Source of the DNA: Bacteroides sp.
GTDB taxonomy: Bacteria > Bacillota > Clostridia > Lachnospirales > Lachnospiraceae
Direction: 5' to 3'
DNA length: 64,000 nt
NCBI GenBank assembly: GCA_023666705.1
Contig: JAMPBO010000002.1
Coordinates: forward strand, 62,001 to 126,000
In this document: piece after piece, positions 1 through 64,000 of the stretch
Position numbering within the stretch: the first letter of the stretch is position 1
Layout of the letters: the number at the start of each line of letters is the position of its first letter
Program-made: the position numbers and the translations under genes
Notes under the pieces: model-generated
What the model was told of the DNA's origin: nothing
Databases searched by the model: none
The model's input: only the letters and a program-made list of their open reading frames with translations

Positions 1-1
1 G

Positions 2-1069
2 GCGTTTATTATATGTACGGATACGGCAATTAACGCAGTATGGGATACAGGTATAAAACCGGACATTGTTGTTGGTGTCGATTATGAAAAACCATTAGAG
101 CTGTTTATGTCACGGGATTTAAGTAATGTCCCTTTTTTGGCAGATACAGAATTCAATACACAGATTTTGGAGTATTTACAGCCGAAAAACTTATTTTTTT
201 CTACCTGTGATGAGAGGACATGGCGTAAGCTTTTTATAAAAGCAGGTAGTAATCTTACAAGTATTGATTCGGGAGGCTCTGTGGCTACGGTTGCCATTGG
301 CTGTCTTGTGAAATGGGGATTTAAAAAAATAATATTGATAGGACAGGACCTGGCACTTACAGGAAACAAAGAGCATGTTGGAGATACAGAGGAAGTGACA
401 GAGTTTGATGAAAGATGCTATAAATTTCTCGAGGGTATAGATGGGGATTTGTTACCGGTAAGATTTGATTTTTTAATTTATCTCAGATGGATAGAAGACC
501 TTGCTGTTAAAAATGAAGATATAGAGATAATTGATGCAACTGAAGGCGGTATCAAAAAGAAAAACACATCTGTTATGACGCTTCAGGCTGCTATTGATAA
601 ATTTTGTAAAAAAACTTACGATATCGATGCGATATTAGAGTCTGTTCCCAGATTGTTTACAGGTAAATCAGAAGGTCTTATTGTCGATGAAATAAAGCAA
701 ATGAGCAGTGAATTAAGGGCGGTTAAAGATGATTTTGATAAAGCAGCGGAATACTGTAAGGACGGAAGCCGTATTCTCGTCAGTGGTTGCTATGACATAA
801 AGCGATTAAAAGAAATTAATGCTTTTATTGGGAATGTGGATGATACTTTTGTAAATTCCAATGTGGCGTTTTTGGTCAATAAATTCATGGCACAGGCAGA
901 AGAAGAAATGGCGGATGACTTTTATCTTGAGGAGGAAAATGATATTGACGAGGCTGTCCGAATGTACAATAAATCGGAATCTTATTATAAAATGTTATCC
1001 GATGCAATACCTGAGCTTGTAAGTATACTGGATGAAGTTGAAAAAAATTTGACAGATGGGCAGAGGTAA
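2..1069 (+). CDS. maf: Maf flagellin glycosyltransferase, 5' end outside window (Maf1)
   Basis: The gene enters from the left edge: 355 codons are open from base 2 to the TAA at 1067-1069, although the first ATG inside the window is at 107. The visible part begins inside the central Maf domain (PF01973, the MptE-like/DUF115 fold) and aligns along its whole length with the four complete paralogues downstream. It has the conserved GGSVAT segment, the IGQDLALTGN motif and the IDATEGG motif before a helical C-terminal region. Maf proteins are cytoplasmic transferases that load nonulosonic acids such as pseudaminate or legionaminate onto Ser/Thr of flagellin. The next gene's ribosome site overlaps this stop, so the two are co-transcribed. 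Which sugar it transfers cannot be read from the sequence. Confidence 0.9.
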   Translation, partial: AFIICTDTAINAVWDTGIKPDIVVGVDYEKPLELFMSRDLSNVPFLADTEFNTQILEYLQPKNLFFSTCDERTWRKLFIKAGSNLTSIDSGGSVATVAIGCLVKWGFKKIILIGQDLALTGNKEHVGDTEEVTEFDERCYKFLEGIDGDLLPVRFDFLIYLRWIEDLAVKNEDIEIIDATEGGIKKKNTSVMTLQAAIDKFCKKTYDIDAILESVPRLFTGKSEGLIVDEIKQMSSELRAVKDDFDKAAEYCKDGSRILVSGCYDIKRLKEINAFIGNVDDTFVNSNVAFLVNKFMAQAEEEMADDFYLEEENDIDEAVRMYNKSESYYKMLSDAIPELVSILDEVEKNLTDGQR

Positions 1070-1076
1070 TTTTCAC

Positions 1077-2918
1077 ATGGTGTATGAAGAAAATTTAGAG
1101 GTACTAAAAAGTAAATATCATAAGATTTTTGAATGGATAAATACAGGATTAGATGCGGATGTGATGTATGACATATCAATTGAGTCAGGACGTAAAGACG
1201 GACAGGTAGTTGTGTGCCACATGCCGGAAAGGGATATTTACCTAAATTCCAAGTATGATCCCATTCATGAAGCAAATCAATATATGTCCGGGTATTTTGA
1301 TATGCCTGATGAATCGGTACTTTTTATGTATGGACTTTCAAATACAAATTATGTGAGAACATTTATTCAAAATACAAAAAAGAGCGTTAAGTGTATTGTA
1401 TATGAACCAAGCATTGATGTTTTCATGCAAGTAATTCAAAATATAGATATGAAAGATATACTGGAGTCTGATAGAGTAAATCTTGTTGTTTGTGGTGTGA
1501 ATGACGAAGATTTTTCCTTTGCTGTAGGAAGCTGGCTGCAGATTTATAATAAAGATACAAATAAGATTATGGCGGCACCGAAATACATAGACCTATTTCA
1601 TGACAGCTATCTATTATTTACACAAAGCATAAATGATTCATATGAAAAATTTTATATCTGTGTCAATACCGATTTGATGAATGGAAAGGATTTTGTAATC
1701 AATGGTGTGAATAATATGGTATTTCTTAAGGGGTGTCGAAGCGGTTTTGATTTATGTGGAAAATTCCCAAAAGAAATGCCTGCCGTTGTTGTATCAGCAG
1801 GTCCCTCGCTTGAAAAAAATATCAATTTTTTAAAAGAAATAAAGGGAAAGGCGTTTATATTTGCTACAGATTCATCCTTGAGAAAAGTATTGGAGATTGG
1901 AATAAAACCGGATGCCATGATAACAATTGACCCGAATAAATCAGTAGAGAGATTTAAAGCTGATGATATAGATGATATACCATTTTTTGTGGAAATGTAT
2001 GCAAACACAGAGATTTTAAGGCGGGTAAAATCTAAGCAGATGTTCTTTTTTTCATCGGATTGTGTTATGTGGAGTGAATTATTTGAAAAAGCAGGCAGCA
2101 AAATACCAAATATGGGGCTGGGCGGATCAGTTGCGACAGCAGCAATCGCGAACCTGATTATTTGGGGATTTAAAAGGATTATATTAATTGGACAGGATTT
2201 AGCGTTTACGGGGAATCGTATGCATGCAGGAGAAGACGCCATAGAAATTAGTGAAAATGATAACACGTACATGAAAGTAAAAGATATTCATGGAGAAGAT
2301 GTGATAATACGTAAAGATTATTATGTGTATTTAAAATGGATAGAGAACATCGCAGGTACATATAAGGATATCGACTTTATTGATGCCACGGAGGGCGGTA
2401 CGGTTAAAAAGAATCTTAAGCAAATGACATTTCAGGAAGCCATAGATATGTATTGTAAAGATGATTATGATAATATTTCTGACATTTTGGCATCTGTTCC
2501 AAAATTATTTGATGGAAAAGATGCGAAACTGATAATGGATGCATTTTTGCAAATGAAACATGATTTCGAATGTATGATAGAACAGCTTTTGGTTTGCCGT
2601 GATGACTGCATAAAAGGGAAAGAAATTTTGACATCCAATCGGATTGATATTGAACAATTGAAACGGATAAATGAAAGCATAAAAAAAACAGATGAGATGA
2701 TTGAATACTCTGGTGAGACGGCTTTTATAAAAAAATATGCGGCTGAATATGAAATAGGCATGATGGCAGATATGTATGATGAGGAAGCAGACGATCTTCA
2801 GGAAACAATCAGAATGTATGAAAAAAGCAGAACCTATTATGACGGGCTTCTAAAAGCATTGCCAGAATTGATAAAGCTGACGGATGATGGTATCGCACAG
2901 TTGGAAGCTTTTAAATAG
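1077..2918 (+). CDS. maf: Maf flagellin glycosyltransferase (Maf2)
   Basis: This is a 613-residue Maf protein. I prefer the ATG at 1077 over the in-frame ATG at 1056. AGAGG at 1062-1066 sits a proper distance before 1077, and the start MVYEENLEVLKSKY then lines up with the N-termini of the paralogues. The N-terminal domain (about residues 1-210) has the YGLSNTNYVR and VYEPSIDVF segments. The central Maf domain follows with SAGPSLEKN, GGSVATAA and IGQDLAFTGN. The last 150 residues are mostly helical. The family moves activated nonulosonic acid to flagellin in the cytoplasm. It lies 7 bases after Maf1 and 41 bases before Maf3, in a tandem array that probably arose by duplication. Confidence 0.92.
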   Translation: MVYEENLEVLKSKYHKIFEWINTGLDADVMYDISIESGRKDGQVVVCHMPERDIYLNSKYDPIHEANQYMSGYFDMPDESVLFMYGLSNTNYVRTFIQNTKKSVKCIVYEPSIDVFMQVIQNIDMKDILESDRVNLVVCGVNDEDFSFAVGSWLQIYNKDTNKIMAAPKYIDLFHDSYLLFTQSINDSYEKFYICVNTDLMNGKDFVINGVNNMVFLKGCRSGFDLCGKFPKEMPAVVVSAGPSLEKNINFLKEIKGKAFIFATDSSLRKVLEIGIKPDAMITIDPNKSVERFKADDIDDIPFFVEMYANTEILRRVKSKQMFFFSSDCVMWSELFEKAGSKIPNMGLGGSVATAAIANLIIWGFKRIILIGQDLAFTGNRMHAGEDAIEISENDNTYMKVKDIHGEDVIIRKDYYVYLKWIENIAGTYKDIDFIDATEGGTVKKNLKQMTFQEAIDMYCKDDYDNISDILASVPKLFDGKDAKLIMDAFLQMKHDFECMIEQLLVCRDDCIKGKEILTSNRIDIEQLKRINESIKKTDEMIEYSGETAFIKKYAAEYEIGMMADMYDEEADDLQETIRMYEKSRTYYDGLLKALPELIKLTDDGIAQLEAFK

Positions 2919-2959
2919 GCGGTATATAGAATAAAAATGATGATTTTTGGAGGAGTTAT

Positions 2960-4795
2960 ATGATATTCAAACACAATTTGAATGCTTTAAAAAATAACTT
3001 TGAAAAAATTTATAATGTGGTAAAGGAAGCCGATAAAAATTCCCAATTGGAAAATGTGCATGTGGAAAAGGCACGTAAGGGCGGAGATATTATCGTTTAT
3101 ACGGAACAGGGAAAGGACATTTTCTTAAATTCAAGGTATGACCCTTTAAATGAAGCGGACAAATATATGGAGGAATACTTTGCAATGCCTGAAGCGTCTG
3201 TTCTGATTATGTTTGGATTGTCCAATGGATATTATGCCAGAGAGTACATTAAAAATGTGAAAGCGGATACCAGGTGTATTATATTTGAACCAAGTCTGGA
3301 AATTTTTATGCAGGTTGTAAAAACCATAGATATCAGCGATTTGTTAGAGTCAGACAGAGTTTATATTATAGTGGCAGGTGCGAATGATGAAGAATTTTCT
3401 CTTGTTGCACAGGAGTGGTTTCAAATATATAATATAAATACGAATGAGCTTGTTCCTGCACCTAAGTATCAGGAACTGTTTTATGGAGAATTTGAATATT
3501 TTAAACGGGAGCTTGAGGAAATTTATCAAAGGATATACATATCTTCCAATACTGCGGTTGAAATCGGAAAGGAAGCAGTGAGGAATAATTTTTATAACAT
3601 GCTTTTTTTTGAGGGATGCCGTAACGGTATGGAGCTTTGTGGGAAGTTTCCGAAGGATATGCCTGCCATAGTTGTTTCATCGGGTCCTTCCCTTGAAAAG
3701 AATATTGAAATGCTTAAGCGTGCAAAAGGAAAAGCTTTTATATTTGTGGTTGATTCTGCTATTCCAAAGGTATTGGAAGTCGGAGTAAAGCCGGATGCAG
3801 TAATATCAGTGGATCGCCATAAATCACCGGACAATTTTAAGGCAGAGGGCTTGGATGAGATTCCGTTCTTCGCACATATGGATCTCAACACGGAAGTATT
3901 ATTCTCTTTGAAACCGAAGAATTTATTTTTCTATTGCAGTGATAATGGACTTTGCATTGACTTATTTAAAAAATCAGGAAGTAATATTGATTATATGGAG
4001 GGCGGCGGTTCTGTGGCAACTGCGGCAATTACAAATTTGATTTCGTGGGGATTTCAAAGAATTATTTTGATTGGACAAGACCTCGCCTTTACAGGTAATC
4101 GTATGCATGCAGGGGAAGATGTTATTGAAATTAGCGGAGATGATGGTGACTATAAATATGTAAAAGATATAGATGGCAACGATGTAATAATAAGGCAGGA
4201 TTATTATATGTATCTCAGGTGGATAGAGGAAACTGCATTAAATAACAGTGATATCGAGTTTATTGATGCTACAGAAGGAGGGGCTGTCAAGAAAAATTTA
4301 AAACAGATGACTTTGGAAGATGCAATTGAGGCATATTGCATACATGAATATAATATAGCAGATATTTTTTTAGCTGTTCCAAGGCTGTTTGAGGGTGCTA
4401 ACAGGCATCTTGTATCAGATGTATTTATGAAAATAAAAAAGGATTTTAAATACATAAAGAAACAGCTTGCTGTGTGTAAGGCTGACTGTAGACTTGGCGT
4501 AAGAATTCTGGAAAGCGGGGAAACTAATATAAAAGAACTGAAGCGTATCAATAACAGTATCAGGAAAACGGATGAACTGATTTCGGATTGTGATGAAAGA
4601 ATGTATTTATATAAATATAACGCATCGTCAGAAATAGATATGATGCAGGACATATACGCAGGGGAAGAAGATGACATAAAAGAAACGATACACATGTATG
4701 AGCAAAGTGAAAAATATTATAATTCGATTGAGCAGGTAATACCTGAGTTAATTGATATAATTGATGATTGTATTTTAAGGATGGAGGGAGAGTAA
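2960..4795 (+). CDS. maf: Maf flagellin glycosyltransferase (Maf3)
   Basis: This 611-residue Maf paralogue starts after a TTTGGAGGAG ribosome site. The motifs are in the family order: YGLSN-like FGLSNGYYAR near residue 90, SSGPSLEKN near 240, GGGSVATAA near 350, IGQDLAFTGNRMHAG near 372, and FIDATEGGAVKKN near 435. Its central portion is very close to Maf2, including the GNRMHAGED segment, so the two are probably a recent duplication. It stops 2 bases before pseB, which ties this Maf to the pseudaminate operon. A role in transferring Pse to flagellin is inferred from that position; the sequence alone does not fix the donor. Confidence 0.92.
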   Translation: MIFKHNLNALKNNFEKIYNVVKEADKNSQLENVHVEKARKGGDIIVYTEQGKDIFLNSRYDPLNEADKYMEEYFAMPEASVLIMFGLSNGYYAREYIKNVKADTRCIIFEPSLEIFMQVVKTIDISDLLESDRVYIIVAGANDEEFSLVAQEWFQIYNINTNELVPAPKYQELFYGEFEYFKRELEEIYQRIYISSNTAVEIGKEAVRNNFYNMLFFEGCRNGMELCGKFPKDMPAIVVSSGPSLEKNIEMLKRAKGKAFIFVVDSAIPKVLEVGVKPDAVISVDRHKSPDNFKAEGLDEIPFFAHMDLNTEVLFSLKPKNLFFYCSDNGLCIDLFKKSGSNIDYMEGGGSVATAAITNLISWGFQRIILIGQDLAFTGNRMHAGEDVIEISGDDGDYKYVKDIDGNDVIIRQDYYMYLRWIEETALNNSDIEFIDATEGGAVKKNLKQMTLEDAIEAYCIHEYNIADIFLAVPRLFEGANRHLVSDVFMKIKKDFKYIKKQLAVCKADCRLGVRILESGETNIKELKRINNSIRKTDELISDCDERMYLYKYNASSEIDMMQDIYAGEEDDIKETIHMYEQSEKYYNSIEQVIPELIDIIDDCILRMEGE

Positions 4796-4797
4796 TT

Positions 4798-5790
4798 ATG
4801 CTAAATGGTAAATCAATATTGATAACAGGTGGAACGGGGTCTTTTGGCAATTATTTTGTTGATTATATCTTTAAGCATTATAAACCCAAAAGGGTGGTTA
4901 TATATTCCAGGGATGAATATAAACAGTTTGTAATGGCAAACAAGTATAGGGAACATGGGAAAGAGCTTCGTTTTTTTATTGGTGATGTCAGGGATAAGGA
5001 ACGTCTGGGCAGGGCATGCAGTGATGTGGACTATGTGATACATGCAGCAGCCATGAAGCAGGTGCCGGCATGTGAATATAATCCGATAGAGGCAATAAAA
5101 ACAAACATAAACGGGGCGATGAATGTTATTGATGCTGTTTTGGATACACCGTCGGTAAAGCGTGTTGTGGCACTTTCTACAGATAAGGCAGTAAACCCTA
5201 TCAATCTTTATGGTGGGACAAAGCTTGTGTCAGACAAGCTGTTTGTTGCGGCAAATGCGTATGTTGGTAACCGGGATTTGAATTTTTCTGTTGTCAGGTA
5301 TGGAAATGTGGCAGGCAGTCGTGGCTCTGTTATCCCTTTTTTCCAAAATATAATTGACAATGGAGGAAAGTCGCTCCCAATTACAGATTATCGTATGACA
5401 AGATTTTGGATTGATTTGGAGCAGGGAGTTGAGCTTGTTATTAAAGCACTTGCTGAAGCAAAAGGAGGGGAAACCTTTATATCAAAAATACCATCTTTTA
5501 AGATAACAGATCTTGCCCGTGCCATGTTGCCTGACTGCGAAATGCCTGAGGTTGGGATACGTGAGGGCGAGAAGCTTCACGAGGTAATGATTACACGTGA
5601 GGATTCGATGACTACATATGAATATGAAAAGCATTATATTATATATCCGCATTTTGAGTGGTGGAACAAGAAAGTTATTCAGGGCGGGAAACAGGTAGAA
5701 CCCGAATTTGAGTATAGCTCGGTAAACAATACAAGCTGGTTGGGGGTAGAGGATTTAAGGAGCAGACTGGCAGGATTGAAAAAGGATTAG
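4798..5790 (+). CDS. pseB: UDP-GlcNAc 4,6-dehydratase (5-inverting), PseB
   Basis: PseB converts UDP-GlcNAc to the 4-keto-6-deoxy-L-altro sugar, the first step of CMP-pseudaminate synthesis. The 330-residue length is normal for the family when the start is the ATG at 4798. That start has GGAGGGAGAG just before it, so I reject the in-frame ATG at 4768 that would overlap Maf3. The NAD(P)-binding motif GGTGSFG spans residues 11-17. The catalytic pattern S127-T-D-K130, then Y138 and K142 in NLYGGTK, is that of short soluble PseB/FlaA1 enzymes, unlike the Met-type dehydratase at 56339. The KQVPACEYNPIEAIKTN stretch is also typical of PseB. It is the first biosynthetic gene after the maf array. Confidence 0.95.
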   Translation: MLNGKSILITGGTGSFGNYFVDYIFKHYKPKRVVIYSRDEYKQFVMANKYREHGKELRFFIGDVRDKERLGRACSDVDYVIHAAAMKQVPACEYNPIEAIKTNINGAMNVIDAVLDTPSVKRVVALSTDKAVNPINLYGGTKLVSDKLFVAANAYVGNRDLNFSVVRYGNVAGSRGSVIPFFQNIIDNGGKSLPITDYRMTRFWIDLEQGVELVIKALAEAKGGETFISKIPSFKITDLARAMLPDCEMPEVGIREGEKLHEVMITREDSMTTYEYEKHYIIYPHFEWWNKKVIQGGKQVEPEFEYSSVNNTSWLGVEDLRSRLAGLKKD

Positions 5791-5801
5791 GAGGAAATGA
5801 A

Positions 5802-6431
5802 ATGTATAAAACAGAACAGGAACAGTTTTGGGCGGGAGATTTTGGAAATGCATATATTGATAGAAATAATGCATATTCCATTGTCGCATCAAATATTGCA
5901 TTTTTTTCTGAGATATTTGGTAAAAATATGTCAGCCAAGGAAGTAAACAGTGTCATAGAGTTTGGCTCAAATATTGGGTTGAATCTCAGGGCAATTAATA
6001 TATTAAGACCAGAAATGAATCTTGCGGCGATTGAAATAAATAAAAAAGCTGTAGATATTTTAAAGGAGAGCTTAAAGGATAAGGTTAAGGTATATCAAAG
6101 TTCAATATTGGAATGTGATATCAAAGAACAATATGATATATCATTAATCAGAGGAGTATTGATTCATATCAATCCTGATAAACTCGATACAGTATATGAA
6201 AAGCTTTATGAAGCCACGAATAGATACATTTTAATTTCGGAATATTATAATCCGACACCAGTTGCTATAGAGTACAGGGGTGAAAAAAATAAATTATTCA
6301 AGAGAGATTTTGCAGGGGAAATGATGGATAAATTTACTAATCTGAGGCTTGTTGATTATGGATTTAAATATCACAGGGACAATATGTTCCCAATGGATGA
6401 TTCAACGTGGTTTTTATTGGAGAAGTGTTAG
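5802..6431 (+). CDS. Pseudaminic acid biosynthesis-associated methylase
   Basis: This 209-residue class I SAM-dependent methyltransferase matches the Pse-associated methylase family (TIGR03587 type). The opening segment EQFWAGDFGNAYIDRN is characteristic of that family. The SAM-binding motif follows as IEFGSNIGLNLRAI near residues 50-63, then AAIEINKKA, and the post-motif SLIRGVLIHINPD near residue 115. It starts at an ATG with AGGAGG eight bases upstream and lies 12 bases after pseB. The position between pseB and pseH implies methylation of a Pse precursor or of finished Pse. The exact acceptor atom is unknown. A general small-molecule methyltransferase is the alternative. Confidence 0.85.
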   Translation: MYKTEQEQFWAGDFGNAYIDRNNAYSIVASNIAFFSEIFGKNMSAKEVNSVIEFGSNIGLNLRAINILRPEMNLAAIEINKKAVDILKESLKDKVKVYQSSILECDIKEQYDISLIRGVLIHINPDKLDTVYEKLYEATNRYILISEYYNPTPVAIEYRGEKNKLFKRDFAGEMMDKFTNLRLVDYGFKYHRDNMFPMDDSTWFLLEKC

Positions 6432-6451
6432 AATAGAAGGTATTGGGATAG

Positions 6452-6907
6452 GTGAAGAATGTGACATCAACATTGAAGAATGTATGTGAAAATGATAGAG
6501 ACTTACTATTTCAGTGGGTAAATGACAAGCAATGCAGAGAGAATTCTTTTCATTCGGCAGCAGTGTCATATGCAGAGCATTGTGAGTGGTTTGCTGAAAA
6601 AATGAGCGACAGCATGTGTCAAATGTATATGTATTATGTTGATGAAACACCAATAGGACAAATACGGATTGACCTTAAAAATGGAGAGGGCTATATCAGT
6701 TATTCTGTTGCAAATGAATATAGAGGACAGGGGCATGGATCCCATATGTTACAGTTGACGGAATCAATGCTGAAAAATGAGGTGAAGCGTTTGATTGGGC
6801 TTGTTAAATATGACAATATAGCATCTCGAAGGGTATTTAATAAAAATAATTATATAGAAGTAAGAGAAAAGGACTATATTAAATATTATAAAGAATTCAA
6901 TCGTTAA
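6452..6907 (+). CDS. pseH: GNAT N-acetyltransferase, PseH-like
   Basis: This 151-residue GNAT protein probably acetylates the 4-amino group of the PseC product. The acetyl-CoA loop appears as EYRGQGHGSHML near residues 88-99. The substrate-side helix region reads FHSAAVSYAEHCEWF, as in PseH and related amino-sugar acetyltransferases. The start is a GTG at 6452 with GGGATAG just before it. A second GTG at 6461 is possible and would shorten the protein by three residues. It sits between the methylase and pseC, 21 and 30 bases away. Function rests on family plus context, because GNAT sequences alone do not fix the substrate. Confidence 0.83.
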   Translation: MKNVTSTLKNVCENDRDLLFQWVNDKQCRENSFHSAAVSYAEHCEWFAEKMSDSMCQMYMYYVDETPIGQIRIDLKNGEGYISYSVANEYRGQGHGSHMLQLTESMLKNEVKRLIGLVKYDNIASRRVFNKNNYIEVREKDYIKYYKEFNR

Positions 6908-6937
6908 TTGCATTTATTATAAGAGGTGACAAAAATT

Positions 6938-8074
6938 ATGTATATCCCATACGGAAGACAATCAATAGATGAAAATGATATACAGGCGGTTGTTGAGGTA
7001 CTTCGCTCCGATTATCTTACAACAGGACCTAAGGTTGGAGAATTTGAAAAACGTGTTGCAGATTATGTGGGAGCAAAATATGCAGTGGCAGTAAACAGTG
7101 GCACGGCAGCACTTCACATTGCCTGTCTTGCAGCAGGAATAAAGGAGGGGGATGAAGTCATTACATCGCCCATTACCTTTGCAGCTTCCTCTAACTGCGT
7201 CCTCTATTGTGGGGGCACCCCTGTATTTGCGGACATAGACGAGTGTACATATAATATTTCACCAGCAGAAATTGAAAAAGCAATAACAGGACGCACGAAA
7301 GCAATTATTCCTGTACATTACACAGGTCAGCCCTGTGATATGGATGCAATTATGGATATTGCAGGAAAACACAATTTGTTGGTAATAGAAGATGCCGCAC
7401 ATGCACTTGGAGCATCCTATAAAGGGCGGAAGGTAGGCAGCATGGCAGATATGACCTGCTTCAGCTTTCATCCGGTCAAGCCAATTACCACAGGAGAGGG
7501 TGGGATGGTTGTTACAAATAATGAGGAGTTATATAAGCGGCTTATATTATTTAGAAGTCATGGTATCACAAGGGACGAAGCTATGATGACGGAGCAGCAG
7601 GGAGACTGGTATTATCAGCAATTAGAGCTTGGATATAATTACCGGATAACGGATATCTCCTGTGCTTTGGGGCTTAGCCAGATGGACAAGCTGGATGGAT
7701 TTCTTGAGAAACGCAAGGCAATCGCCAATCGGTATCATGAGGCATTTAAAGATGTTGATGAAATAAAAATACCGATGCAATTAAGCGGCTGCGAAAGCGG
7801 ATGGCATTTATATATGATTCAGGTTAAGGCAGATTGCAGGAAGAAGATATTTGACAGCTTGAGAACGAGCGGCATAGGAGTAAATGTGCATTACATTCCT
7901 GTTTATAAACACCCGTATTATCAAAGAAACGGTTATGCAGATGTGTGTTGTAAAAATGGCGAAGCATTTTATCAAAGAGCAATAAGCCTGCCTATTTTTC
8001 CGCTTTTGACAGTTTGGCAGCAGGATTATGTCATTGAGCAGGTGTTAAGGCTGGTAAAAGAAAGCATGTTATAG
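6938..8074 (+). CDS. pseC: PseC aminotransferase (UDP-4-keto-6-deoxy sugar)
   Basis: This DegT/DnrJ/EryC1-fold PLP enzyme has 378 residues from the ATG at 6938, which follows AAGAGGTGAC. An upstream in-frame GTG at 6926 lies inside that ribosome site and is rejected. PseC transfers an amino group from glutamate to C4 of the PseB product. The opening IPYGRQSIDENDI and the SDYLTTGPKVGEFE segment are hallmarks of this subfamily. AVNSGTAALHIA near residue 58 holds the cofactor phosphate, EDAAHALGA near 152 carries the ring-stacking Asp/His region, and SFHPVKPITTGEGG near 175 contains the Schiff-base lysine. It follows pseH in the same operon. Confidence 0.94.
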   Translation: MYIPYGRQSIDENDIQAVVEVLRSDYLTTGPKVGEFEKRVADYVGAKYAVAVNSGTAALHIACLAAGIKEGDEVITSPITFAASSNCVLYCGGTPVFADIDECTYNISPAEIEKAITGRTKAIIPVHYTGQPCDMDAIMDIAGKHNLLVIEDAAHALGASYKGRKVGSMADMTCFSFHPVKPITTGEGGMVVTNNEELYKRLILFRSHGITRDEAMMTEQQGDWYYQQLELGYNYRITDISCALGLSQMDKLDGFLEKRKAIANRYHEAFKDVDEIKIPMQLSGCESGWHLYMIQVKADCRKKIFDSLRTSGIGVNVHYIPVYKHPYYQRNGYADVCCKNGEAFYQRAISLPIFPLLTVWQQDYVIEQVLRLVKESML

Positions 8075-8124
8075 ATTGTGTCAATTTGTTTGCTGAAAGT
8101 AAATTTGGAGCGGGGTGATGTTCA

Positions 8125-9681
8125 ATGGGAGTAGGTCATATGTGCAATAATCTATTACAGAAATTATCAGAGGGTATGCTTGACGTTTCATTATTTGAGG
8201 AATTATTTGCATTTGCAAAAGATGCGTCCGGGAATGAAAAGAGGAAGCTCGTGGAGGACCTGCTTTCTTATATTGGGATAAATATACAACAGGATATTTT
8301 CATTTATTCATATATTTTAAAGCTTTATCCGAATGAAACATATTTATGTGATTTTATAAATTTGATATTATCTGATAATGCCCTTGACTGGAAGCAGCTG
8401 AATTTTCTGCACTGGCAAATTGGTACTGTTATTTTTATGAATCCTGAGATGAACACGATTCGTACCGTTTCATTGAACTGGAGGCTTCTCCAAAAAACGT
8501 TTTGTATGTGTAAAAAAGCGTTGGGAATAGATTTGACGCCAATTCCAAAAGAACAAAGAAACAAAGAGCTGGCGGTTGTCATAACGGGTCAATTTTTAAG
8601 AGAACAGCATGGACCTACAAAAACGGCATTGGACAGATGCTGTGTGCTGCAAAAGAAACTTGGGAAAAGGGTACTGCTCATAAATACGGCGGAATTGCTG
8701 ACAATGCAGGGAACCGTACCTTTTTTTGGAGCAATGGCAGGAAATTATATTCCGGAGCTGCTTGAGGAACAGACGGTGAGCTGGAAAGGTGAGACTTTTC
8801 AGTATTATCAGTGTGAAAATATTATGCCTGGTGAGGATGAAATTGTCGGTTTGATAGATGCTGTTAAAAGGCTGAAGCCATCTGTGGTTGTGGAGATAGG
8901 CGGTAGTAGTCTGGTTGCAGGTTTGGTAAATGAGTTGATACCTGTATTGGATGTTGGCACCATCCAGTCGGGGTGTTCCCAGACGTTGGTGAAATATCAG
9001 GTTATTGATGCTAATATGTTGGATTATGCCAATACGCTTATGAAAGCTATGGATAAGGATTTGTCCCATATTATTCAGGGGAAATTTACGTTTGCCCTAA
9101 AAAAGCAGACAGAAAGTGTGAAGCGGGGGGATTTTGGTATTCGTGATGACGCATTTGTTATGGCAGTTGTGGGAGCACGGTTGGACGAGGAAATGGATGA
9201 ATGTTTTTTGCAATTTCTTGATGATACGGTAAGGGATAATATGCTTATAGCGGTAATCGGAAAGTGTGACTCGTTTGAACAGAAGTTATCAAAGCATCCT
9301 GGATTAAAAAATTATATGGTCAACCTGGGCTTTTGTTCTGATGTCTTATCACGGCTTGAATTGTGTGATTTGTACATTAATCCTACGAGGCGGGGCGGAG
9401 GAACCAGTGTAGTGGAGGCAATGTTTAAAGGGAAACCTGCAATTACTGTTGATTTTGGGGATGTTGCGGGGATAGTGGGAGACAGATTTTCCTGTAAGGA
9501 TTATAATGAAATGGGAAAGCTGATTGAACGATATTATGAAGATAAAGAATTTTATCGCGAACAATCGGACTATGCACGACAGTTGGCAGATGTTTATTTG
9601 GATTCCGATAATGAATTTGTGCGAATTGTTAAGGAATATGAAAGCAGGGAAGGAGAAGAATTGCAATGTGTAAAAATATAG
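8125..9681 (+). CDS. GT-B-like glycosyltransferase inside the pse operon
   Basis: The protein has 518 residues. The N-terminal 150 residues are poorly recognisable and helical. The rest looks like a GT-B enzyme: ITGQFLREQHGPTKTALDR opens the first Rossmann half near residue 155, and the second half ends with a group 1-type signature, PTRRGGGTSVVEAMFKGKP, near residues 420-438. The glycine-rich loop followed by Glu is the usual nucleotide-sugar site. The start at 8125 has GGGGTGATG before it; ATG 8140 is an alternative. The 3' end overlaps pseF by 16 bases. I infer a sugar transfer linked to Pse-decorated glycan, but donor and acceptor are unknown. A degraded relative of its C-terminus lies at 39294-39497. 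Confidence 0.75.
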   Translation: MGVGHMCNNLLQKLSEGMLDVSLFEELFAFAKDASGNEKRKLVEDLLSYIGINIQQDIFIYSYILKLYPNETYLCDFINLILSDNALDWKQLNFLHWQIGTVIFMNPEMNTIRTVSLNWRLLQKTFCMCKKALGIDLTPIPKEQRNKELAVVITGQFLREQHGPTKTALDRCCVLQKKLGKRVLLINTAELLTMQGTVPFFGAMAGNYIPELLEEQTVSWKGETFQYYQCENIMPGEDEIVGLIDAVKRLKPSVVVEIGGSSLVAGLVNELIPVLDVGTIQSGCSQTLVKYQVIDANMLDYANTLMKAMDKDLSHIIQGKFTFALKKQTESVKRGDFGIRDDAFVMAVVGARLDEEMDECFLQFLDDTVRDNMLIAVIGKCDSFEQKLSKHPGLKNYMVNLGFCSDVLSRLELCDLYINPTRRGGGTSVVEAMFKGKPAITVDFGDVAGIVGDRFSCKDYNEMGKLIERYYEDKEFYREQSDYARQLADVYLDSDNEFVRIVKEYESREGEELQCVKI

Positions 9682-10376
9682 CCATTATTCCTGCAAGAGG
9701 AGGAAGTAAGCGTATACCCAAAAAAAATATAAAGAATTTTTGTGGTAAGCCGATTATTGCATATTCGATAGAAGCAGCAATCAAGAGTAATATCTTTGAT
9801 GAAATAATGGTCTCTACTGACAGCGGGGAAATTGCAGATATTGCAAGGTCATATGGAGCCAGTGTACCTTTCTACAGAAGCAAGGAGGCATCAAATGATT
9901 TTGCAACAACAAGTGATGTTATTATGGAGGTTTTGGGGGAGTATAAGAAAGCGGGCAAAAATTTTGAATATGCGTTTTGTATATATCCAACAGCACCGTT
10001 TATCACATCGGAGTTGATTATTGATGCGGAAACCTTAATGAAAGATAAGAAACCGAACGAAATCGTAACAGTAGTTGAATTTTCTTATCCGCCACAACGA
10101 AGTTATGTTGTCACGGAAGATGGGATGATAAAATACAGATACGAGCAGTATATTAATTCCCGTTCACAGGACTTGGAAAAGTGGTATCATGATGTGGGGC
10201 AGCTTTATGTTTACAATGTTGGAAATTTTTGTGCAAACAACGGGCAAATCAGGGAACGTATTATGCCAATTATGGTGTCTCCGCTAGTTGCACAGGATAT
10301 TGATACGGAAAACGATTGGATTCTTGCGGAAGAAAAGTATAAGTTAATAAATAAAATTGGGAAAGGGGCGTCATAG
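9666..10376 (+). CDS. pseF: CMP-pseudaminate cytidylyltransferase, PseF
   Basis: This 236-residue protein belongs to the CMP-sialate synthetase family. It activates pseudaminic acid with CTP as the last step before transfer. The nucleotide loop IIPARGGSKRIPKKN lies at residues 6-20, and VSTDSGEIADIARSYGA and YPTAPFIT follow in the family order. The NDFATTSDVI segment and the KRIPKKNIK pattern fit PseF better than the LegF/NeuA copy at 21951. The ATG at 9666 follows AAGGAGAAG and lies inside the 3' end of the preceding gene, so translation is coupled. It is followed at 6 bases by pseI. Confidence 0.92.
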   Translation: MCKNIAIIPARGGSKRIPKKNIKNFCGKPIIAYSIEAAIKSNIFDEIMVSTDSGEIADIARSYGASVPFYRSKEASNDFATTSDVIMEVLGEYKKAGKNFEYAFCIYPTAPFITSELIIDAETLMKDKKPNEIVTVVEFSYPPQRSYVVTEDGMIKYRYEQYINSRSQDLEKWYHDVGQLYVYNVGNFCANNGQIRERIMPIMVSPLVAQDIDTENDWILAEEKYKLINKIGKGAS

Positions 10377-10381
10377 GTAGT

Positions 10382-11431
10382 ATGAAATCGGCTGATTATA
10401 AAACAGAGGGTGAAGGACATGTGTTTATCATTGCTGAAATGTCAGCAAACCATATGCAGGATATAGAACGTGCGAAAAAAATAATTTCCGAGGCAAAGGA
10501 TGCGGGTGCCGATGCGGTAAAAATACAAACGTACAGACCAGATACCATAACGGTAGACTGCTATGGCGATGAATTTTTATGCACTCCGGAAAGTCCATGG
10601 GAAGGTATGAATTTATATGAACTGTATAAGACTGCATACACGCCTTGGGAGTGGCATAAAGAGCTGTTTGATTATGCAAAGAAAATTGGAATTCCAATGT
10701 TTTCCACACCGTTTGATTTGTCAGCGGTAGATTTTTTGCACCAGTTTGACATGCCTGCATATAAAATTGCATCCTTTGAAATAAATGATATTCCGCTGAT
10801 TAAGAAAACAGCGAAAGAAATGAAACCTGTTATTATTTCTACAGGACTGGCTACATTAAGCGATATTGAGCTGGCAGTTGATACATGCAGGGAAGCCGGG
10901 AATCATCAGATTACCTTATTAAAATGCGTGTCAGAATATCCTACCCCTTATGAGGACATTCATCTTAAGACAATGGTTAATATGAGGGAGACATTTGGGT
11001 GTGAGGTCGGCTTGTCAGACCATTCTTTGGGCAGTTGTGTGCCTGTAGCTGCAGTTGCATTAGGTGCAAAGGTAATTGAAAAGCATTTTACCTTGTGCCG
11101 GGCAGAGGGAGGTGCAGATGCCGAATTTTCGATGGAGCCGAACGAGTTTCGTCAAATGGTTGAGGATATCCGCAACATTGAAAAAGCAATTGGAACAGTA
11201 AACTACAATTTGACCGACAGACAAAAGGACAGTAAAAAAAGGTCAAGGTCACTCTATATTGTTGAGGATATTAAAGCAGGTGAAGTGTTAAATGAGCATA
11301 ATATGAAGTCAATCAGACCAGGTTACGGAATACATACAAAGCATTATGAGTATCTTTTGGGCAAAAAGGTAAAAAAGGATTTGAAGAAAGGAACTGCCTT
11401 GGATTGGAGTTATATTGCGGAGGAGTCATAA
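10382..11431 (+). CDS. pseI: Pseudaminate synthase, PseI
   Basis: PseI condenses 2,4-diacetamido-2,4,6-trideoxy-L-altrose with phosphoenolpyruvate to give pseudaminic acid. The 349-residue protein has the NeuB-type TIM barrel, with IIAEMSANHMQDIERA near residue 17 and DAVKIQTYRPDTIT near 43. The segment PAYKIASFEINDIPLI near residue 125 is the PseI version of the sequence that reads FIKIGSGDIGNLPFL in the second synthase at 19744. The metal-binding region includes GLSDHSLG and EKHFTLCRAEGGADAEFS. A C-terminal antifreeze-like SAF domain closes the protein (about 285-345). It starts 6 bases after pseF. Confidence 0.95.
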   Translation: MKSADYKTEGEGHVFIIAEMSANHMQDIERAKKIISEAKDAGADAVKIQTYRPDTITVDCYGDEFLCTPESPWEGMNLYELYKTAYTPWEWHKELFDYAKKIGIPMFSTPFDLSAVDFLHQFDMPAYKIASFEINDIPLIKKTAKEMKPVIISTGLATLSDIELAVDTCREAGNHQITLLKCVSEYPTPYEDIHLKTMVNMRETFGCEVGLSDHSLGSCVPVAAVALGAKVIEKHFTLCRAEGGADAEFSMEPNEFRQMVEDIRNIEKAIGTVNYNLTDRQKDSKKRSRSLYIVEDIKAGEVLNEHNMKSIRPGYGIHTKHYEYLLGKKVKKDLKKGTALDWSYIAEES

Positions 11432-11432
11432 T

Positions 11433-12407
11433 ATGAATATCCTGATTTTAAGTGTGGGAACAAAGTGTAAGATCGTAGAATATTTTAAAGCGGAGGCAGA
11501 TAAAGTTGTCACAACTGATTGTGGTGCCTATGTGCCTGCTGCATATATGTCTGATATACATTATCTTGTTCCGGCAATGAAGTCTTCTGATTATATTTCG
11601 AAAATAAAAGAGATATGTGAGAAAGAAGCGATAAATGTTATTCTTCCGCTTCACGAGGATGAGTTGGAGCTTATCGCTGAAAAAAGAGCGTGTTTTGAGG
11701 CGATGGGTATATTCGTTGCAATATCTGATACTGACGTAATACGAATGTGCAGGGATAAATATGCCTTATATAAGGAGCTTGTGAAGTACGGAATTTCCTG
11801 TGTTGACACATATGACTTTGATGCGGAGCAGGATTTAATAGCAGGGCTTCCTTTGCCTGTGATTGTGAAAGAACGAACCGGAGCGGGCAGTGTTGGAATG
11901 TTTCAGGCCTGCGATAGGGATATTATTGAGTACCTTGTTAAAAGGGGCAGAAAAAATCTGATTGTCCAGCCATATATTGAGGCGGAAGAGTACGGCGTGG
12001 ATGTTTATGTCGATTTCATAAGCGGTCAGATTGTTGAAATTTTTGCAAAGCAGAAGCTCCGCATGCGGGACGGAGAAACGGAGATATCAAAAGCGGTAAA
12101 GGATGACAAGATTTGTGAATTAGTGAAGGAAATTTCAAGTGTTTTAGAGCTTAAAGGACCTATAGATATGGATATTCTAAGAGATAATGATAGGTATTAT
12201 CTTTTAGAAATAAATCCCCGTTTCGGTGGTGGGTATCCTCATGCATATGAGTGTGGGGTGAATTTTATGAAATATATCATAAATAATGTTCAAGGTAAAG
12301 CAAATGTTCCACAACCCCCAAATTATAAAACAGGGAATGTTTTACTAAAATATAAGGAGGTAATGCTGGTAGATGAAAGACATATTTGTTCATATAATAA
12401 GTCCTAG
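11433..12407 (+). CDS. ATP-grasp ligase in the pse operon
   Basis: This 324-residue protein has the ATP-grasp fold of the carbamoyl-phosphate synthase/D-Ala ligase type. An N-terminal pre-ATP-grasp domain starts MNILILSVGTKCKIVEYF. The ATP-binding lysine region is LPVIVKERTGAGSVGMF near residue 145, and the metal-binding end is YYLLEINPRFGGGYPHA near 260. ATG 11433 follows GCGGAGGAGTC; the open frame from 11415 overlaps pseI and is less likely. Such ligases join a carboxylate to an amine or thiol through an acyl-phosphate. Lying between pseI and pseG, it could attach an amino acid or other acid to an amino group of Pse. That is inference; the substrate cannot be read. Confidence 0.8.
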   Translation: MNILILSVGTKCKIVEYFKAEADKVVTTDCGAYVPAAYMSDIHYLVPAMKSSDYISKIKEICEKEAINVILPLHEDELELIAEKRACFEAMGIFVAISDTDVIRMCRDKYALYKELVKYGISCVDTYDFDAEQDLIAGLPLPVIVKERTGAGSVGMFQACDRDIIEYLVKRGRKNLIVQPYIEAEEYGVDVYVDFISGQIVEIFAKQKLRMRDGETEISKAVKDDKICELVKEISSVLELKGPIDMDILRDNDRYYLLEINPRFGGGYPHAYECGVNFMKYIINNVQGKANVPQPPNYKTGNVLLKYKEVMLVDERHICSYNKS

Positions 12408-12457
12408 CTTTTCTGATTGAGCTTTTAAATTTCATAAAAAATCTCTATAAAGAAGGC

Positions 12458-12486
12458 TTTACACTTTTGGCATTGGTTGCTATAAT
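12458..12486 (+). promoter_or_regulatory. Sigma-A promoter for the small 12533 gene
   Basis: TTTACA at 12458-12463 and a perfect TATAAT at 12481-12486 are separated by exactly 17 bases. The first gene downstream is the 63-codon frame at 12533. This gives that gene a start of transcription separate from the pse operon. Confidence 0.75.
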
Positions 12487-12532
12487 AAACATAGTACAAG
12501 TCAATCATTGCATTTAGAAAGTGGGTGATTAC

Positions 12533-12724
12533 ATGCCGAGTGGTATTGAAGTAACAAAACAAGCACTTGATGAGTTTAAAAAAATACAAGAGTATATGGT
12601 ATTAGCTAAAAAAGAAAATGCTGTTGAAACATATGCAAAGTTGAAGAAAGAATATTTAACATTAAAAGCATTGTTAAATGTATCAGGTGTCAATCTTACT
12701 GACATTGATGAAATCAAAGAATAG
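12533..12724 (+). CDS. Small helical protein of unknown function
   Basis: The frame encodes 63 residues from the ATG at 12533 (preceded by AAGTGGGTG), or 67 from a GTG at 12521. I do not recognise the family. The sequence is charged, cysteine-free and predicted to be mainly helical (VTKQALDEFKKIQEYM, then a Lys/Glu-rich second helix). It has no signal peptide. A good promoter precedes it and a hairpin with seven T residues follows it, so it is a self-contained unit dropped between the ATP-grasp gene and pseG. This supports a real gene despite its size. Confidence 0.6.
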   Translation: MPSGIEVTKQALDEFKKIQEYMVLAKKENAVETYAKLKKEYLTLKALLNVSGVNLTDIDEIKE

Positions 12725-12749
12725 TAGTAATATAACCAGCAGTTACAAG

Positions 12750-12784
12750 GTGTAAAGTCTTTATTAAGGTTTTACACTTTTTTT
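12750..12784 (+). terminator. Rho-independent terminator after the small gene
   Basis: GTGTAAA at 12750-12756 pairs with TTTACAC at 12771-12777 and is followed directly by seven T residues. It ends the transcript of the 63-codon gene before the pseG promoter. Confidence 0.75.
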
Positions 12785-12842
12785 GTGGAAAATTTTCATT
12801 TTAAGTAAAAGCTTGGCAGATGAAACATTTATGCAAGGTATC

Positions 12843-12871
12843 TTGAGTTTACAAATTGGTTAGTGTATAAT
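12843..12871 (+). promoter_or_regulatory. Promoter upstream of pseG
   Basis: TTGAGT at 12843-12848 and TATAAT at 12866-12871 are spaced by 17 bases and lie about 40 bases before the pseG start. With the terminator just upstream, pseG and the following maf genes probably have their own transcript. Confidence 0.65.
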
Positions 12872-12912
12872 GACACATAGAGGTAGTCTCTGACAGAGAT
12901 GGTGGTGTAAGT

Positions 12913-13941
12913 ATGATAGGATTTCGGTTGGACGCAAATGAGCAAATAGCAACGGGACACATGATGAGGTGTATAGCGATTGCAAAACAGTGCCAATTGC
13001 TGGGAGAGGATTGTATATTTCTTTTGGCGGAAGAAAAGAATACGGATTTTTTAGAAGAAAATCATCTTATGTATCATGTGTTAAATGTCGATTGGCAGGA
13101 TTGGGATGCCAGTATTCCGAAGGTGGCTGATGCAATTGACAAATTCCAAATTCATTGTCTGGTTGTAGATTCTTATCAGGTTACCCACAAATTTTTCAAT
13201 GAATTGTACAATAAAACAAAGCTTTTCTATATGGATGATATGTGTAAAGAACGCTTTTCTGTACACATGGCACTTCATTATTCACAGTGGGGAGAGGAAA
13301 AAATAATAGAGGATTTGTATGCAAATACGGAAACGGTCACATATTCAGGCTTGCAGTATGTGCCTCTCAGGGAAGAATTTTTGCAAAAGGGGAACCAAAC
13401 GGCGAAGAAACAGATTTTAGTGACAACTGGGGGAACGGATCCCTTGCATTTCACAATGAAGCTGTGCAGGCAGATTTTGCAGGAAACGGCACTGAATCAA
13501 TATGATGTGTGTGCTATATTAGGCAAGATGAATTGTGATAAAGAGGCAATGGATATACTTGCAAGGGAAAATAAACGGCTTAAAGTTTATCAGAATATCA
13601 GAAATATGTGTGACAGGATGCGTGAAAGCACAATCAGTGTATCGGCGGGTGGTTCCACGGTTTATGAGTTGTTTTCCTGTGGTGTGCCTGTTGTATGCTT
13701 TGGTTTTTCCGATGATCAGGTTGGTATGGGCGAGAGAATGGAAAAAGCAGGCATGGTTATATGGGCGGGAGATGCCCGGACAGACATAACCAATGTCGTG
13801 AATCGTGTAATAGAGGGATTAAAACAATATGTGGCTTGTGATATGGGGGAATTATCTCTTAAGCTTCAGAGTCTGGTTGATGGAAAGGGCTGTGAAAGAA
13901 TAGCAGGGATTTTAAGGGAGAGTATATATGACATTATATGA
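12913..13941 (+). CDS. pseG: UDP-sugar hydrolase PseG
   Basis: PseG removes UDP from 2,4-diacetamido-2,4,6-trideoxy-L-altrose, giving the free sugar used by PseI. The 342-residue protein has the GT-B-like fold of the family. FRLDANEQIATGHMMRCIAI at residues 4-23 contains the conserved GHxxR-type loop with its catalytic His. The C-terminal half has TTGGTDPLHFTMK and SAGGSTVYELFSCGVP, which form the UDP site. The start ATG follows GGTGGTG. Its 3' end overlaps the next maf gene by 14 bases. It is unusual in being cut off from the rest of the pse operon by an inserted small gene, terminator and promoter. Confidence 0.92.
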   Translation: MIGFRLDANEQIATGHMMRCIAIAKQCQLLGEDCIFLLAEEKNTDFLEENHLMYHVLNVDWQDWDASIPKVADAIDKFQIHCLVVDSYQVTHKFFNELYNKTKLFYMDDMCKERFSVHMALHYSQWGEEKIIEDLYANTETVTYSGLQYVPLREEFLQKGNQTAKKQILVTTGGTDPLHFTMKLCRQILQETALNQYDVCAILGKMNCDKEAMDILARENKRLKVYQNIRNMCDRMRESTISVSAGGSTVYELFSCGVPVVCFGFSDDQVGMGERMEKAGMVIWAGDARTDITNVVNRVIEGLKQYVACDMGELSLKLQSLVDGKGCERIAGILRESIYDII

Positions 13942-15760
13942 AAAAAATATGCAGGAATTAAAAAATAAATATCCCATAATTTATAATGCGGTAAAGGATG
14001 TCTGTGCAGATGAGCTGTCTGATCTTGTGCATATTGAGGATGCCCGCAAGGGAGGTCAGATTGTTGTATATCATGATAATGGAAATGATGTATATTTAAA
14101 TTCAAAATATGACCCCGAAAATGAAGCGTTAAAGTACATGGAAGAAACCTTTGAAATGCAGCATGGTGCACTTCTTGTTATGTATGGTCTTTCCAATGGA
14201 TGCTATGTCAGGGAGCATATCAGACATGCAAAAAATAATACACGATGTATTGTGTTTGAACCAAGCAAAGAGGTGTTTGCACAGGTTATTTTCAATATTG
14301 ACATATCAGAACTAATTCAGTCAAATCGGATTTTCTTTATCGTGCAGAATGTAAATACCGAAGAATTTTCCACGATTGCGGGCGAATGGCTTGATATGAC
14401 AAATAAGGATGCAAGTAAGATAATGGCAGCTCCTAAATATATAGATTTATTTCGTGAGGGTTATGAGGTTTTTAAACAATGCTGTGTTGACATGCATGAG
14501 AAGCTGCATATCATGGCGAACATTGCAGAGGAATTTGGGGAAAAGGAAGTAAAAAATGAAATTGGTAATATGAAATATTTGGCAGGATGCCGCTTAGGCA
14601 CGGAGCTTAAGGGAATATTCCCCAATGATATACCTGCAATTATCGTATCCGCTGGTCCTTCCTTGGAAAAAAATGTCGAGCTTTTGAAGGAAGCAAGGGG
14701 AAAAGCGTTGATATTTGTGGTCGATGCAGCGATTCCTAAGGTAATGGAGCATGGAATAAAACCGGATGCAATTATATCAATCGATTGTATTGAAGGAACC
14801 AAGCCATTTGATTTTGACGGGATATGTGAATTGCCCTTTTTTGCACACACAAATTCAAATGCAGATGTTTTGGACTTTGTCAGACCGCAAAATTTATTTT
14901 TCTTTTCATCAGATTCTACAGTGTGGAACAAATTGTTTAAAAGATTGGGGAAAGATATGCCTGCCATGGATTTAGGAGGCTCTGTGGCAACTGCGGCAAT
15001 TGCAAACCTGATTTTATGGGGAATCAAAAAAATAATTGTAATCGGACAGGATTTAGCTTTGACAGATAACCGTACACATGTGGGAGAAACAACCATTGAG
15101 GTGAGTGAAAACGACAATCAGTATAAGATTGCAACGGATATCAATGGCGAGGATGTTATTACAAGAAAAGACTTTTACTATATCCAAAAATGGATGGAAG
15201 AGACTGCCTTAAAGCATAGTGATATTGAATTTATCGATGCTACAGAGGGCGGTACACGAAAAAAGAATTTTATCAATATGACCTTTCGGGAAGCAATTGA
15301 TAAATATTGCAAGGCAGAATATGACGTCGAAAAAATTATGCTGTCTGTTCCCCGTATGTTCGAAGGTGCTGAACATCAATTGATAATAGAAGCACTTGAA
15401 AAAATGAAAATGGATTTCAGAAATATGAAACGGCAGCTGGTCAACTGTAAAGCTGATTGTATAAGGGCGAAAAAATTAATTGAAAGTGGGGCAGGTAATA
15501 CCAGCGAGCTAAAACGCATTAACAGTAACATTGTAAAAACCGTTGAGCTGATAAAAAATTCAGATGAAAGTACTTGTATATATAAATGGACGGCAGGGGC
15601 AGAGTTTAACATGTTAAAGAATGATACGGCGGCAAGCGGTATTGAGAATTCAGCGGTTTCCCAGTGTGAGAAGAATGCAGGATATTTTGGCGAATTGGCA
15701 GATGCCATGCCAAAGCTTACGGCAATCGTTGATGAATGTCTATCGGAACTTAGACCATAA
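13928..15760 (+). CDS. maf: Maf flagellin glycosyltransferase (Maf4)
   Basis: This is a 610-residue Maf protein starting at an ATG inside the end of pseG, after AAGGGAGAG. It keeps all motifs seen in Maf1-3: YGLSNGCYVREHI, VFEPSKEVFAQV, SAGPSLEKN, GGSVATAAIANLI, IGQDLALTDN and FIDATEGGTRKKN. The C-terminal 130 residues diverge most between paralogues, as expected for the part that may contact different flagellins or donors. Translational coupling to pseG points to a Pse-related role, while its position before the second nonulosonate operon leaves a legionaminate-type donor possible. Confidence 0.92.
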   Translation: MTLYEKNMQELKNKYPIIYNAVKDVCADELSDLVHIEDARKGGQIVVYHDNGNDVYLNSKYDPENEALKYMEETFEMQHGALLVMYGLSNGCYVREHIRHAKNNTRCIVFEPSKEVFAQVIFNIDISELIQSNRIFFIVQNVNTEEFSTIAGEWLDMTNKDASKIMAAPKYIDLFREGYEVFKQCCVDMHEKLHIMANIAEEFGEKEVKNEIGNMKYLAGCRLGTELKGIFPNDIPAIIVSAGPSLEKNVELLKEARGKALIFVVDAAIPKVMEHGIKPDAIISIDCIEGTKPFDFDGICELPFFAHTNSNADVLDFVRPQNLFFFSSDSTVWNKLFKRLGKDMPAMDLGGSVATAAIANLILWGIKKIIVIGQDLALTDNRTHVGETTIEVSENDNQYKIATDINGEDVITRKDFYYIQKWMEETALKHSDIEFIDATEGGTRKKNFINMTFREAIDKYCKAEYDVEKIMLSVPRMFEGAEHQLIIEALEKMKMDFRNMKRQLVNCKADCIRAKKLIESGAGNTSELKRINSNIVKTVELIKNSDESTCIYKWTAGAEFNMLKNDTAASGIENSAVSQCEKNAGYFGELADAMPKLTAIVDECLSELRP

Positions 15761-15791
15761 TGGATTGTTTTACGTGTAGGAGGATAGCAGT

Positions 15792-17624
15792 ATGACCATA
15801 TACGAGAAAAATATGGACGCTTTGAAAGAAAAATATCAAATAATATATGATGCGTTAAAGGATATGGATCAGGATGCAGTATCGGATATTGTTCATGTTG
15901 AAGATGCCCGCAAGGGTGGACAGGTTGTTGTTTATGACGAGAACGGAAAGAGTATTTACTTAAATTCAAAATATGACCCTGAAAATGAGGCATCAAAATA
16001 TATGGAAGCTGCATTTGAAATGCCAAATCATGCATTGCTGATTATGTATGGTATTTCCAATGGCTGTTATGTCAGGGAGTACGTGAAGAAATCAAAAAAC
16101 AACACCAAGTGTATCGTGTTTGAACCAAATAAAGATATTTTTGTTCAGGTTATTTTACATATTGATATCTCGGATCTGCTTTGTTCAGAGCGGGTTTGTC
16201 TTATTATCAATGGAATAAACGATGAGACCTTTCTGTCTGAGATTGAAAAGCGGCTTGATATGGGTAACAGGGGTTTTAGCAGGATTATGTCAGCACCCAA
16301 ATATACAGAATTATTTCAGGATTGTTATGTGGAATTCAGAAATAACTGTACGGATGCATTCGAAAAGCAGGAAGCACTCACATATGCCGCTCTCAGCATG
16401 GGGAAAAAGGTTGCCCAAAATGAAATTTATAACATGCTTTATTTGGCGGGATGCAGAAGTGGTGCAGAATTGAAACACAGGTTTCCAACGGATATGCCTG
16501 TGATTATTGTAGCGGCAGGACCATCACTTGAAAAAAATATGTCTTATATAAATGAGGCAAAAGGGAAAGCGTTTATCATTGTTGTTGATACGGCTGTTGC
16601 AAGGGTTATGGGAAAAGGGATAAGACCGGATGCCATAATATCAATGGATGGAGAAAAACCTGTGGACATGTTTCAGGTAAAGGGAATAGAAGATGTACCG
16701 TTTTTGGCGGAGGTTGGAACAAACAGTGATGTTTTGGAGCATGTCGGACCAAAGGATTTATTTTTTATGTCAGCCAATTCTGGTATCTGGACAAAATTGT
16801 TTAAAAATGCAGGCAGTGAAATAGAGGATATTGAGTCAGGACTTTCTGTCACAACAGAGGCGGTGGCACTTGCTGTGTCATGGGGGATAAAGAAAATCAT
16901 TTTAATTGGGGCAGACCTTGCTTTTACAAATTTCGGGGCAGATGGAAATAATAGTAAGATGAATCTTCAGGGAGAAGATAAAGACTATATTTATGTTAAG
17001 GGGATGAATGGGGATGATGTTCTGACACGCAGGGATTATTATATATATCTGAAATGGCTGGAAAATATGGCATCAGAAAATATGGACGTAGAATTTATCG
17101 ATGCTACGGAGGGTGGTGCCTTAAAAAAGAATTTTATCAATATGACCTTTCGGGATGCAATCGATAAATATTGTAATAAAGAATGTGATGTTGAACATAT
17201 TTTGTCATCGGTGCCGAAGCTGTTTATTGGTGATAACAGCAGACTTATAACAGAAGCACTTGAAAAGGCAAAAAGAAATCTCCGTAATTTGAGAAAGCAG
17301 CTTGTAAGCTGCAAGGCTGATTGTCTGCTGGGGAAACGGATATTGGAGAGCGGAGATGGTAATATTAAAGAGCTTAACCGAATCAGTGCAAATGTTGATA
17401 AGCTGATTAAGGTAATAGAAGGCTGTGATGAAAGGGCACTGATATATAAATGGACGGTAGCCTCTGAATTGGACGTTTACCAAAAAATAAATGAAGAACA
17501 GGACGCCATAAAAGCAGGGATATGTGCATTTGAAACAAATGCAGCATATTTTGAGAAGCTTGGAAATGCCATGCCTGAGCTTGTGTCCATCATTGATGAC
17601 TGTATTGAAAAGCTGAAACAGTGA
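15792..17624 (+). CDS. maf: Divergent Maf glycosyltransferase (Maf5)
   Basis: This 610-residue protein is clearly a Maf paralogue by its N-terminus, YGISNGCYVREYV, AAGPSLEKN and FIDATEGGALKKN. Two segments that are otherwise constant have changed. GGSVATAA is replaced by SGLSVTTEA near residue 355. GQDLAxTxN is replaced by GADLAFTNF near residue 373, followed by an insertion rich in Gly and Asn instead of the usual HAGE/HVGE. The frame is intact and the gene has a good ribosome site (GTAGGAGGATAG). I read it as a functional but specialised Maf, perhaps with another donor. It ends 12 bases before the PtmE-like gene, so it is probably the Maf of the second nonulosonate. Confidence 0.9.
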   Translation: MTIYEKNMDALKEKYQIIYDALKDMDQDAVSDIVHVEDARKGGQVVVYDENGKSIYLNSKYDPENEASKYMEAAFEMPNHALLIMYGISNGCYVREYVKKSKNNTKCIVFEPNKDIFVQVILHIDISDLLCSERVCLIINGINDETFLSEIEKRLDMGNRGFSRIMSAPKYTELFQDCYVEFRNNCTDAFEKQEALTYAALSMGKKVAQNEIYNMLYLAGCRSGAELKHRFPTDMPVIIVAAGPSLEKNMSYINEAKGKAFIIVVDTAVARVMGKGIRPDAIISMDGEKPVDMFQVKGIEDVPFLAEVGTNSDVLEHVGPKDLFFMSANSGIWTKLFKNAGSEIEDIESGLSVTTEAVALAVSWGIKKIILIGADLAFTNFGADGNNSKMNLQGEDKDYIYVKGMNGDDVLTRRDYYIYLKWLENMASENMDVEFIDATEGGALKKNFINMTFRDAIDKYCNKECDVEHILSSVPKLFIGDNSRLITEALEKAKRNLRNLRKQLVSCKADCLLGKRILESGDGNIKELNRISANVDKLIKVIEGCDERALIYKWTVASELDVYQKINEEQDAIKAGICAFETNAAYFEKLGNAMPELVSIIDDCIEKLKQ

Positions 17625-17636
17625 GGTGAAAAGAAT

Positions 17637-18674
17637 ATGAGTTACATGGATTATTGCATAGACGTGTCCTATACAATAAAGGATGCTATGAAGTGTATTG
17701 AAATAGTAAAGCCTAAAATTGTTTTTATTGTCGAGGATAAGAAGCTTAAGGCATCCCTCACTGACGGCGATGTCAGAAGATTTTTACTTGCCGGTGGGGC
17801 ATTATCTGACCTTGCTATGGATGCAGGAAATAAAAAGACCCTTTATGCGGAAACCATGGCAGGGGCAATGGAGCTTTATCACCAGAAAAATTTTGTTGCC
17901 ATACCAATCGTAAATGATAAAAAAGAGCTTACCGATATTTATATTGGTGAAAAAAGCCGGTTGGGAAAGCAGGAACCGTTAAATATACCGGTTGTGATTA
18001 ATGCAGGCGGAAAAGGAACCCGTCTTGAGCCGTACACAAAAATATTACCGAAGCCTTTGATTCCTGTGGGCGATATGCCGATTATTGAGCATATTATGCA
18101 AAACTTTATTGAATACAGCTGTGAGCAGTTTAGCATTATTGTAAATTACAAAAAGGATTTGATTAAGGCATATTTTTCAGAGTGTGAGCAAAGCTACAAT
18201 ATTGAGTGGTATAACGAGGACAAGCCGCTTGGTACGGGTGGAGGGCTTTGTTATTTAAAGGGAAAGATAGATACTACATTTTTCTTTACAAACTGTGATA
18301 ACCTATTGTTGGCTGATTATGGAAGTATGCTTCGTTTTCATAGACAAAACGAAAATGTAATCACTATGGTTTGTGCATATAAAAATATAGTGATTCCATA
18401 CGGCGTGGTTGATATGGGATTAAATGGCACCATAAACTCCATGCAGGAAAAGCCGGAGCTTTCGTTTTTGACTAATACAGGCATATATATCGTGGAGCCT
18501 GAGGTTCTTGATGATATAGAAGATAATACGTTTGTCGGATTTCCTGACATTGTCAAAAAGCAGATGGAAAAAGGGAACAAGGTTTCCGTTTATCCTGTCA
18601 GTGAAAATGAATGGCTTGACATGGGACAGCTTCCTGAGCTGGAAAAGATGAGGGAACGATTGTACGGAGAATAG
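17637..18674 (+). CDS. ptmE: CBS-domain sugar-1-phosphate nucleotidyltransferase, PtmE-like
   Basis: The 345-residue protein joins an N-terminal CBS pair (about residues 5-115, with FIVEDKKLKASLTDGDVRR) to a nucleotidyltransferase domain. The latter opens with VVINAGGKGTRLEPYTK near residue 122 and LPKPLIPVGDMPI. This arrangement is that of PtmE, which in Campylobacter makes GDP-glucosamine for the GDP-dependent legionaminate route. The signature GGKGTR binds the NTP, and FTNCDNLL near residue 220 holds the metal-binding Asp. It begins the second nonulosonate operon, 12 bases after Maf5 and 6 bases before the next gene. Other CBS-nucleotidyltransferases serve heptose pathways, but the neighbours favour legionaminate-type sugars. 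Confidence 0.82.
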   Translation: MSYMDYCIDVSYTIKDAMKCIEIVKPKIVFIVEDKKLKASLTDGDVRRFLLAGGALSDLAMDAGNKKTLYAETMAGAMELYHQKNFVAIPIVNDKKELTDIYIGEKSRLGKQEPLNIPVVINAGGKGTRLEPYTKILPKPLIPVGDMPIIEHIMQNFIEYSCEQFSIIVNYKKDLIKAYFSECEQSYNIEWYNEDKPLGTGGGLCYLKGKIDTTFFFTNCDNLLLADYGSMLRFHRQNENVITMVCAYKNIVIPYGVVDMGLNGTINSMQEKPELSFLTNTGIYIVEPEVLDDIEDNTFVGFPDIVKKQMEKGNKVSVYPVSENEWLDMGQLPELEKMRERLYGE

Positions 18675-18680
18675 AGGTGG

Positions 18681-19739
18681 ATGGTTATTTTAAGGATATA
18701 TGATAAGCGTGATGCGGCAGCTTGGAATGAATGTGTGAAATCCTTTGATAATTGGGACATTTACTATTTGTATGAATATGCATATTCCTTTATGCTTCAT
18801 GGGGATGGAGACATTTTTCTTATTTATTATGAAAATAATGACGAACGATTCTGCTATGTTGTTATGCAGAGTGACATTGCAGATTTTGATAAGCTTGCGG
18901 GACGGCTGGAGCAGGGGAAAATGTTTGATTGGGAGACGCCATACGGCTATGGTGGTCCCTTGACAAATATGTCAGTTTCAAATGACACACAGGAGTTGTT
19001 TCTGAAAGAACTGGGTGAATATTGTAAGGAGAATAATATTGTCTCCCAGTTTGTAAGATTTCATCCGTTGCTTGGGAATGATAAGGCTTTGCCAAAGGTG
19101 TTTGAAACCAGATATTTAAGGGATACCATTTACATAGATACATCGGATAAAGAGCTGATTATGCAGAATATGGACAGCAAAAACCGGAACATGGTCCGCA
19201 AGGCAATCAAAAATAATATTTCCGTGGTCCGCAAAGAAATAGATGAGATAGATGACTTCATTTTCATGTATAATGAAACCATGAAAAAAAATGATGCAGA
19301 GGAGTATTATACTTTTGATAAACAATATTTCGATTACCTTATGGCATTAAAAGAAAATGCAGGTATATTTTATGCAATGTATGATGGAAAACCGGTCAGC
19401 GGTGCTATCATGTATTACAATGATAACTATATGCATTATCATTTGGCAGGCTCGAATACGGAATTTAAGAAATATGCCCCCAATAATTTGCTGTTATACG
19501 AGGCGGCATGCTGGGCATGTGGGCATGGAATTAAAAAATTTCATTTAGGAGGAGGAATGTCTCCTGATGACGGCTTGTTTGGGTTTAAAAAGCAGTTCAA
19601 CGATAAGGGAAGATGTCCGTTTGTGGTGGGAAGAACGATTTTTGATTTAGGGGCATACGATAAATTACTTCAAATGAGGAAGGAAATAAATCCGGAATTT
19701 GATATAAATAACGAATTTATGATTCAATATCGGAGGTAA
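18681..19739 (+). CDS. FemAB/GNAT-fold acyl or aminoacyl transferase
   Basis: The 352-residue protein has the double GNAT layout of FemAB-like and BioF2-like transferases. The typical segments are WETPYGYGGPL near residue 92, FVRFHPLL near 126, and the second-domain run AMYDGKPVSGAIMYYNDNYMH near residues 232-252. HLGGGMSPDDGLFGFKKQF near residue 290 is the substrate-end motif seen in this group. Members transfer an acyl or aminoacyl group to an amine, in FemX from charged tRNA. In this operon the likely acceptor is an amino group on the nonulosonate or its precursor. Whether the donor is acyl-CoA or aminoacyl-tRNA cannot be decided. It starts 6 bases after the previous stop, with GAGGTGG as ribosome site. 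Confidence 0.72.
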   Translation: MVILRIYDKRDAAAWNECVKSFDNWDIYYLYEYAYSFMLHGDGDIFLIYYENNDERFCYVVMQSDIADFDKLAGRLEQGKMFDWETPYGYGGPLTNMSVSNDTQELFLKELGEYCKENNIVSQFVRFHPLLGNDKALPKVFETRYLRDTIYIDTSDKELIMQNMDSKNRNMVRKAIKNNISVVRKEIDEIDDFIFMYNETMKKNDAEEYYTFDKQYFDYLMALKENAGIFYAMYDGKPVSGAIMYYNDNYMHYHLAGSNTEFKKYAPNNLLLYEAACWACGHGIKKFHLGGGMSPDDGLFGFKKQFNDKGRCPFVVGRTIFDLGAYDKLLQMRKEINPEFDINNEFMIQYRR

Positions 19740-19743
19740 CGAT

Positions 19744-20739
19744 ATGGGTGTATATATCATCGCAGAGGCGGGAGTCAATCATAACGGAAGCGTGGAACTT
19801 GCAAAGCAGCTATGCCTTGCTGCAAAGGAAGCGGGTGCAGATGCAGTTAAGTTTCAGACTTGGATTACTGAAAAAATAATAACGAAGGCTGTGAAGCAGG
19901 CGGATTACCAAAGTCAAAATACAGGAAGTGAAAAGTCACAGTACGACATGCTGAAAGAGCTTGAGCTTTCTTATGATGATTTTAGGGAAATCAAAAGGTA
20001 TTGTGATGAAATTGGTATTTGCTTTGCCTCGACAGCAGACGAGCCTGACAGTCTTGATTTTTTGATTGAGCTTGGGATTCCATTTATCAAGATAGGGTCG
20101 GGTGATATAGGAAACCTGCCGTTTTTACGGTATATTGGAAGTAAGAAGATGCCTGTGATTCTCAGTACGGGAATGAGTACGTTGGCTGATGTGGAAGACT
20201 CCTTAATGGCACTGAGGCAGGGAGGAGCAGAGGATATATCGCTGCTTCACTGCACCACAAGCTATCCGTGTCCTTATGATAGGGTCAATTTAAATGCCAT
20301 TGATACACTACGCAGTGCTTTTGGAGTGAATGTAGGTTATTCTGACCATACAATGGGCATAGAGGTTCCCATAGCAGCAGTAGCACGAAATGCTACAATC
20401 ATTGAAAAGCATTTTACCCTTGACAGAAGCATGGAGGGACCGGACCATTTGGCAAGCACGGAGCCAAAGGATTTTAAGCGGATGATGGCTGCAATCCGTA
20501 ATATAGAACAAGCATTGGGCAGTGGGAGCAAGCAGCCAACAAAGGAAGAAATAGAAATATCGCAGGTGGTGTTAAAGCGTATTGTAGCAAGGCGGTTCAT
20601 TCCTGAAGGAAAGATAATTGATGAGGAGGATTTGATTGTCAAGAGGAACGACAAAGGTATTTCCGTAAAATATTGGGATTTGATAATAGGAACAAACGCA
20701 AGAAAAAATTATGAGATTGACGAGGCGATAGAGTTTTGA
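19744..20739 (+). CDS. legI: Legionaminate/sialate synthase, NeuB family
   Basis: This 331-residue enzyme condenses a free N-acyl hexosamine with phosphoenolpyruvate. The barrel starts IIAEAGVNHNGSVELAKQL at residues 5-23. FIKIGSGDIGNLPFL near residue 118, GYSDHTMGIEVPIAA near 199 and EKHFTLDRSMEGPDHLAS near 221 match the LegI/NeuB subgroup and differ from PseI at 10382. A C-terminal SAF domain occupies about residues 275-331. Substrate choice between diacetamido-trideoxy-mannose (legionaminate) and ManNAc (sialate) cannot be settled by eye. PtmE next door favours the former. The stop TGA shares one base with the start of the next gene. Confidence 0.9.
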   Translation: MGVYIIAEAGVNHNGSVELAKQLCLAAKEAGADAVKFQTWITEKIITKAVKQADYQSQNTGSEKSQYDMLKELELSYDDFREIKRYCDEIGICFASTADEPDSLDFLIELGIPFIKIGSGDIGNLPFLRYIGSKKMPVILSTGMSTLADVEDSLMALRQGGAEDISLLHCTTSYPCPYDRVNLNAIDTLRSAFGVNVGYSDHTMGIEVPIAAVARNATIIEKHFTLDRSMEGPDHLASTEPKDFKRMMAAIRNIEQALGSGSKQPTKEEIEISQVVLKRIVARRFIPEGKIIDEEDLIVKRNDKGISVKYWDLIIGTNARKNYEIDEAIEF

Positions 20740-21941
20740 TGGCTGATAATACTGAAAATAAATATCAGATTTGTGTAGTAACAGGAACGAGAGCGGAGTA
20801 TGGTGTGCTGAAGGAGCTGCTGTTTAAGCTACGTGACGACAGCAGATGTAAGCTTACCCTTGTTGTTACAGGCAGCCATCTTGTTGAAAGGTTTGGAAAC
20901 ACGCAAAAGGAAATCATGGAAGATGGCTTTGAAGATTATATTAAGGTTCCTATCCCATTGGAGGATGATAGTAAACCGGGAATGGCAAAGGCTACAGGTG
21001 TAGCGATGGAAAGGTTTAGTGAGCTTTTTGCTGATTATAAGCCTGATATCTGTATTGTTTTAGGGGATAGATTTGAGATTTTTGCTGTCGCAGCAGCAGC
21101 ACATCTTGTGGGAATACCTGTTGCTCACATTTCGGGAGGCGATGTGACAGAGGGAGCAGTTGATGATGCCATGCGGCATTGTATCACCAAGCTGAGCACC
21201 CTGCATTTTCCGGGATGTGAACAGTCGGCAAAGAGAATTATCCAGATGGGAGAGCAGCCTGACAGCGTATTCAATGTGGGAGAACCGGGGGTTGAAAATT
21301 GCCTCAAGGTTGCGTGTATGTCCCGCAGGGAGCTTGCCGATAATCTGAATTTTGAGAAAATAATGGGAGATTATGCAGTAGTGACCTTTCATCCTGTTAC
21401 GATGGAAAATGGTACGGCAGCTTATCAATTACATGAGCTGATTTGTGCTATGGAGAAGTTCCCTGACCTATCGTATATTATTACAAAGGCAAATGCAGAC
21501 GCAGAGGGCAGGATTGTAAATGATATATGGCAGCAGGAGACGGAAAAGCATACGAACTGGAAGCTGGTTTCTTCCTTGGGCATGGTAAGATACTTATCGG
21601 CAGTAAAATATGCAAAGGCGGTTATCGGCAATTCGTCAAGTGGAATATTTGAGGCTCCGTCCATGGGAACGCCTACGGTAAATATTGGCGACCGGCAGAA
21701 AGGAAGAATGATGGCAGAAAGCATAGTAAGTTGCCTGCCTGAAAGGGAGCAAATTGCCGTTGCAATAAGGAAAGTATTGGATGATAATTTTCAAAAAATG
21801 GCAGAAAAAATTATTTCTTTGTATGGTGACGGAACAACGTCTGAGCAGATTATAAAATATAGTATGGAATATTTAAATAAAAATAAAACAAGAGAAAAAA
21901 AGTTTTATGATATTAATTTTGTTTTGGCAGGGAAAGGTTGA
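20739..21941 (+). CDS. legG: Hydrolysing NDP-sugar 2-epimerase, LegG/NeuC family
   Basis: The 400-residue protein is of the UDP-GlcNAc 2-epimerase/NeuC type. It removes the nucleotide and inverts C2 to give the free mannose-configured sugar used by the adjacent synthase. VVTGTRAEYGVLKELL near residue 10 is the NeuC/LegG start. VLGDRFEIFAVAAAAH near 107, HISGGDVTEGAVDDAMRH near 128 and GNSSSGIFEAPSMGTP near 300 are the conserved catalytic and nucleotide-site segments. I take the ATG at 20739, which overlaps the legI stop as TGATG, over a TTG three bases earlier. In legionaminate pathways the substrate is the GDP- or UDP-linked 2,4-diacetamido sugar. Confidence 0.9.
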   Translation: MADNTENKYQICVVTGTRAEYGVLKELLFKLRDDSRCKLTLVVTGSHLVERFGNTQKEIMEDGFEDYIKVPIPLEDDSKPGMAKATGVAMERFSELFADYKPDICIVLGDRFEIFAVAAAAHLVGIPVAHISGGDVTEGAVDDAMRHCITKLSTLHFPGCEQSAKRIIQMGEQPDSVFNVGEPGVENCLKVACMSRRELADNLNFEKIMGDYAVVTFHPVTMENGTAAYQLHELICAMEKFPDLSYIITKANADAEGRIVNDIWQQETEKHTNWKLVSSLGMVRYLSAVKYAKAVIGNSSSGIFEAPSMGTPTVNIGDRQKGRMMAESIVSCLPEREQIAVAIRKVLDDNFQKMAEKIISLYGDGTTSEQIIKYSMEYLNKNKTREKKFYDINFVLAGKG

Positions 21942-21950
21942 AGCGTAAAA

Positions 21951-22664
21951 ATGACTAAAAAAAACAATGCCTTGAAAAGTATTGCCGTCATTCCGGCAAG
22001 AAGCGGCTCGAAAGGACTGAAAGATAAAAACATCATGGACTTAAACGGACATCCGCTTATGTATTACACGATTAAGGCGGCACTGAAATCAGGGTGCTTT
22101 GATGAGGTAATGGTGTCTACGGATTCAGATTATTATGCGGAAATTGCAGGAAACTGCGGAGCCGCTGTCCCTTTTTTAAGGAATGAGACGACTTCGGGTG
22201 ATTATGCAGGCTCGTGGGACGTTGTAAGAGAGGTTCTTTTCAATTATAAACAACAAGACAGGCAGTTTGATTATGTGGCATTGCTCCAGCCTACATCGCC
22301 GCTAAGAAATGAACAGGATATTTTAGGAGCTTTTGATATGCTAAAGCAGGAGAATATACATAATGTCGTAACTGTAACCGAGGTTGACCATCCTGTGCAG
22401 CAATGTTTTCGGATGCCTGAGGATGGTTCCATGAAGGAAATGGCAGAGTCACCTTACAGCTATGCCAGAAGGCAGGATTTGGAGCCATATTATAGGGAAA
22501 ACGGAGCAGTTTATCTGGTGGATGCAAAAAAGATAATGGATGCGGACTACAATTTTTATGCGGATGCCTGCCACGGATATGTTATGTTGCGTGAAAAATC
22601 CATTGATATCGATACGAGAATGGATTTAGAGATTGCCAAGGTTATCTTGAAATCATATACATAA
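21951..22664 (+). CDS. legF: CMP-nonulosonate cytidylyltransferase, LegF/NeuA
   Basis: This 237-residue CMP-sialate-type synthetase activates the product of the preceding synthase. IPARSGSKGLKDKN near residues 14-27 is the CTP-binding loop, with GLKDKN in place of the RIPKKN of PseF. VSTDSDYYAEIAGNCGA, LLQPTSPLRNEQDI and the C-terminal SIDIDTRMDLEIAK follow in the normal order. It sits 9 bases after legG and 19 bases before the acyltransferase gene. The presence of two different CMP-sugar synthetases in one island is good evidence for two different nonulosonates. Confidence 0.91.
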   Translation: MTKKNNALKSIAVIPARSGSKGLKDKNIMDLNGHPLMYYTIKAALKSGCFDEVMVSTDSDYYAEIAGNCGAAVPFLRNETTSGDYAGSWDVVREVLFNYKQQDRQFDYVALLQPTSPLRNEQDILGAFDMLKQENIHNVVTVTEVDHPVQQCFRMPEDGSMKEMAESPYSYARRQDLEPYYRENGAVYLVDAKKIMDADYNFYADACHGYVMLREKSIDIDTRMDLEIAKVILKSYT

Positions 22665-22683
22665 AATTAAAGGAGGTAAAAAC

Positions 22684-23334
22684 GTGAGCAAAGAGAAAAT
22701 TGTACTTGTAGGAAATGGTCAGCATGCCAGAGTTGTTTTATACAATTTAAAAATGCAGGGCTTATATGATGTGGCTTGCTTTACAACGCATGACCCTGCA
22801 TTGGTTGGAAGTATCTATGAGGGCTATGAAATCGGAGGCACAGATAGCGATATCGATCTGTTACGTGAAAAATATCATACTAATAAGTTTTTTATTGCGT
22901 TCGGAGACATGAAAAAAAGGAAAAAGGTATATGAATATTATGTTTCTAAAGGATGGGAAGCAGTAAATATTATTCATCCCGATGCGGTTGTATCAGACGA
23001 AGCAAAAATAGGGAAAGGTGTATTAATAGAATGTGGTTGCCTGATTACACCAAATCCCGTAATTGGCAATAATGTTGTTGTCAACACGGGTTCACAGGTT
23101 AATCATGATAACATTGTAGAAGACCATGTATATATAGCATCAGGGGTAATTTTGTCGGGGGGGGTGACTATAAGAGAAAATACGCTCCTTGATGATGGCG
23201 TTATCGTGACACTGGGACGGAAGGTGGAAAAAAATTGTCTGATTGGTGCAGGCGCAGTGGTTACTAAGGATGTTCCTGAAAATGTGATAGCATATGGAAG
23301 TCCGGCAAAAGTGGTAAGGGATAATGATTATTAA
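22684..23334 (+). CDS. NeuD/PglD-like hexapeptide acyltransferase
   Basis: The 216-residue protein starts at GTG 22684 after AAAGGAGGT. An N-terminal Rossmann-like domain (IVLVGNGQHARVVLYNLK at residues 6-23) precedes a left-handed beta-helix of hexapeptide repeats from about residue 95. In the helix, NTGSQVNHDNIVEDHVYI contains the catalytic His seen in PglD/NeuD. The C-terminal segment AYGSPAKVVRDN closes the family pattern. PglD acetylates the 4-amino group of the bacillosamine precursor, and NeuD O-acetylates sialate. Here it could be the LegH step or a transfer of another acyl group. The ammonia-lyase homologue 13 bases downstream makes a 3-aminobutyryl donor worth testing. Confidence 0.85.
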   Translation: MSKEKIVLVGNGQHARVVLYNLKMQGLYDVACFTTHDPALVGSIYEGYEIGGTDSDIDLLREKYHTNKFFIAFGDMKKRKKVYEYYVSKGWEAVNIIHPDAVVSDEAKIGKGVLIECGCLITPNPVIGNNVVVNTGSQVNHDNIVEDHVYIASGVILSGGVTIRENTLLDDGVIVTLGRKVEKNCLIGAGAVVTKDVPENVIAYGSPAKVVRDNDY

Positions 23335-23346
23335 GGAGGATGTAAA

Positions 23347-23736
23347 ATGGAAAAAATAACTTCAACAATCAGATTAAGAATGTCTGCGAAGGATGCACAT
23401 TATGGCGGCAATTTAGTAGATGGGGCACATATGGTTCATTTGTTTGGGGATGTAGCAACAGAATTGCTTATTAAAGCAGATGGTGACGAGGGATTATTCT
23501 GTGCATATGATGAGGTCACATTCCTTGCACCAGTATATGCTGGGGACTATATAGAGGCATATGGGGAAATTACTGCTTTTGGTAATACATCAAGAAAAAT
23601 GAAATTTGTGGCAAAAAAGGTGATTGCTGCCAGACCTGATATAAGTCCGTCGGCAGCAGATTTTTTGGAAGAGCCTATCGTTGTCTGCACTGCAAGTGGT
23701 ACTTGTGTTACACCAAAGGAGTGTAAGCGGAAGTAA
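23347..23736 (+). CDS. kal: 3-aminobutyryl-CoA ammonia-lyase homologue (hotdog fold)
   Basis: The 129-residue protein resembles Kal, the lysine-fermentation enzyme that interconverts 3-aminobutyryl-CoA and crotonyl-CoA plus ammonia. The segments [20 protein letters not shown] near residues 16-35, [20 protein letters not shown] near 58-77 and [10 protein letters not shown] near 97 are the ones I recognise in that family, and the length is about normal. It is the last gene of the operon, with AAGGAGGATG before its ATG, and none of the other lysine-fermentation genes (kamA, kamD/E, kdd, kce) are near. I infer that it runs in the amination direction to make an acyl donor for the sugar. A plain thioesterase role is the main alternative. 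Confidence 0.82.
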
Positions 23737-23793
23737 GCCTTATAAAACAATTATGTCAATAATGGTATAAATGAGTAAACATGGGTATTAAAT

Positions 23794-23822
23794 AGCACCA
23801 TTAATAAATGGTTAGTGGTGCT
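23794..23822. terminator. Hairpin between convergent genes
   Basis: AGCACCA at 23794-23800 pairs with TGGTGCT at 23816-23822, with a further CATT/AATG pairing inside. It lies between the end of the kal-like gene and the end of the minus-strand gene at 23847. There is no clear T run, so a bidirectional terminator is only probable. Confidence 0.4.
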
Positions 23823-23846
23823 GCGTACTTTAATTATAATGAAAAA

Positions 23847-25793
23847 TTAGTTTAATTTAAAATCACCCAACTGCTCCTCAACAATTTTCATGCAGGCATC
23901 CAAAAGTTGGCTATCTTCTAAAACAGTACCTTTTTCATCACGTAAATCTAAATGTGCATTAGCTAAAGAAACCCTGCAATCATTTTGCACTTTGGTATCT
24001 GATTGTATGTAGAATTTGTAACCCTTGCCTAAAATCATTGCACTGTAGTATCTGTCAGGAAATAAGCTTGATGAAAATACATACGATTTCTCTTTGGTGC
24101 CGCCCAAAAATTTTGGCAATTGCCCATCATTTATTGCCATCCGCTCATCATGAATACCAGCTAAATGCATCATAATATGATTATAATCTATGGTTTCTAT
24201 TCGCTCATTGCAGACGGATGGCTTGAGGGTTCCGCCACGAAGCATAAGAGGCACATTCATTCTTTGCTCGCAAATAAAGTAATTATCTTCATCTACATTA
24301 AATGCATTTCCGTGGTCGGAAATCAACGAAACGATAATCTCATCTTCGGAATAATGATCCAGTATATAATCATAGAGCCGTTTTAGTTGATAATCCAAAT
24401 ACCCCAATTGCCGTTCATATACAATCCGTCTGTTAGGGCTTGGTGTCTGATACAGACTGCTGCCGCCAATATTATCAATCACATTAACATCAATCGGCAA
24501 ATGAGTCTGGACAGAAAGCGGCATTGGCCAGTATCCGGAAACATAATGTAAATCCTGAAGATCCATCCAAATAAAGTTGTCCGTTTCAGAAAAAGCAGCC
24601 ATATGCTCAATTACTTCATTCACACATTCATCAGCATGGAATACCCCTTCTGAGTAACCATATAAGGTTCGGTCAATACCCCGTATATATCCATATTGAG
24701 GGCAGATGGAATCATTTCCTCCTATTTTTGACGTAAAATATCCATTATCATGGAAAACTTCAGATAACAATGGCATATCCTCAGGTATCGAATAGTGCAA
24801 ATTTTGATTTAGCATTTGATGATGTGTAGGGCGGTATCCTGTCCAATATGAGGCAATACTTGGATACGTAAACTCTGAACCAGCATAAAATTCAGTGCAT
24901 ATTACACCATTCTTAAAAAAGTTATATGTGTGAGGCATTAGAATGCGAAGCTTATCTTCTTTGATGCATTTATAATTAAAACTGTCAATAAAAATATTTA
25001 ATATCAGCTTTTTGTTTCCTTTTTTGTGGTGAAGCGGAATTGGCTTTCCAATTATCATAGGATATTTTGCATGGAGTGCAATTGGTTTTTCGAGACGGTA
25101 ATGCTCATATGCTTTCGCATAGTCAGCCTGAAAGCTTTCTGTATTGTTACCTGATTTTTTGTATGACAATACATTCGCTTTGTTTTCAGTGTTGGTTACA
25201 ACAGGGAGAATACAAGGGAATGATGTTAAATGTTCGTCAACATCAATATCGCTCCCTTGCTGAATTATTTCATAAATCTCAGATTGTAATATAACACCAT
25301 TTTCTATAAAGTTATATGCACCATAATATGGATACCATGAATTATATCTTCCTATGTAATAATTTTTTCCAAAATATCTGTGAATTCCCAAATAGTTCTC
25401 TATATTTTCGGAAATAGCAAAATAATTCCTTGAAATATCCTTATCTAGCTCATTAACATCAAGCAGATTGTTTTTGATCGAAATTTGTATTTCTTTTGGC
25501 AGGTGGATCAGTTGTTTAATTGCTATATCGATAACCGTATCGAGTTTGATTGATAACTCGCTTTCCGGAATAATTTCAGTTCCATAGTTACATTGCATAT
25601 AATATAAATAACTATAAAAACGATAGCTATCCAGCCATTCTTGCGTGTTTTCTGCACATACTGCCAACATATAAGTTGCCTGTAAATTCAGCCGGTTTCT
25701 TTTGACTGCTTCACGGGAGTATTCTAATGCCTCTGTCCATTTTTTCTGTTCCATCAAAATTTCTATTTTATTAATCAATGAATCGTAATTCAT
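23847..25793 (-). CDS. Sulfatase-superfamily protein with TPR-like N-terminus
   Basis: The 648-residue protein has no signal peptide or membrane segment that I can see, so it is probably cytoplasmic. Residues 1-100 look like helical TPR-type repeats. From about residue 262 it matches the alkaline phosphatase/sulfatase fold: LILNIFIDSFNYK supplies a metal Asp at 270, TYPSIASYWTG at 309-319 is the nucleophile loop, and SLISDHGNAF near 490 supplies the second metal Asp/His pair. The sulfatase Cys position is Thr309 and the usual Arg is Ile, as in phosphotransferases of this superfamily. I infer transfer or hydrolysis of a phosphate-linked group on the glycan. It is the only minus-strand gene in this part. 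Confidence 0.75.
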   Translation of the reverse strand: MNYDSLINKIEILMEQKKWTEALEYSREAVKRNRLNLQATYMLAVCAENTQEWLDSYRFYSYLYYMQCNYGTEIIPESELSIKLDTVIDIAIKQLIHLPKEIQISIKNNLLDVNELDKDISRNYFAISENIENYLGIHRYFGKNYYIGRYNSWYPYYGAYNFIENGVILQSEIYEIIQQGSDIDVDEHLTSFPCILPVVTNTENKANVLSYKKSGNNTESFQADYAKAYEHYRLEKPIALHAKYPMIIGKPIPLHHKKGNKKLILNIFIDSFNYKCIKEDKLRILMPHTYNFFKNGVICTEFYAGSEFTYPSIASYWTGYRPTHHQMLNQNLHYSIPEDMPLLSEVFHDNGYFTSKIGGNDSICPQYGYIRGIDRTLYGYSEGVFHADECVNEVIEHMAAFSETDNFIWMDLQDLHYVSGYWPMPLSVQTHLPIDVNVIDNIGGSSLYQTPSPNRRIVYERQLGYLDYQLKRLYDYILDHYSEDEIIVSLISDHGNAFNVDEDNYFICEQRMNVPLMLRGGTLKPSVCNERIETIDYNHIMMHLAGIHDERMAINDGQLPKFLGGTKEKSYVFSSSLFPDRYYSAMILGKGYKFYIQSDTKVQNDCRVSLANAHLDLRDEKGTVLEDSQLLDACMKIVEEQLGDFKLN

Positions 25794-25908
25794 AAGCCTG
25801 CTTTTCCTTTCATCAAAACAAGTAATATCTGTTATACGGATGCTATTTCAAAATTCGGATGCCGCGTTTAGTTTTCAGATATATTTTATAATTTGTATTA
25901 ACGTGCTC

Positions 25909-25938
25909 ATTATACAATTGCAATAGTGTTGCGGTCAA
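25909..25938 (-). promoter_or_regulatory. Promoter of the minus-strand sulfatase-like gene
   Basis: Read on the minus strand, TTGACC (25933-25938) and TATAAT (25909-25914) are 18 bases apart. They lie about 115 bases before the gene start at 25793, whose ribosome site is GAAAGGAAAAG. Confidence 0.65.
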
Positions 25939-25946
25939 GTTGCCAA

Positions 25947-25975
25947 TTTACATGGAATTAAAACTATGTTAAAAT
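25947..25975 (+). promoter_or_regulatory. Promoter of the glycan assembly operon
   Basis: TTTACA at 25947-25952 and TAAAAT at 25970-25975 are separated by 17 bases. Transcription would start after 25980. This agrees with translation from the ATG at 26020, not from 25966. Confidence 0.6.
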
Positions 25976-26019
25976 TTAAAAAGATAATTATAAATATATT
26001 TGATCAGTGGAGGCAGCAT

Positions 26020-26676
26020 ATGAAATCTTTTAATGACGGTTGGGAAAAAATCCATGCAGAGAATGCATGGGGGAAATATCCTTCCGAGCATGTTGTACGC
26101 TTTGTGGCGAGAAACTATTATAAAAAGGAAAGAAAAGCTGTAAGGATATTGGATTTTGGCTGTGGTGCGGGAGCACATACATGGTTTCTTGCCAGGGAGG
26201 GCTTTGATACATATGCATTTGACGGTTCAAAAAGTGCGGTGGAGAGGGCGAAAGCATACCTTGAAAAAGAAGGGCTTAAAGCTGATTTTAAGGTGATGGA
26301 TGCGGTGGAACAAGGTTATGCCAATGACTTTTTTGATTGTGTGATTGATAATGTAACTGTATATGCCAATAAGCTTGATGATATCAGGCGGATGTATCAA
26401 AATATATATAATATGCTAAAGGAAGGTGGAACTATATTAACTGCTGTATTTTCCAAAAATACACAAGGGTATGGTGAAGGCGAGGAAATAGAGAAGGATA
26501 CCTTTATCAGTGTGCAGTTAAGTACGACAATGACGCCGCTGGCCCATTATTTTGATGAAGGAAGCCTCACTGATATACTTGCAGAAATCGGGTTTAAGGA
26601 TATCTGCATGGAGACGAGCCGTTACACAGATAGAGGAAATACAGTCGAGCATATTATTGTTTCCGCAGTTAAATGA
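26020..26676 (+). CDS. Class I SAM-dependent methyltransferase
   Basis: The protein has 218 residues from the ATG at 26020, which follows GTGGAGGCAGC. An ATG at 25966 would fall within the promoter. The SAM site ILDFGCGAGAHTWFLAREGF lies near residues 45-64, followed by FDGSKSAVERAKAYLE and the post-motif DCVIDNVTVYANKLDDIRRM. The rest fits a Methyltransf_11-type domain that fills the whole protein. It is the first gene of the rightward glycan operon, so a sugar or glycan methylation role is likely. The N-terminal GWEKIHAENAWGKYPSE may help bind a nucleotide sugar or polypeptide. No closer assignment is possible. Confidence 0.82.
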   Translation: MKSFNDGWEKIHAENAWGKYPSEHVVRFVARNYYKKERKAVRILDFGCGAGAHTWFLAREGFDTYAFDGSKSAVERAKAYLEKEGLKADFKVMDAVEQGYANDFFDCVIDNVTVYANKLDDIRRMYQNIYNMLKEGGTILTAVFSKNTQGYGEGEEIEKDTFISVQLSTTMTPLAHYFDEGSLTDILAEIGFKDICMETSRYTDRGNTVEHIIVSAVK

Positions 26677-26744
26677 GGCTTCAAATGCATGATACATTTG
26701 GATTGGATTGAAAAATAACATATGGAAGGGAAAAAAGTAAACGG

Positions 26745-28973
26745 ATGGATAAATATATCAGTGTTATAGTGCCGTGTTATAATGGGGTTAAATATCTAGA
26801 CAGATGTATAAAGTCCTTACTAGAGCAAACGATTGGATATCGGCATCTGGAAATGATATTTGTAAATGATGCATCCACAGACAATACATTGGAGCTGTTG
26901 CTTGACTATGAAAAAAAATATCAGGATAACGTAATTGTTATAAACTGTACCCAAAATGGAAGACAAGGAACTGCAAGAAATTTGGGTATCAAGTATTCCA
27001 CCTGTGATTACATTGCATTTCTTGACCAGGATGATTGGATTGATCCAACCATGTACGAAAAATTATATAGTAAGGCGAAGGAACTTGATTTAGATGTTGC
27101 CGGCTGTTTATCAGAAGTGATTCAAACAAAAGAAACGATAAATGAAAATCCAGAAAAAAAAGCGGATGTATATTTTGTCGTAAATGACGAAGCTTCCAGG
27201 GAAAATATGCTTTATAACTGGCACTCTGATGGATTTTGGGTGAATTTGTACCGTAAAAGTGTGATAGTAGATAATGATATTTATTTCCCTGAAAAGTTGG
27301 TATATGATGATAATTACTGGGGAACATTAATTCGATTTTATGTGAAAAGCGTATATGTTTTAGGAGAAGTATTACATCATTATTATTTAACTATGGAATC
27401 CTCATCCAGTTTACAAAAAAATCAAAGGTATCATTTAGACAGATTGAAAGTACAGGAATTGGCACTAAAAGAACTTAAGGAACGAGGGTTTTATGCCAAG
27501 CATAGGGAATATATCAGCAAATCATTTATGTCACCCTATTTTTTTAATTCACTGCATATGTTTTTTGGAAGATTTTCGGCAGTACCAATTGACGTATTCA
27601 GGCATATGGTGAGTACATTACAAAAAGAAATTCCGGACTATATGGAATATGCAGTTAAAAGTGGGTTGGAGAATGAAGCCAAATATCTGATTGATTCAAA
27701 TATAACGCAGGAAGAATTAAATATGCTTCAAGAGGTATATATTAAAAAGGGTATTCGGGCATGTACAAATTATATTAAGAATTTGAGGACAAACTATAGC
27801 GGATTTGTTGAAGAACGAAAAAATACAATTTTAAAATGGAATGAAGCATATTTGCCAACGGAGAAAAAATACATTGAAAAAGTTGACGAATTAATTGGGA
27901 CCGGGACAAATGCTTCCTATGCAAAAATATGTGAAATGTTTGAGGATACGGAAGATTTGTCCAATGATGAAATCATATCAATTGGAAAAATTCCGATTGA
28001 TATATTTAGAGAAAGAGAAGAGCTGTCATATCTGATTCAGGCTGTCAACATATATTACAGAGAGCAGGCTGTAGAGGTTGAGGTTACTATTTTTGACCAT
28101 GGTGACATGCTTGCTGATATTATAGATGCAATAAATGAAGTGAGACTTTTATTATTTGAGTTTGAATTTTTTAAAGAAGATGAACCACTTGTTACATATG
28201 TGAAAAATAATAAAATATCCCATGCAATGTTATCTTATTTGGCTGCTTCATGCATAGGGGAGCTTCGTAAGGTTAAAAAAGAACCATATCATGAACCATC
28301 CAATCAGGATTCAGGACGTCATGCAGGGAAAAAAATAGCGTTTATTTTATGTACAAATAATGATGTTTATGTGCAGCATGCACTGTATTTTATCAGTAAG
28401 CTTGAAGTGCCATATGGCTGCGGGGTGGAGGTTCTTACAATACAGGATGCACATAGCATGACCAGCGGTTATAATGAGGGTATGGCAGCATCAAATGCAA
28501 AATATAAGATTTATTTGCATCAGGATGTATTAATCGTAAATCAATATTTTTTATATGATATCCTTGATTTGTTTGAAGATACAAACATTGGAATGATTGG
28601 CATGGTAGGTGCACCAAAGCTATCTGAAAGTAAGGTTATGTGGTATTCATGCAGAATAGGAAAAATTTATAGTGCGACAGCATATAAAACAGATATTATG
28701 GAATTTCAAGAAGTGAAAGGCAACTATGAAAGTGTGGAGGCTGTTGATGGACTTTTAATGGCAACACAGTATGATATTCCTTGGCGTGAGGACCTGTTTG
28801 ATAAGTGGAATCTGTATGACGTGTCACAGAGCCTGGAGTTTCATAGGAGAGGATATGAGGTTGTCGTACCCAATATGAATGTTCCATGGTGTCTCCATGA
28901 TGTCGGCTTTATGAATTTAGACAATTATTATGATGAGCTTGATAAGCTAAGGAAAGAGTATTATGGGGAATAA
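26745..28973 (+). CDS. Two-domain glycosyltransferase: GT2 plus StrF-like domain
   Basis: The 742-residue protein carries a GT-A family 2 domain at about 1-330. SVIVPCYNGVKYLDRCIKSL and VNDASTDNTLELLL start it, and AFLDQDDW is the nucleotide-metal site. A helical linker of about 170 residues leads to a second domain near 520-742 of the PF13712 (StrF-like) type, with HAGKKIAFILCTNNDVYV, YLHQDVLIVN and VVDGLL-like VEAVDGLLMATQYDIPWRED. The second half is closely related to that of the protein at 41544, whose N-terminal half is a different fold. Two catalytic domains suggest two consecutive sugar additions. An FkbM methyltransferase gene follows, as it does after 41544. Confidence 0.85.
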   Translation: MDKYISVIVPCYNGVKYLDRCIKSLLEQTIGYRHLEMIFVNDASTDNTLELLLDYEKKYQDNVIVINCTQNGRQGTARNLGIKYSTCDYIAFLDQDDWIDPTMYEKLYSKAKELDLDVAGCLSEVIQTKETINENPEKKADVYFVVNDEASRENMLYNWHSDGFWVNLYRKSVIVDNDIYFPEKLVYDDNYWGTLIRFYVKSVYVLGEVLHHYYLTMESSSSLQKNQRYHLDRLKVQELALKELKERGFYAKHREYISKSFMSPYFFNSLHMFFGRFSAVPIDVFRHMVSTLQKEIPDYMEYAVKSGLENEAKYLIDSNITQEELNMLQEVYIKKGIRACTNYIKNLRTNYSGFVEERKNTILKWNEAYLPTEKKYIEKVDELIGTGTNASYAKICEMFEDTEDLSNDEIISIGKIPIDIFREREELSYLIQAVNIYYREQAVEVEVTIFDHGDMLADIIDAINEVRLLLFEFEFFKEDEPLVTYVKNNKISHAMLSYLAASCIGELRKVKKEPYHEPSNQDSGRHAGKKIAFILCTNNDVYVQHALYFISKLEVPYGCGVEVLTIQDAHSMTSGYNEGMAASNAKYKIYLHQDVLIVNQYFLYDILDLFEDTNIGMIGMVGAPKLSESKVMWYSCRIGKIYSATAYKTDIMEFQEVKGNYESVEAVDGLLMATQYDIPWREDLFDKWNLYDVSQSLEFHRRGYEVVVPNMNVPWCLHDVGFMNLDNYYDELDKLRKEYYGE

Positions 28974-29047
28974 GTTAAGCTGCAAGTATATAAGCAGTTA
29001 CATGAATGAGCATTTGGGCACAAAATGAACGAGGAGAAGTTTTTGTT

Positions 29048-30220
29048 ATGAATATTAATTTAGACAAGGCGAGCCGTATAATTCGTGCGTTGATAAGCAA
29101 CAAGGAGTTATCTGCACAGGATACAGATAAAATTCAAACGCTGGTACAGCAGGTTAATGACATAGTATATCATAACTCCATACTTAAATTTCAAGTGCCA
29201 CATGACTGCACAACACCAGATGGTATGAAGGTATTTCAAAGCGAGACGGAGTATATTTTAAAGTTGTGGAGCGAGTTTGAGCAGCTTAGTGCAGGGAATT
29301 ATATTAACAGACAGTTTGCGGAAATATATGGGTTTTTTAAATATATAGATAGTGAAGTGATATATGAAAAGGTTGTGGCGTATTTTGAAGGCTTGCCGGT
29401 TGAAATAAAAGAAAGCTTTTTGTCGTTGACAAAAAGATATGTTTATATGGACACAAAGTTGGATTACAGAGAAAAAGATTATTCTTTGATTAGAAAGCAT
29501 GTTGAGGTTATGTGCAGCAGGGTGGAAGATTATAAGTGGCTGTATGATAATTTAGGAGATTGGCGTTCTAAATTAATATTAAATGAGATTATCACATATT
29601 GGTTTACGTTTGATTTGGATATGCTATGGAATTTGCAGAAAAGTATTTTCCCTGAGTATTACGACTTGGATATATTGACATGCAGCTCTGAGGAGGTGTT
29701 TGTTGATTGTGGTGCATATATAGGAGATTCAGCATTAGATTATATAAATGTATATGGTAAATATAAAAGGATATATTGTTATGAGTTTACTCCGGATACG
29801 TACAAACAGTTGGAGGAAAATTTATCAGGAGCAGATAATGTTATATTGAAAAATAAGGGAGTGGGAAGTAAAAACGAGACAATTTATATACAAGATAATG
29901 AGTTTAAGGCAGGCAACAGTATTGCAAGAAAAGGGAACTGTCCCGTGGAGCTTATAACCTTGGATGATGATATCGAAGAGCCTGTTACTTGTATTAAAAT
30001 GGATATAGAGGGTGCTGAGAAGGATGCACTTGAGGGTGCAAAAGGGCACATAATAAATGAGAAACCCAAATTACTTATTTGTGCATATCACATTCCAGAG
30101 GATATTTTTGATATTCCGAAAATGGTTACAGATATGAGGGACGATTATAAATTGTATTTGAGATATGATGGAAAACCAGGTGGTATATGGCCATGTGACT
30201 ATGTGATATATGCACTATAA
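29048..30220 (+). CDS. FkbM-family methyltransferase, copy 1
   Basis: The 390-residue protein is read from ATG 29048 after GAGGAG. A frame opening at 29006 is possible but would add 14 residues not matched in the close relative at 43903. The N-terminal 200 residues are a helical domain shared only with that relative. The C-terminal part is an FkbM domain: EVFVDCGAYIGDSALDY near residue 216 binds SAM, YCYEFTPDTYKQLEENL follows, and CIKMDIEGAEKDALEGA near 325 is the FkbM signature. FkbM enzymes O-methylate sugars or polyketides. It forms a cassette with the preceding two-domain glycosyltransferase, so it probably caps or methylates the sugar that enzyme adds. Confidence 0.85.
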   Translation: MNINLDKASRIIRALISNKELSAQDTDKIQTLVQQVNDIVYHNSILKFQVPHDCTTPDGMKVFQSETEYILKLWSEFEQLSAGNYINRQFAEIYGFFKYIDSEVIYEKVVAYFEGLPVEIKESFLSLTKRYVYMDTKLDYREKDYSLIRKHVEVMCSRVEDYKWLYDNLGDWRSKLILNEIITYWFTFDLDMLWNLQKSIFPEYYDLDILTCSSEEVFVDCGAYIGDSALDYINVYGKYKRIYCYEFTPDTYKQLEENLSGADNVILKNKGVGSKNETIYIQDNEFKAGNSIARKGNCPVELITLDDDIEEPVTCIKMDIEGAEKDALEGAKGHIINEKPKLLICAYHIPEDIFDIPKMVTDMRDDYKLYLRYDGKPGGIWPCDYVIYAL

Positions 30221-30312
30221 TTATATTTGATAAGTTCAGAACTTTAAAAAAGAAAGACAGAAGGAAGTCTGCCAACAGAAAGATACGTGAATATTAAACA
30301 AAGGAGGGCAAT

Positions 30313-31092
30313 ATGAAGGTCGTAATTTTAGCGGGTGGTTTCGGAACGAGAATATCCGAGGAATCGGAATATAAACCAAAGCCTATGATTGAAATCGGTG
30401 GTATGCCCATTTTGTGGCATATTATGAAGGAGTATTCTGTATATGGGTTCCATGAATTTATAATCTGTGCAGGATATAAGCAGCATATGATAAAGAAGTG
30501 GTTTGCGGATTATTTTCTTTATACGTCTGACATGACCTTTGATTTCACGCAGGGAAATAAAATGACGATTCACGACCAAAAATCAGAACCGTGGAAGGTG
30601 ACGGTTGTGAACACGGGACCACATACCATGACAGGAGGACGTATAAAGCGGATTAAGCCCTATGTGGAAAATGAAACATTTCTTATGACATATGGAGACG
30701 GTGTGTGTGATGTTGATATTTCTAAGCTGGTTGCCTTTCATAACAGTCATGGAAAAATTGCAACGCTTACATCGGTTATGATGAATCAGCAAAAGGGCGT
30801 GCTCGATATCGGAGGAGATAATGCCGTTCGTTCCTTCCGTGAGAAAAGCATGACGGATGGGGCACCGATCAATGCGGGATATATGGTTTTAGAACCAAAA
30901 ATATTTGATTATATTGAGGGTGACGATACGGTTTTTGAGCAGGAACCATTAAGAAGTCTGGCGGAAGAAGGAGAACTGATGTCCTATTTACATAAAGGTT
31001 ACTGGCAGTGTATGGACACAAAACGGGAAAAAGATATATTAGAGCACTTATGGGAAACAAAACAGGCACCTTGGAAGAAATGGGAGGATTAA
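30313..31092 (+). CDS. rfbF: Glucose-1-phosphate cytidylyltransferase
   Basis: RfbF makes CDP-glucose from CTP and glucose-1-phosphate, the entry to CDP-linked 3,6-dideoxyhexoses. The 259-residue length is normal. VVILAGGFGTRISEESEYKP at residues 3-22 is the activation loop, followed by KPMIEIGGMPILWHIMKEYS. LMTYGDGVCDVDI near residue 117 holds the metal Asp, and the C-terminal WQCMDTKREKDILEHLWE is typical of RfbF. It has a good ribosome site, AAAGGAGGGC. It opens the CDP-sugar set and is followed at 2 bases by rfbH; the partner dehydratase rfbG is 7 kb downstream. Confidence 0.95.
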   Translation: MKVVILAGGFGTRISEESEYKPKPMIEIGGMPILWHIMKEYSVYGFHEFIICAGYKQHMIKKWFADYFLYTSDMTFDFTQGNKMTIHDQKSEPWKVTVVNTGPHTMTGGRIKRIKPYVENETFLMTYGDGVCDVDISKLVAFHNSHGKIATLTSVMMNQQKGVLDIGGDNAVRSFREKSMTDGAPINAGYMVLEPKIFDYIEGDDTVFEQEPLRSLAEEGELMSYLHKGYWQCMDTKREKDILEHLWETKQAPWKKWED

Positions 31093-31094
31093 GT

Positions 31095-32435
31095 ATGTTT
31101 CAGGACAAGACAGAGCAACAGGCAAAGGATGAAATACTAAGTTTGGTAAAAGAGTATTGTGATACATTTCACAATCAAAGGAAGCCATTTGAGCCGGGAG
31201 ACAGAATTGCATATGCTTCAAGGGTATATGATTCGGATGAAATGTGCAATCTGGTTGACGCTGCATTAGAGTTTTGGCTTACCTCGGGTAGATACACAAA
31301 TGAATTTGAAAAAGAATTTTCCAAATATTTAGGCGTGAAATACTGTTCGCTTGTGAATTCAGGCTCCTCTGCAAATCTGCTTGCTTTCATGGCACTTACG
31401 TCGCCGCTTTTGGGTGAAAGGCAGGTACGGCCCGGTGATGAAATGATTACGGTGGCAGCAGGCTTTCCGACTACGGTTACCCCTGCCATACAATATGGCG
31501 TGGTTCCTGTTTTTATTGATGTTACAATCCCACAATATAATATGGACGTGGGTATGCTTGAGACGGCATTGTCAGATAAGACAAAGGTTGTGATGGCGGC
31601 ACATACGCTTGGAAATCCATTTGACCTAAAGGCGGTCAGGGAATTTTGTGACAAGCATGGGCTTTGGTTGATTGAGGATAATTGTGATGCACTTGGAACA
31701 ACATATGAGATAGACGGCGAGGTCCGTTATACGGGAACAATCGGAGATATCGGTACATCGTCATTTTATCCGCCGCACCATATGACAATGGGAGAAGGCG
31801 GTGCCGTTTATACAAATAATCCATTGCTCCATAAATGTGTCCGTTCTTTTCGGGATTGGGGCAGGGATTGTGTATGTAATCCGGGTCAGGACAATATGTG
31901 TGGTCACAGGTTTGACGGAAAGTATGGCGAACTGCCCTCAGGATATGACCATAAGTATGTTTATTCCCATTTTGGTTATAACCTTAAGGCAACAGATATG
32001 CAGGCTGCCGTCGGATGTGCACAGCTTAAAAAGTTCCCGTCTTTCGTTGAGAAAAGAAAAAAGAATTTTGCACGCTTAAGGGATGCATTAAAGGGATGCG
32101 GGGATAAGCTGATTTTGCCTGAGGCATGTGAACATTCTGACCCAAGCTGGTTTGGATTTTTGATTACATGTAAGGAGGGCGTGGACCGTAATGTACTGGT
32201 TCCTTACCTTGAGGGAAAGGGGATACAGACGCGTATGCTGTTTGCAGGAAATCTTGTGAAGCATCCTTGCTTTGACCAAATGAGAAAAACGGGAAAAGGA
32301 TACCGTATAGCAGGCGAATTGACAAATACAGACCGTATCATGAGAGATTCTTTTTGGATTGGTGTATACCCGGGAATGACGGATGAAATGACGGATTATA
32401 TGGCGAAGATTATAAAAGAAGCGGTTATGGGTTGA
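31095..32435 (+). CDS. rfbH: CDP-4-keto-6-deoxyglucose 3-dehydrase (E1 type)
   Basis: This 446-residue PMP/iron-sulfur enzyme removes the C3 hydroxyl of CDP-4-keto-6-deoxyglucose. I take ATG 31095 after TGGGAGG and reject the longer frame from 31008 that overlaps rfbF. The DegT-fold Schiff-base lysine is replaced by His229 in SSFYPPHHMTMGEGG, the diagnostic change of E1 enzymes. The cysteines for the [2Fe-2S] cluster are present: C197 in DNCDALG and C259, C261 and C269 in CVCNPGQDNMC. E1 needs an electron-transfer partner (E3/YerD type); none is encoded next to it in this window. Confidence 0.95.
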   Translation: MFQDKTEQQAKDEILSLVKEYCDTFHNQRKPFEPGDRIAYASRVYDSDEMCNLVDAALEFWLTSGRYTNEFEKEFSKYLGVKYCSLVNSGSSANLLAFMALTSPLLGERQVRPGDEMITVAAGFPTTVTPAIQYGVVPVFIDVTIPQYNMDVGMLETALSDKTKVVMAAHTLGNPFDLKAVREFCDKHGLWLIEDNCDALGTTYEIDGEVRYTGTIGDIGTSSFYPPHHMTMGEGGAVYTNNPLLHKCVRSFRDWGRDCVCNPGQDNMCGHRFDGKYGELPSGYDHKYVYSHFGYNLKATDMQAAVGCAQLKKFPSFVEKRKKNFARLRDALKGCGDKLILPEACEHSDPSWFGFLITCKEGVDRNVLVPYLEGKGIQTRMLFAGNLVKHPCFDQMRKTGKGYRIAGELTNTDRIMRDSFWIGVYPGMTDEMTDYMAKIIKEAVMG

Positions 32436-32457
32436 TGTTGAAAAGGGGGTTATCGAT

Positions 32458-33630
32458 GTGAGTTACAGATTGTCAAATGCAGCAGAGCTGCTTCAGGGTC
32501 AGCCGATGTTTAAAATCCTGTCAAGAATAAAAGAGATGGAGCGGGCAGGAGAGCATATTGTCCACTTTGAAATCGGAGACCCGGATTTTTCATCGCCGAC
32601 CAATGTTATCAAGGCTTGTGAGGATGCATTGGAGAACGGCTACACCCACTACTCTGATTCGATGGGTGATTATGAATTCCGCAAGGCGATTGCCGAGAAT
32701 AATATGTTTACAAGAGGATTTCAGCCTGATATCAGTCAGGTTTTGGTTACCCCGGGTGCAAATATTATGATTTATTATGCCGTGCGTTGTCTGGTAAATC
32801 CGGGGGATGAGGTTATCGTTCAGGACCCATGTTTTCCAACCTATTTATCCGTATTTAATTTTTGCGGGGTTAAGGCGGTAGGTGTTCCGCTTAAAGAGGA
32901 AAATGAATTCAGGCTGCAGCCAAGGGATTTGGAACAGGTAATCACGGAAAAAACACGGCTGATTATAATAAACAGTCCGCACAATCCAACAGGTGCGGTT
33001 ATGCGTAAGGAGGAGCTTGAGGAGATTGCAAATATTGCTTTGGAGCATAAGGTTTATTTGTATCTGGATGAAATTTATTCGAGGATGAACTGGGGTGAGA
33101 CTTCATTTTTCAGTCCGTCAATTGTGGATAAATGTAAGGATTACATGATTTTGGCAAACGGTTTTTCTAAGGCATTTGCCATGACGGGATGGAGGCTTGG
33201 CGTGGGTATCGGGCCAAGTGATGTAATAGAGAAAATGGGACTTTTGTTACAGACAACGTCGTCCTGTGTCCCAAGCTTTATCCAACAGGCAGGTATTGAG
33301 GCAATCCGTGGTGACCAGTCACAGGTAAAGCAAATGATGGCGGAGTATAAGAGAAGGCGGGACATTTTAGTTTCGGGTTTAAATGAAATAGACAAAATAG
33401 AATGTTTAAATCCAGGCGGGGCATTTTATGTATTCCCAAACATCAAAGCTACAGGGCTGACAAGTGCGGAGTTCACAAAACGTCTGCTCGAGGAAGCTAA
33501 GGTTGGGGTATGTTCAGGCCGTGATTTCGGAGAAGCGGGAGAGGGCTACATCAGACTTTGCTATGCAACCTCAGAGGATGAAATTGTAGAAGGCGTCAGA
33601 CGGATTAAGACATTCGTTGACAGTTTATAA
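32458..33630 (+). CDS. Class I/II PLP aminotransferase in the CDP-sugar set
   Basis: The 390-residue protein starts at GTG 32458 after AAAAGGGGG. It has fold-type I aspartate aminotransferase motifs: HFEIGDPDFSSPTNV near residue 41, INSPHNPTGAV near 175 with its cofactor-site Asn, LYLDEIYS near 202, and the Schiff-base lysine K238 in NGFSKAFAMTGWRLG. These enzymes usually act on amino and keto acids, unlike the DegT sugar aminotransferases. Next to a TPP enzyme it may set the supply of a keto acid, or aminate the side branch made on the sugar. The substrate cannot be read from sequence. Confidence 0.85.
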   Translation: MSYRLSNAAELLQGQPMFKILSRIKEMERAGEHIVHFEIGDPDFSSPTNVIKACEDALENGYTHYSDSMGDYEFRKAIAENNMFTRGFQPDISQVLVTPGANIMIYYAVRCLVNPGDEVIVQDPCFPTYLSVFNFCGVKAVGVPLKEENEFRLQPRDLEQVITEKTRLIIINSPHNPTGAVMRKEELEEIANIALEHKVYLYLDEIYSRMNWGETSFFSPSIVDKCKDYMILANGFSKAFAMTGWRLGVGIGPSDVIEKMGLLLQTTSSCVPSFIQQAGIEAIRGDQSQVKQMMAEYKRRRDILVSGLNEIDKIECLNPGGAFYVFPNIKATGLTSAEFTKRLLEEAKVGVCSGRDFGEAGEGYIRLCYATSEDEIVEGVRRIKTFVDSL

Positions 33631-33641
33631 GGAGGAGAACT

Positions 33642-35444
33642 ATGAGAGCTTGTGATTTGATTGCGGATTACATATATAAGCAGGGGATTGAGGATGTGTT
33701 TATGGTTTCGGGAGGAGGACTGATGTACCTTACGGATGGACTTGCCTGCAATCAGAATTTAAAAAAGATTTGCTGTCACCATGAACAGGCAGTTGCCATG
33801 GCAGCCGTTGGTTATGCGAAATATAGAGGAATGGGTTGTGCGTATGTTACAACAGGCTGTGGCGGAACGAACACAATGACAGGTGTATTAAATGCATGGC
33901 AGGACAATGTGCCTTGTATATTTGTATCGGGACAATGTAAGCAAAAGGAGACTCTGGGGTATATAGGACTTCCCATAAGGCAGGTTGGTGTACAGGAGGC
34001 TGACATTGTTGAACTGGTAAAACCGATTACAAAATATGCAGTTATTATAAGAAATGTGAATGACGTACTGTACCATCTGGAAAAGGCATTTTATCTGGCA
34101 AGGCAGGGAAGACCTGGACCTGTATGGATTGATGTGCCGATGGATATACAGTCAGCGGAAATAGATGTCAACACATTGCGGCATTTTAATCCAAATGAAT
34201 TAAAGGAAGAAAAAACAAAGATATCCGGGTGGGAGCTCGAAGATTTAGTTAAGAGCCTGCAGCAGGCGGAGCGTCCGGTTATTATAGGCGGACATGGTAT
34301 CAGGCTTGCAGGTGCAGTCGATGCATTTAATGAACTGGTACATAAATATAAAATACCAACCGTGTATTCAAGAATGGGGCTTGATGTTATGCCGACCATG
34401 GACAGATATAACATTGGAAGAATCGGAAATAAGGGTACAAGAGCCGGCAATTTTGCAGTGCAGAATGCGGATTTGGTTATTGCAATCGGAAGCAGATTAA
34501 GCGTGAGCAGTACAGGTCAGGAGTATGAATATTTTGCCCGTGAGGCAAAGGTGATTGCGGTTGACATTGACAGATATGAGCATATGAAAAATACAGTCCA
34601 TGTAGATTCTGTCATTGTGGCAGATGCAAAAAATGTCATAGATAAGCTTCTTGCATCGGAGGAGCTTTCGGTAAAGGATTACTCCGCATGGGCGGACAGA
34701 TGCCTTGCATGGAAGGAAAAATATCCTGTATGTCTGAAAGAATACTATGATGATTCTGAGGGCATTAACATGTATGTTTTTGTGGAGGAGCTTTCCAGGT
34801 GTCTTCATGATGATTCGGTTGTTGTTACGGATGCAGGCTCGGCAGTTTATGTTCCTGCACAGGGAATCCGCACATCAAAGCTGACACAGAGATATATTAC
34901 AAGTGGGGCACAGGCGGAGATGGGCTTTACCGTTCCTGCAACGGTAGGTGTATCAACCGCACGTGGCTTCGGACAGACAATCGGTATTACGGGAGACGGC
35001 AGTTTTCAAATGAACCTGCAGGAGCTTCAGACGATTGTGCACAATAAGCTGCCGGTTAAACTGTTCGTGTGGAATAATGACGGCTATTTGTCAATTCGTG
35101 CGACCCAGAATAAGTTTTTTGAGGGACGCTTTATCGGAACGGATAACACATCAGGCGTGTCTTTTCCTGATTTGGCAAAGCTTGCGGATGCATACGGAAT
35201 CAAATATTATAAAATGGATAAGATTGCAGACATGCATGAGCAATTAGAAACAATTTTAGGGGATGACGAGCCTGTTTTATGTGAGGTGATATCAATCAGG
35301 GATCAGCTTGTTGCACCGACGGTAAGCTCACGTACACTTCCTGACGGAAGACTTGTCTCCTCACCGATTGAAGACATGTTTCCATTTTTGTCCAGAGAGG
35401 AATTTGAGGAAAATATGATTGTGGAGCCTGTAAAAAACAGTTAG
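33642..35444 (+). CDS. TPP-dependent enzyme, acetolactate-synthase/YerE-like
   Basis: The 600-residue protein has the three domains of the acetolactate synthase family. The N-terminal pyrimidine domain carries the catalytic Glu48 in CCHHEQAVAMAAVGYA. The middle domain (about 190-330) begins near EDLVKSLQQAERPVIIGGHG. The C-terminal diphosphate domain has the TPP motif, with GDGSFQMNLQELQ near 453 ending at NNDGY. Biosynthetic acetolactate synthase would not be expected between sugar genes. In yersiniose synthesis YerE adds a two-carbon unit from pyruvate to the CDP-4-keto-3,6-dideoxy sugar made by RfbF/G/H. That role fits this place well, but it is inference. Confidence 0.85.
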   Translation: MRACDLIADYIYKQGIEDVFMVSGGGLMYLTDGLACNQNLKKICCHHEQAVAMAAVGYAKYRGMGCAYVTTGCGGTNTMTGVLNAWQDNVPCIFVSGQCKQKETLGYIGLPIRQVGVQEADIVELVKPITKYAVIIRNVNDVLYHLEKAFYLARQGRPGPVWIDVPMDIQSAEIDVNTLRHFNPNELKEEKTKISGWELEDLVKSLQQAERPVIIGGHGIRLAGAVDAFNELVHKYKIPTVYSRMGLDVMPTMDRYNIGRIGNKGTRAGNFAVQNADLVIAIGSRLSVSSTGQEYEYFAREAKVIAVDIDRYEHMKNTVHVDSVIVADAKNVIDKLLASEELSVKDYSAWADRCLAWKEKYPVCLKEYYDDSEGINMYVFVEELSRCLHDDSVVVTDAGSAVYVPAQGIRTSKLTQRYITSGAQAEMGFTVPATVGVSTARGFGQTIGITGDGSFQMNLQELQTIVHNKLPVKLFVWNNDGYLSIRATQNKFFEGRFIGTDNTSGVSFPDLAKLADAYGIKYYKMDKIADMHEQLETILGDDEPVLCEVISIRDQLVAPTVSSRTLPDGRLVSSPIEDMFPFLSREEFEENMIVEPVKNS

Positions 35445-35452
35445 GAGCTGAA

Positions 35453-36334
35453 ATGAAAAAAAGTATTTTAATAACGGGGGCATCAGGGTTTATCGGAAAA
35501 AATCTGAAAGAACAGCTTTGTGATAAGTATATTTTGTATGCACCGTCACATAATGAGCTGGATCTTTCAGATAAAACGAAGCTGAAAGCATTTTTCAAAG
35601 ACCATAAGGTGGATGCTGTGATTCACACGGCAAACTGCAATAATACCAAGCAGCATACAGACGAGTATGAGGTTATTAAATGCAATTTGCAAATGTTTTA
35701 TAACTTGGCAGACATGTCGGAGCATTATGGAAAGCTGATATACTTTGGCTCGGGTGCAGAGTACGGAAAAGCAAGAAGCCTTGACTTTGTTACGGAGGAG
35801 CAATTCGGAATGGTGATTCCTGAGGATGCATACGGATTATCAAAATACGTTATGGCGAGACATGCCCTAAATTCCGATAAAGTATATGACCTCTGTGTGT
35901 TTGGTGTGTATGGGAAATACGAGGAGTGGCACAGACGGTTTATTTCAAATGCAATTTGCAGGGCAATGAATCATATGCCTGTCACATTGAAAAGGGATGC
36001 GTTATTTTCTTATTTGTATATTGACGATTTAGTCATGATAACGGATTGGTTTATAGAAAATACGCCAAAGTATCACAGATATAATGTTGTAAACAGTCGA
36101 AACGAGGCTGTGACATTGCTTGCACTTGCACAAATTGTCAAGGATTGTTTTGGCGGTGCACCTGAGATTGTAGTGGCACAGGAAGGAAAAAAGGAAGCAT
36201 ACACTGCAAGCGGAAGACGACTGCTTCAGGAAGTGAAAGATGTATTCTTTACAGAACCAAATGAGGGAGTCGCCTTGCTGAAAGAATATTATATGAACAA
36301 TAAGCATTTGATAGATACGGCTAAGCTTGTGTGA
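35453..36334 (+). CDS. NAD(P)-dependent sugar epimerase/reductase (SDR)
   Basis: This is a 293-residue extended SDR. ILITGASGFIGKNL at residues 5-18 binds the cofactor. YFGSGAEYGKAR near residue 100 and AYGLSKYVMARHAL near 132 give the catalytic Ser/Thr-Tyr-Lys set. The C-terminal substrate region is short, as in NAD(P)H 4-keto reductases of the GDP-fucose synthase and RmlD type. After the TPP enzyme it could reduce the ketone left on the sugar or its branch, the role of YerF in yersiniose synthesis. The start follows GTTAGGAGCTGAA, 8 bases after the previous stop. Confidence 0.85.
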   Translation: MKKSILITGASGFIGKNLKEQLCDKYILYAPSHNELDLSDKTKLKAFFKDHKVDAVIHTANCNNTKQHTDEYEVIKCNLQMFYNLADMSEHYGKLIYFGSGAEYGKARSLDFVTEEQFGMVIPEDAYGLSKYVMARHALNSDKVYDLCVFGVYGKYEEWHRRFISNAICRAMNHMPVTLKRDALFSYLYIDDLVMITDWFIENTPKYHRYNVVNSRNEAVTLLALAQIVKDCFGGAPEIVVAQEGKKEAYTASGRRLLQEVKDVFFTEPNEGVALLKEYYMNNKHLIDTAKLV

Positions 36335-36362
36335 TAAGGAATTAGGAATATAGAGGTGTTTT

Positions 36363-38129
36363 ATGAATAACGATGCAGTTGAAAGGTATGAACAGGGAAT
36401 CGCCCTTTTTGAAGAAGGACGTTATGAGGAAGCGGTTGCATGTTTTGTTTATGCATATGAGAAGGGCTATATGCAGCCTGAAATTATTCAGGATGTTTAT
36501 AGCTGCTTTGTCACGCCGAATATTCAGGAATTTCAGGATAATTATAATTTGGCGGGTGTTGAACAGTATGGCATTAAATGTGAGGACACCATGATTGATT
36601 TTATACCCGTTGAAGAATATGCGTTTTATATCTGGCATAAAAAACAGGAAAAATTTTTAGGTCTGATTGACGTGGCAGATATTAAAAAACCCGTAAGCAA
36701 AAGCTTTGAAAGCTTGTTTATAGAAGATGGATGCGATATGGAAGACATGATAAAATGTCTGACGCAAAGAAACTGGAGTAATATCTATGTTCTGCTTGGC
36801 GGAGAGGAGTCAGAGCTTCTTTCCTTTTGTAAGCTGCCGCTTTTCTTCAAACAAAATTTAGAGGATGCGATATTTTTCAAATCGGAGGAAGAAGTAAAGT
36901 CATATTTTAAAAACAGTGAAAGTTATCTTCCGAAAGCAATATGTGCCTATAATGTACAATATTGGAAGGATTTTTATGATGAAATACACAAAGAAAGAAT
37001 TGGCAATGTAGGGGTGGAACGAGGCAATATATTCCTGTCCATCTGTATTCCTACATGGAACAGGGGCACGTCGGCATTGAATGCCGTGAAACATATACTG
37101 GCTTCTTCCTATGATGCTGAGATTGAGGTTGTTGTGTCAAATAACGGCTCCGATAAGACGGAGGGCTATGACGAGCTTAAAGAAATCAAGGATTCCCGGC
37201 TGAAATATTTTGAATTTGACAGCAATCAGGGCTTTGCCTGCAATTTCAGAACTGTACTTGGTATGGCAGGAGGGATGTTTGCTGTCACATGCAGTGATGA
37301 GGACTTGTTATGCTTAGACGAGCTGCCGAAGTATATGGATTTCCTGCTTAATAACATGGATGTAAGATTTTTGACTACCAGTGGAGTGGGACCGAATTTC
37401 AGGGATTCGGAAAGCTGCATTTTCTTATCAGAAATTGAGGCAAATGTTCATGCGATTAACGCAAACTATATTACAGGTGCAACATATAATATTCGATATA
37501 TGCGGGAAAATAAAATATTTGAAACGTATGATGAGATGAGTGGACTGGAATTTATCTATTGGTATGCACAATGTGTTATGGCTGCTATTGTAACGAAGGG
37601 TGGGAAAGCAGGTTTTTCTAATGTTAAGCTTTGGAATGAGGGTGGAACAGACGAAGAAATCGGTATGTTAAAATATATGAGGCTGGAAAACAGAATTAAA
37701 CAGCAAAATGATGCAGTTGAATTTTGCAGTATACTTTATGATGATACGGAAATGTTTTTATCAATGATGCTGGAACGCATGTACAAAACATATTTGTTGT
37801 TGAAAGTGGGATTTTATTATTTGCCGAAAGAATTTATGAATGTGTACAAATGGACGGATGTATGCCTGTCAATTTATGAAAGTCATTTGGAGCTGCTTCG
37901 TAAATATTCGGATAAAGCTGAAGCATATTTAGAAAGATTAAAAGAGAATATTTTCAATGATTTTAGTGAGTATATACTGAGTAATCCGGCGAAAGCATAT
38001 CAGACGGAGCAGGAAAATCTGATTCAGGAAAAAGTGTCATTGGCAATGCAGCAAAAAATAAGACAGGGCATTTTGCCCGATGATATTTCTACGAAAGAGC
38101 TTGAAGATACAATAAAAGCAGGTTTATAA
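36363..38129 (+). CDS. GT2 glycosyltransferase with TPR-like N-terminus
   Basis: The 588-residue protein starts with a TPR-like helix pair, ERYEQGIALFEEGRYEEAVA, near residues 8-27. The next 190 residues are unassigned. A family 2 domain starts near residue 222 with IFLSICIPTWNRGTSALNAV, then VVVSNNGSDKTEG and the acidic site VTCSDEDLLCLDEL near 305. This GT2 type has been seen with abequose/3,6-dideoxyhexose transferases such as WbaV-like enzymes, which fits the surrounding CDP-sugar genes. The last 100 residues are helical. It lies between the SDR and rfbG, so transfer of the CDP-activated sugar made here is the best guess. Confidence 0.78.
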   Translation: MNNDAVERYEQGIALFEEGRYEEAVACFVYAYEKGYMQPEIIQDVYSCFVTPNIQEFQDNYNLAGVEQYGIKCEDTMIDFIPVEEYAFYIWHKKQEKFLGLIDVADIKKPVSKSFESLFIEDGCDMEDMIKCLTQRNWSNIYVLLGGEESELLSFCKLPLFFKQNLEDAIFFKSEEEVKSYFKNSESYLPKAICAYNVQYWKDFYDEIHKERIGNVGVERGNIFLSICIPTWNRGTSALNAVKHILASSYDAEIEVVVSNNGSDKTEGYDELKEIKDSRLKYFEFDSNQGFACNFRTVLGMAGGMFAVTCSDEDLLCLDELPKYMDFLLNNMDVRFLTTSGVGPNFRDSESCIFLSEIEANVHAINANYITGATYNIRYMRENKIFETYDEMSGLEFIYWYAQCVMAAIVTKGGKAGFSNVKLWNEGGTDEEIGMLKYMRLENRIKQQNDAVEFCSILYDDTEMFLSMMLERMYKTYLLLKVGFYYLPKEFMNVYKWTDVCLSIYESHLELLRKYSDKAEAYLERLKENIFNDFSEYILSNPAKAYQTEQENLIQEKVSLAMQQKIRQGILPDDISTKELEDTIKAGL

Positions 38130-38177
38130 ATAACTGTAACACAGATTGATATACAATTGGATTGTGAGGAATGAGGA

Positions 38178-39248
38178 ATGGAGAGCATTTTTTTTAAAAA
38201 CAAAACGGTATTGGTGACGGGACATACAGGGTTTAAAGGGGCATGGATGTGTAAGCTGTTACAGATGCTTGGGGCTAATGTGGTCGGTTATGCATTAAAG
38301 GCACCAACGGAGCCAGCCATATTTGATTTGTGCAATATTGCAGACGGTATGGTTTCGGTTTTGGGTGATGTGCGGGACAAGGAGCTGTTTCGTGAAGTTT
38401 TTGAACAACACAAGCCTGAAATCGTGATTCATATGGCGGCACAGCCAATTGTTAGGGAATCATATGTGAATCCGGTCTATACATATGAGACAAATATAAT
38501 GGGGACAGTGAATGTTCTGGAAAATGTGCGAATGACACCATCCGTCCGCTCGGTTGTAAATGTGACAACGGACAAGGTGTACAAAAACAGAGAGTGGGCT
38601 TGGGGGTACAGGGAAGACGATGAGTTAAATGGCTATGACCCATATTCCAATTCAAAATCCTGTTCTGAGCTTGTGACAGGCAGTTATATCAACTCGTTTT
38701 TCTCAGAGCGTGATATTGCAGTTTCTACCTGTAGGGCAGGCAATGTCATAGGTGGCGGGGACTTTGCAGTGGATAGAATTATTCCTGACTGCGTCCGTGC
38801 AGTACAAAATAATAAAAATATAATCGTGCGAAATCCATATTCCACACGCCCGTATCAGCACGTGCTGGAACCGGTTGTGGCATATCTCATGGTAGCAAAA
38901 AAGCAATATGATGAAAAATCATTGGCGGGCTGCTATAATGTGGGTCCCTCCGATGAGGACTGTTACACAACAGGGGAGCTTGTCTCCTTATTTTGCGGGG
39001 AATGGGACAGGCAGACAGGAACAAAGCCTGTATGGGAAAACCGCAACGAGGGCGGACCACATGAATCAAATTTCTTAAAGCTTGACTGCTCGAAAATACG
39101 AAACACGTTTGGCTGGAAGCCGGTATGGAATGTAAAACAGGCGATGGAAAAAATTGTTGCGTGGAATGTATGTTATCTGAATAACGATGATGTGACGACG
39201 TGTATGGAACGGCAGATTGAGGAATATTTGTCAGATATAACTATATAA
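38178..39248 (+). CDS. rfbG: CDP-glucose 4,6-dehydratase
   Basis: RfbG turns CDP-glucose into CDP-4-keto-6-deoxyglucose, the RfbH substrate. The 356-residue SDR has VLVTGHTGFKGAWMCKLLQM near residues 11-30, with the TGHTGFKG motif typical of RfbG. HMAAQPIVRESYVNP near 82, NVTTDKVYKNREWAWGYRE near 126 and DPYSNSKSCSEL near 155 with Tyr and Lys are the active-site segments. It is at the end of the CDP-sugar set and completes the rfbF-rfbG-rfbH triad. The ribosome site GTGAGGAATGAGGA precedes its ATG. Confidence 0.95.
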   Translation: MESIFFKNKTVLVTGHTGFKGAWMCKLLQMLGANVVGYALKAPTEPAIFDLCNIADGMVSVLGDVRDKELFREVFEQHKPEIVIHMAAQPIVRESYVNPVYTYETNIMGTVNVLENVRMTPSVRSVVNVTTDKVYKNREWAWGYREDDELNGYDPYSNSKSCSELVTGSYINSFFSERDIAVSTCRAGNVIGGGDFAVDRIIPDCVRAVQNNKNIIVRNPYSTRPYQHVLEPVVAYLMVAKKQYDEKSLAGCYNVGPSDEDCYTTGELVSLFCGEWDRQTGTKPVWENRNEGGPHESNFLKLDCSKIRNTFGWKPVWNVKQAMEKIVAWNVCYLNNDDVTTCMERQIEEYLSDITI

Positions 39249-39293
39249 GCGGTATGGTCCAAATAAATATAATGGCAACAGGGGAACGAGTGC

Positions 39294-39497
39294 ATGGAAA
39301 ATATTTTAGAGCAAAAGTTTATGAATGATTTTAAAATTGGACGAACTATGCAGATTAGTTTTGGAGACGGATAGGGGGATAAAGAGTTTTATGATATACA
39401 GGCACGGCTTGCTAAGGAGACAGCGGATGTTTATATGAACTCTAAGGATGAGTTTGTGAGCATAATCAGTGAATATGAGCGGAGAATGAAAGAATAG
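39294..39497 (+). pseudogene. Remnant of a pse-operon-type glycosyltransferase C-terminus
   Basis: From 39378 to the TAG at 39495-39497 the frame reads DKEFYDIQARLAKETADVYM and ends SIISEYERRMKE. This matches the tail of the protein at 8125, which reads DKEFYREQSDYARQLADVYL and ends RIVKEYESREGEE. Upstream in the same frame, an ATG at 39294 opens 26 codons that include ISFGDG, close to the VDFGDVAG of the same protein, and then meet an in-frame TAG at 39372-39374. About 35 codons between these two parts are absent. It is therefore the decayed tail of a lost paralogue. Confidence 0.7.
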
Positions 39498-39528
39498 TAT
39501 TTGAAGGATATAAGAGGATGATATAATT

Positions 39529-40554
39529 ATGGAAAAATATATAAGCGTAATTATCCCATGTTATAATGCTGTTTCTTATTTGAACAGATGTGTAGACTCA
39601 TTGCTTGCACAGACAATCGGTTATGAGCATCTGGAACTGATATTTGTCAATGATGCCTCCACAGATAACACATTGGATGTATTGCTCGGTTATGAAAAGA
39701 AGTATGAGGAAAATATCATTGTGATTAACTGTGAAAAGAACGGCAGACAGGGAGCAGCAAGAAATATCGGTATGAAATATGCGGGCTGTGATTATATTGC
39801 ATTTTTGGATGCGGATGATTTTATTCACCCTGAGATGTATGAAAAATTGTATAACAAGGCAGTAGAATGTAATCTTGATGTTGCGGGATGCCATTCCATG
39901 AAAGTTATGTGTGGGAATGATGCGAAAAGCCCCTTAAAAGCGGATGGGGTGTATCATGATATTTATTATATGGCAGATAGTACAGAAACAAGAAGGAATC
40001 TGATAGAAAATTGGAATATGGATGGAATTTGGGCAAACATATACCGCAAGGAAATTATATTCAATTATGATATATGGTTTCCTGAGGGTGTGATGTATGA
40101 GGATAATTATTGGAGTGAATTGTTGAAATTTTATATAAATCGTGTATATGTTTTGGATGAAGTCATGCATTATTACTTTGTGCACCAGCAGTCCACTACA
40201 GGAAGCTATAATTCAAAATGGCATTTTGACAGGCTGGCTGTTGAAGAACTGTTGCTTTGTGAGTATAAGAAAAGGGATATTTATAATACATATTGCGAAT
40301 ATATTATCAGGAGTTTTTTAGAAAGGTATTATTTTAATTCACTGTTTATATTTTTCACAAGATTTGGAGAGGTTCCGATTGAAGTATTTAGAAAAATGAC
40401 TGCAACAATCAGGAAAAGGATACCTGATTATAAGAGATATATAAAAGAAAATGGAGTAAATGAAATTCTTGCACAATTAATTGAAGTGGATTTAACGCAG
40501 GAAGAATTAAACCAAATCCAAAGTGCTTACATTGAGCAATTTGGACTATCATAA
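39529..40554 (+). CDS. GT2 glycosyltransferase (tandem copy A)
   Basis: The 341-residue protein is a family 2 glycosyltransferase. SVIIPCYNAVSYLNRCVDSL lies near residues 6-25, FVNDASTDNTLDVLL near 40 and the metal site AFLDADDFIHPEMYEKLY near 90. The C-terminal 150 residues, including YYFVHQQSTTGS, resemble the middle of the protein at 26745. It lacks the StrF-like second domain. Its first 90 codons are close to those of the next gene, so one copy arose from the other. Acceptor and donor are unknown. It starts after TAAGAGGATG. Confidence 0.85.
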   Translation: MEKYISVIIPCYNAVSYLNRCVDSLLAQTIGYEHLELIFVNDASTDNTLDVLLGYEKKYEENIIVINCEKNGRQGAARNIGMKYAGCDYIAFLDADDFIHPEMYEKLYNKAVECNLDVAGCHSMKVMCGNDAKSPLKADGVYHDIYYMADSTETRRNLIENWNMDGIWANIYRKEIIFNYDIWFPEGVMYEDNYWSELLKFYINRVYVLDEVMHYYFVHQQSTTGSYNSKWHFDRLAVEELLLCEYKKRDIYNTYCEYIIRSFLERYYFNSLFIFFTRFGEVPIEVFRKMTATIRKRIPDYKRYIKENGVNEILAQLIEVDLTQEELNQIQSAYIEQFGLS

Positions 40555-40569
40555 GGAGAGTGGCAAAAG

Positions 40570-41547
40570 ATGAATAAATACCTGAGTATAATTGTACCCT
40601 GCTACAATGCGGTTCCTTATCTGGACAGATGTGTTAATTCGCTGCTTGCACAAACAATTGGCTATGAACACATGGAAATGATATTTGTAAACGATGCATC
40701 CACGGATAACACCTTGGATGTATTACTTGGCTATGAAAAGAAATATGAGGAAAATATCATTGTGATTAATTGTGAAAAGAACGGCAGACAGGGAACAGCA
40801 AGAAATATTGGCATGTCATATGCGACAACAGAGTATATGACATTTTTAGATGTTGATGATGAATTACATCCGGATGCCCTAAAATGTATGCTTGACTATA
40901 TGCAAATGTCTCCCTGTGATTTTGTAATGTGTGATTATAAGCAGGTATATACAGAAGCTGATAAGGGTGGGTTAATATGTTCCGATGCACAATATATAAA
41001 TATGCTTGACATGCAGGCAAAACGCAGATATATCCTAGAGCATGGGTGGCGGACTGCAGTGTGGGGAAAGCTTTACCGTAAGGAGTTTTTGGAAGAAAAT
41101 GGGATATATTTTCCTGAAAATATAACAATGGAGGATATTTATTTTTCAGAGCTTTGTATGTTGTATGCGACAAATATTATATACATTCCTGAGCAATATT
41201 ATTACTATTATTATAATCCTAATGGAACCATGTTCTCAGATAAAATTCTAACATATTATATGGATACACCAAAGGTACAGAGTATGGTAACAAAGCGGGT
41301 TATCAGTGAGGAACTTCTTAATGATTGTACATTAGAGTTTCAGGTGTTACATTTTGTTAAAGCATTCATGGAGCCAGTGGACAGAATGCTTGCAGACAAG
41401 CATTTTTATAGTGAGGATAATCTTAATTGGATACGGGAAGATATCCATAAGTGTTTTCCTGATATTGATACGAATCCATATTTGCTTCAGGATCAATCGC
41501 CTAAGATGCAGCGATATTTAGAAATTTTAAAGGGAGGAATTGTGTGA
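40570..41547 (+). CDS. GT2 glycosyltransferase (tandem copy B)
   Basis: The 325-residue protein starts SIIVPCYNAVPYLDRCVNSL, with FVNDASTDNTLDVLLGYEKK and TFLDVDDELHPDAL as the catalytic region. The run LLGYEKKYEENIIVINCEKN is the same in the previous protein, but from about residue 90 the two differ widely. The second half (CDFVMCDYKQVYTEAD, WGKLYRKEFLEENGIYFPEN) is like capsule-type GT2 enzymes. It overlaps the next gene by 4 bases. The change of the C-terminal half suggests a new acceptor after duplication. Confidence 0.85.
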   Translation: MNKYLSIIVPCYNAVPYLDRCVNSLLAQTIGYEHMEMIFVNDASTDNTLDVLLGYEKKYEENIIVINCEKNGRQGTARNIGMSYATTEYMTFLDVDDELHPDALKCMLDYMQMSPCDFVMCDYKQVYTEADKGGLICSDAQYINMLDMQAKRRYILEHGWRTAVWGKLYRKEFLEENGIYFPENITMEDIYFSELCMLYATNIIYIPEQYYYYYYNPNGTMFSDKILTYYMDTPKVQSMVTKRVISEELLNDCTLEFQVLHFVKAFMEPVDRMLADKHFYSEDNLNWIREDIHKCFPDIDTNPYLLQDQSPKMQRYLEILKGGIV

Positions 41548-43817
41548 GGCTGGATATATTAATCGCTGTTGCCGAGAAAGGCGGAGTGGAAAATGTAGTA
41601 AACAATACGATACCATATTTACAACAGCAGGGTATCATGGTTCGTATTGTTCAGGTTATATGGGAGGGGGAATCATGGGCAGATGATGAAATACCGTTTT
41701 ATCATCTCATAGATGAAAGAGATGTAAGCACGGGCAGAGATATGATAAATGCTTATAAAGAATTTCTCCAAAATACATATGTTCCTGATACGATTCTTGC
41801 TACGGCATGGCCATTAATGAGCCGTGTAGGAAAAAAAGCTGTGTCGGAATTGGACTGCACGGATGTAACTATTATTTCATGGTTGCATCATGCACCAATT
41901 ATTAATTATGAGCGTTCGAAATTTGGCGGATTTGAAGACCTTAAGATGGCTGACGGGCATATAGCGATAAGCGAGAAGATATATGACGAAATAAAAGGGA
42001 ATATTCCGGATGCTTTTGTGTGCAGGGTTCATAATCCTGTAGATATAAAAAAATATTCGTGTAAGGTGAGGACAACAGCAGATAATGTTTATAAGCTGTG
42101 TTATGTTGGGCGTATCAGTCCGGAAAAGCGATTGGATCTAATAATAAAAGCATTGGAAAAATTGGGAACGGCATATGAGCTTTTTATTATAGGAGCTGAT
42201 TCGGATACATATGCTGACAGTATGAAAATGCTTGCTTTGGAGCTGGGCGTTGCAAATAATATAACATGGTATGGATGGCAGCAGGAGCCGTGGCATATTG
42301 CACAAAAAGCAGATGTTGTTATAATGTCCTCTGACGCTGAGGGATTTCCGTTAGTGGCAATTGAAGCGTTGGCAAATGGGCTGCCGGTTCTTACGACTCC
42401 GGTAAGCGGCGTCAAAGAGTTGATATGTGACGGAGAAAATGGGTATATGTATCCGTTTGGCGATTATGAAAGTCTGGCATGTATGATAAAGGATATCAAT
42501 GAGGGGAAAAAGGCTTTGCCAGCTTCTGACATATGCCGTCAAAGCGTGCAACAATATGAATTCCATACGGCAGTGAAAGAGTTTCACGAAAAAATAAATG
42601 AGCTGATTGCGGGAATTGAAGAACCTAAGGCAATCAACCATGCAAAGCGGCAGAAGCAGGCAGTTTCGGAATGGAACAAAAGATATTTGGAAGCAGAAAA
42701 ACGATACATAAGCCGTGTTGATGCACTGATTAAAGAAGGCACTCCGGATGCCTACGAAAAAATTTGTGAAATGTTCGAAGGAACGGAAGGTATGTCCGAG
42801 GAGGAAATGATTGCAACAGGCAAAATTCCCCTTGCGGTTTTCAGGGGAAGAACAGAGATGTCGTATCTGATTCAGGCTGTAAACATATATTACAGGGAGC
42901 AGGCGACTGGGGAGGCAGTTACTGTTTTCGACCATGGTAATAGTCTCCAGGATATTATAGATGTTATGAATCAGGTCAGGTTTTTGCTTTGGGAGCTGGA
43001 ATTTTTTAAAAGCGATGAAGCTCTTGTTGGATATTTGAAAAGTAACAAAATTTCTGCACAAATGTTATCCTATTTGGCGGAACCATGCCTGAAAGAGCTT
43101 CGCAAGATGATTGCTGATAACTGTTATGAGAGAACTGACAGGGAATTAAATCGTCATGCAGGAAAAAAGGTGGCATTTATTCTGTGTGTTAATAATGATG
43201 TTTATATGCAGGAGGCATTGTATTTTATAAATAAGCTTGAGGTGCCCTACGGCTGTGAAGTAGAGATTCTGACAATACAGGATGCAAAAAGCATGACGGG
43301 CGGATACAATGAAGGAATGAATGCATCGGACGCAAAATATAAGGTGTATCTGCATCAGGATGTGTTTATCGTAAATCCGTATTTCATATATGATATATTA
43401 GATATATTTGAAAATCCTGACGTGGGAATGATAGGAGCTGTAGGATTTGCTAAGGTATGTGGGTTTGCCATGGATCAGGTTTTGGGATTTTGGAAGGAAA
43501 CTGGTAAAACTTATAGTGCAAATGCTTATGGAACGAGTTTATGCAAATTTGGAGAAATGTCCGCTGAATATGAGAGTGTACAGGTTGTTGATGGAATGTT
43601 GATGGTTACACAATATGATATACCGTGGCGTGAGGACTTGTTTGATAAATGGGATATGTATGATATGTCCCAAAGTATTGAGTTTCGCAGAGCGGGCTAT
43701 GATGTAGTAATACCAAATGTGAAGCTGCCATGGTGTCTGCATGATGAGGGGTTTGTGAATATGGTTCATTATTATGAAGAACTGGATAAGCTTAAGCGGG
43801 AATATTATCTTAACTGA
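41544..43817 (+). CDS. Two-domain glycosyltransferase: GT4 plus StrF-like domain
   Basis: The 757-residue protein begins with a GT-B family 4 domain (about 1-370). VAEKGGVENVVNNTIPYL near residue 7, LCYVGRISPEKRLDLIIKAL near 190 and MSSDAEGFPLVAIEALANG near 255 are the usual signatures, with the catalytic EGFPLVxxE. The start is a GTG at 41544 that overlaps the previous stop. After a helical linker comes a StrF-like (PF13712) domain at about 535-757. From about residue 375 it is closely related to the protein at 26745: both have FDHG near the linker, HAGKKVAFILC and PWREDLFDKW. The pair thus shares a back half behind two different front folds. Confidence 0.85.
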   Translation: MRLDILIAVAEKGGVENVVNNTIPYLQQQGIMVRIVQVIWEGESWADDEIPFYHLIDERDVSTGRDMINAYKEFLQNTYVPDTILATAWPLMSRVGKKAVSELDCTDVTIISWLHHAPIINYERSKFGGFEDLKMADGHIAISEKIYDEIKGNIPDAFVCRVHNPVDIKKYSCKVRTTADNVYKLCYVGRISPEKRLDLIIKALEKLGTAYELFIIGADSDTYADSMKMLALELGVANNITWYGWQQEPWHIAQKADVVIMSSDAEGFPLVAIEALANGLPVLTTPVSGVKELICDGENGYMYPFGDYESLACMIKDINEGKKALPASDICRQSVQQYEFHTAVKEFHEKINELIAGIEEPKAINHAKRQKQAVSEWNKRYLEAEKRYISRVDALIKEGTPDAYEKICEMFEGTEGMSEEEMIATGKIPLAVFRGRTEMSYLIQAVNIYYREQATGEAVTVFDHGNSLQDIIDVMNQVRFLLWELEFFKSDEALVGYLKSNKISAQMLSYLAEPCLKELRKMIADNCYERTDRELNRHAGKKVAFILCVNNDVYMQEALYFINKLEVPYGCEVEILTIQDAKSMTGGYNEGMNASDAKYKVYLHQDVFIVNPYFIYDILDIFENPDVGMIGAVGFAKVCGFAMDQVLGFWKETGKTYSANAYGTSLCKFGEMSAEYESVQVVDGMLMVTQYDIPWREDLFDKWDMYDMSQSIEFRRAGYDVVIPNVKLPWCLHDEGFVNMVHYYEELDKLKREYYLN

Positions 43818-43902
43818 AACTGTTAGTCGATGTAATTGGAGTGCGTTGGTTTTTTATGGTTATAGTAACATGTGCAAATTTGCTGAGAGGAGAATTTAAA
43901 AG

Positions 43903-45072
43903 ATGAAAATTAATTTATTCAAGGTAAGCAACATGATTCATGATTTGGTAAGTAGAGAGGGATTATCTGTGCAGGATATAGAGAAAATCCAGACCCTGAT
44001 GCAACAGGTAAATACAATTGTGTTTCATAATCCGACGCTTAAGTTTCAGGTGCCACATGATTGTACAACAGATGCAGGTATGAAGGAATTTCAAAGTGAG
44101 ACGGAACATATCTTAAGGCTGTGGGATGAGTTTCAAAAACTCAGTGCCACAAATTTTGCAAATAAGCAATTTGCGGAAATATATGTTTTTTTTAAATATG
44201 TTGATTCTGAGATAATTTATGAAAAAATTGTAGCACACTTTGAGAGCTTGCCTGTTGAGATAAAGGAACACTTTGTAGATATGCAAAAAGGCTTCCCGTT
44301 TATGAGAGCAAACTTGGATTATAGGGAAAAGGATTACTCTTTAATTAAGCAGTATGTGGATGTTATGTGCAGCAGAGTGGAAGATTACAAATGGTTATAT
44401 GATAATTTGAGTGATTGGCGTTCCAAGGTAACGTTAAATGAAATTATAAACTATTGGTTTTCGTTTGATATGGATAGATTATGGCGTTTACAGGAAGGTA
44501 TTTTCCCGGAATATTATGACTTGGATTTGTTGGAGTGCAGTTCCGGTGAGGTGCTTGTTGATTGTGGGGCATATTCGGGAGATTCTGCGGTGGATTTTAT
44601 AAATACATATGGTGAATATAAAAGAATATATTGCTATGAGCTTACACCGGAAATTTACAAGCTGTTGGCGACAAACTTGTCAGGAGTAGATAAAGTCATA
44701 TTGAAAAACAAAGGTGTAGGTGACAAAAATGAGACAATTTATATAGAGGACAATGTGGATTCGGGTAACAGTATCACAAGGGAGGGGAACTGTCCTGTGG
44801 AGCTTGTAACCTTGGATGATGATATTGATGAGCCTGTTACTTGTATAAAAATGGATATAGAGGGTGCGGAAAAGGCGGCTCTTTGTGGTGCAAGAAATCA
44901 TATCGTGAATGAAAAACCAAAGCTGCTCATATCTGCATACCATAATCCGGAGGATATTTTTGAGATTCCGAAACTGATTACAGATATGAGGGATGATTAT
45001 AAGCTGTATTTAAGGTATGATGGAAAACCGGGCTTAATCTGGTCCTGCGATTATGTGGTATATGCGTTATAA
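43903..45072 (+). CDS. FkbM-family methyltransferase, copy 2
   Basis: The 389-residue protein is a close paralogue of the one at 29048 along its whole length. Both have the same helical N-terminal domain with VPHDCTT and SRVEDYKWLYDNL. The FkbM domain has EVLVDCGAYSGDSAVDFI near residue 216, YCYELTPEIYKLLATNL and CIKMDIEGAEKAALCGA near 325. It again follows a GT plus StrF-like protein, so the whole two-gene cassette was duplicated. It ends 15 bases from the stop of the minus-strand block, and there is no room for a classical terminator there. Confidence 0.86.
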   Translation: MKINLFKVSNMIHDLVSREGLSVQDIEKIQTLMQQVNTIVFHNPTLKFQVPHDCTTDAGMKEFQSETEHILRLWDEFQKLSATNFANKQFAEIYVFFKYVDSEIIYEKIVAHFESLPVEIKEHFVDMQKGFPFMRANLDYREKDYSLIKQYVDVMCSRVEDYKWLYDNLSDWRSKVTLNEIINYWFSFDMDRLWRLQEGIFPEYYDLDLLECSSGEVLVDCGAYSGDSAVDFINTYGEYKRIYCYELTPEIYKLLATNLSGVDKVILKNKGVGDKNETIYIEDNVDSGNSITREGNCPVELVTLDDDIDEPVTCIKMDIEGAEKAALCGARNHIVNEKPKLLISAYHNPEDIFEIPKLITDMRDDYKLYLRYDGKPGLIWSCDYVVYAL

Positions 45073-45086
45073 ATTATAAATATTAT

Positions 45087-47144
45087 TTACACGATTTTGG
45101 CAATAATCTGACTCTCATAAACAGGGTCAGAAAGCTCAGCAACGATATTTCCGCCTGCTACCTCGTTGTTATATTTGCCTGCTACCTGAGTTCTGCCGCC
45201 TGTGCCCTTGTTCATCCATTCGTACTCCATGTCAATGTGACCGATGTCGAGTGCCTGGAAGCCTGACATGGTTAAGTCGTAGGCGAGCACAGTTGCCGTC
45301 ATGCCAAGGGAGATGAGCACCAGTCTGTCTTTGTCACATTGGAGTGCAAATGCCAGCAGGTCATCGTATTTATCAAAGGCATTTTCGGCAGGAGCAAGAA
45401 TACGCTTAATATCAAGTGCATTGTCAAATAAATCATTTCCAATGCCCATACGTGTCTGTTCGCCCTCAATGATGAGAAGCTTTTGCTTATCCCATATCCG
45501 GCGTAAATCGGCAAAGCGTTTCCTTGGTGCGTCTGTCATATTATCTGCCCACATGGCATATGGTCTGGTCAGATATGTATTGCAGTATGTATGGTCCATA
45601 TCCAGTAGGGCATAATGCTCCTGACGGATTTCCTCGTTCAGATAAGTTCTGATTTCGGCTTTGCCTTGATTGTTGTATTTTGACAGGTCTCCATAATTAT
45701 CCGCAATACCGATTAAAATACGTTCATCCTTTGTTTGTAAAACCTCTTTGAGACGTTTGGCAAGCTTTTCGTTTACGGATTGAAACTGCTGTCTGTAACG
45801 CTTGGCAATCATGTCAAATTCGCCGTCACCAAAACGGCACAAAGATTTTTTCTCATTGATAATCTTTTCTATGGTAATGTCAAACGGCTCGATTGTAGGG
45901 AACATGCCGTCCTTAAAGTCACTGATTTCATATTTCAGGTTATTAACCGTACAATCCATAATATATTGGTCTGTCAAAATCTGATTGATTCGGTCTGCTA
46001 TTTGTGTCATTGCATTTTCAAATACACTCTTTTCGGCATATATCTCAGAGTGTGCCTGACAATCTGCGTTATCTAAAGCCACAGTTCCTGTTTGCAATTC
46101 ATCAAAAATAGGGCTTCCAAAGCCTGATATTATTTCTATGCCGAACAGTGTTGCCATATCCATATAAGTCATATTTTCATTGCTATGGGTTGTTATATAT
46201 GCATTTACCTGTGCAAATAAAGGACGCATGTCGGCTATTGAACCAACATAGAGATTGATATAACAATTATATGATTCGTAATTTGAAAAAACATCCTGAA
46301 GCTTGGCAAGCCGGTTTTCCGTATTTTCATCTTCGGGTACATATATGAGAAGCTCGTAATTGGTATCGGAATATGATTTTGCAAAAGCATCGATCACGTT
46401 TTCCCATATCGGATAATCCTGCTCAAAGTCAGGAATCAATAAATATATTTTTTCTTCGCCTGTATTTTCCTTATGTACCGGGGGTATGTCAATTGGTGTA
46501 AGCCTGCGGATTTCCTCTGTTGCCGAAGATGTGCACAACCGTAAAAAGCTGTCAGCATTACTGCAAAGAAGCTTGGTCTTTCCTGTAATCTTTTCGGCAC
46601 TCCAATTCCACCATTGGATAAAATTAAATACCTCGGTTTCCTCATTTGAAAACCGCCAACCGATGACCTTTGCAGGATTTCCTGCTACAATGGCATAGCT
46701 TGGCACATCATTTGTTACAACAGAGCCGCATCTGACAAGTGCACCGTTGCCGATTGTTACCCCGGTTGAAATGATTACATGGGATTCTATGCAGCAGTCA
46801 TTCATGATTATGACCTGTCGGTTTTGTCTTACATGATCTGAGGATTTTTCCTGTTTTGAGTCATTTGTCAGGTTTTGGGACGGACACTTGTAATTGGAAG
46901 CAGGTTCAATGATTATATGTACATTTGAACCAATGGAAGTATATCTGCCAATTTGTAAAAGATATGGAAGATTATTTGTCATATCTGCCGTAATAAAAAG
47001 GCTGTTTACACGGCTTCCCCTGCCGATTGTATATATTGGAAATAATTTGCTTTGGCGTAATATATCATCATAGCATATATAGTCATTGTCATAGGAACGG
47101 TTCTTTATTTCAAACTTAAATTCGTTCATTCGGTTTTCCTCCAT
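45087..47144 (-). CDS. Fusion of hexapeptide O-acetyltransferase and GT-D glycosyltransferase
   Basis: The 685-residue protein combines at least two enzymes. Residues 30-190 form a left-handed beta-helix acetyltransferase, with IGRYTSIGSNVHI and VIISTGVTIGNGALVRCGSV, ending in AIVAGNPAKVIGWRF. A middle section (about 225-400) looks like half of a GT-B fold. The C-terminal 265 residues match the GT-D/DUF1792 type first described for pneumococcal glycosylation of serine-rich proteins. SLCRFGDGEFDMI near 430 is its start and LISLGMTATVLAYDL is near 615. One protein could add a sugar and acetylate it. The start follows GGAGGAAAACCG on the minus strand, and the gene is last in a three-gene inverted block. 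Confidence 0.78.
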   Translation of the reverse strand: MEENRMNEFKFEIKNRSYDNDYICYDDILRQSKLFPIYTIGRGSRVNSLFITADMTNNLPYLLQIGRYTSIGSNVHIIIEPASNYKCPSQNLTNDSKQEKSSDHVRQNRQVIIMNDCCIESHVIISTGVTIGNGALVRCGSVVTNDVPSYAIVAGNPAKVIGWRFSNEETEVFNFIQWWNWSAEKITGKTKLLCSNADSFLRLCTSSATEEIRRLTPIDIPPVHKENTGEEKIYLLIPDFEQDYPIWENVIDAFAKSYSDTNYELLIYVPEDENTENRLAKLQDVFSNYESYNCYINLYVGSIADMRPLFAQVNAYITTHSNENMTYMDMATLFGIEIISGFGSPIFDELQTGTVALDNADCQAHSEIYAEKSVFENAMTQIADRINQILTDQYIMDCTVNNLKYEISDFKDGMFPTIEPFDITIEKIINEKKSLCRFGDGEFDMIAKRYRQQFQSVNEKLAKRLKEVLQTKDERILIGIADNYGDLSKYNNQGKAEIRTYLNEEIRQEHYALLDMDHTYCNTYLTRPYAMWADNMTDAPRKRFADLRRIWDKQKLLIIEGEQTRMGIGNDLFDNALDIKRILAPAENAFDKYDDLLAFALQCDKDRLVLISLGMTATVLAYDLTMSGFQALDIGHIDMEYEWMNKGTGGRTQVAGKYNNEVAGGNIVAELSDPVYESQIIAKIV

Positions 47145-47180
47145 ATATTATTGCCTGAATTGCGGCTTGGACTGTCTTTT

Positions 47181-48137
47181 TTAATCTGTTTTACTGTCTT
47201 TTACCTGTTTTAAAAGCTCTGTATACTTAGCTGCAAGAGCCTCCACGTTGTGGCAATAATTTTTCAGTGCATTGACTTCGCTATTATGCGTATATTTGAG
47301 CTGTAAATATTCGTCTGGGAGATTGACAGGGTTTTTGATAACCTCTATTTCTGCATCTGTCATTAAATAAAGTGTTGCCAATGTTTGAAGCAAATCTGTG
47401 GTCAGGGGAGCTCCGTTTTTCACCTGTTCATAAATAACACCCCAATGGAACCCATTGACCTCATATCTGTCCGGGATGGTCAGAAGGTTCGTGTATCCAA
47501 TCAGTGCTTTGGATTTGATCTGTTCCTCACTTCGTATCGGAAAATGGGCAAGCCTTAAATCAGGAAAGTGAAAATTTCCGTGTTCTTTAGAAAAGATTGC
47601 TGCATGATTTCCATCGAACACATGAAAGCCCTCTTCCTGTGTTAGTGCTGACGGAATCATTACCTTGCTGTGTGTGCTGATTGCGTCAGAAAAGCAGAAC
47701 GTCTGTCTTTTTGCAACATTTCGTTCATTTTTGTTGTCATAATCTGTTGGAAAATATACACGCCACGTAACATAATAAAGGGAATCCCTGCTTAAGGAGG
47801 CGAGAGAAGCTTTTGCAGCATCCATGGTTATGGTTTCGTTTGCGGGAATAAAGATTTCATCGTCATCAAGCAAGATAATGAAATCAGAAGGATATTTTTC
47901 ATACACGTAGGCACACAGATTGTCCATTTTCTTAGCCTGTGCGTGTTGTATTTCAGTATCGTTTATAATTTCAATATTAAATCCTTCTTCTTGCAATGAG
48001 TTCAGTATTTCGACTGTGCGGTCTGTACTCATATTATCTAAGAAAACAAACTGGTCAATTAACCAGCTGTTTCCACGTACAGTTGCCTCAATAACATCAG
48101 CAGCATTTTTAATTACTCCAATTGCGGTTGTTTTCAT
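47181..48137 (-). CDS. GT2-type glycosyltransferase (PF13704-like)
   Basis: The 318-residue protein is of the Glyco_tranf_2_4 type. It starts AIGVIKNAADVIEATVRGN near residue 5. The nucleotide site FVFLDNMSTDRTVEIL follows near 30, and the metal site is DFIILLDDDEIFIP near 87. The His-rich region with DGNHAAIFSKEHGNFHFPDL near residue 195 is common in this subfamily. The C-terminus is helical. It is the middle gene of the minus-strand block, with AAAAGGAGTAG before its start, and is separated from the upstream gene by 3 bases. Substrates are unknown. Confidence 0.82.
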   Translation of the reverse strand: MKTTAIGVIKNAADVIEATVRGNSWLIDQFVFLDNMSTDRTVEILNSLQEEGFNIEIINDTEIQHAQAKKMDNLCAYVYEKYPSDFIILLDDDEIFIPANETITMDAAKASLASLSRDSLYYVTWRVYFPTDYDNKNERNVAKRQTFCFSDAISTHSKVMIPSALTQEEGFHVFDGNHAAIFSKEHGNFHFPDLRLAHFPIRSEEQIKSKALIGYTNLLTIPDRYEVNGFHWGVIYEQVKNGAPLTTDLLQTLATLYLMTDAEIEVIKNPVNLPDEYLQLKYTHNSEVNALKNYCHNVEALAAKYTELLKQVKDSKTD

Positions 48138-48140
48138 AGA

Positions 48141-49190
48141 CTACTCCTTTTCAAATAAATAAGTTTGTAAAGCTACATTAAAATTCTTGACAAGCTCTTC
48201 TGTAAGCGGTGTATCGAGAATTTTGATGTAAATGCTGTCCAATTCAGATGTGTTTTTTGCAATATATGGATTTAACCGTATATTTGGGAAAGACTCTAAA
48301 AGTGTATTTTTTAAAAGCTGTAATTCGTCAAAAGTAAGAATAAGTCCTTTTTTAATGATTATTTCAATGGTCAGGCAAAATCCCCAATAAAAAAACATGA
48401 ATTCCAGTTCATCAGAATATGTTTTCATGAATCCCCTGTCTGCTACATCTTCAATCAGGATCAGCCATACCTGAAGATTGTCAAATTTGTGTATATTCCA
48501 GTCGGAGTTGACAGTGTTGGTTGGTCTTTGGAGATAATAATGTAAAACGGCATCTACGTAAACATGTTTTTTTTCGTATAAACGAACAGGCAAAGTAAAA
48601 GAGGGTTCTTCACATATTAAATGTGGGGCAAACTGTATATCATTGTCTTTGATTAATGACATGCGGTATAATTTATTCCAACAGCCTAATGTGAAATTTT
48701 CCATATCTGCTATCAGGTAATGTCTCTTTATATTTTCTGGATCCATTATCCGGAGATAACTGCCGTTTCCTTGTTGTATGTATTCTCCTGAATCAGATGT
48801 GTCGTACACCATTTTATAGGGATGCTCCACTACATCAGCATCTTTTTCCTTTGCTATATTATATAGTATTTCCATAGCCTGATATGCAAGCCAGTCGTCT
48901 GCATCGCAGAACATCAAATATTCGCCGCTGGCATAAGAAATACCTATGTTTCTGGCACCACCCTGTCGTACATTTTGTTCTAAGGGGATTAAAATAATTG
49001 TATCAGGAAATTGTTGTTCATAGCGTTTCAGTACTTGCAAGGTTGCACCGTTATCTGTAGATGCATCATCTACAAGTATTATTTCTATATTTTCAAGTCC
49101 TATGGTTTGGTTCAAAAGATGTTCCATACATTGGTCTAAATATTCGGATACATTATAACAGGGTACAACAACACTTATCTTTTTCATCAA
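48141..49190 (-). CDS. GT2 glycosyltransferase, first gene of inverted block
   Basis: The 349-residue protein is a family 2 glycosyltransferase. VVVPCYNVSEYLDQCMEHLL near residues 7-26 and LVDDASTDNGATL form the nucleotide site, and LMFCDADDWLAYQAMEILY near 95 holds the DxD-like site. The rest, including FTLGCWNKLYRMSLI and HYYLQRPTNTVNSDW, is typical of bacterial capsule and glycan GT2 enzymes. It starts after AAAGGAGGCAG on the minus strand. A divergent promoter region separates it from the gene at 49408. It heads the operon 48141-47181-45087. Confidence 0.86.
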   Translation of the reverse strand: MMKKISVVVPCYNVSEYLDQCMEHLLNQTIGLENIEIILVDDASTDNGATLQVLKRYEQQFPDTIILIPLEQNVRQGGARNIGISYASGEYLMFCDADDWLAYQAMEILYNIAKEKDADVVEHPYKMVYDTSDSGEYIQQGNGSYLRIMDPENIKRHYLIADMENFTLGCWNKLYRMSLIKDNDIQFAPHLICEEPSFTLPVRLYEKKHVYVDAVLHYYLQRPTNTVNSDWNIHKFDNLQVWLILIEDVADRGFMKTYSDELEFMFFYWGFCLTIEIIIKKGLILTFDELQLLKNTLLESFPNIRLNPYIAKNTSELDSIYIKILDTPLTEELVKNFNVALQTYLFEKE

Positions 49191-49240
49191 GGACTGCCTC
49201 CTTTAATCTGTTAATGGGAAACCGTTATTTTAACATGTAC

Positions 49241-49270
49241 AGTATAACATAGCAGGACTGTTTTACGCAA
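49241..49270 (-). promoter_or_regulatory. Promoter of the inverted glycosyltransferase block
   Basis: On the minus strand TTGCGT (49265-49270) and TATACT (49241-49246) are 18 bases apart, about 50 bases before the start at 49190. Confidence 0.5.
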
Positions 49271-49335
49271 TATTTTAGCTGGTGGAGATACTATATGGAC
49301 AACAAAAATAAATGTATTTCCTTAAATGCTATGTG

Positions 49336-49364
49336 TTGCAAAACATTAAGGTGCAGTTTATAAT
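49336..49364 (+). promoter_or_regulatory. Promoter of the 49408 operon
   Basis: TTGCAA at 49336-49341 and TATAAT at 49359-49364 are spaced by 17 bases and lie 44 bases before the gene start at 49408. It is divergent from the promoter at 49241-49270. Confidence 0.65.
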
Positions 49365-49407
49365 AAATTTGTTTGAATCATGTAAAAAATTATAAGGAAA
49401 TATGCCG

Positions 49408-50595
49408 ATGAAAATATTATATCTGTTTAACAGGGGACTTATGACCCCTGACTTGGCAATGTCACTTATTATGGCAGGGCATCAGGTTGATATGATTGAT
49501 AATTATGAGTGCTCTTATGTAATTGATGATGAAGTGTGTAGAAACAAAATTACAGAAGCTGTTTTGAGTGCAAAAAAAGAAGAACCGTATGATTTTGTGA
49601 TATCCTATAATTATGTTCCGTCGGCTTCGTATGTGTGTGACGCTTTGGGACTTTTGTATGTTTCGTGGATGTATGACAGTTGGCAGCCTACGCTTTATTC
49701 TGAGGCAATCAAGCTTTCATGTAACAGGATATTTGTTTTTGACAGCACAGAGTTTCAATATATAAAGGGGATAGGTGTGGAGCATGTATACCTGTTGCCT
49801 TTGGCGGTAAACCATGACAGGATTAGTGAAATGGATTTGTCTGACGTAGATAACAGATACAGGTGCGATATTTCGCTTTTGGGAAAGCTTTATTGTGATG
49901 AGTCTGTCAACGGATATAATGCGATGAAGATGTATCTTGAGGACAATGAGCGTCAAATGGTTGATACTATTATACAAAAAACTGCCGGAAATTGGTATGG
50001 CGGAACCACTTGGTTTGATGAGCTTAAAGATTTGGATTATGCCAAAATACCAAATGTTGATGCTGCTGATGCGAGAAGCAAGTGCCTCCTGACGGACGAT
50101 ATTTACTATACATCCATTTGCTTTGCAAGAGCGATTACCCAAATGGACAGAACGATGGCATTAAACGCTTTGGCACAAAAATTTAACACCCGTATTTATA
50201 CCTATGAAAAGCCTGTGGGACTTATTCCAGAGGTTGATGTGCAGAATGGTGTAGACTATATGGAGGAAATGCCAAAGGTGTTTTTCAACAGTAAAATTAA
50301 TCTTAATATTTCCCTTAGAAGTATATTCACGGGAATTCCATTACGGGTATTTGATGTTATGGGAAGCGGAGGATTCCTGATGTCAAATAAGCAAAAGGAT
50401 ATGGACGGAATATTTATTGATGGTGTGGATTATGTGTCTTTTAATTCCATAGAGGACTTGAACGATAAGGCAGAGTATTATCTGAATCACGAGGATGAGC
50501 GGATAAAAATACTGGCACATGGTTATAGGAAGGTATGTAATTATCACACATACCAACACCGAATCAATGAAATTTTGAAGATATGCAAGTTATAA
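49408..50595 (+). CDS. CgeB/DUF3880-type glycosyltransferase, copy 1
   Basis: The 395-residue protein is a GT-B enzyme of the CgeB type. I prefer ATG 49408 to 49402, because AAGGAAA at 49394-49400 is too close to the latter. The N-terminal half (MKILYLFNRGLMTPDLAMSL, then DFVISYNYVPSASYVCDALG) is DUF3880-like. The C-terminal half has the PF13524 region, INLNISLRSIFTGIPLRVFD near residue 297 and GSGGFLMSNKQKDMDGIF near 320. CgeB was first described in the Bacillus spore crust, and relatives abound in glycan islands. A paralogue is encoded at 54213. Donor and acceptor are unknown. Confidence 0.8.
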   Translation: MKILYLFNRGLMTPDLAMSLIMAGHQVDMIDNYECSYVIDDEVCRNKITEAVLSAKKEEPYDFVISYNYVPSASYVCDALGLLYVSWMYDSWQPTLYSEAIKLSCNRIFVFDSTEFQYIKGIGVEHVYLLPLAVNHDRISEMDLSDVDNRYRCDISLLGKLYCDESVNGYNAMKMYLEDNERQMVDTIIQKTAGNWYGGTTWFDELKDLDYAKIPNVDAADARSKCLLTDDIYYTSICFARAITQMDRTMALNALAQKFNTRIYTYEKPVGLIPEVDVQNGVDYMEEMPKVFFNSKINLNISLRSIFTGIPLRVFDVMGSGGFLMSNKQKDMDGIFIDGVDYVSFNSIEDLNDKAEYYLNHEDERIKILAHGYRKVCNYHTYQHRINEILKICKL

Positions 50596-50663
50596 GGGAT
50601 GTACCAATCCATTTCCTGAAAGCCGGTTCGGAATGGGATGATGTTCAATGATAGGGAGGAACT

Positions 50664-52382
50664 ATGGAAAGCATAATACAATTAATTAACGAAAATGAAT
50701 GGGAAAAAGCGGCGGAAGAGGTGTTGCAGAAGCTGGAGAAAAAAGAATTTAATGACACGCTTGCGATTTTGGCAGCAACGGTAAATGAGCATTTTGGAGA
50801 CGATGAAATGGTAGTTTCATTTGTTACAAAAGGATTGCGGTATAATTATAAAAATTATGAGTTGTATATGCTGCTTGGTAATTACTATGCAAAACGTAAT
50901 ATTAATCAAGCGTATTTGTGTTATGAAAATGCCGAGTATTTTTGTGGTATAAATGGAAATAGAGCCGATTATGATTATATTTCCCAGATGAAAGAAGCAT
51001 TTGCGGACGAATATCATATCAATGTGCCTGCGTTTTCGTTTGTAATCTTATCCCATAATAAAATGGATGCTATAAAAGATTGCATTAGTAGCATCAGGAA
51101 AACTTGTAAAGAAGATATCTATGAGATTATCGTGGTAGATAATGCATCAACGGACGGAAGCAGAGAATGGCTTTTGTCACAGGAAAATATAACGTTGATA
51201 TGTAATGATGAAAATGTAAAGGATGCAGTAGGATATAATCAGGGAATCAATGCAGCACTTGAGAATACTGACATCATGTTATTGAGTGCAGATGCTGTTA
51301 TGATGCCAAATGCGATGTTTACATTAAGGCTTGGTCTATATGCCTCAGATAAAAATGGGGCGGCAGGAAGTGCAACAAATCATTCAATCCAAAAACAAAT
51401 GATAGAGAGTAAGTTCACACAAATGTCGGAGTATATAGAGTATTGTGAAAAAAATAATTTGCCTGGTGATTTGTGTGAATACAGACCGATGTTGGATGGC
51501 TTTGCAATGTTAATCAAACGTAAGGTTTTAAATATGGTTTGGGAAAATGGTTTGGATGAAAATTTAACACTATATGAAGACATTGATATGGGTATGAGGA
51601 TGTTATCACATGGATACCGTAATGTACTTTGTTGGAACAGTTTTATATTTTGCAGGGAGAAACAGTGGGTAATAGATGCGGAAAAAATGCAGGAAAGCGA
51701 AACAATACTTAAGAAAAAATGGGGAATAAATCCTGCTTATTATGCAAATAGCAGAATGGATTTGATATCCTTGATAGCAGAGGATGAGAATGCAAAAATC
51801 CGTGTATTAGAGGTAGGGTGTGGTTTGGGGGCAACACTCGGAGCAATTAAGTATAAATATCCAAATGCATGCGTGTATGGAGTTGAGCTGGTTGAAAATG
51901 TTGCAAGGCTTGGAAGTGCAAATTTTGACATTATTTGTGCAGATGTGGAGGAAGCTATATTGCCATTTGAGGAAGACTTTTTTGATTATATTATTTTTGG
52001 TGATGTATTAGAGCACCTTAAATATCCAGAAGAAGTTTTAAAGATTATGAAAAAGTATTTAAAGCATAACGGATGCGTGCTTGCCAGTATTCCAAATGTA
52101 ATGAACGCGGAAAATATCTATCAGTTACTGCACGGATTTTTTACATATGAAGATTCGGGCATTCGCGATAAAACACACTTGAGGTTTTTTACATATTCGG
52201 AAATTGTAAACATGTTACAGAGGGCTGGGTACCGTATGGTGGGAATTAGCGGAACTTACTGTAACGGTCTTACCACAGATGACTTTAAGGAGTTTTTTGA
52301 TATGTTGCTTAATATTCCAGGGGTAGCAGAACGACAATATTTTGATATTTTACAGTATTTGGTTTGTGCTGAAAAAATATAA
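50664..52382 (+). CDS. GT2 glycosyltransferase fused to SAM methyltransferase
   Basis: The 572-residue protein has three parts. Residues 1-120 are TPR-like helices (INENEWEKAAEEVLQKLEKK). Residues 125-350 form a family 2 glycosyltransferase with FVILSHNKMDAIKDCISSI, VDNASTDGSREWLL and a later LYEDIDMGMRML acidic site. From about residue 372 there is a class I methyltransferase: IRVLEVGCGLGATLGAIKYK near 375, then YIIFGDVLEHLKYPEEVL. Joining the two activities suggests that a sugar is added and then methylated, or that a methyl cap limits chain growth. It starts after GATAGGGAGGAAC, 13 bases before the broken gene at 52395. Confidence 0.85.
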   Translation: MESIIQLINENEWEKAAEEVLQKLEKKEFNDTLAILAATVNEHFGDDEMVVSFVTKGLRYNYKNYELYMLLGNYYAKRNINQAYLCYENAEYFCGINGNRADYDYISQMKEAFADEYHINVPAFSFVILSHNKMDAIKDCISSIRKTCKEDIYEIIVVDNASTDGSREWLLSQENITLICNDENVKDAVGYNQGINAALENTDIMLLSADAVMMPNAMFTLRLGLYASDKNGAAGSATNHSIQKQMIESKFTQMSEYIEYCEKNNLPGDLCEYRPMLDGFAMLIKRKVLNMVWENGLDENLTLYEDIDMGMRMLSHGYRNVLCWNSFIFCREKQWVIDAEKMQESETILKKKWGINPAYYANSRMDLISLIAEDENAKIRVLEVGCGLGATLGAIKYKYPNACVYGVELVENVARLGSANFDIICADVEEAILPFEEDFFDYIIFGDVLEHLKYPEEVLKIMKKYLKHNGCVLASIPNVMNAENIYQLLHGFFTYEDSGIRDKTHLRFFTYSEIVNMLQRAGYRMVGISGTYCNGLTTDDFKEFFDMLLNIPGVAERQYFDILQYLVCAEKI

Positions 52383-52394
52383 AGGAGACGAATC

Positions 52395-52791
52395 ATGGAT
52401 AAAAATGAAACAATGCAGTATTTGGATGTTGTAGTAGAAGATGCAAGAAAGAAATTGGTGGAGTTGAAATGTGATTACATCTATCTTGCATCGGAAGAAA
52501 AACGTATCGTGGATTATTTTGAAAAAAATTTTCCAGGGAAAATATTAACGAACCAAAGACATTATTATGATGAGCAATATTATAATTTATGTACTGAGAG
52601 GCAAAGTGATGTCTGGATTGGCGATATCTTTGCCGGAAGCGAAGAATTAAATTATGTCAGAGGAATGGAATATTTAAGCTCTATTGTATTATTGTCTGCT
52701 TGCACGGAATTGTGGCGGGTCGGAGGCGGCATTATATATGAACTGTCATCAATATGAATACTTTCACTTGTATGATTTGGGGATGTATTGA
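52395..52791 (+). pseudogene. Frameshifted, N-truncated fucosyltransferase-like fragment
   Basis: The frame from 52395 gives 120 residues with CDYIYLASEEKRIVDYFEKN and RGMEYLSSIVLLSACTEL, resembling the nucleotide-binding half of O-fucosyltransferase/NodZ-like bacterial proteins. It then ends in an unlikely tail at 52757. Near 52711-52716 a one-base shift opens another frame that reads GGSEAALYMNCHQYEYFHLY and stops at 52789-52791. That second frame restores the SxGG/Ser-rich site and the aromatic tail expected of the family. The N-terminal half of the family is absent too, although a good ribosome site (AAAGGAGACG) precedes the ATG. I read it as a broken gene; a sequencing error could explain the shift but not the short N-terminus. 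Confidence 0.62.
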
Positions 52792-52879
52792 TTGTATTTA
52801 AATGTGTAGCAAGGATATGAAGCATATAGGAGCATTCCTGCGTAGCAAGCAAATTTGATAATGCGAGGAGGATTTATAT

Positions 52880-54079
52880 ATGAAATATAATATATGTATA
52901 TGGGACAGTATAAGGCTGGGAAGGGATACAATAAATAGGTATCTTAATCTTAATAATGTTACTATCATTGCGGAGGTTAATAATAAGGAGTCAGATTATC
53001 ATGTGGAAATTCAAAAAATGGGAGATATCCCGAATGTTGATTACTATTTGATTTTTGAGGCAAATTGCCATAGTCAGATAGAAAAAATGGTTAATTTGTT
53101 AAAGTTGGATTTGGGGAAGGTTTTATATTTTGATGTGGAAGCTCCGTATGAAACCTTAGAGAATTTATACAAAAATGTGGATTCGTACGGTATCTTTGAT
53201 AAATCTGTCACAAGATATTTTGACGTTTTTAACCAAAGACAAACAAATAAATATTTAACTTGTACAGTGGAGGGGCTTTCATATATTGGAGATGCCCATG
53301 ATACATCTATCATGCTCAATATGTATGTTTCAGGTGAAAATTGGGCAAATGATACAATGCGTCAGTTTTATAGTTTGGCACGAAGGTTTTATGCTCTTGA
53401 AGAGAAGAAGCAAGGCATATTTTGCGATATCGGAGCCAATATAGGAACTACGTGCATATATTTCAAAAAGAAAATTGATGCAAATGTTAAAATATTAGCA
53501 TTTGAACCATCAAAAGAAAATTTTAAGATGTTAAAAACAAATATGCTTTTGAATGATATAGACGATTCTGAGGTGATGATGGTTCCTTTGGGAGTATCAG
53601 ATATACATAGTAAGTATCAGGTTTCTTATGTTTCATATAACCCTGGCGGGACTTCCCTGCATGAAGTCGATGATACAGGTGCGGACAATGCTGCTACTGT
53701 TGAAGCAATCCCATTTGATGATTATATAGAAGAAAATAACATTGATATACATGAAATTAAATATATATGGGTTGATACAGAAGGCTTTGAGGGCGCTTTT
53801 TTAAATGGTGCGAGAAAAACTTTAAGTCAGATTGATGTACCTGTTATTTTGGAATTTACACCTGGTTTCCTACGCAAAAATGGTGCGGAGAGTAAGTTTA
53901 TGGAGGCTGTGAAGGATTTATATACATCATATATTATAATGGAGGATGAAGCAGAAACAATACATCCTGTGTCAGAATTGGAAGGTTATTTTAGGAATGA
54001 CGAGGAAATGGTACAATTTGACATTTTTATGTTAAAAGAGGATAAAGTTAAGAAAACGAATGATGTAAGCAAGTCGTAG
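52880..54079 (+). CDS. FkbM-family methyltransferase, copy 3
   Basis: The 399-residue protein has an N-terminal domain (residues 1-110) that looks like a small nucleotide-sugar-binding fold, starting YNICIWDSIRLGRDTINRYL, and it differs from that of the other two FkbM proteins. The FkbM domain begins GIFCDIGANIGTTCIYFKK near residue 185. It continues with ILAFEPSKENFKMLKTNML and the signature YIWVDTEGFEGAFLNGAR near 300. The family methylates hydroxyls of sugars and other small molecules. It starts after GCGAGGAGGAT. It probably modifies a different sugar from copies 1 and 2, given its divergent N-terminus. Confidence 0.85.
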   Translation: MKYNICIWDSIRLGRDTINRYLNLNNVTIIAEVNNKESDYHVEIQKMGDIPNVDYYLIFEANCHSQIEKMVNLLKLDLGKVLYFDVEAPYETLENLYKNVDSYGIFDKSVTRYFDVFNQRQTNKYLTCTVEGLSYIGDAHDTSIMLNMYVSGENWANDTMRQFYSLARRFYALEEKKQGIFCDIGANIGTTCIYFKKKIDANVKILAFEPSKENFKMLKTNMLLNDIDDSEVMMVPLGVSDIHSKYQVSYVSYNPGGTSLHEVDDTGADNAATVEAIPFDDYIEENNIDIHEIKYIWVDTEGFEGAFLNGARKTLSQIDVPVILEFTPGFLRKNGAESKFMEAVKDLYTSYIIMEDEAETIHPVSELEGYFRNDEEMVQFDIFMLKEDKVKKTNDVSKS

Positions 54080-54212
54080 AGAAGCTATAATGAAAAGGGC
54101 AACAATTTAATCTGTTTTCAAAATAATTTTATACAGCTTTAAATTGTACGAAGGAATCTAAAGCAGATTATGAACAAATAAAAGCATTTAAACACGATAT
54201 GAGGTAACTATT

Positions 54213-55391
54213 ATGAAGCTGATATTCTGTTATTGGGGCAATATGATGGAGGACAAATTTACCGAGGCATTCAGACGTCTTGGGCATGAGGTGATACCCT
54301 TTGAGCGGGAATTTGTTGAAAAGGATTATGATACGGATTATCTGAAAAATCTCGTGAGTTTTGTGAAATCCCATGAACATGTGGATTTTGTTTTGACTAT
54401 CAATTTTATTCCCATCATTTCAAGGGCATGTAAATTGCTTGATATTCCATATTTATCATGGCTTTGCGACTGCCCATGCTATTCCTTATATTCTAATACA
54501 TTTGGGGACCCCCATAACCATACATTTTTCTTTGACAAGGTGCATGCGGATAGATTCAAAAATATATATCCGCATGCAAATATTTACTATCTTCCGGGGG
54601 CATGCGACCCTGTACGTTTCGCAAACAATGTCGTATTTGCTGAGGATTATGAAACATATGGCTGTGACGTTTCATTTGTGGGTTCGCTTTACTCTGAAAA
54701 AGGCACACATCAGAGAATCAGTGAGACCTTGCCGCCGTACCTCATGGGGTATGTTGATGGGATTATTCATGCCCAGCTAAACGTATATGGCTACAACTTT
54801 ATGGAGGAGTCGCTTGACGAGCAATTTATAGAGGAATTTAAAAAGCATATGGAGTGGCAGGTGCCGCCTGATTACTTGGATGATGCACGAAGTGTAATCG
54901 CAGACTATTACTTTGGGTACAGGAGTACAATGCTTGACCGTATTGCAACATTGGATGCAGTAAGCAGACAGTTTAACACGGATTTGTATACCACAAGTGA
55001 TACGTCAATGCTGCCACATATTAATAATCGTGGCATTGCAGACTCAAACACCATGCTTCCGAAAATATATAAGTGCAGCAAGGTGAATTTGGAGATTGCA
55101 AGCAAAACCTTCAAATCAGGCATGACCCTACGACTCTTTGAAATTATGTGTGCAGGGGGCTTTTTGATAGCAAATTATCAGACGGAAATACCTGATTATT
55201 TTACGATTGACAAGGATATCGTTGTATATGAAAGTATCCCTGATCTGTTAAATAAGATAGATTATTATCTCACGCACGATGAGGAACGGATGGAGATTGC
55301 GGCAAACGGACAAAAAAAGGTGCTTGGGCAGCATACATATGATGTCCGTGTCAGGCAGATGCTTGATGCGGTTATGCCGTTTTTGGCTTGA
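54213..55391 (+). CDS. CgeB/DUF3880-type glycosyltransferase, copy 2
   Basis: The 392-residue GT-B protein starts MKLIFCYWGNMMEDKFTEAF after ATGAGGTAAC. Residues 1-170 are the DUF3880-like half, with DFVLTINFIPIISRACKLLD and PYLSWLCDCPCYSLYSNTFG. The second half holds VNLEIASKTFKSGMTLRLFE near residue 290 and MCAGGFLIANYQTEIPDYF near 310, which fit PF13524. It is related to the protein at 49408 in plan but not closely. It is the last gene of the rightward glycan block before the toxin-antitoxin pair. Substrates are unknown. Confidence 0.82.
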   Translation: MKLIFCYWGNMMEDKFTEAFRRLGHEVIPFEREFVEKDYDTDYLKNLVSFVKSHEHVDFVLTINFIPIISRACKLLDIPYLSWLCDCPCYSLYSNTFGDPHNHTFFFDKVHADRFKNIYPHANIYYLPGACDPVRFANNVVFAEDYETYGCDVSFVGSLYSEKGTHQRISETLPPYLMGYVDGIIHAQLNVYGYNFMEESLDEQFIEEFKKHMEWQVPPDYLDDARSVIADYYFGYRSTMLDRIATLDAVSRQFNTDLYTTSDTSMLPHINNRGIADSNTMLPKIYKCSKVNLEIASKTFKSGMTLRLFEIMCAGGFLIANYQTEIPDYFTIDKDIVVYESIPDLLNKIDYYLTHDEERMEIAANGQKKVLGQHTYDVRVRQMLDAVMPFLA

Positions 55392-55493
55392 TTTTCCTGT
55401 TGGCTACGGGCAATATTTTTGTCTTTATGGATGGGTTGTGTGGGTGGTAAATTTTTTGTTTGGCTTGGAAAGGCAGAATGAAATTGCATTGAA

Positions 55494-55526
55494 TTGTAAT
55501 GAAAAATATTGATTATTTCATTACAA
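55494..55526. promoter_or_regulatory. Palindromic operator of the toxin-antitoxin pair
   Basis: TTGTAATGAAA at 55494-55504 and TTTCATTACAA at 55516-55526 are perfect 11-base inverted arms with an 11-base gap. The palindrome spans the -35 box and most of the spacer, so binding of the antitoxin or the complex would block transcription. Confidence 0.75.
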
Positions 55527-55537
55527 ACGCATATAAT
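55509..55537 (+). promoter_or_regulatory. Promoter of the toxin-antitoxin operon
   Basis: TTGATT at 55509-55514 and TATAAT at 55532-55537 are spaced by 17 bases and lie 25 bases before the antitoxin ATG. Confidence 0.7.
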
Positions 55538-55562
55538 AGTTTTAGGAAGGAGCGTGATAGAA

Positions 55563-55829
55563 ATGGCACAGGCAGTAAATGTAAATTTTCGTATGGATGC
55601 GGAACTTAAAAAGAATATGGAGCAAGTGTGTGAGGATATGGGATTGTCCATGACAACCGCATTTACTATTTTTGCAAAAAAAGTAAGCCGTGAACATAGG
55701 ATTCCTTTTGAAATCGTAGCAGATTCATTCTATTCTGAGAGCAATATGGCACATTTGCGGAGGGGAATTGCAGCACTTGATTCTGGCAAGGGAGTAGAGC
55801 ATGAGCCTCTTTTGGAGGATGGCGAATGA
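55563..55829 (+). CDS. relB: RelB/DinJ-family antitoxin
   Basis: The 88-residue protein starts at ATG 55563 after AGGAAGGAGCG. The frame from 55509 is rejected, as it would start inside the promoter. Residues 1-45 form a ribbon-helix-helix DNA-binding domain: VNVNFRMDAELKKNMEQVCE is the strand and first helix, and LSMTTAFTIFAKK the second. The C-terminal part, from EIVADSFYSE on, would wrap the toxin. It neutralises the YoeB-like toxin encoded just after it and represses its own promoter through the palindrome upstream. The stop overlaps the toxin start as ATGA. Confidence 0.9.
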   Translation: MAQAVNVNFRMDAELKKNMEQVCEDMGLSMTTAFTIFAKKVSREHRIPFEIVADSFYSESNMAHLRRGIAALDSGKGVEHEPLLEDGE

Positions 55830-56086
55830 AAAAAATCTGGTTTGAAGAAGCATGGGAGGATTATCTATATTGGCAGTCGCAGGATAAAAAAACACTAAAA
55901 CGAATCAATGTACTTTTAAAGGATACGGAACGAAACCCATTTGAGGGAATTGGAAAGCCTGAACCGCTGAAAGGCGAGTTGAGTGGTTTTTGGAGCAGAC
56001 GGATTGATGAAGCCAATAGATTTGTCTATCGGGTTAAAAACGGTGTGTTAGAAATTTTGTCCTGCCGTGGACATTATGATGATTAA
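55826..56086 (+). CDS. yoeB: YoeB/Txe-family mRNA interferase toxin
   Basis: The 86-residue protein is a ribosome-dependent endoribonuclease of the YoeB type. It has the family start KIWFEEAWEDYLYWQ, the middle NPFEGIGKPEPLKGELSG and the end GFWSRRIDEANRFVYRV. The catalytic residues known from E. coli YoeB fall at the same numbers: Glu46, Arg65, His83 and Tyr84. The protein is full length and looks active. It overlaps the antitoxin gene by 4 bases. The pair may stabilise this glycosylation island or act in stress; the sequence does not distinguish these. Confidence 0.93.
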   Translation: MKKIWFEEAWEDYLYWQSQDKKTLKRINVLLKDTERNPFEGIGKPEPLKGELSGFWSRRIDEANRFVYRVKNGVLEILSCRGHYDD

Positions 56087-56146
56087 AAAATACAAGAGTA
56101 TATGGGGTGACAGATGCTTGAATTATACATGAAATAAAGAAAAATA

Positions 56147-56177
56147 ACATCGCTATGTCGAGCCGGCATAGCGATGT
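56147..56177 (+). terminator. Hairpin after the toxin gene
   Basis: ACATCGCTATG at 56147-56157 pairs perfectly with CATAGCGATGT at 56167-56177 across a 9-base loop, followed by TTCTCC. The stem is strong and the T tail is weak, so termination is likely but not certain. The stretch from here to 56338 holds no gene. It includes TTGACA at 56188 and a near-palindrome, AGGGAACATGTGCCCT. Confidence 0.55.
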
Positions 56178-56338
56178 TTCTCCTGTATTGACAATTTAGG
56201 GAACATGTGCCCTTATTTTTCAACATGAAATCTATAACAAAAAATCCACAATCTAACTTCTCATTGATAAAAGAACCATGAAATGATAAAATAATTCCAT
56301 ATCACGTATATTTAAGATAACAAAGGAGGCACTGCGGA

Positions 56339-57562
56339 ATGTTTGACCTAAGCCAGTTTGTTGCTGAAAATGTCATCAAGCGGGAGACAAGCTTATTTGA
56401 AGCGGATATTCAGGCAAATAAAAGTGAGCTTTCAAAAAAAATAGAGGGTAAGTCCGTGCTTGTGATCGGAGGGGCAGGAAGCATTGGAAGCTCGTTTGTT
56501 AAGGCTGTTTTGCCGTTTAAACCACGCACAATGATTGTGGTTGATATCAATGAAAATGGTCTGGCAGAGCTTACAAGAGATTTACGGTCGATTAAGGGAA
56601 TGTTCGTTCCTGAAGATTACATACCATATCCAATGGATTTTGCATCTGCCGTATTTGAGAAAATGTTTCGGTCACGTGGCGGCTTTGATATTGTTGCAAA
56701 TTTTTCCGCCCATAAGCATGTCCGTTCTGAAAAGGACATTTATTCTATTGAAGCAATGCTGCGAAATAATGTTCTGAATATAGTAAAGCTCCTTGAGTTA
56801 TTGTCGGAGTTTCCGCCTGAGGAATATTTCTGCGTATCTACTGACAAGGCGGCAAATCCCGTCAATATCATGGGTGCGAGCAAGCGGATTATGGAGGATG
56901 TTATTTTTAGCTATTCTGACAGGTTCCCGGTTAAGACGGCACGTTTTGCAAATGTCGCATTTTCAAATGGCTCTTTGCCTGCAGGTTTTTTGGCACGTAT
57001 TTCCAAGCTGCAGCCGCTAAGTGCACCGTATGATGTAAGACGGTATTTTGTCTCGCTGGAGGAAAGTGGGCAAATCTGTATGCTTGCCTGTATGCTGGGA
57101 AGCAACAGGGAGATATTTTTTCCAAAGCTTAAGGATGAGCAGATGATGACCTTTGATGTGATTGCGGAAAAGCTTTTGCAGGAGCATGGCTTTGAGGTGC
57201 TTAAATGTAATTCGGATGAGGAAGCGATAGAAAAGGCGGTGGAGTTAAAGTCAGGCAGCAGGTTATACCCTGTACATTTTTCCGTGTCCGATACATCGGG
57301 AGAAAAGCCATATGAGGAATTTTTTACGGATGAGGAATCCGTCGATATGGACAGATTTTGCTCATTGGGAGTTGTGGTGGGAAAAGAAGCTCCTGACAGC
57401 CAAAAAATCGAAAAGCTTTATTCAGATTTAATGAATGTATTTTTAGCAGGTGTATTTTCAGGCGACAAAGCATCTAAGGATGATGTGGTCAGACTTCTGG
57501 AAGCATACCTGCCTGAGTTTAAGCATATAGAAGCAGGGAAGTCCCTTGACAGTAAAATGTAA
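56339..57562 (+). CDS. Sugar-nucleotide 4,6-dehydratase, PglF/WbpM catalytic type
   Basis: The 407-residue soluble protein is of the polysaccharide biosynthesis SDR group. The cofactor loop GGAGSIG is at residues 44-50. The active site reads VSTDKAANPVNIMGASKR: Asp169 and Lys170, then Met178 and Lys182 in MxxxK. The Met replaces the Tyr of classical SDRs and of PseB at 4798, as in PglF, WbpM and CapD, which keep C5 configuration. The membrane segments of those proteins are absent. It could supply the missing dehydratase of the legionaminate-type pathway, although it is 33 kb from that operon. It starts after AAAGGAGGCAC, and no aminotransferase follows. Confidence 0.82.
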   Translation: MFDLSQFVAENVIKRETSLFEADIQANKSELSKKIEGKSVLVIGGAGSIGSSFVKAVLPFKPRTMIVVDINENGLAELTRDLRSIKGMFVPEDYIPYPMDFASAVFEKMFRSRGGFDIVANFSAHKHVRSEKDIYSIEAMLRNNVLNIVKLLELLSEFPPEEYFCVSTDKAANPVNIMGASKRIMEDVIFSYSDRFPVKTARFANVAFSNGSLPAGFLARISKLQPLSAPYDVRRYFVSLEESGQICMLACMLGSNREIFFPKLKDEQMMTFDVIAEKLLQEHGFEVLKCNSDEEAIEKAVELKSGSRLYPVHFSVSDTSGEKPYEEFFTDEESVDMDRFCSLGVVVGKEAPDSQKIEKLYSDLMNVFLAGVFSGDKASKDDVVRLLEAYLPEFKHIEAGKSLDSKM

Positions 57563-57630
57563 GAAGATGAATGCCAACGACACTTTATTGAAAGCAGATG
57601 TTGTGTTTGCAGAAGTTGGTTAAGTTATAG

Positions 57631-57891
57631 TATAAAAAGGTAGTGTAAAGTGATTTATGAAAAAATCGTTCCTCTTTCCAACCTCTTAGACCATTATATT
57701 TATGCTCCGCAAATCTCTGTCAAGCCTGAAATTAACGAGCTTTTAGTCCGGGCTTGACAGAAATTTGGAAGCAAAATAACTGGTCACTAAGAGGTAGAAA
57801 GAGGGGGTAAAGGCACCGAGAGACTGAAACCTTTGAATTTACTTGGGTTGCGGCAATTTTTAGGCATTAGACTTGACACTACCTATAAAAA
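57631..57891. mobile_element. MITE-like element with terminal repeats and target duplication
   Basis: The element is 57639-57883 (245 bp). Its ends are inverted: GGTAGTGTAAAGT at the left and the complement of ACTTGACACTACC at the right, 12 of 13 matching. Both flanks are the same 8 bases, TATAAAAA (57631-57638 and 57884-57891), as expected of a target duplication. Inside is a nested hairpin. CCTCTTTC...CCTCTTAG at 57671-57689 pairs with 57787-57804, and CTGTCAAGCC at 57717-57726 pairs perfectly with GGCTTGACAG at 57751-57760. There is no transposase frame, so it would have moved in trans. An 8-base duplication fits IS256/Mutator-like enzymes, but the parent is not identified. It fills nearly all the gap from 57562 to 57907. 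Confidence 0.75.
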
Positions 57892-57906
57892 ATCAGGAGG
57901 ATAATC

Positions 57907-58275
57907 ATGGAAAACAACAGAAATGAACAGATTGAGGCTTTAAAGGTATTGCAGGAGTTTAATGGACGTTTAATTGGCAACATGAAAGCACTTGTAAATG
58001 AGCTTTCAGGAAAGCGGTTAGACGATACGGATAAGCTTTTAAAGACAGTCATTGATGCCCTTAATTGGGAAATTCAGGTTGTGAATGCAACCATGGACAT
58101 TTTAAATGAGGGAACAACAAGGGTTGATAAGGAAAGCTTTAACAAAACGATTACCGCACTGAGTGAGGCTCTTGCATCGGGAGACGATGGTAAGATGGCA
58201 GAGCAGTTTGGCAATGTAATCAATGTGTTTGAGAATTTAGATGTGGCTGTGAAAGAGGTTGTGAGCGGGAACTAG
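57907..58275 (+). CDS. Small helical protein of unknown function
   Basis: The 122-residue protein is acidic and appears to be all helical, with no signal peptide or cysteine. I do not recognise its family. The start ATG follows TCAGGAGGATAATC and is only 24 bases from the right end of the MITE-like element (15 bases from the target duplication). The segments EALKVLQEFNGRLIGNMKAL and LLKTVIDALNWEIQVVNATM look like two amphipathic helices of a bundle. A flagellar export chaperone (FliS/FliT-like) would have this build and suit the region, but there is no motif to prove it. Its native promoter has probably been displaced by the insertion. Confidence 0.65.
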   Translation: MENNRNEQIEALKVLQEFNGRLIGNMKALVNELSGKRLDDTDKLLKTVIDALNWEIQVVNATMDILNEGTTRVDKESFNKTITALSEALASGDDGKMAEQFGNVINVFENLDVAVKEVVSGN

Positions 58276-58410
58276 GAGTGTGGTTTCCGGGAATAAAGGG
58301 ATAAGAATGGAAAGCGGGGGGGGCGGAACCGGTAGATATTTTTTCGGTTTCGGATGTAAATAATGTGTTTCATGCATATATTATATTAACATGCCCTTAA
58401 GGAGCACGAT

Positions 58411-59529
58411 ATGATTTATGTAGTAAATTATGGGGATACGCTGTATAGCATTGCACGTACATATAATACCACACCGCAGGAGCTTGCATACAATAACCAG
58501 ATTGCCGAGGGGCAGCCGTTGGTTGTGGGGCAGGCTCTTTATATTTTGCCAAGGAATGGTAGTCAGGTTCAAAATAACGGTAAACGGTATTTCGGTTATG
58601 CCTACCCCTATATCAGGGAAGAAGTTTTAAGAGAGTGTTTGTTGTACATGCAGGCACTCTATATTTTTTCCTATGGATTTACCACAAGTGGGGAGCTAAT
58701 TGCCATTGATGATGAAAGACTGATTCGGACTGCCGAGGAGTTTGGGGTAGAACCCGTGTTAGTTTTAACACCATTTTCTGAGGGTGGTACATTTAATAAT
58801 CAACTGGTAAATGCATTGCTTCAAAATATAGAGGTTCAGCAAAGAATAATTCAAAACCTGCTGACGGTTATGCGGCAGAAACGATATGTGGGAATTGACG
58901 TGGATTTCGAATATGTGCTTGCGACAGATAAAGATGCATATGTCGCATTTATTCAGCGGTTGACAGCGGAAATGAATGCAAATGGTTTTTATGTTACAAT
59001 AGCATTGCCGCCTAAAGTATCGGATGACCAGCAGGGACTTTTATATGAGGGAGTGGATTATGCAGGGCTTGGCACTGCTGCAAATCAGGTGCTGCTTATG
59101 ACGTATGAATGGGGTTATACTTACAGTACGCCACAGGCAGTTGCACCAATTCCAAGTGTGAGACGGGTATTGGATTATGGTGTTTCTCGAATTCCTGCAA
59201 ATAAAATTTACATGGGTCTGCCAAACTATGGCTACGATTGGCCGTTGCCGCATGTTCAGGGTGTGACAAGGGCAACCAGCATCGGAAATATACAGGCGGT
59301 GGAAATTGCTGCAGAAAATGGTGCGGTTATCCGGTATGACGATGTTGCACAGTCACCATTTTTTAATTATGTATCTGGGGGAGTATCCCATGAGGTTTGG
59401 TTTGAGGATGTGAGGAGCATGCAGGTGCGTTTTGAAACGATAGAAGAGTATGGATTTTTAGGTGGCGGATACTGGAATTTGATGCGTCCTTTCAGACCGA
59501 ACTGGTTGTTACAAAGATATGGAGTGTAG
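58411..59529 (+). CDS. LysM-GH18 glycoside hydrolase (SleL/YaaH-like)
   Basis: The 372-residue protein has one LysM peptidoglycan-binding domain at residues 2-47 (VNYGDTLYSIARTYNTTPQE) and a GH18 barrel from about residue 58. The catalytic strand is GIDVDFEY, with Asp163, Asp165 and the acid Glu167 of the DxDxE pattern. LPNYGYDWPLP near residue 270 is typical of the YaaH/SleL cortex-lytic N-acetylglucosaminidases. Those normally have two LysM domains and no classical signal peptide; here there is one LysM and likewise no signal peptide. A role in spore cortex or cell wall turnover is likely. It has its own terminator downstream. Confidence 0.9.
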   Translation: MIYVVNYGDTLYSIARTYNTTPQELAYNNQIAEGQPLVVGQALYILPRNGSQVQNNGKRYFGYAYPYIREEVLRECLLYMQALYIFSYGFTTSGELIAIDDERLIRTAEEFGVEPVLVLTPFSEGGTFNNQLVNALLQNIEVQQRIIQNLLTVMRQKRYVGIDVDFEYVLATDKDAYVAFIQRLTAEMNANGFYVTIALPPKVSDDQQGLLYEGVDYAGLGTAANQVLLMTYEWGYTYSTPQAVAPIPSVRRVLDYGVSRIPANKIYMGLPNYGYDWPLPHVQGVTRATSIGNIQAVEIAAENGAVIRYDDVAQSPFFNYVSGGVSHEVWFEDVRSMQVRFETIEEYGFLGGGYWNLMRPFRPNWLLQRYGV

Positions 59530-59563
59530 ATGAAAGTAAGGTTGGCACATGTATATTTGCATT

Positions 59564-59596
59564 CGCCTCTGCATTTATTTGCAGGGGCGTTTTTTA
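59564..59596 (+). terminator. Rho-independent terminator after the GH18 gene
   Basis: CGCCTCTGC at 59564-59572 pairs with GCAGGGGCG at 59581-59589 (one G-T pair), followed by TTTTTTATTTT. Confidence 0.85.
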
Positions 59597-59950
59597 TTTT
59601 CATAGAAAATTTCTTTCAATGAAATCAACAAATCAGACCTTGTTTTTAGTAGGAATTTTTAGTAAAAACAACGAAAAAAATTTTGTTCAGGACAAAATTC
59701 CATGCGTTTAGGACAAATTCGCGTTTAAGGAGCCATATTGTGGTATAAGAATATGGCATGAAATAAAACGTGAATTTTCAAAAGTAAACCATATTTATAA
59801 ACCGCAACGTTTATTTTGCAGCTGAGCCTGAAATTTGTTCCGCAAAAATGATACCCGCGTGTCAACATATGCGTAATTTGCAAGATATGTTGTAAGAAAT
59901 GCACGGTCGGTTTTATCGGGCAAAATTTATGGTAACATCAAAAGGATAAT
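59597..59950 (+). promoter_or_regulatory. Intergenic region before the LytTR gene, with repeats
   Basis: No gene is seen in this stretch. It has a pair of direct repeats: AGGACAAAATTC at 59689-59700 and AGGACAAATTC at 59710-59720. They alternate with GCGTTTA at 59704-59710 and again at 59721-59727. An inverted repeat follows, GCCATATT at 59732-59739 and AATATGGC at 59750-59757. LytTR proteins bind imperfect direct repeats, so these may be sites for the regulator encoded next. The spacing of the CGTTTA units (17 bases start to start) is shorter than the usual 21. Confidence 0.4.
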
Positions 59951-60703
59951 ATGCTAAAGAGAGATTGTACCATGCTTTTAGGAATTTGTGATGACAATAA
60001 AAAAGATATTGGTAAGGCAACACAGGCGATTAAAACCAACATACATAATGGTGAGCTAAGAGTAAAAGAGTATGACCCTGAGGAACTTCTGATAGACATT
60101 GAAGAAGAGCTGTTTCATTGCGACATACTGGTGCTTGAAATTTATTTCAAAAGTATAACTTACAATGGAATCGATTTGGCAAATATGATAAACCGTTCTT
60201 TTCCGCCGTGTGAAATAATATTTTTTTCGAGCCATATTGAGTACTCATTAAGGGTATATGAAACAAGACATTGTTATTATGTGTGGAAACAGGAAGTAGA
60301 AAAAATGTTGCCTGTTGCTATTAATAAGGCATTGCTGGAGTTGGATGATAATGCACACAGGGATGTGATGCCTTTGGTGTGCGATGGACACACGGTATTT
60401 ATAGATAAAAAAGAAATCCTTTATATTGAGCGGGAAGACCGCAAAATAAATGTAGTTACGGAAGAACACAAATATACCTGTTATCAGTCACTTGTCGAGA
60501 TTATGAAAAACTTCAGGGATAATATGATAAGGGTTCATGGCGGCTATATTGTGAATTTTAATAAAGTAACAGGGATACGGAAAAATATTATTGAACTTAG
60601 CAATAACATGAAAATTCCGTTAGGCAGAACATACGAAAAGGCGGTGCGGAAAAAGTATAGGGAGTATTGGAGCAGAAAAATTTACATAGAAAAAAATAAG
60701 TAG
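59951..60703 (+). CDS. LytTR-family response regulator with altered receiver
   Basis: The 250-residue protein has a receiver-like domain (about 8-120) and a LytTR DNA-binding domain (about 145-245). The acidic pair Asp14-Asp15 in GICDDNKKD is kept. The phosphoacceptor site reads DILVLEIYF, with Glu63 where Asp is expected, which suggests phosphorylation-independent activity. LytTR features include DKKEILYIEREDRKINVVTE near 152 and FIRVHGGYIVNF-like MIRVHGGYIVNFNKVTGIRK near 195. The start at 59951 follows AAAGGATAAT; ATG 59972 is possible. No histidine kinase gene is adjacent. It is followed at 15 bases by a secreted protein gene that it may control. Confidence 0.87.
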   Translation: MLKRDCTMLLGICDDNKKDIGKATQAIKTNIHNGELRVKEYDPEELLIDIEEELFHCDILVLEIYFKSITYNGIDLANMINRSFPPCEIIFFSSHIEYSLRVYETRHCYYVWKQEVEKMLPVAINKALLELDDNAHRDVMPLVCDGHTVFIDKKEILYIEREDRKINVVTEEHKYTCYQSLVEIMKNFRDNMIRVHGGYIVNFNKVTGIRKNIIELSNNMKIPLGRTYEKAVRKKYREYWSRKIYIEKNK

Positions 60704-60718
60704 AGGAGAAGGATTATT

Positions 60719-62107
60719 ATGAAAGAAAAAATGGATGTGAAAAAAATGAAGCTCAAAGGGAAAATACTGGCATTTTTATTGACAGTAATTATGATTGTTG
60801 CAGAAGCACCGGTGGGTGATGCCAAAGCAGCAGGCGACAATATGTCCAATGCAACGCAGATATATGCCAATAATTGGTATTATGGGACACTGGATAATAG
60901 TAACAAAACGGATTTTTATAAGATAACGCTTACGTCTGCGGGTAGATTGTCTATCAATGCAAGTGCGGAAATGAGTGTGTGCTATTATTTGTATGATAAT
61001 GAAGGCTCACAGCTTGATTATAAATTTAGCACTTTTAGTGATGTTATGGGAAAAAGTACCTATGAAAAAGTGCTGGATTTGACAAAAGGAACTTATTATT
61101 TCAGTGTTGAAAAAGGTGGTTCAAGTGATCGGTATAATGGCGACTACAGCTTTCAATACGAGTTCAAAAGTGCAGGAGAGAGCTTTGCGGAAAGCCAGGG
61201 CGGCTCCAATAACAATATGATATCAGCAAACAAAATAGAATTAGGCAAGAGCTATAAAGGGCAGATAGCAAAAAATGATTATGATGATTTTTATAAATTT
61301 ACCATTAATAAAACAGGAAGCTATACGTTTAATGTAAATTCGGACATGAAGTGGATTGGATGGAAATTATATGATTCAAAGGGAAATCAAACATATAAGA
61401 AAAATTTCGATAAGGATGAAGCTTTGGGTAAAATTAAAAGTGACTTTGAATTTGAAATAGAGACACCAGGCACATATTATGTAAGCCTCAGTGGGATGTT
61501 CGGTGATGGCGACTGGTTTACCTCATATTACACAGGCAACTACACCTTCAACATTTCAGCAAAATTAAATCCTGTTTACATTGACACGGTAAAGAACACA
61601 GCTTCAGGCATTAAGGTTTCATGGGGTAAGGTAAAAAATGCAACCGGTTATATTGTTTACCGCAAGGCAGGAAGCGGCTCATGGAAAAAGCTTGCGGCTA
61701 CATCTTCGGTAGGAAGTTATGTGGATAAAACGGCAAAATCAGGCGGAACATACAGCTACAAGGTTATCCCTACAATGGGTTCCGTGACGGGTAAAAATGG
61801 AAACACAAGGAAAATGACATATGTTGCATTAGTCAAGCCAACGTATGTGAAAAGCAATGGAAAAGGCAAGCTTACGTTAAAGTGGAAAACAAATAAAAAA
61901 CTGAGTGGATACCAGATACAGTATTCCACGAATAAAAAATTCAGTGGAGCAAAGACAAAGCAGGTATCAAAAAGCAAATCGAAGTATGCAATTACGAAGC
62001 TAAAAAGCAGAAAATATTATTATGTGAGAATGCGGGCATGCAAAAGGGTAGGCGGTATTAAATATTATTCCGCATGGAGCACGGTAAAGAAAGTGAAAAT
62101 AAAGTAA
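60719..62107 (+). CDS. Secreted surface protein with PPC-like and Fn3 domains
   Basis: The 462-residue protein starts with a long signal peptide (MKLKGKILAFLLTVIMIVAE, cleavage near DAKAAGD). Two beta-sandwich domains like bacterial pre-peptidase C-terminal (PPC) domains follow at about 40-150 and 165-282. They share the pattern YYGTLDNSNKTDFYKITL and YKGQIAKNDYDDFYKFTI. Two fibronectin type III-like repeats at about 290-370 and 375-462 end the protein (SGIKVSWGKVKNATGYIVYR and GKLTLKWKTNKKLSGYQIQY). There is no LPXTG motif or catalytic signature. It is probably an extracellular binding or matrix protein. Ribosome site AGAGGAGAAGG. Confidence 0.83.
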   Translation: MKEKMDVKKMKLKGKILAFLLTVIMIVAEAPVGDAKAAGDNMSNATQIYANNWYYGTLDNSNKTDFYKITLTSAGRLSINASAEMSVCYYLYDNEGSQLDYKFSTFSDVMGKSTYEKVLDLTKGTYYFSVEKGGSSDRYNGDYSFQYEFKSAGESFAESQGGSNNNMISANKIELGKSYKGQIAKNDYDDFYKFTINKTGSYTFNVNSDMKWIGWKLYDSKGNQTYKKNFDKDEALGKIKSDFEFEIETPGTYYVSLSGMFGDGDWFTSYYTGNYTFNISAKLNPVYIDTVKNTASGIKVSWGKVKNATGYIVYRKAGSGSWKKLAATSSVGSYVDKTAKSGGTYSYKVIPTMGSVTGKNGNTRKMTYVALVKPTYVKSNGKGKLTLKWKTNKKLSGYQIQYSTNKKFSGAKTKQVSKSKSKYAITKLKSRKYYYVRMRACKRVGGIKYYSAWSTVKKVKIK

Positions 62108-62124
62108 AAATGGAGGGAAGAGCT

Positions 62125-64000
62125 ATGGATGTGAAAAGAAAGTACATAAAAAAACAAAGCGGAATGGCACGAGAACTAAAACGCATCATTAGTCTTGTGC
62201 TTACCGCAGTAATGCTTGTTACACTTGCACCACCAACGATATTTGGGGTGTTGGATGTCAAAGCGGCAGGAACATATAATGCACAGGCAGCTGCTAATTA
62301 TGCTTTGCAGTATACAGATGCAAGTGGCACGGATGATACAGGTTCATATAACAAAGCTTATTCCTATTACGCAGGAAATGACTGTGCAAATTTTGTTTCA
62401 CAATGCTTAGTGGCAGGTGGTTTGCAAACAGATTCAACGTGGTATAAATATTCCCAAAGCTGGAATCGGGCAGATTATTTGTACGAATGGTTTAAAGGAA
62501 AAGCGGAATACAAAAATCTCATTGTTAAAAATCCGTCTGCATCACAGGTGAAAATAGGAGACCCGATATTTTATGTATGGGGAACAGAGGATTTGTCCAA
62601 GACAAATCCCAATGATATTGACCATGCAGGAATTTGTACGGGATATGACAGCAACGGTAACCCGCTTGTTTCTGCACATTCAAGTAATAGAAAAAATTTT
62701 TCTTCATGGAAAATGGGAGCAGGTGCTGTTTATGTTGTAAGGTTAGATCAGGTAAATGTAAATATACCGCCGATAGGACATTTTGATTTGGCGGAATCAA
62801 CGGAACCGCAAAAAATAAAAGTTGCGGGTTGGGCTTTTGACCCGGATGAACCATCGAAATCCATAGATGTCAAGATTTGCATAGGTGGTTTACAGGGAGA
62901 AGCTGGTACGGAAGAAATTATATTACATACAAATCTACTTAGGTCGGATGCAAATAAAATGTATGGGATAAGTGGAAATCATGGATTTGAAACTACGATT
63001 TCGGTTAAAAAGACTGGCAGTCAGCCTATATATTTATATGCGATAAACCATCCATCCGGAAATAATCCAAAGCTGGGTGGAGACAAAACTGTAACAATAA
63101 TATCTGATGCAGTAGAAAGCCATACACATACATGGACAAAGCAGGTTGTATCACAGGCGACATGTGATAAGGCAGGAAGTAACTTATATACATGTAAGGG
63201 ATGCGGAAGTACATATACCGAAAATGTACAGGCACTTGGACATACTTACACAAATTATAGTTACAATAATGATGCAACATGTATAAATGACGGTACAGCA
63301 ACAGCAACATGTGCAACATGCAGAAAATTAAATACGGTTACTCTGAAAAATTCTGCAACGGGTGTACATACGTGGAATCAAGGAACGGTAACAAAAAATC
63401 CGACTACAACAGAAACTGGAAGTAAGTTATATGTTTGTTCGGTATGTGGTGAGACAAAAGAAGAAGTATTACCGGTAAAAATCAGTACAGAAACGCCGAA
63501 GGAACCGACACCGCAAAAACCAGCTATAACGGTTACTGTACCTAAGGTTGGTGAAACCTTCAAGGACGCCAAATCAAAGGCAAAGTATAAGATTACAGGC
63601 AAGCAGACTGTTTCACTAATAAAGACAACCGCAACATCAGGCAAAGTAACCATACCTGCAACGGTTACATATAAGGGCAAAACATTTAAGGTAACAGCTA
63701 TATACAAAGGGGCATTCAGAAATAAGACGGGTATTACCGCAGTTACCTTTGGGAAAAACATTACATCGGTTGGAAGTGAAGCATTTAGTGGATGCAAAAA
63801 GCTTAAGACGGTGACACTTAACAAAAATCTGATAAAGATAGGTAATAAGGCATTTTATAAGTGTACTGCTCTTACTGCTGTCGCAATTCCATCGAAAGTA
63901 AAGAGGATAGGCAAGCAGGCATTCTATGGCTGTAAGAAGCTAAAGAACATTACAATAAAGACAACCAAGCTGAAAAGCTCCAATGTCGGTTCCAATGCAT
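62125..64000 (+). CDS. Secreted amidase-domain protein with BspA-like repeats, 3' end outside window
   Basis: An open frame runs from ATG 62125 (after GGAGGGAAG) to the window end, 625 codons without stop. A signal peptide (ISLVLTAVMLVTLAPPTIFG) leads to an Amidase_6-type domain at about 50-200. There YNAQAAANYALQYT, then YYAGNDCANFVSQCLVAGG with the likely catalytic Cys, and IDHAGICTGYDSNG with the His are seen. A middle part (about 215-330) is beta-rich. From about 330 come two or three Cys-rich TCxxCG-type repeats. The last part has BspA-type leucine-rich repeats such as ITSVGSEAFSGCKKLKTVTL. It is probably a surface or cell-wall-acting enzyme. It follows the previous gene by 17 bases. Confidence 0.85.
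   Translation, partial: MDVKRKYIKKQSGMARELKRIISLVLTAVMLVTLAPPTIFGVLDVKAAGTYNAQAAANYALQYTDASGTDDTGSYNKAYSYYAGNDCANFVSQCLVAGGLQTDSTWYKYSQSWNRADYLYEWFKGKAEYKNLIVKNPSASQVKIGDPIFYVWGTEDLSKTNPNDIDHAGICTGYDSNGNPLVSAHSSNRKNFSSWKMGAGAVYVVRLDQVNVNIPPIGHFDLAESTEPQKIKVAGWAFDPDEPSKSIDVKICIGGLQGEAGTEEIILHTNLLRSDANKMYGISGNHGFETTISVKKTGSQPIYLYAINHPSGNNPKLGGDKTVTIISDAVESHTHTWTKQVVSQATCDKAGSNLYTCKGCGSTYTENVQALGHTYTNYSYNNDATCINDGTATATCATCRKLNTVTLKNSATGVHTWNQGTVTKNPTTTETGSKLYVCSVCGETKEEVLPVKISTETPKEPTPQKPAITVTVPKVGETFKDAKSKAKYKITGKQTVSLIKTTATSGKVTIPATVTYKGKTFKVTAIYKGAFRNKTGITAVTFGKNITSVGSEAFSGCKKLKTVTLNKNLIKIGNKAFYKCTALTAVAIPSKVKRIGKQAFYGCKKLKNITIKTTKLKSSNVGSNA

Follow-up and report, generated by a model that had tools for sequence, protein, structure and literature searches.

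Kal interconverts crotonyl-CoA plus ammonia and 3-aminobutyryl-CoA, and its described setting is lysine fermentation, where it forms part of a gene set with kamA, kamDE, kdd and kce. The known direction of that pathway runs from 3-aminobutyryl-CoA to crotonyl-CoA (PMC8473912, in excerpts). Among sugar pathways, the closest described system is the legionaminic-acid pathway, comprising PtmE, LegB, LegC, LegH, LegG, LegI and LegF in Campylobacter; in this pathway and in clostridial flagellar islands, N-acylation is a standard step that precedes hydrolysis and condensation (excerpts of PMC13317340). N-acetyltransferases of the PglD/PerB/NeuD type (PDB 3bss and 4ea7) provide a further point of comparison, as does the 3-hydroxybutyryl QuiNAc4N of Plesiomonas shigelloides O1, which likewise carries a four-carbon acyl group on a bacillosamine-type 4-amine but with a hydroxyl in place of the amine of the group proposed here (PMC10609480, in excerpts). 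The excerpted text of that review counts 3-hydroxybutyryl and amino acids among amino-sugar N-acyl groups, and the string “aminobut” has no occurrence in its main text. Among the best matches in open-licence PMC, a scope that leaves subscription carbohydrate journals outside, no paper was found on 3-aminobutyryl joined to nonulosonates, flagellin or bacterial polysaccharide; one paper among the matches, PMC9966250, contains the words “aminobutyryl”, “flagellin” and “glycosylation”.

Here we analyse a 64,000-nucleotide stretch of DNA (the window) from a genome of the Lachnospiraceae (2.86 Mb in 31 contigs, rated 100% complete; G000), in which a kal gene ends a nonulosonate operon. Our preferred reading, to which we give a probability of roughly 60% on sequence evidence, is that Kal makes 3-aminobutyryl-CoA and that the neighbouring NeuD attaches it, which would yield a 7-N-(3-aminobutyryl) legionaminic-type sugar. 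If so, nonulosonate biosynthesis would have a further N-acyl variant, and the recruitment of the enzyme would be its surprising part. Throughout, G numbers denote genomes of the samples searched and L numbers denote fetched loci.

A kal gene at the end of a nonulosonate operon

On the plus strand, never more than 20 bases apart, lie a Maf-type gene and then the genes of the compact operon in the order PtmE-like, FemAB-like, NeuB, NeuC, CMP-nonulosonate synthetase, NeuD and Kal. The Maf-type gene directly upstream of the operon (15792..17624) encodes an MptE-like protein (Pfam PF01973, 120.8 bits, cut-off 34.6), a family that we take to be linked to Maf, and is a probable flagellin glycosyltransferase. 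It is followed by a PtmE-like sugar-1-phosphate nucleotidyltransferase (17637..18674; PF00483, 105.3 bits) that is 86-87% identical in L001 and L002, the loci of two other genomes of the genus, and by a FemAB/GNAT-like protein (18681..19739; PF13480, 57.6 bits; PF02388, 53.7 bits). The NeuB/LegI-type nonulosonate synthase (19744..20739; TIGR03569, 451.1 bits, cut-off 399.65) and the NeuC/LegG-type nucleotide-sugar hydrolysing 2-epimerase (20736..21941; TIGR03568, 438.1 bits, cut-off 235.9) both score over cut-off against models that are named for neuraminate enzymes. The CMP-nonulosonate synthetase of LegF/PseF type (21951..22664; PF02348, CTP_transf_3, 94.9 bits) falls below the PseF cut-off of TIGR03584 (189.3 vs 205.7 bits). 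The last two genes encode a 216-aa acyltransferase of NeuD/PglD type with a GTG start (22684..23334; TIGR03570 NeuD_NnaD, 190.9 bits, cut-off 160.8) and the 129-aa Kal (23347..23736). These two open reading frames are present as claimed by the original prediction, which had kal closing a nonulosonate operon behind a NeuD/PglD-like gene; the spacing between them is 12 bases and not the 13 given there.

Compared with the legionaminic-acid pathway of Campylobacter, the window locus has PtmE-, LegG/NeuC-, LegI/NeuB- and LegF-like genes as well as Maf-type genes, but its operon is without LegB and LegC, has a separate NeuD subfamily, and carries kal and FemAB as extra genes. A SAM methyltransferase gene on the plus strand (25966..26676; PF13649, 61.9 bits) has its homologue directly 3' of kal in L001 and L002, and N- or O-methylation of the product is possible. 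In the window, kal and the methyltransferase gene are separated by a minus-strand gene for a sulfatase-domain protein (23847-25793), which L001 and L002 do not have at this position. A scan of the window gave 56 promoter-like matches (37.1 expected) and 6 terminator-like matches (7.1 expected).

Kal without a lysine-fermentation cluster

The protein scores 194 bits against the NCBIfam equivalog NF052388 (“Lys_ferment_KAL”), 34 bits over the cut-off of 160, in agreement with the predicted assignment as a 3-aminobutyryl-CoA ammonia-lyase homologue, and a genome-wide search found it to be the single Kal of its genome. We surveyed the loci of the best 80 of 567 relatives in genome_contigs. Kal is 82-89% identical to 78 of these (all save L001 and L002), 77 of which have flanking lysine genes; the fetched flank of 77/80 contains one or more of Kce, Kdd, KamA, KamD and KamE, with Kce itself found in 18. 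The remaining three loci are L001 and L002, which have the nonulosonate operon, and L007, which has neither. In a Lachnospiraceae family sample, Kal was present in 10/397 genomes, and in the nine of these other than our own, Kdd- and KamD-like genes lie beside kal (9/9). In a genus sample, it was present in 3/37 genomes, namely our genome and those of L001 and L002 (hereafter, the trio).

In contrast to this usual setting, the kal of the window stands behind NeuD with no lysine genes nearby: using the proteins of a lysine cluster (L106) as queries, tblastn at E 1e-8 found no relative of Kce, Kdd, KamA, KamD or KamE in the window, which bears out the earlier statement that none of the other lysine-fermentation genes are around kal. 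In the stretches of the genome that were read (563,709 bases including the window, ~20%), the only lysine-gene match was a 73-residue, 38% match to KamA. The BKACE/Kce domain (PF05853) was not found anywhere in the genome, whereas the same model gave 374.3 bits for the L106 Kce as a control. The possibility raised beforehand, that the genome might have an otherwise complete lysine-fermentation cluster with no kal in it, is therefore excluded as regards Kce. As the genome is rated 100% complete and its single Kal is accompanied by no Kce, lysine would not be feeding Kal by the known route.

Conservation and origin of the NeuD-Kal pair

The NeuD-Kal pair occurs in the same operon in every Kal-bearing genome of the genus (3/37), representing three species, which argues that the arrangement is not due to chance. 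The Kal protein of the window shares 98 and 97% identity with those of L001 and L002, whereas four-fold sites of the gene are only 56 and 65% alike (55 sites each), and NeuD is 94% identical in both comparisons. For nine other genes compared with L001 and L002, four-fold sites were 44-59% alike and protein identities were 76-94%. A near-identical Kal protein with diverged four-fold sites points to strong purifying selection and not to recent arrival; judged by these identities, no other proteins of the operon are as constrained as Kal and NeuD, and both have been retained over a long time. A recent joint arrival of kal and NeuD was considered and ruled out, as the divergence of their four-fold sites is, for either gene, close to that of the neighbouring genes.

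In a Kal tree of 93 rows (the window row is present twice) and 129 columns, the Kals of the trio group together (100/97) and fall within an 84-row clade (100/97) to which none of the nine Lachnospiraceae lysine Kals belong; with weaker support (85/85), the trio stands beside a 26-row clade containing Clostridium aminobutyricum and Anaerovorax. Given this placement apart from the lysine Kals of its family, kal was probably acquired from outside the Lachnospiraceae. No relative of kal or of the window NeuD was found on the viral contigs searched, and a plasmid search for the window NeuD returned two records of 29.0 and 32.5% identity.

The nonulosonate operon itself seems to be confined to the trio within the genus. 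A genus-sample search with the FemAB-like protein found the trio and one 36% relative, in G418. There, a 35% FemAB-like relative (L130 9818-10867), which has no Pfam match at 1e-10, lies near genes that are LegC-like and sugar-transferase-like by eye.

Co-occurrence of a rare NeuD subfamily with Kal

The NeuD of the window belongs to a rare subfamily. A search of the 397 family-sample genomes at E 1e-30 gave 33% identity for its best relative in another genome (G144) and 34% for its own-genome paralogue. The class sample (391 genomes) contained relatives of 66-67% identity in G658 and G810 and of 41% in G453; Kal is present in the first two genomes and absent from G453 and G144. Across the samples searched, six genomes (the trio, G810, G658 and G811) had a NeuD relative with 60% identity or more, all of them Kal-positive, although G811 was reached through its kal and so is not an independent match of the NeuD search.

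In the class sample, 23/391 genomes have a Kal over cut-off, against 29 when E 1e-30 is used as the limit, and the class samples for the NeuD and Kal searches have the same size and the same listed genomes. With our own genome left out, the genomes with the NeuD subfamily are 2/2 Kal-positive compared with 22/390 overall, a coincidence with a chance of ~0.003 if the two are independent; as G658 and G810 are congeners, the co-occurrence in the class sample is nearer to one event. This suggests that few independent events lie behind the link between Kal and NeuD. A search of 49 other Kal-positive genomes with the window NeuD gave no match (0/49, E 1e-35); this search had no control of its own, and the same query had matched in the family and class samples. 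The idea that the NeuD subfamily is a common gene of lysine fermenters was ruled out on this result.

In G810 and G658, NeuD lies near PglF-like (Polysacc_synt_2), LegC-like and PglC-like (bacterial sugar-transferase) genes, of which the PglF-like gene was profile-scanned in L128 only and in G810 crosses the edge of the fetched stretch; the LegC-like genes score 320.7 (G810) and 319.3 bits (G658) against a cut-off of 420. The sole Kal of each genome is located in a lysine cluster, ~25 and ~35 kb from NeuD, respectively.

Like the PglD/PerB/NeuD-type N-acetyltransferases, the window NeuD belongs to the TIGR03570 family and has the conserved His141, which is invariant in 9/9 rows of alignment A1 and aligns to the residue that differs among PDB entries 4ea7, 4eaa and 4eab. 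It differs from them in an Asp170-Asp171 pair that, among the rows compared, is found only in the Kal-linked subfamily (6/6 subfamily NeuDs). The pair is absent from the three other A1 rows and from the three PDB families aligned, although VioB has a Glu where the first Asp stands, and may form an ammonium-binding site.

A second kal near the same NeuD subfamily

The stray-kal locus L007 belongs to G811, a lysine fermenter that also has a lysine-cluster kal (L143). The stretch upstream of it (L142) encodes a PglF-like protein (3-1871; Polysacc_synt_2, 401.5 bits), a LegC-like protein (1958-3133; 360.2 bits, cut-off 420), a PglC-like sugar-transferase (3123-3776; Bac_transf, 206.8 bits) and a NeuD that is 72% identical to that of the window (3773-4420), with further polysaccharide genes leading to the second kal (17138-17527; NF052388, 188.6 bits), which ends the gene run. 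The LegC-like, PglC-like and NeuD genes overlap, which points to a 4-amino-sugar acceptor for this NeuD; such an overlap would fit acylation by NeuD of what the aminotransferase makes, a nucleotide-4-amino-4,6-dideoxy-GlcNAc. The two kal copies of G811 are identical at 382/390 bases and share the 15 bases before the start, while only 2/15 bases are alike downstream; by this comparison the second kal is a recent duplicate and not the source of the trio's kal. An assembly artefact was judged unlikely from the eight base differences and the different flanks.

Among the best 80 kal loci, the only stray kal outside the nonulosonate operon thus shares its locus with the rare NeuD. Together with the operon of the trio, this indicates that kal was recruited twice beside one NeuD subfamily. 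G811 has in addition a third, distant Kal-like protein of 297 aa (L144 1898-2791; 62 bits to NF052388, below cut-off), whose gene adjoins genes that by eye look like those for a CoA-transferase, EtfAB and acyl-CoA dehydrogenase.

Proposed pathway and competing explanations

In the proposed pathway, Kal would aminate crotonyl-CoA with NH3 to 3-aminobutyryl-CoA, which the adjacent NeuD would take as acyl donor to N-acylate the 4-amine of nucleotide-activated 2-acetamido-4-amino-2,4,6-trideoxyglucose. NeuC would then release and 2-epimerise the sugar, NeuB would condense it with phosphoenolpyruvate, and the CMP synthetase would activate the product to a CMP-legionaminic-type acid with 3-aminobutyryl on N-7, the position on which the acyl group would end because N-acylation precedes hydrolysis and condensation in the legionaminic pathway. 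Maf-type proteins may finally transfer the 3-aminobutyryl sugar to flagellin. Kal would be expected to run here in the reverse of its direction in lysine fermentation, which rests on the reversibility of the beta-amino-acyl-CoA lyase reaction; the reaction of another CoA-dependent beta-amino-acyl ammonia lyase comes to a halt at ~40% conversion, which hints at an equilibrium (PMC4619459, in excerpts). Bcd, EtfA and EtfB, sought as a sign of crotonyl-CoA, had no match in the 563,709 bases (~20%) of the genome that were read.

As for the acceptor, no protein of the genome is over the cut-off for LegB (TIGR04180, best 124.9 bits, cut-off 475) or for LegC (TIGR04181, cut-off 420), where the best score of 284.6 bits belongs to the PseC of the window. 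Contig ends truncate LegC-like pieces that reach 139-144 bits across positions 170-338 of 359. Contigs C22 and C21 end in LegC-like and sugar-transferase genes that closely resemble each other (L086 1-1778 and L089 13673-15411); this repeat appears to interrupt the assembly and to conceal a LegC-like gene. The window's contig also encodes, ~34 kb upstream of the window, a PglF-like protein of 660 aa (L087 6371-8353; Polysacc_synt_2, 402.9 bits), and this dehydratase together with the LegC-like fragments could supply the 4-amino sugar.

Kal might make 3-aminobutyryl-CoA for a different use, in which NeuD O-acylates a finished nonulosonate, for example of Neu5Ac type made from UDP-GlcNAc via NeuC and NeuB, to give an O-(3-aminobutyryl) sugar. 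NeuB and NeuC do pass the equivalogs of the N-acetylneuraminate pathway, and LegB and LegC are not over cut-off in the genome, but the operon includes a PtmE-like gene, the window's contig carries the PglF-like gene, and the NeuDs of L127, L128 and L142 lie near PglF-, LegC- and PglC-like genes with no NeuB match in the stretches fetched, which points to a 4-amino acceptor and leaves O-acylation unlikely. We regard it as equally unlikely that the FemAB-like protein (18681) or another acyltransferase moves the 3-aminobutyryl group while NeuD acts as a conventional acetyltransferase. FemAB proteins work with aminoacyl groups, and all three genomes keep the gene in this operon; against such a role, there is no FemAB relative in the fetched NeuD loci of G810, G658 and G811, its 35-36% relative is found in G418, a Kal-negative genome, and the neighbour and tracking partner of kal is NeuD. 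Where the original prediction had named either the NeuD-like or the FemAB-like protein as the transferase, NeuD is thus favoured as the likely one.

Two further explanations would remove Kal from the sugar pathway or give it another substrate. The enzyme could have a housekeeping or scavenging role in ammonia assimilation or release or in the use of imported 3-aminobutyrate, with its place in the operon being accidental, and a Kal without the lysine pathway in Thaumarchaeota has been read as scavenging (PMC8397731, in excerpts). This is difficult to reconcile with a position after NeuD that is kept in three species with diverged DNA, with the placement of the second G811 kal in a NeuD locus, and with scanned neighbours that include no beta-amino-acid or CoA-ligase gene, and we consider it quite improbable. 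A thioesterase, or a lyase of another acyl-CoA such as beta-alanyl-CoA that would provide another donor, is suggested by the hotdog family, which includes thioesterases (Pfam 4HBT, 21.8 bits, cut-off 20.6), and by the solved structure closest in sequence, which is the beta-alanyl-CoA:ammonia lyase 4mtu (E 1.6e-26). The margin over the equivalog cut-off and the high identity to the Kals of lysine clusters speak against this, making it the least probable of the explanations considered, and the concern that the protein is only a thioesterase appears unlikely to apply.

The reading in which Kal supplies 3-aminobutyryl-CoA for decoration of a sugar, which was the core of the original prediction, appears strengthened by the co-occurrence with NeuD, the second recruitment, the purifying selection and the lack of Kce. 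For a wider proposal we see the balance as about even: a dedicated 3-aminobutyryl-glycan pathway in which the NeuD/PglD subfamily would be a nucleotide-4-amino-sugar N-(3-aminobutyryl)transferase, its donor would come from lysine fermentation or from a recruited kal, and at least two recruitments would have taken place (the Lachnospiraceae nonulosonate operon and the bacillosamine-type polysaccharide locus of G811), adding a free primary amine and positive charge to sialic-acid-like or bacillosamine-type sugars. If true, an enzyme of catabolism would have been put to biosynthetic use, providing surface sugars with a beta-amino-acyl-CoA building block and linking butyrate-type central metabolism to glycan chemistry. 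A zwitterion-forming acyl group would be added to those of nonulosonates, the orphan kal would be explained, and the NeuD subfamily together with kal would become a predictive genome marker; kal alone in metagenomes would not be enough to call lysine fermentation or butyrate production.

Other genes in the window

A separate pseudaminic-acid set occupies positions 4798-13941 (PseB 525, PseC 526, PseF 270, PseI 494 and PseG 160 bits), with a PseH-like GNAT of 40 bits, below its cut-off of 93, and an ATP-grasp gene at 11415-12407. This set and the nonulosonate operon indicate two nonulosonate pathways side by side. Five MptE-like/Maf-type paralogues, grouped by sequence likeness, are found at 107-4795 and 13928-17624, and 3/3 of those tested with Pfam are PF01973. 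Further downstream (30313-39248) lie CDP-sugar-like genes, including a nucleotidyltransferase (59.6 bits), a CDP-glucose 4,6-dehydratase (438.8 bits), a DegT-family RfbH-like protein (295 bits) and a TPP-dependent enzyme (33642-35444), which by eye look like a route to a branched CDP-3,6-dideoxy sugar. L001 departs from the window beyond the RfbH-like gene, on its downstream side.
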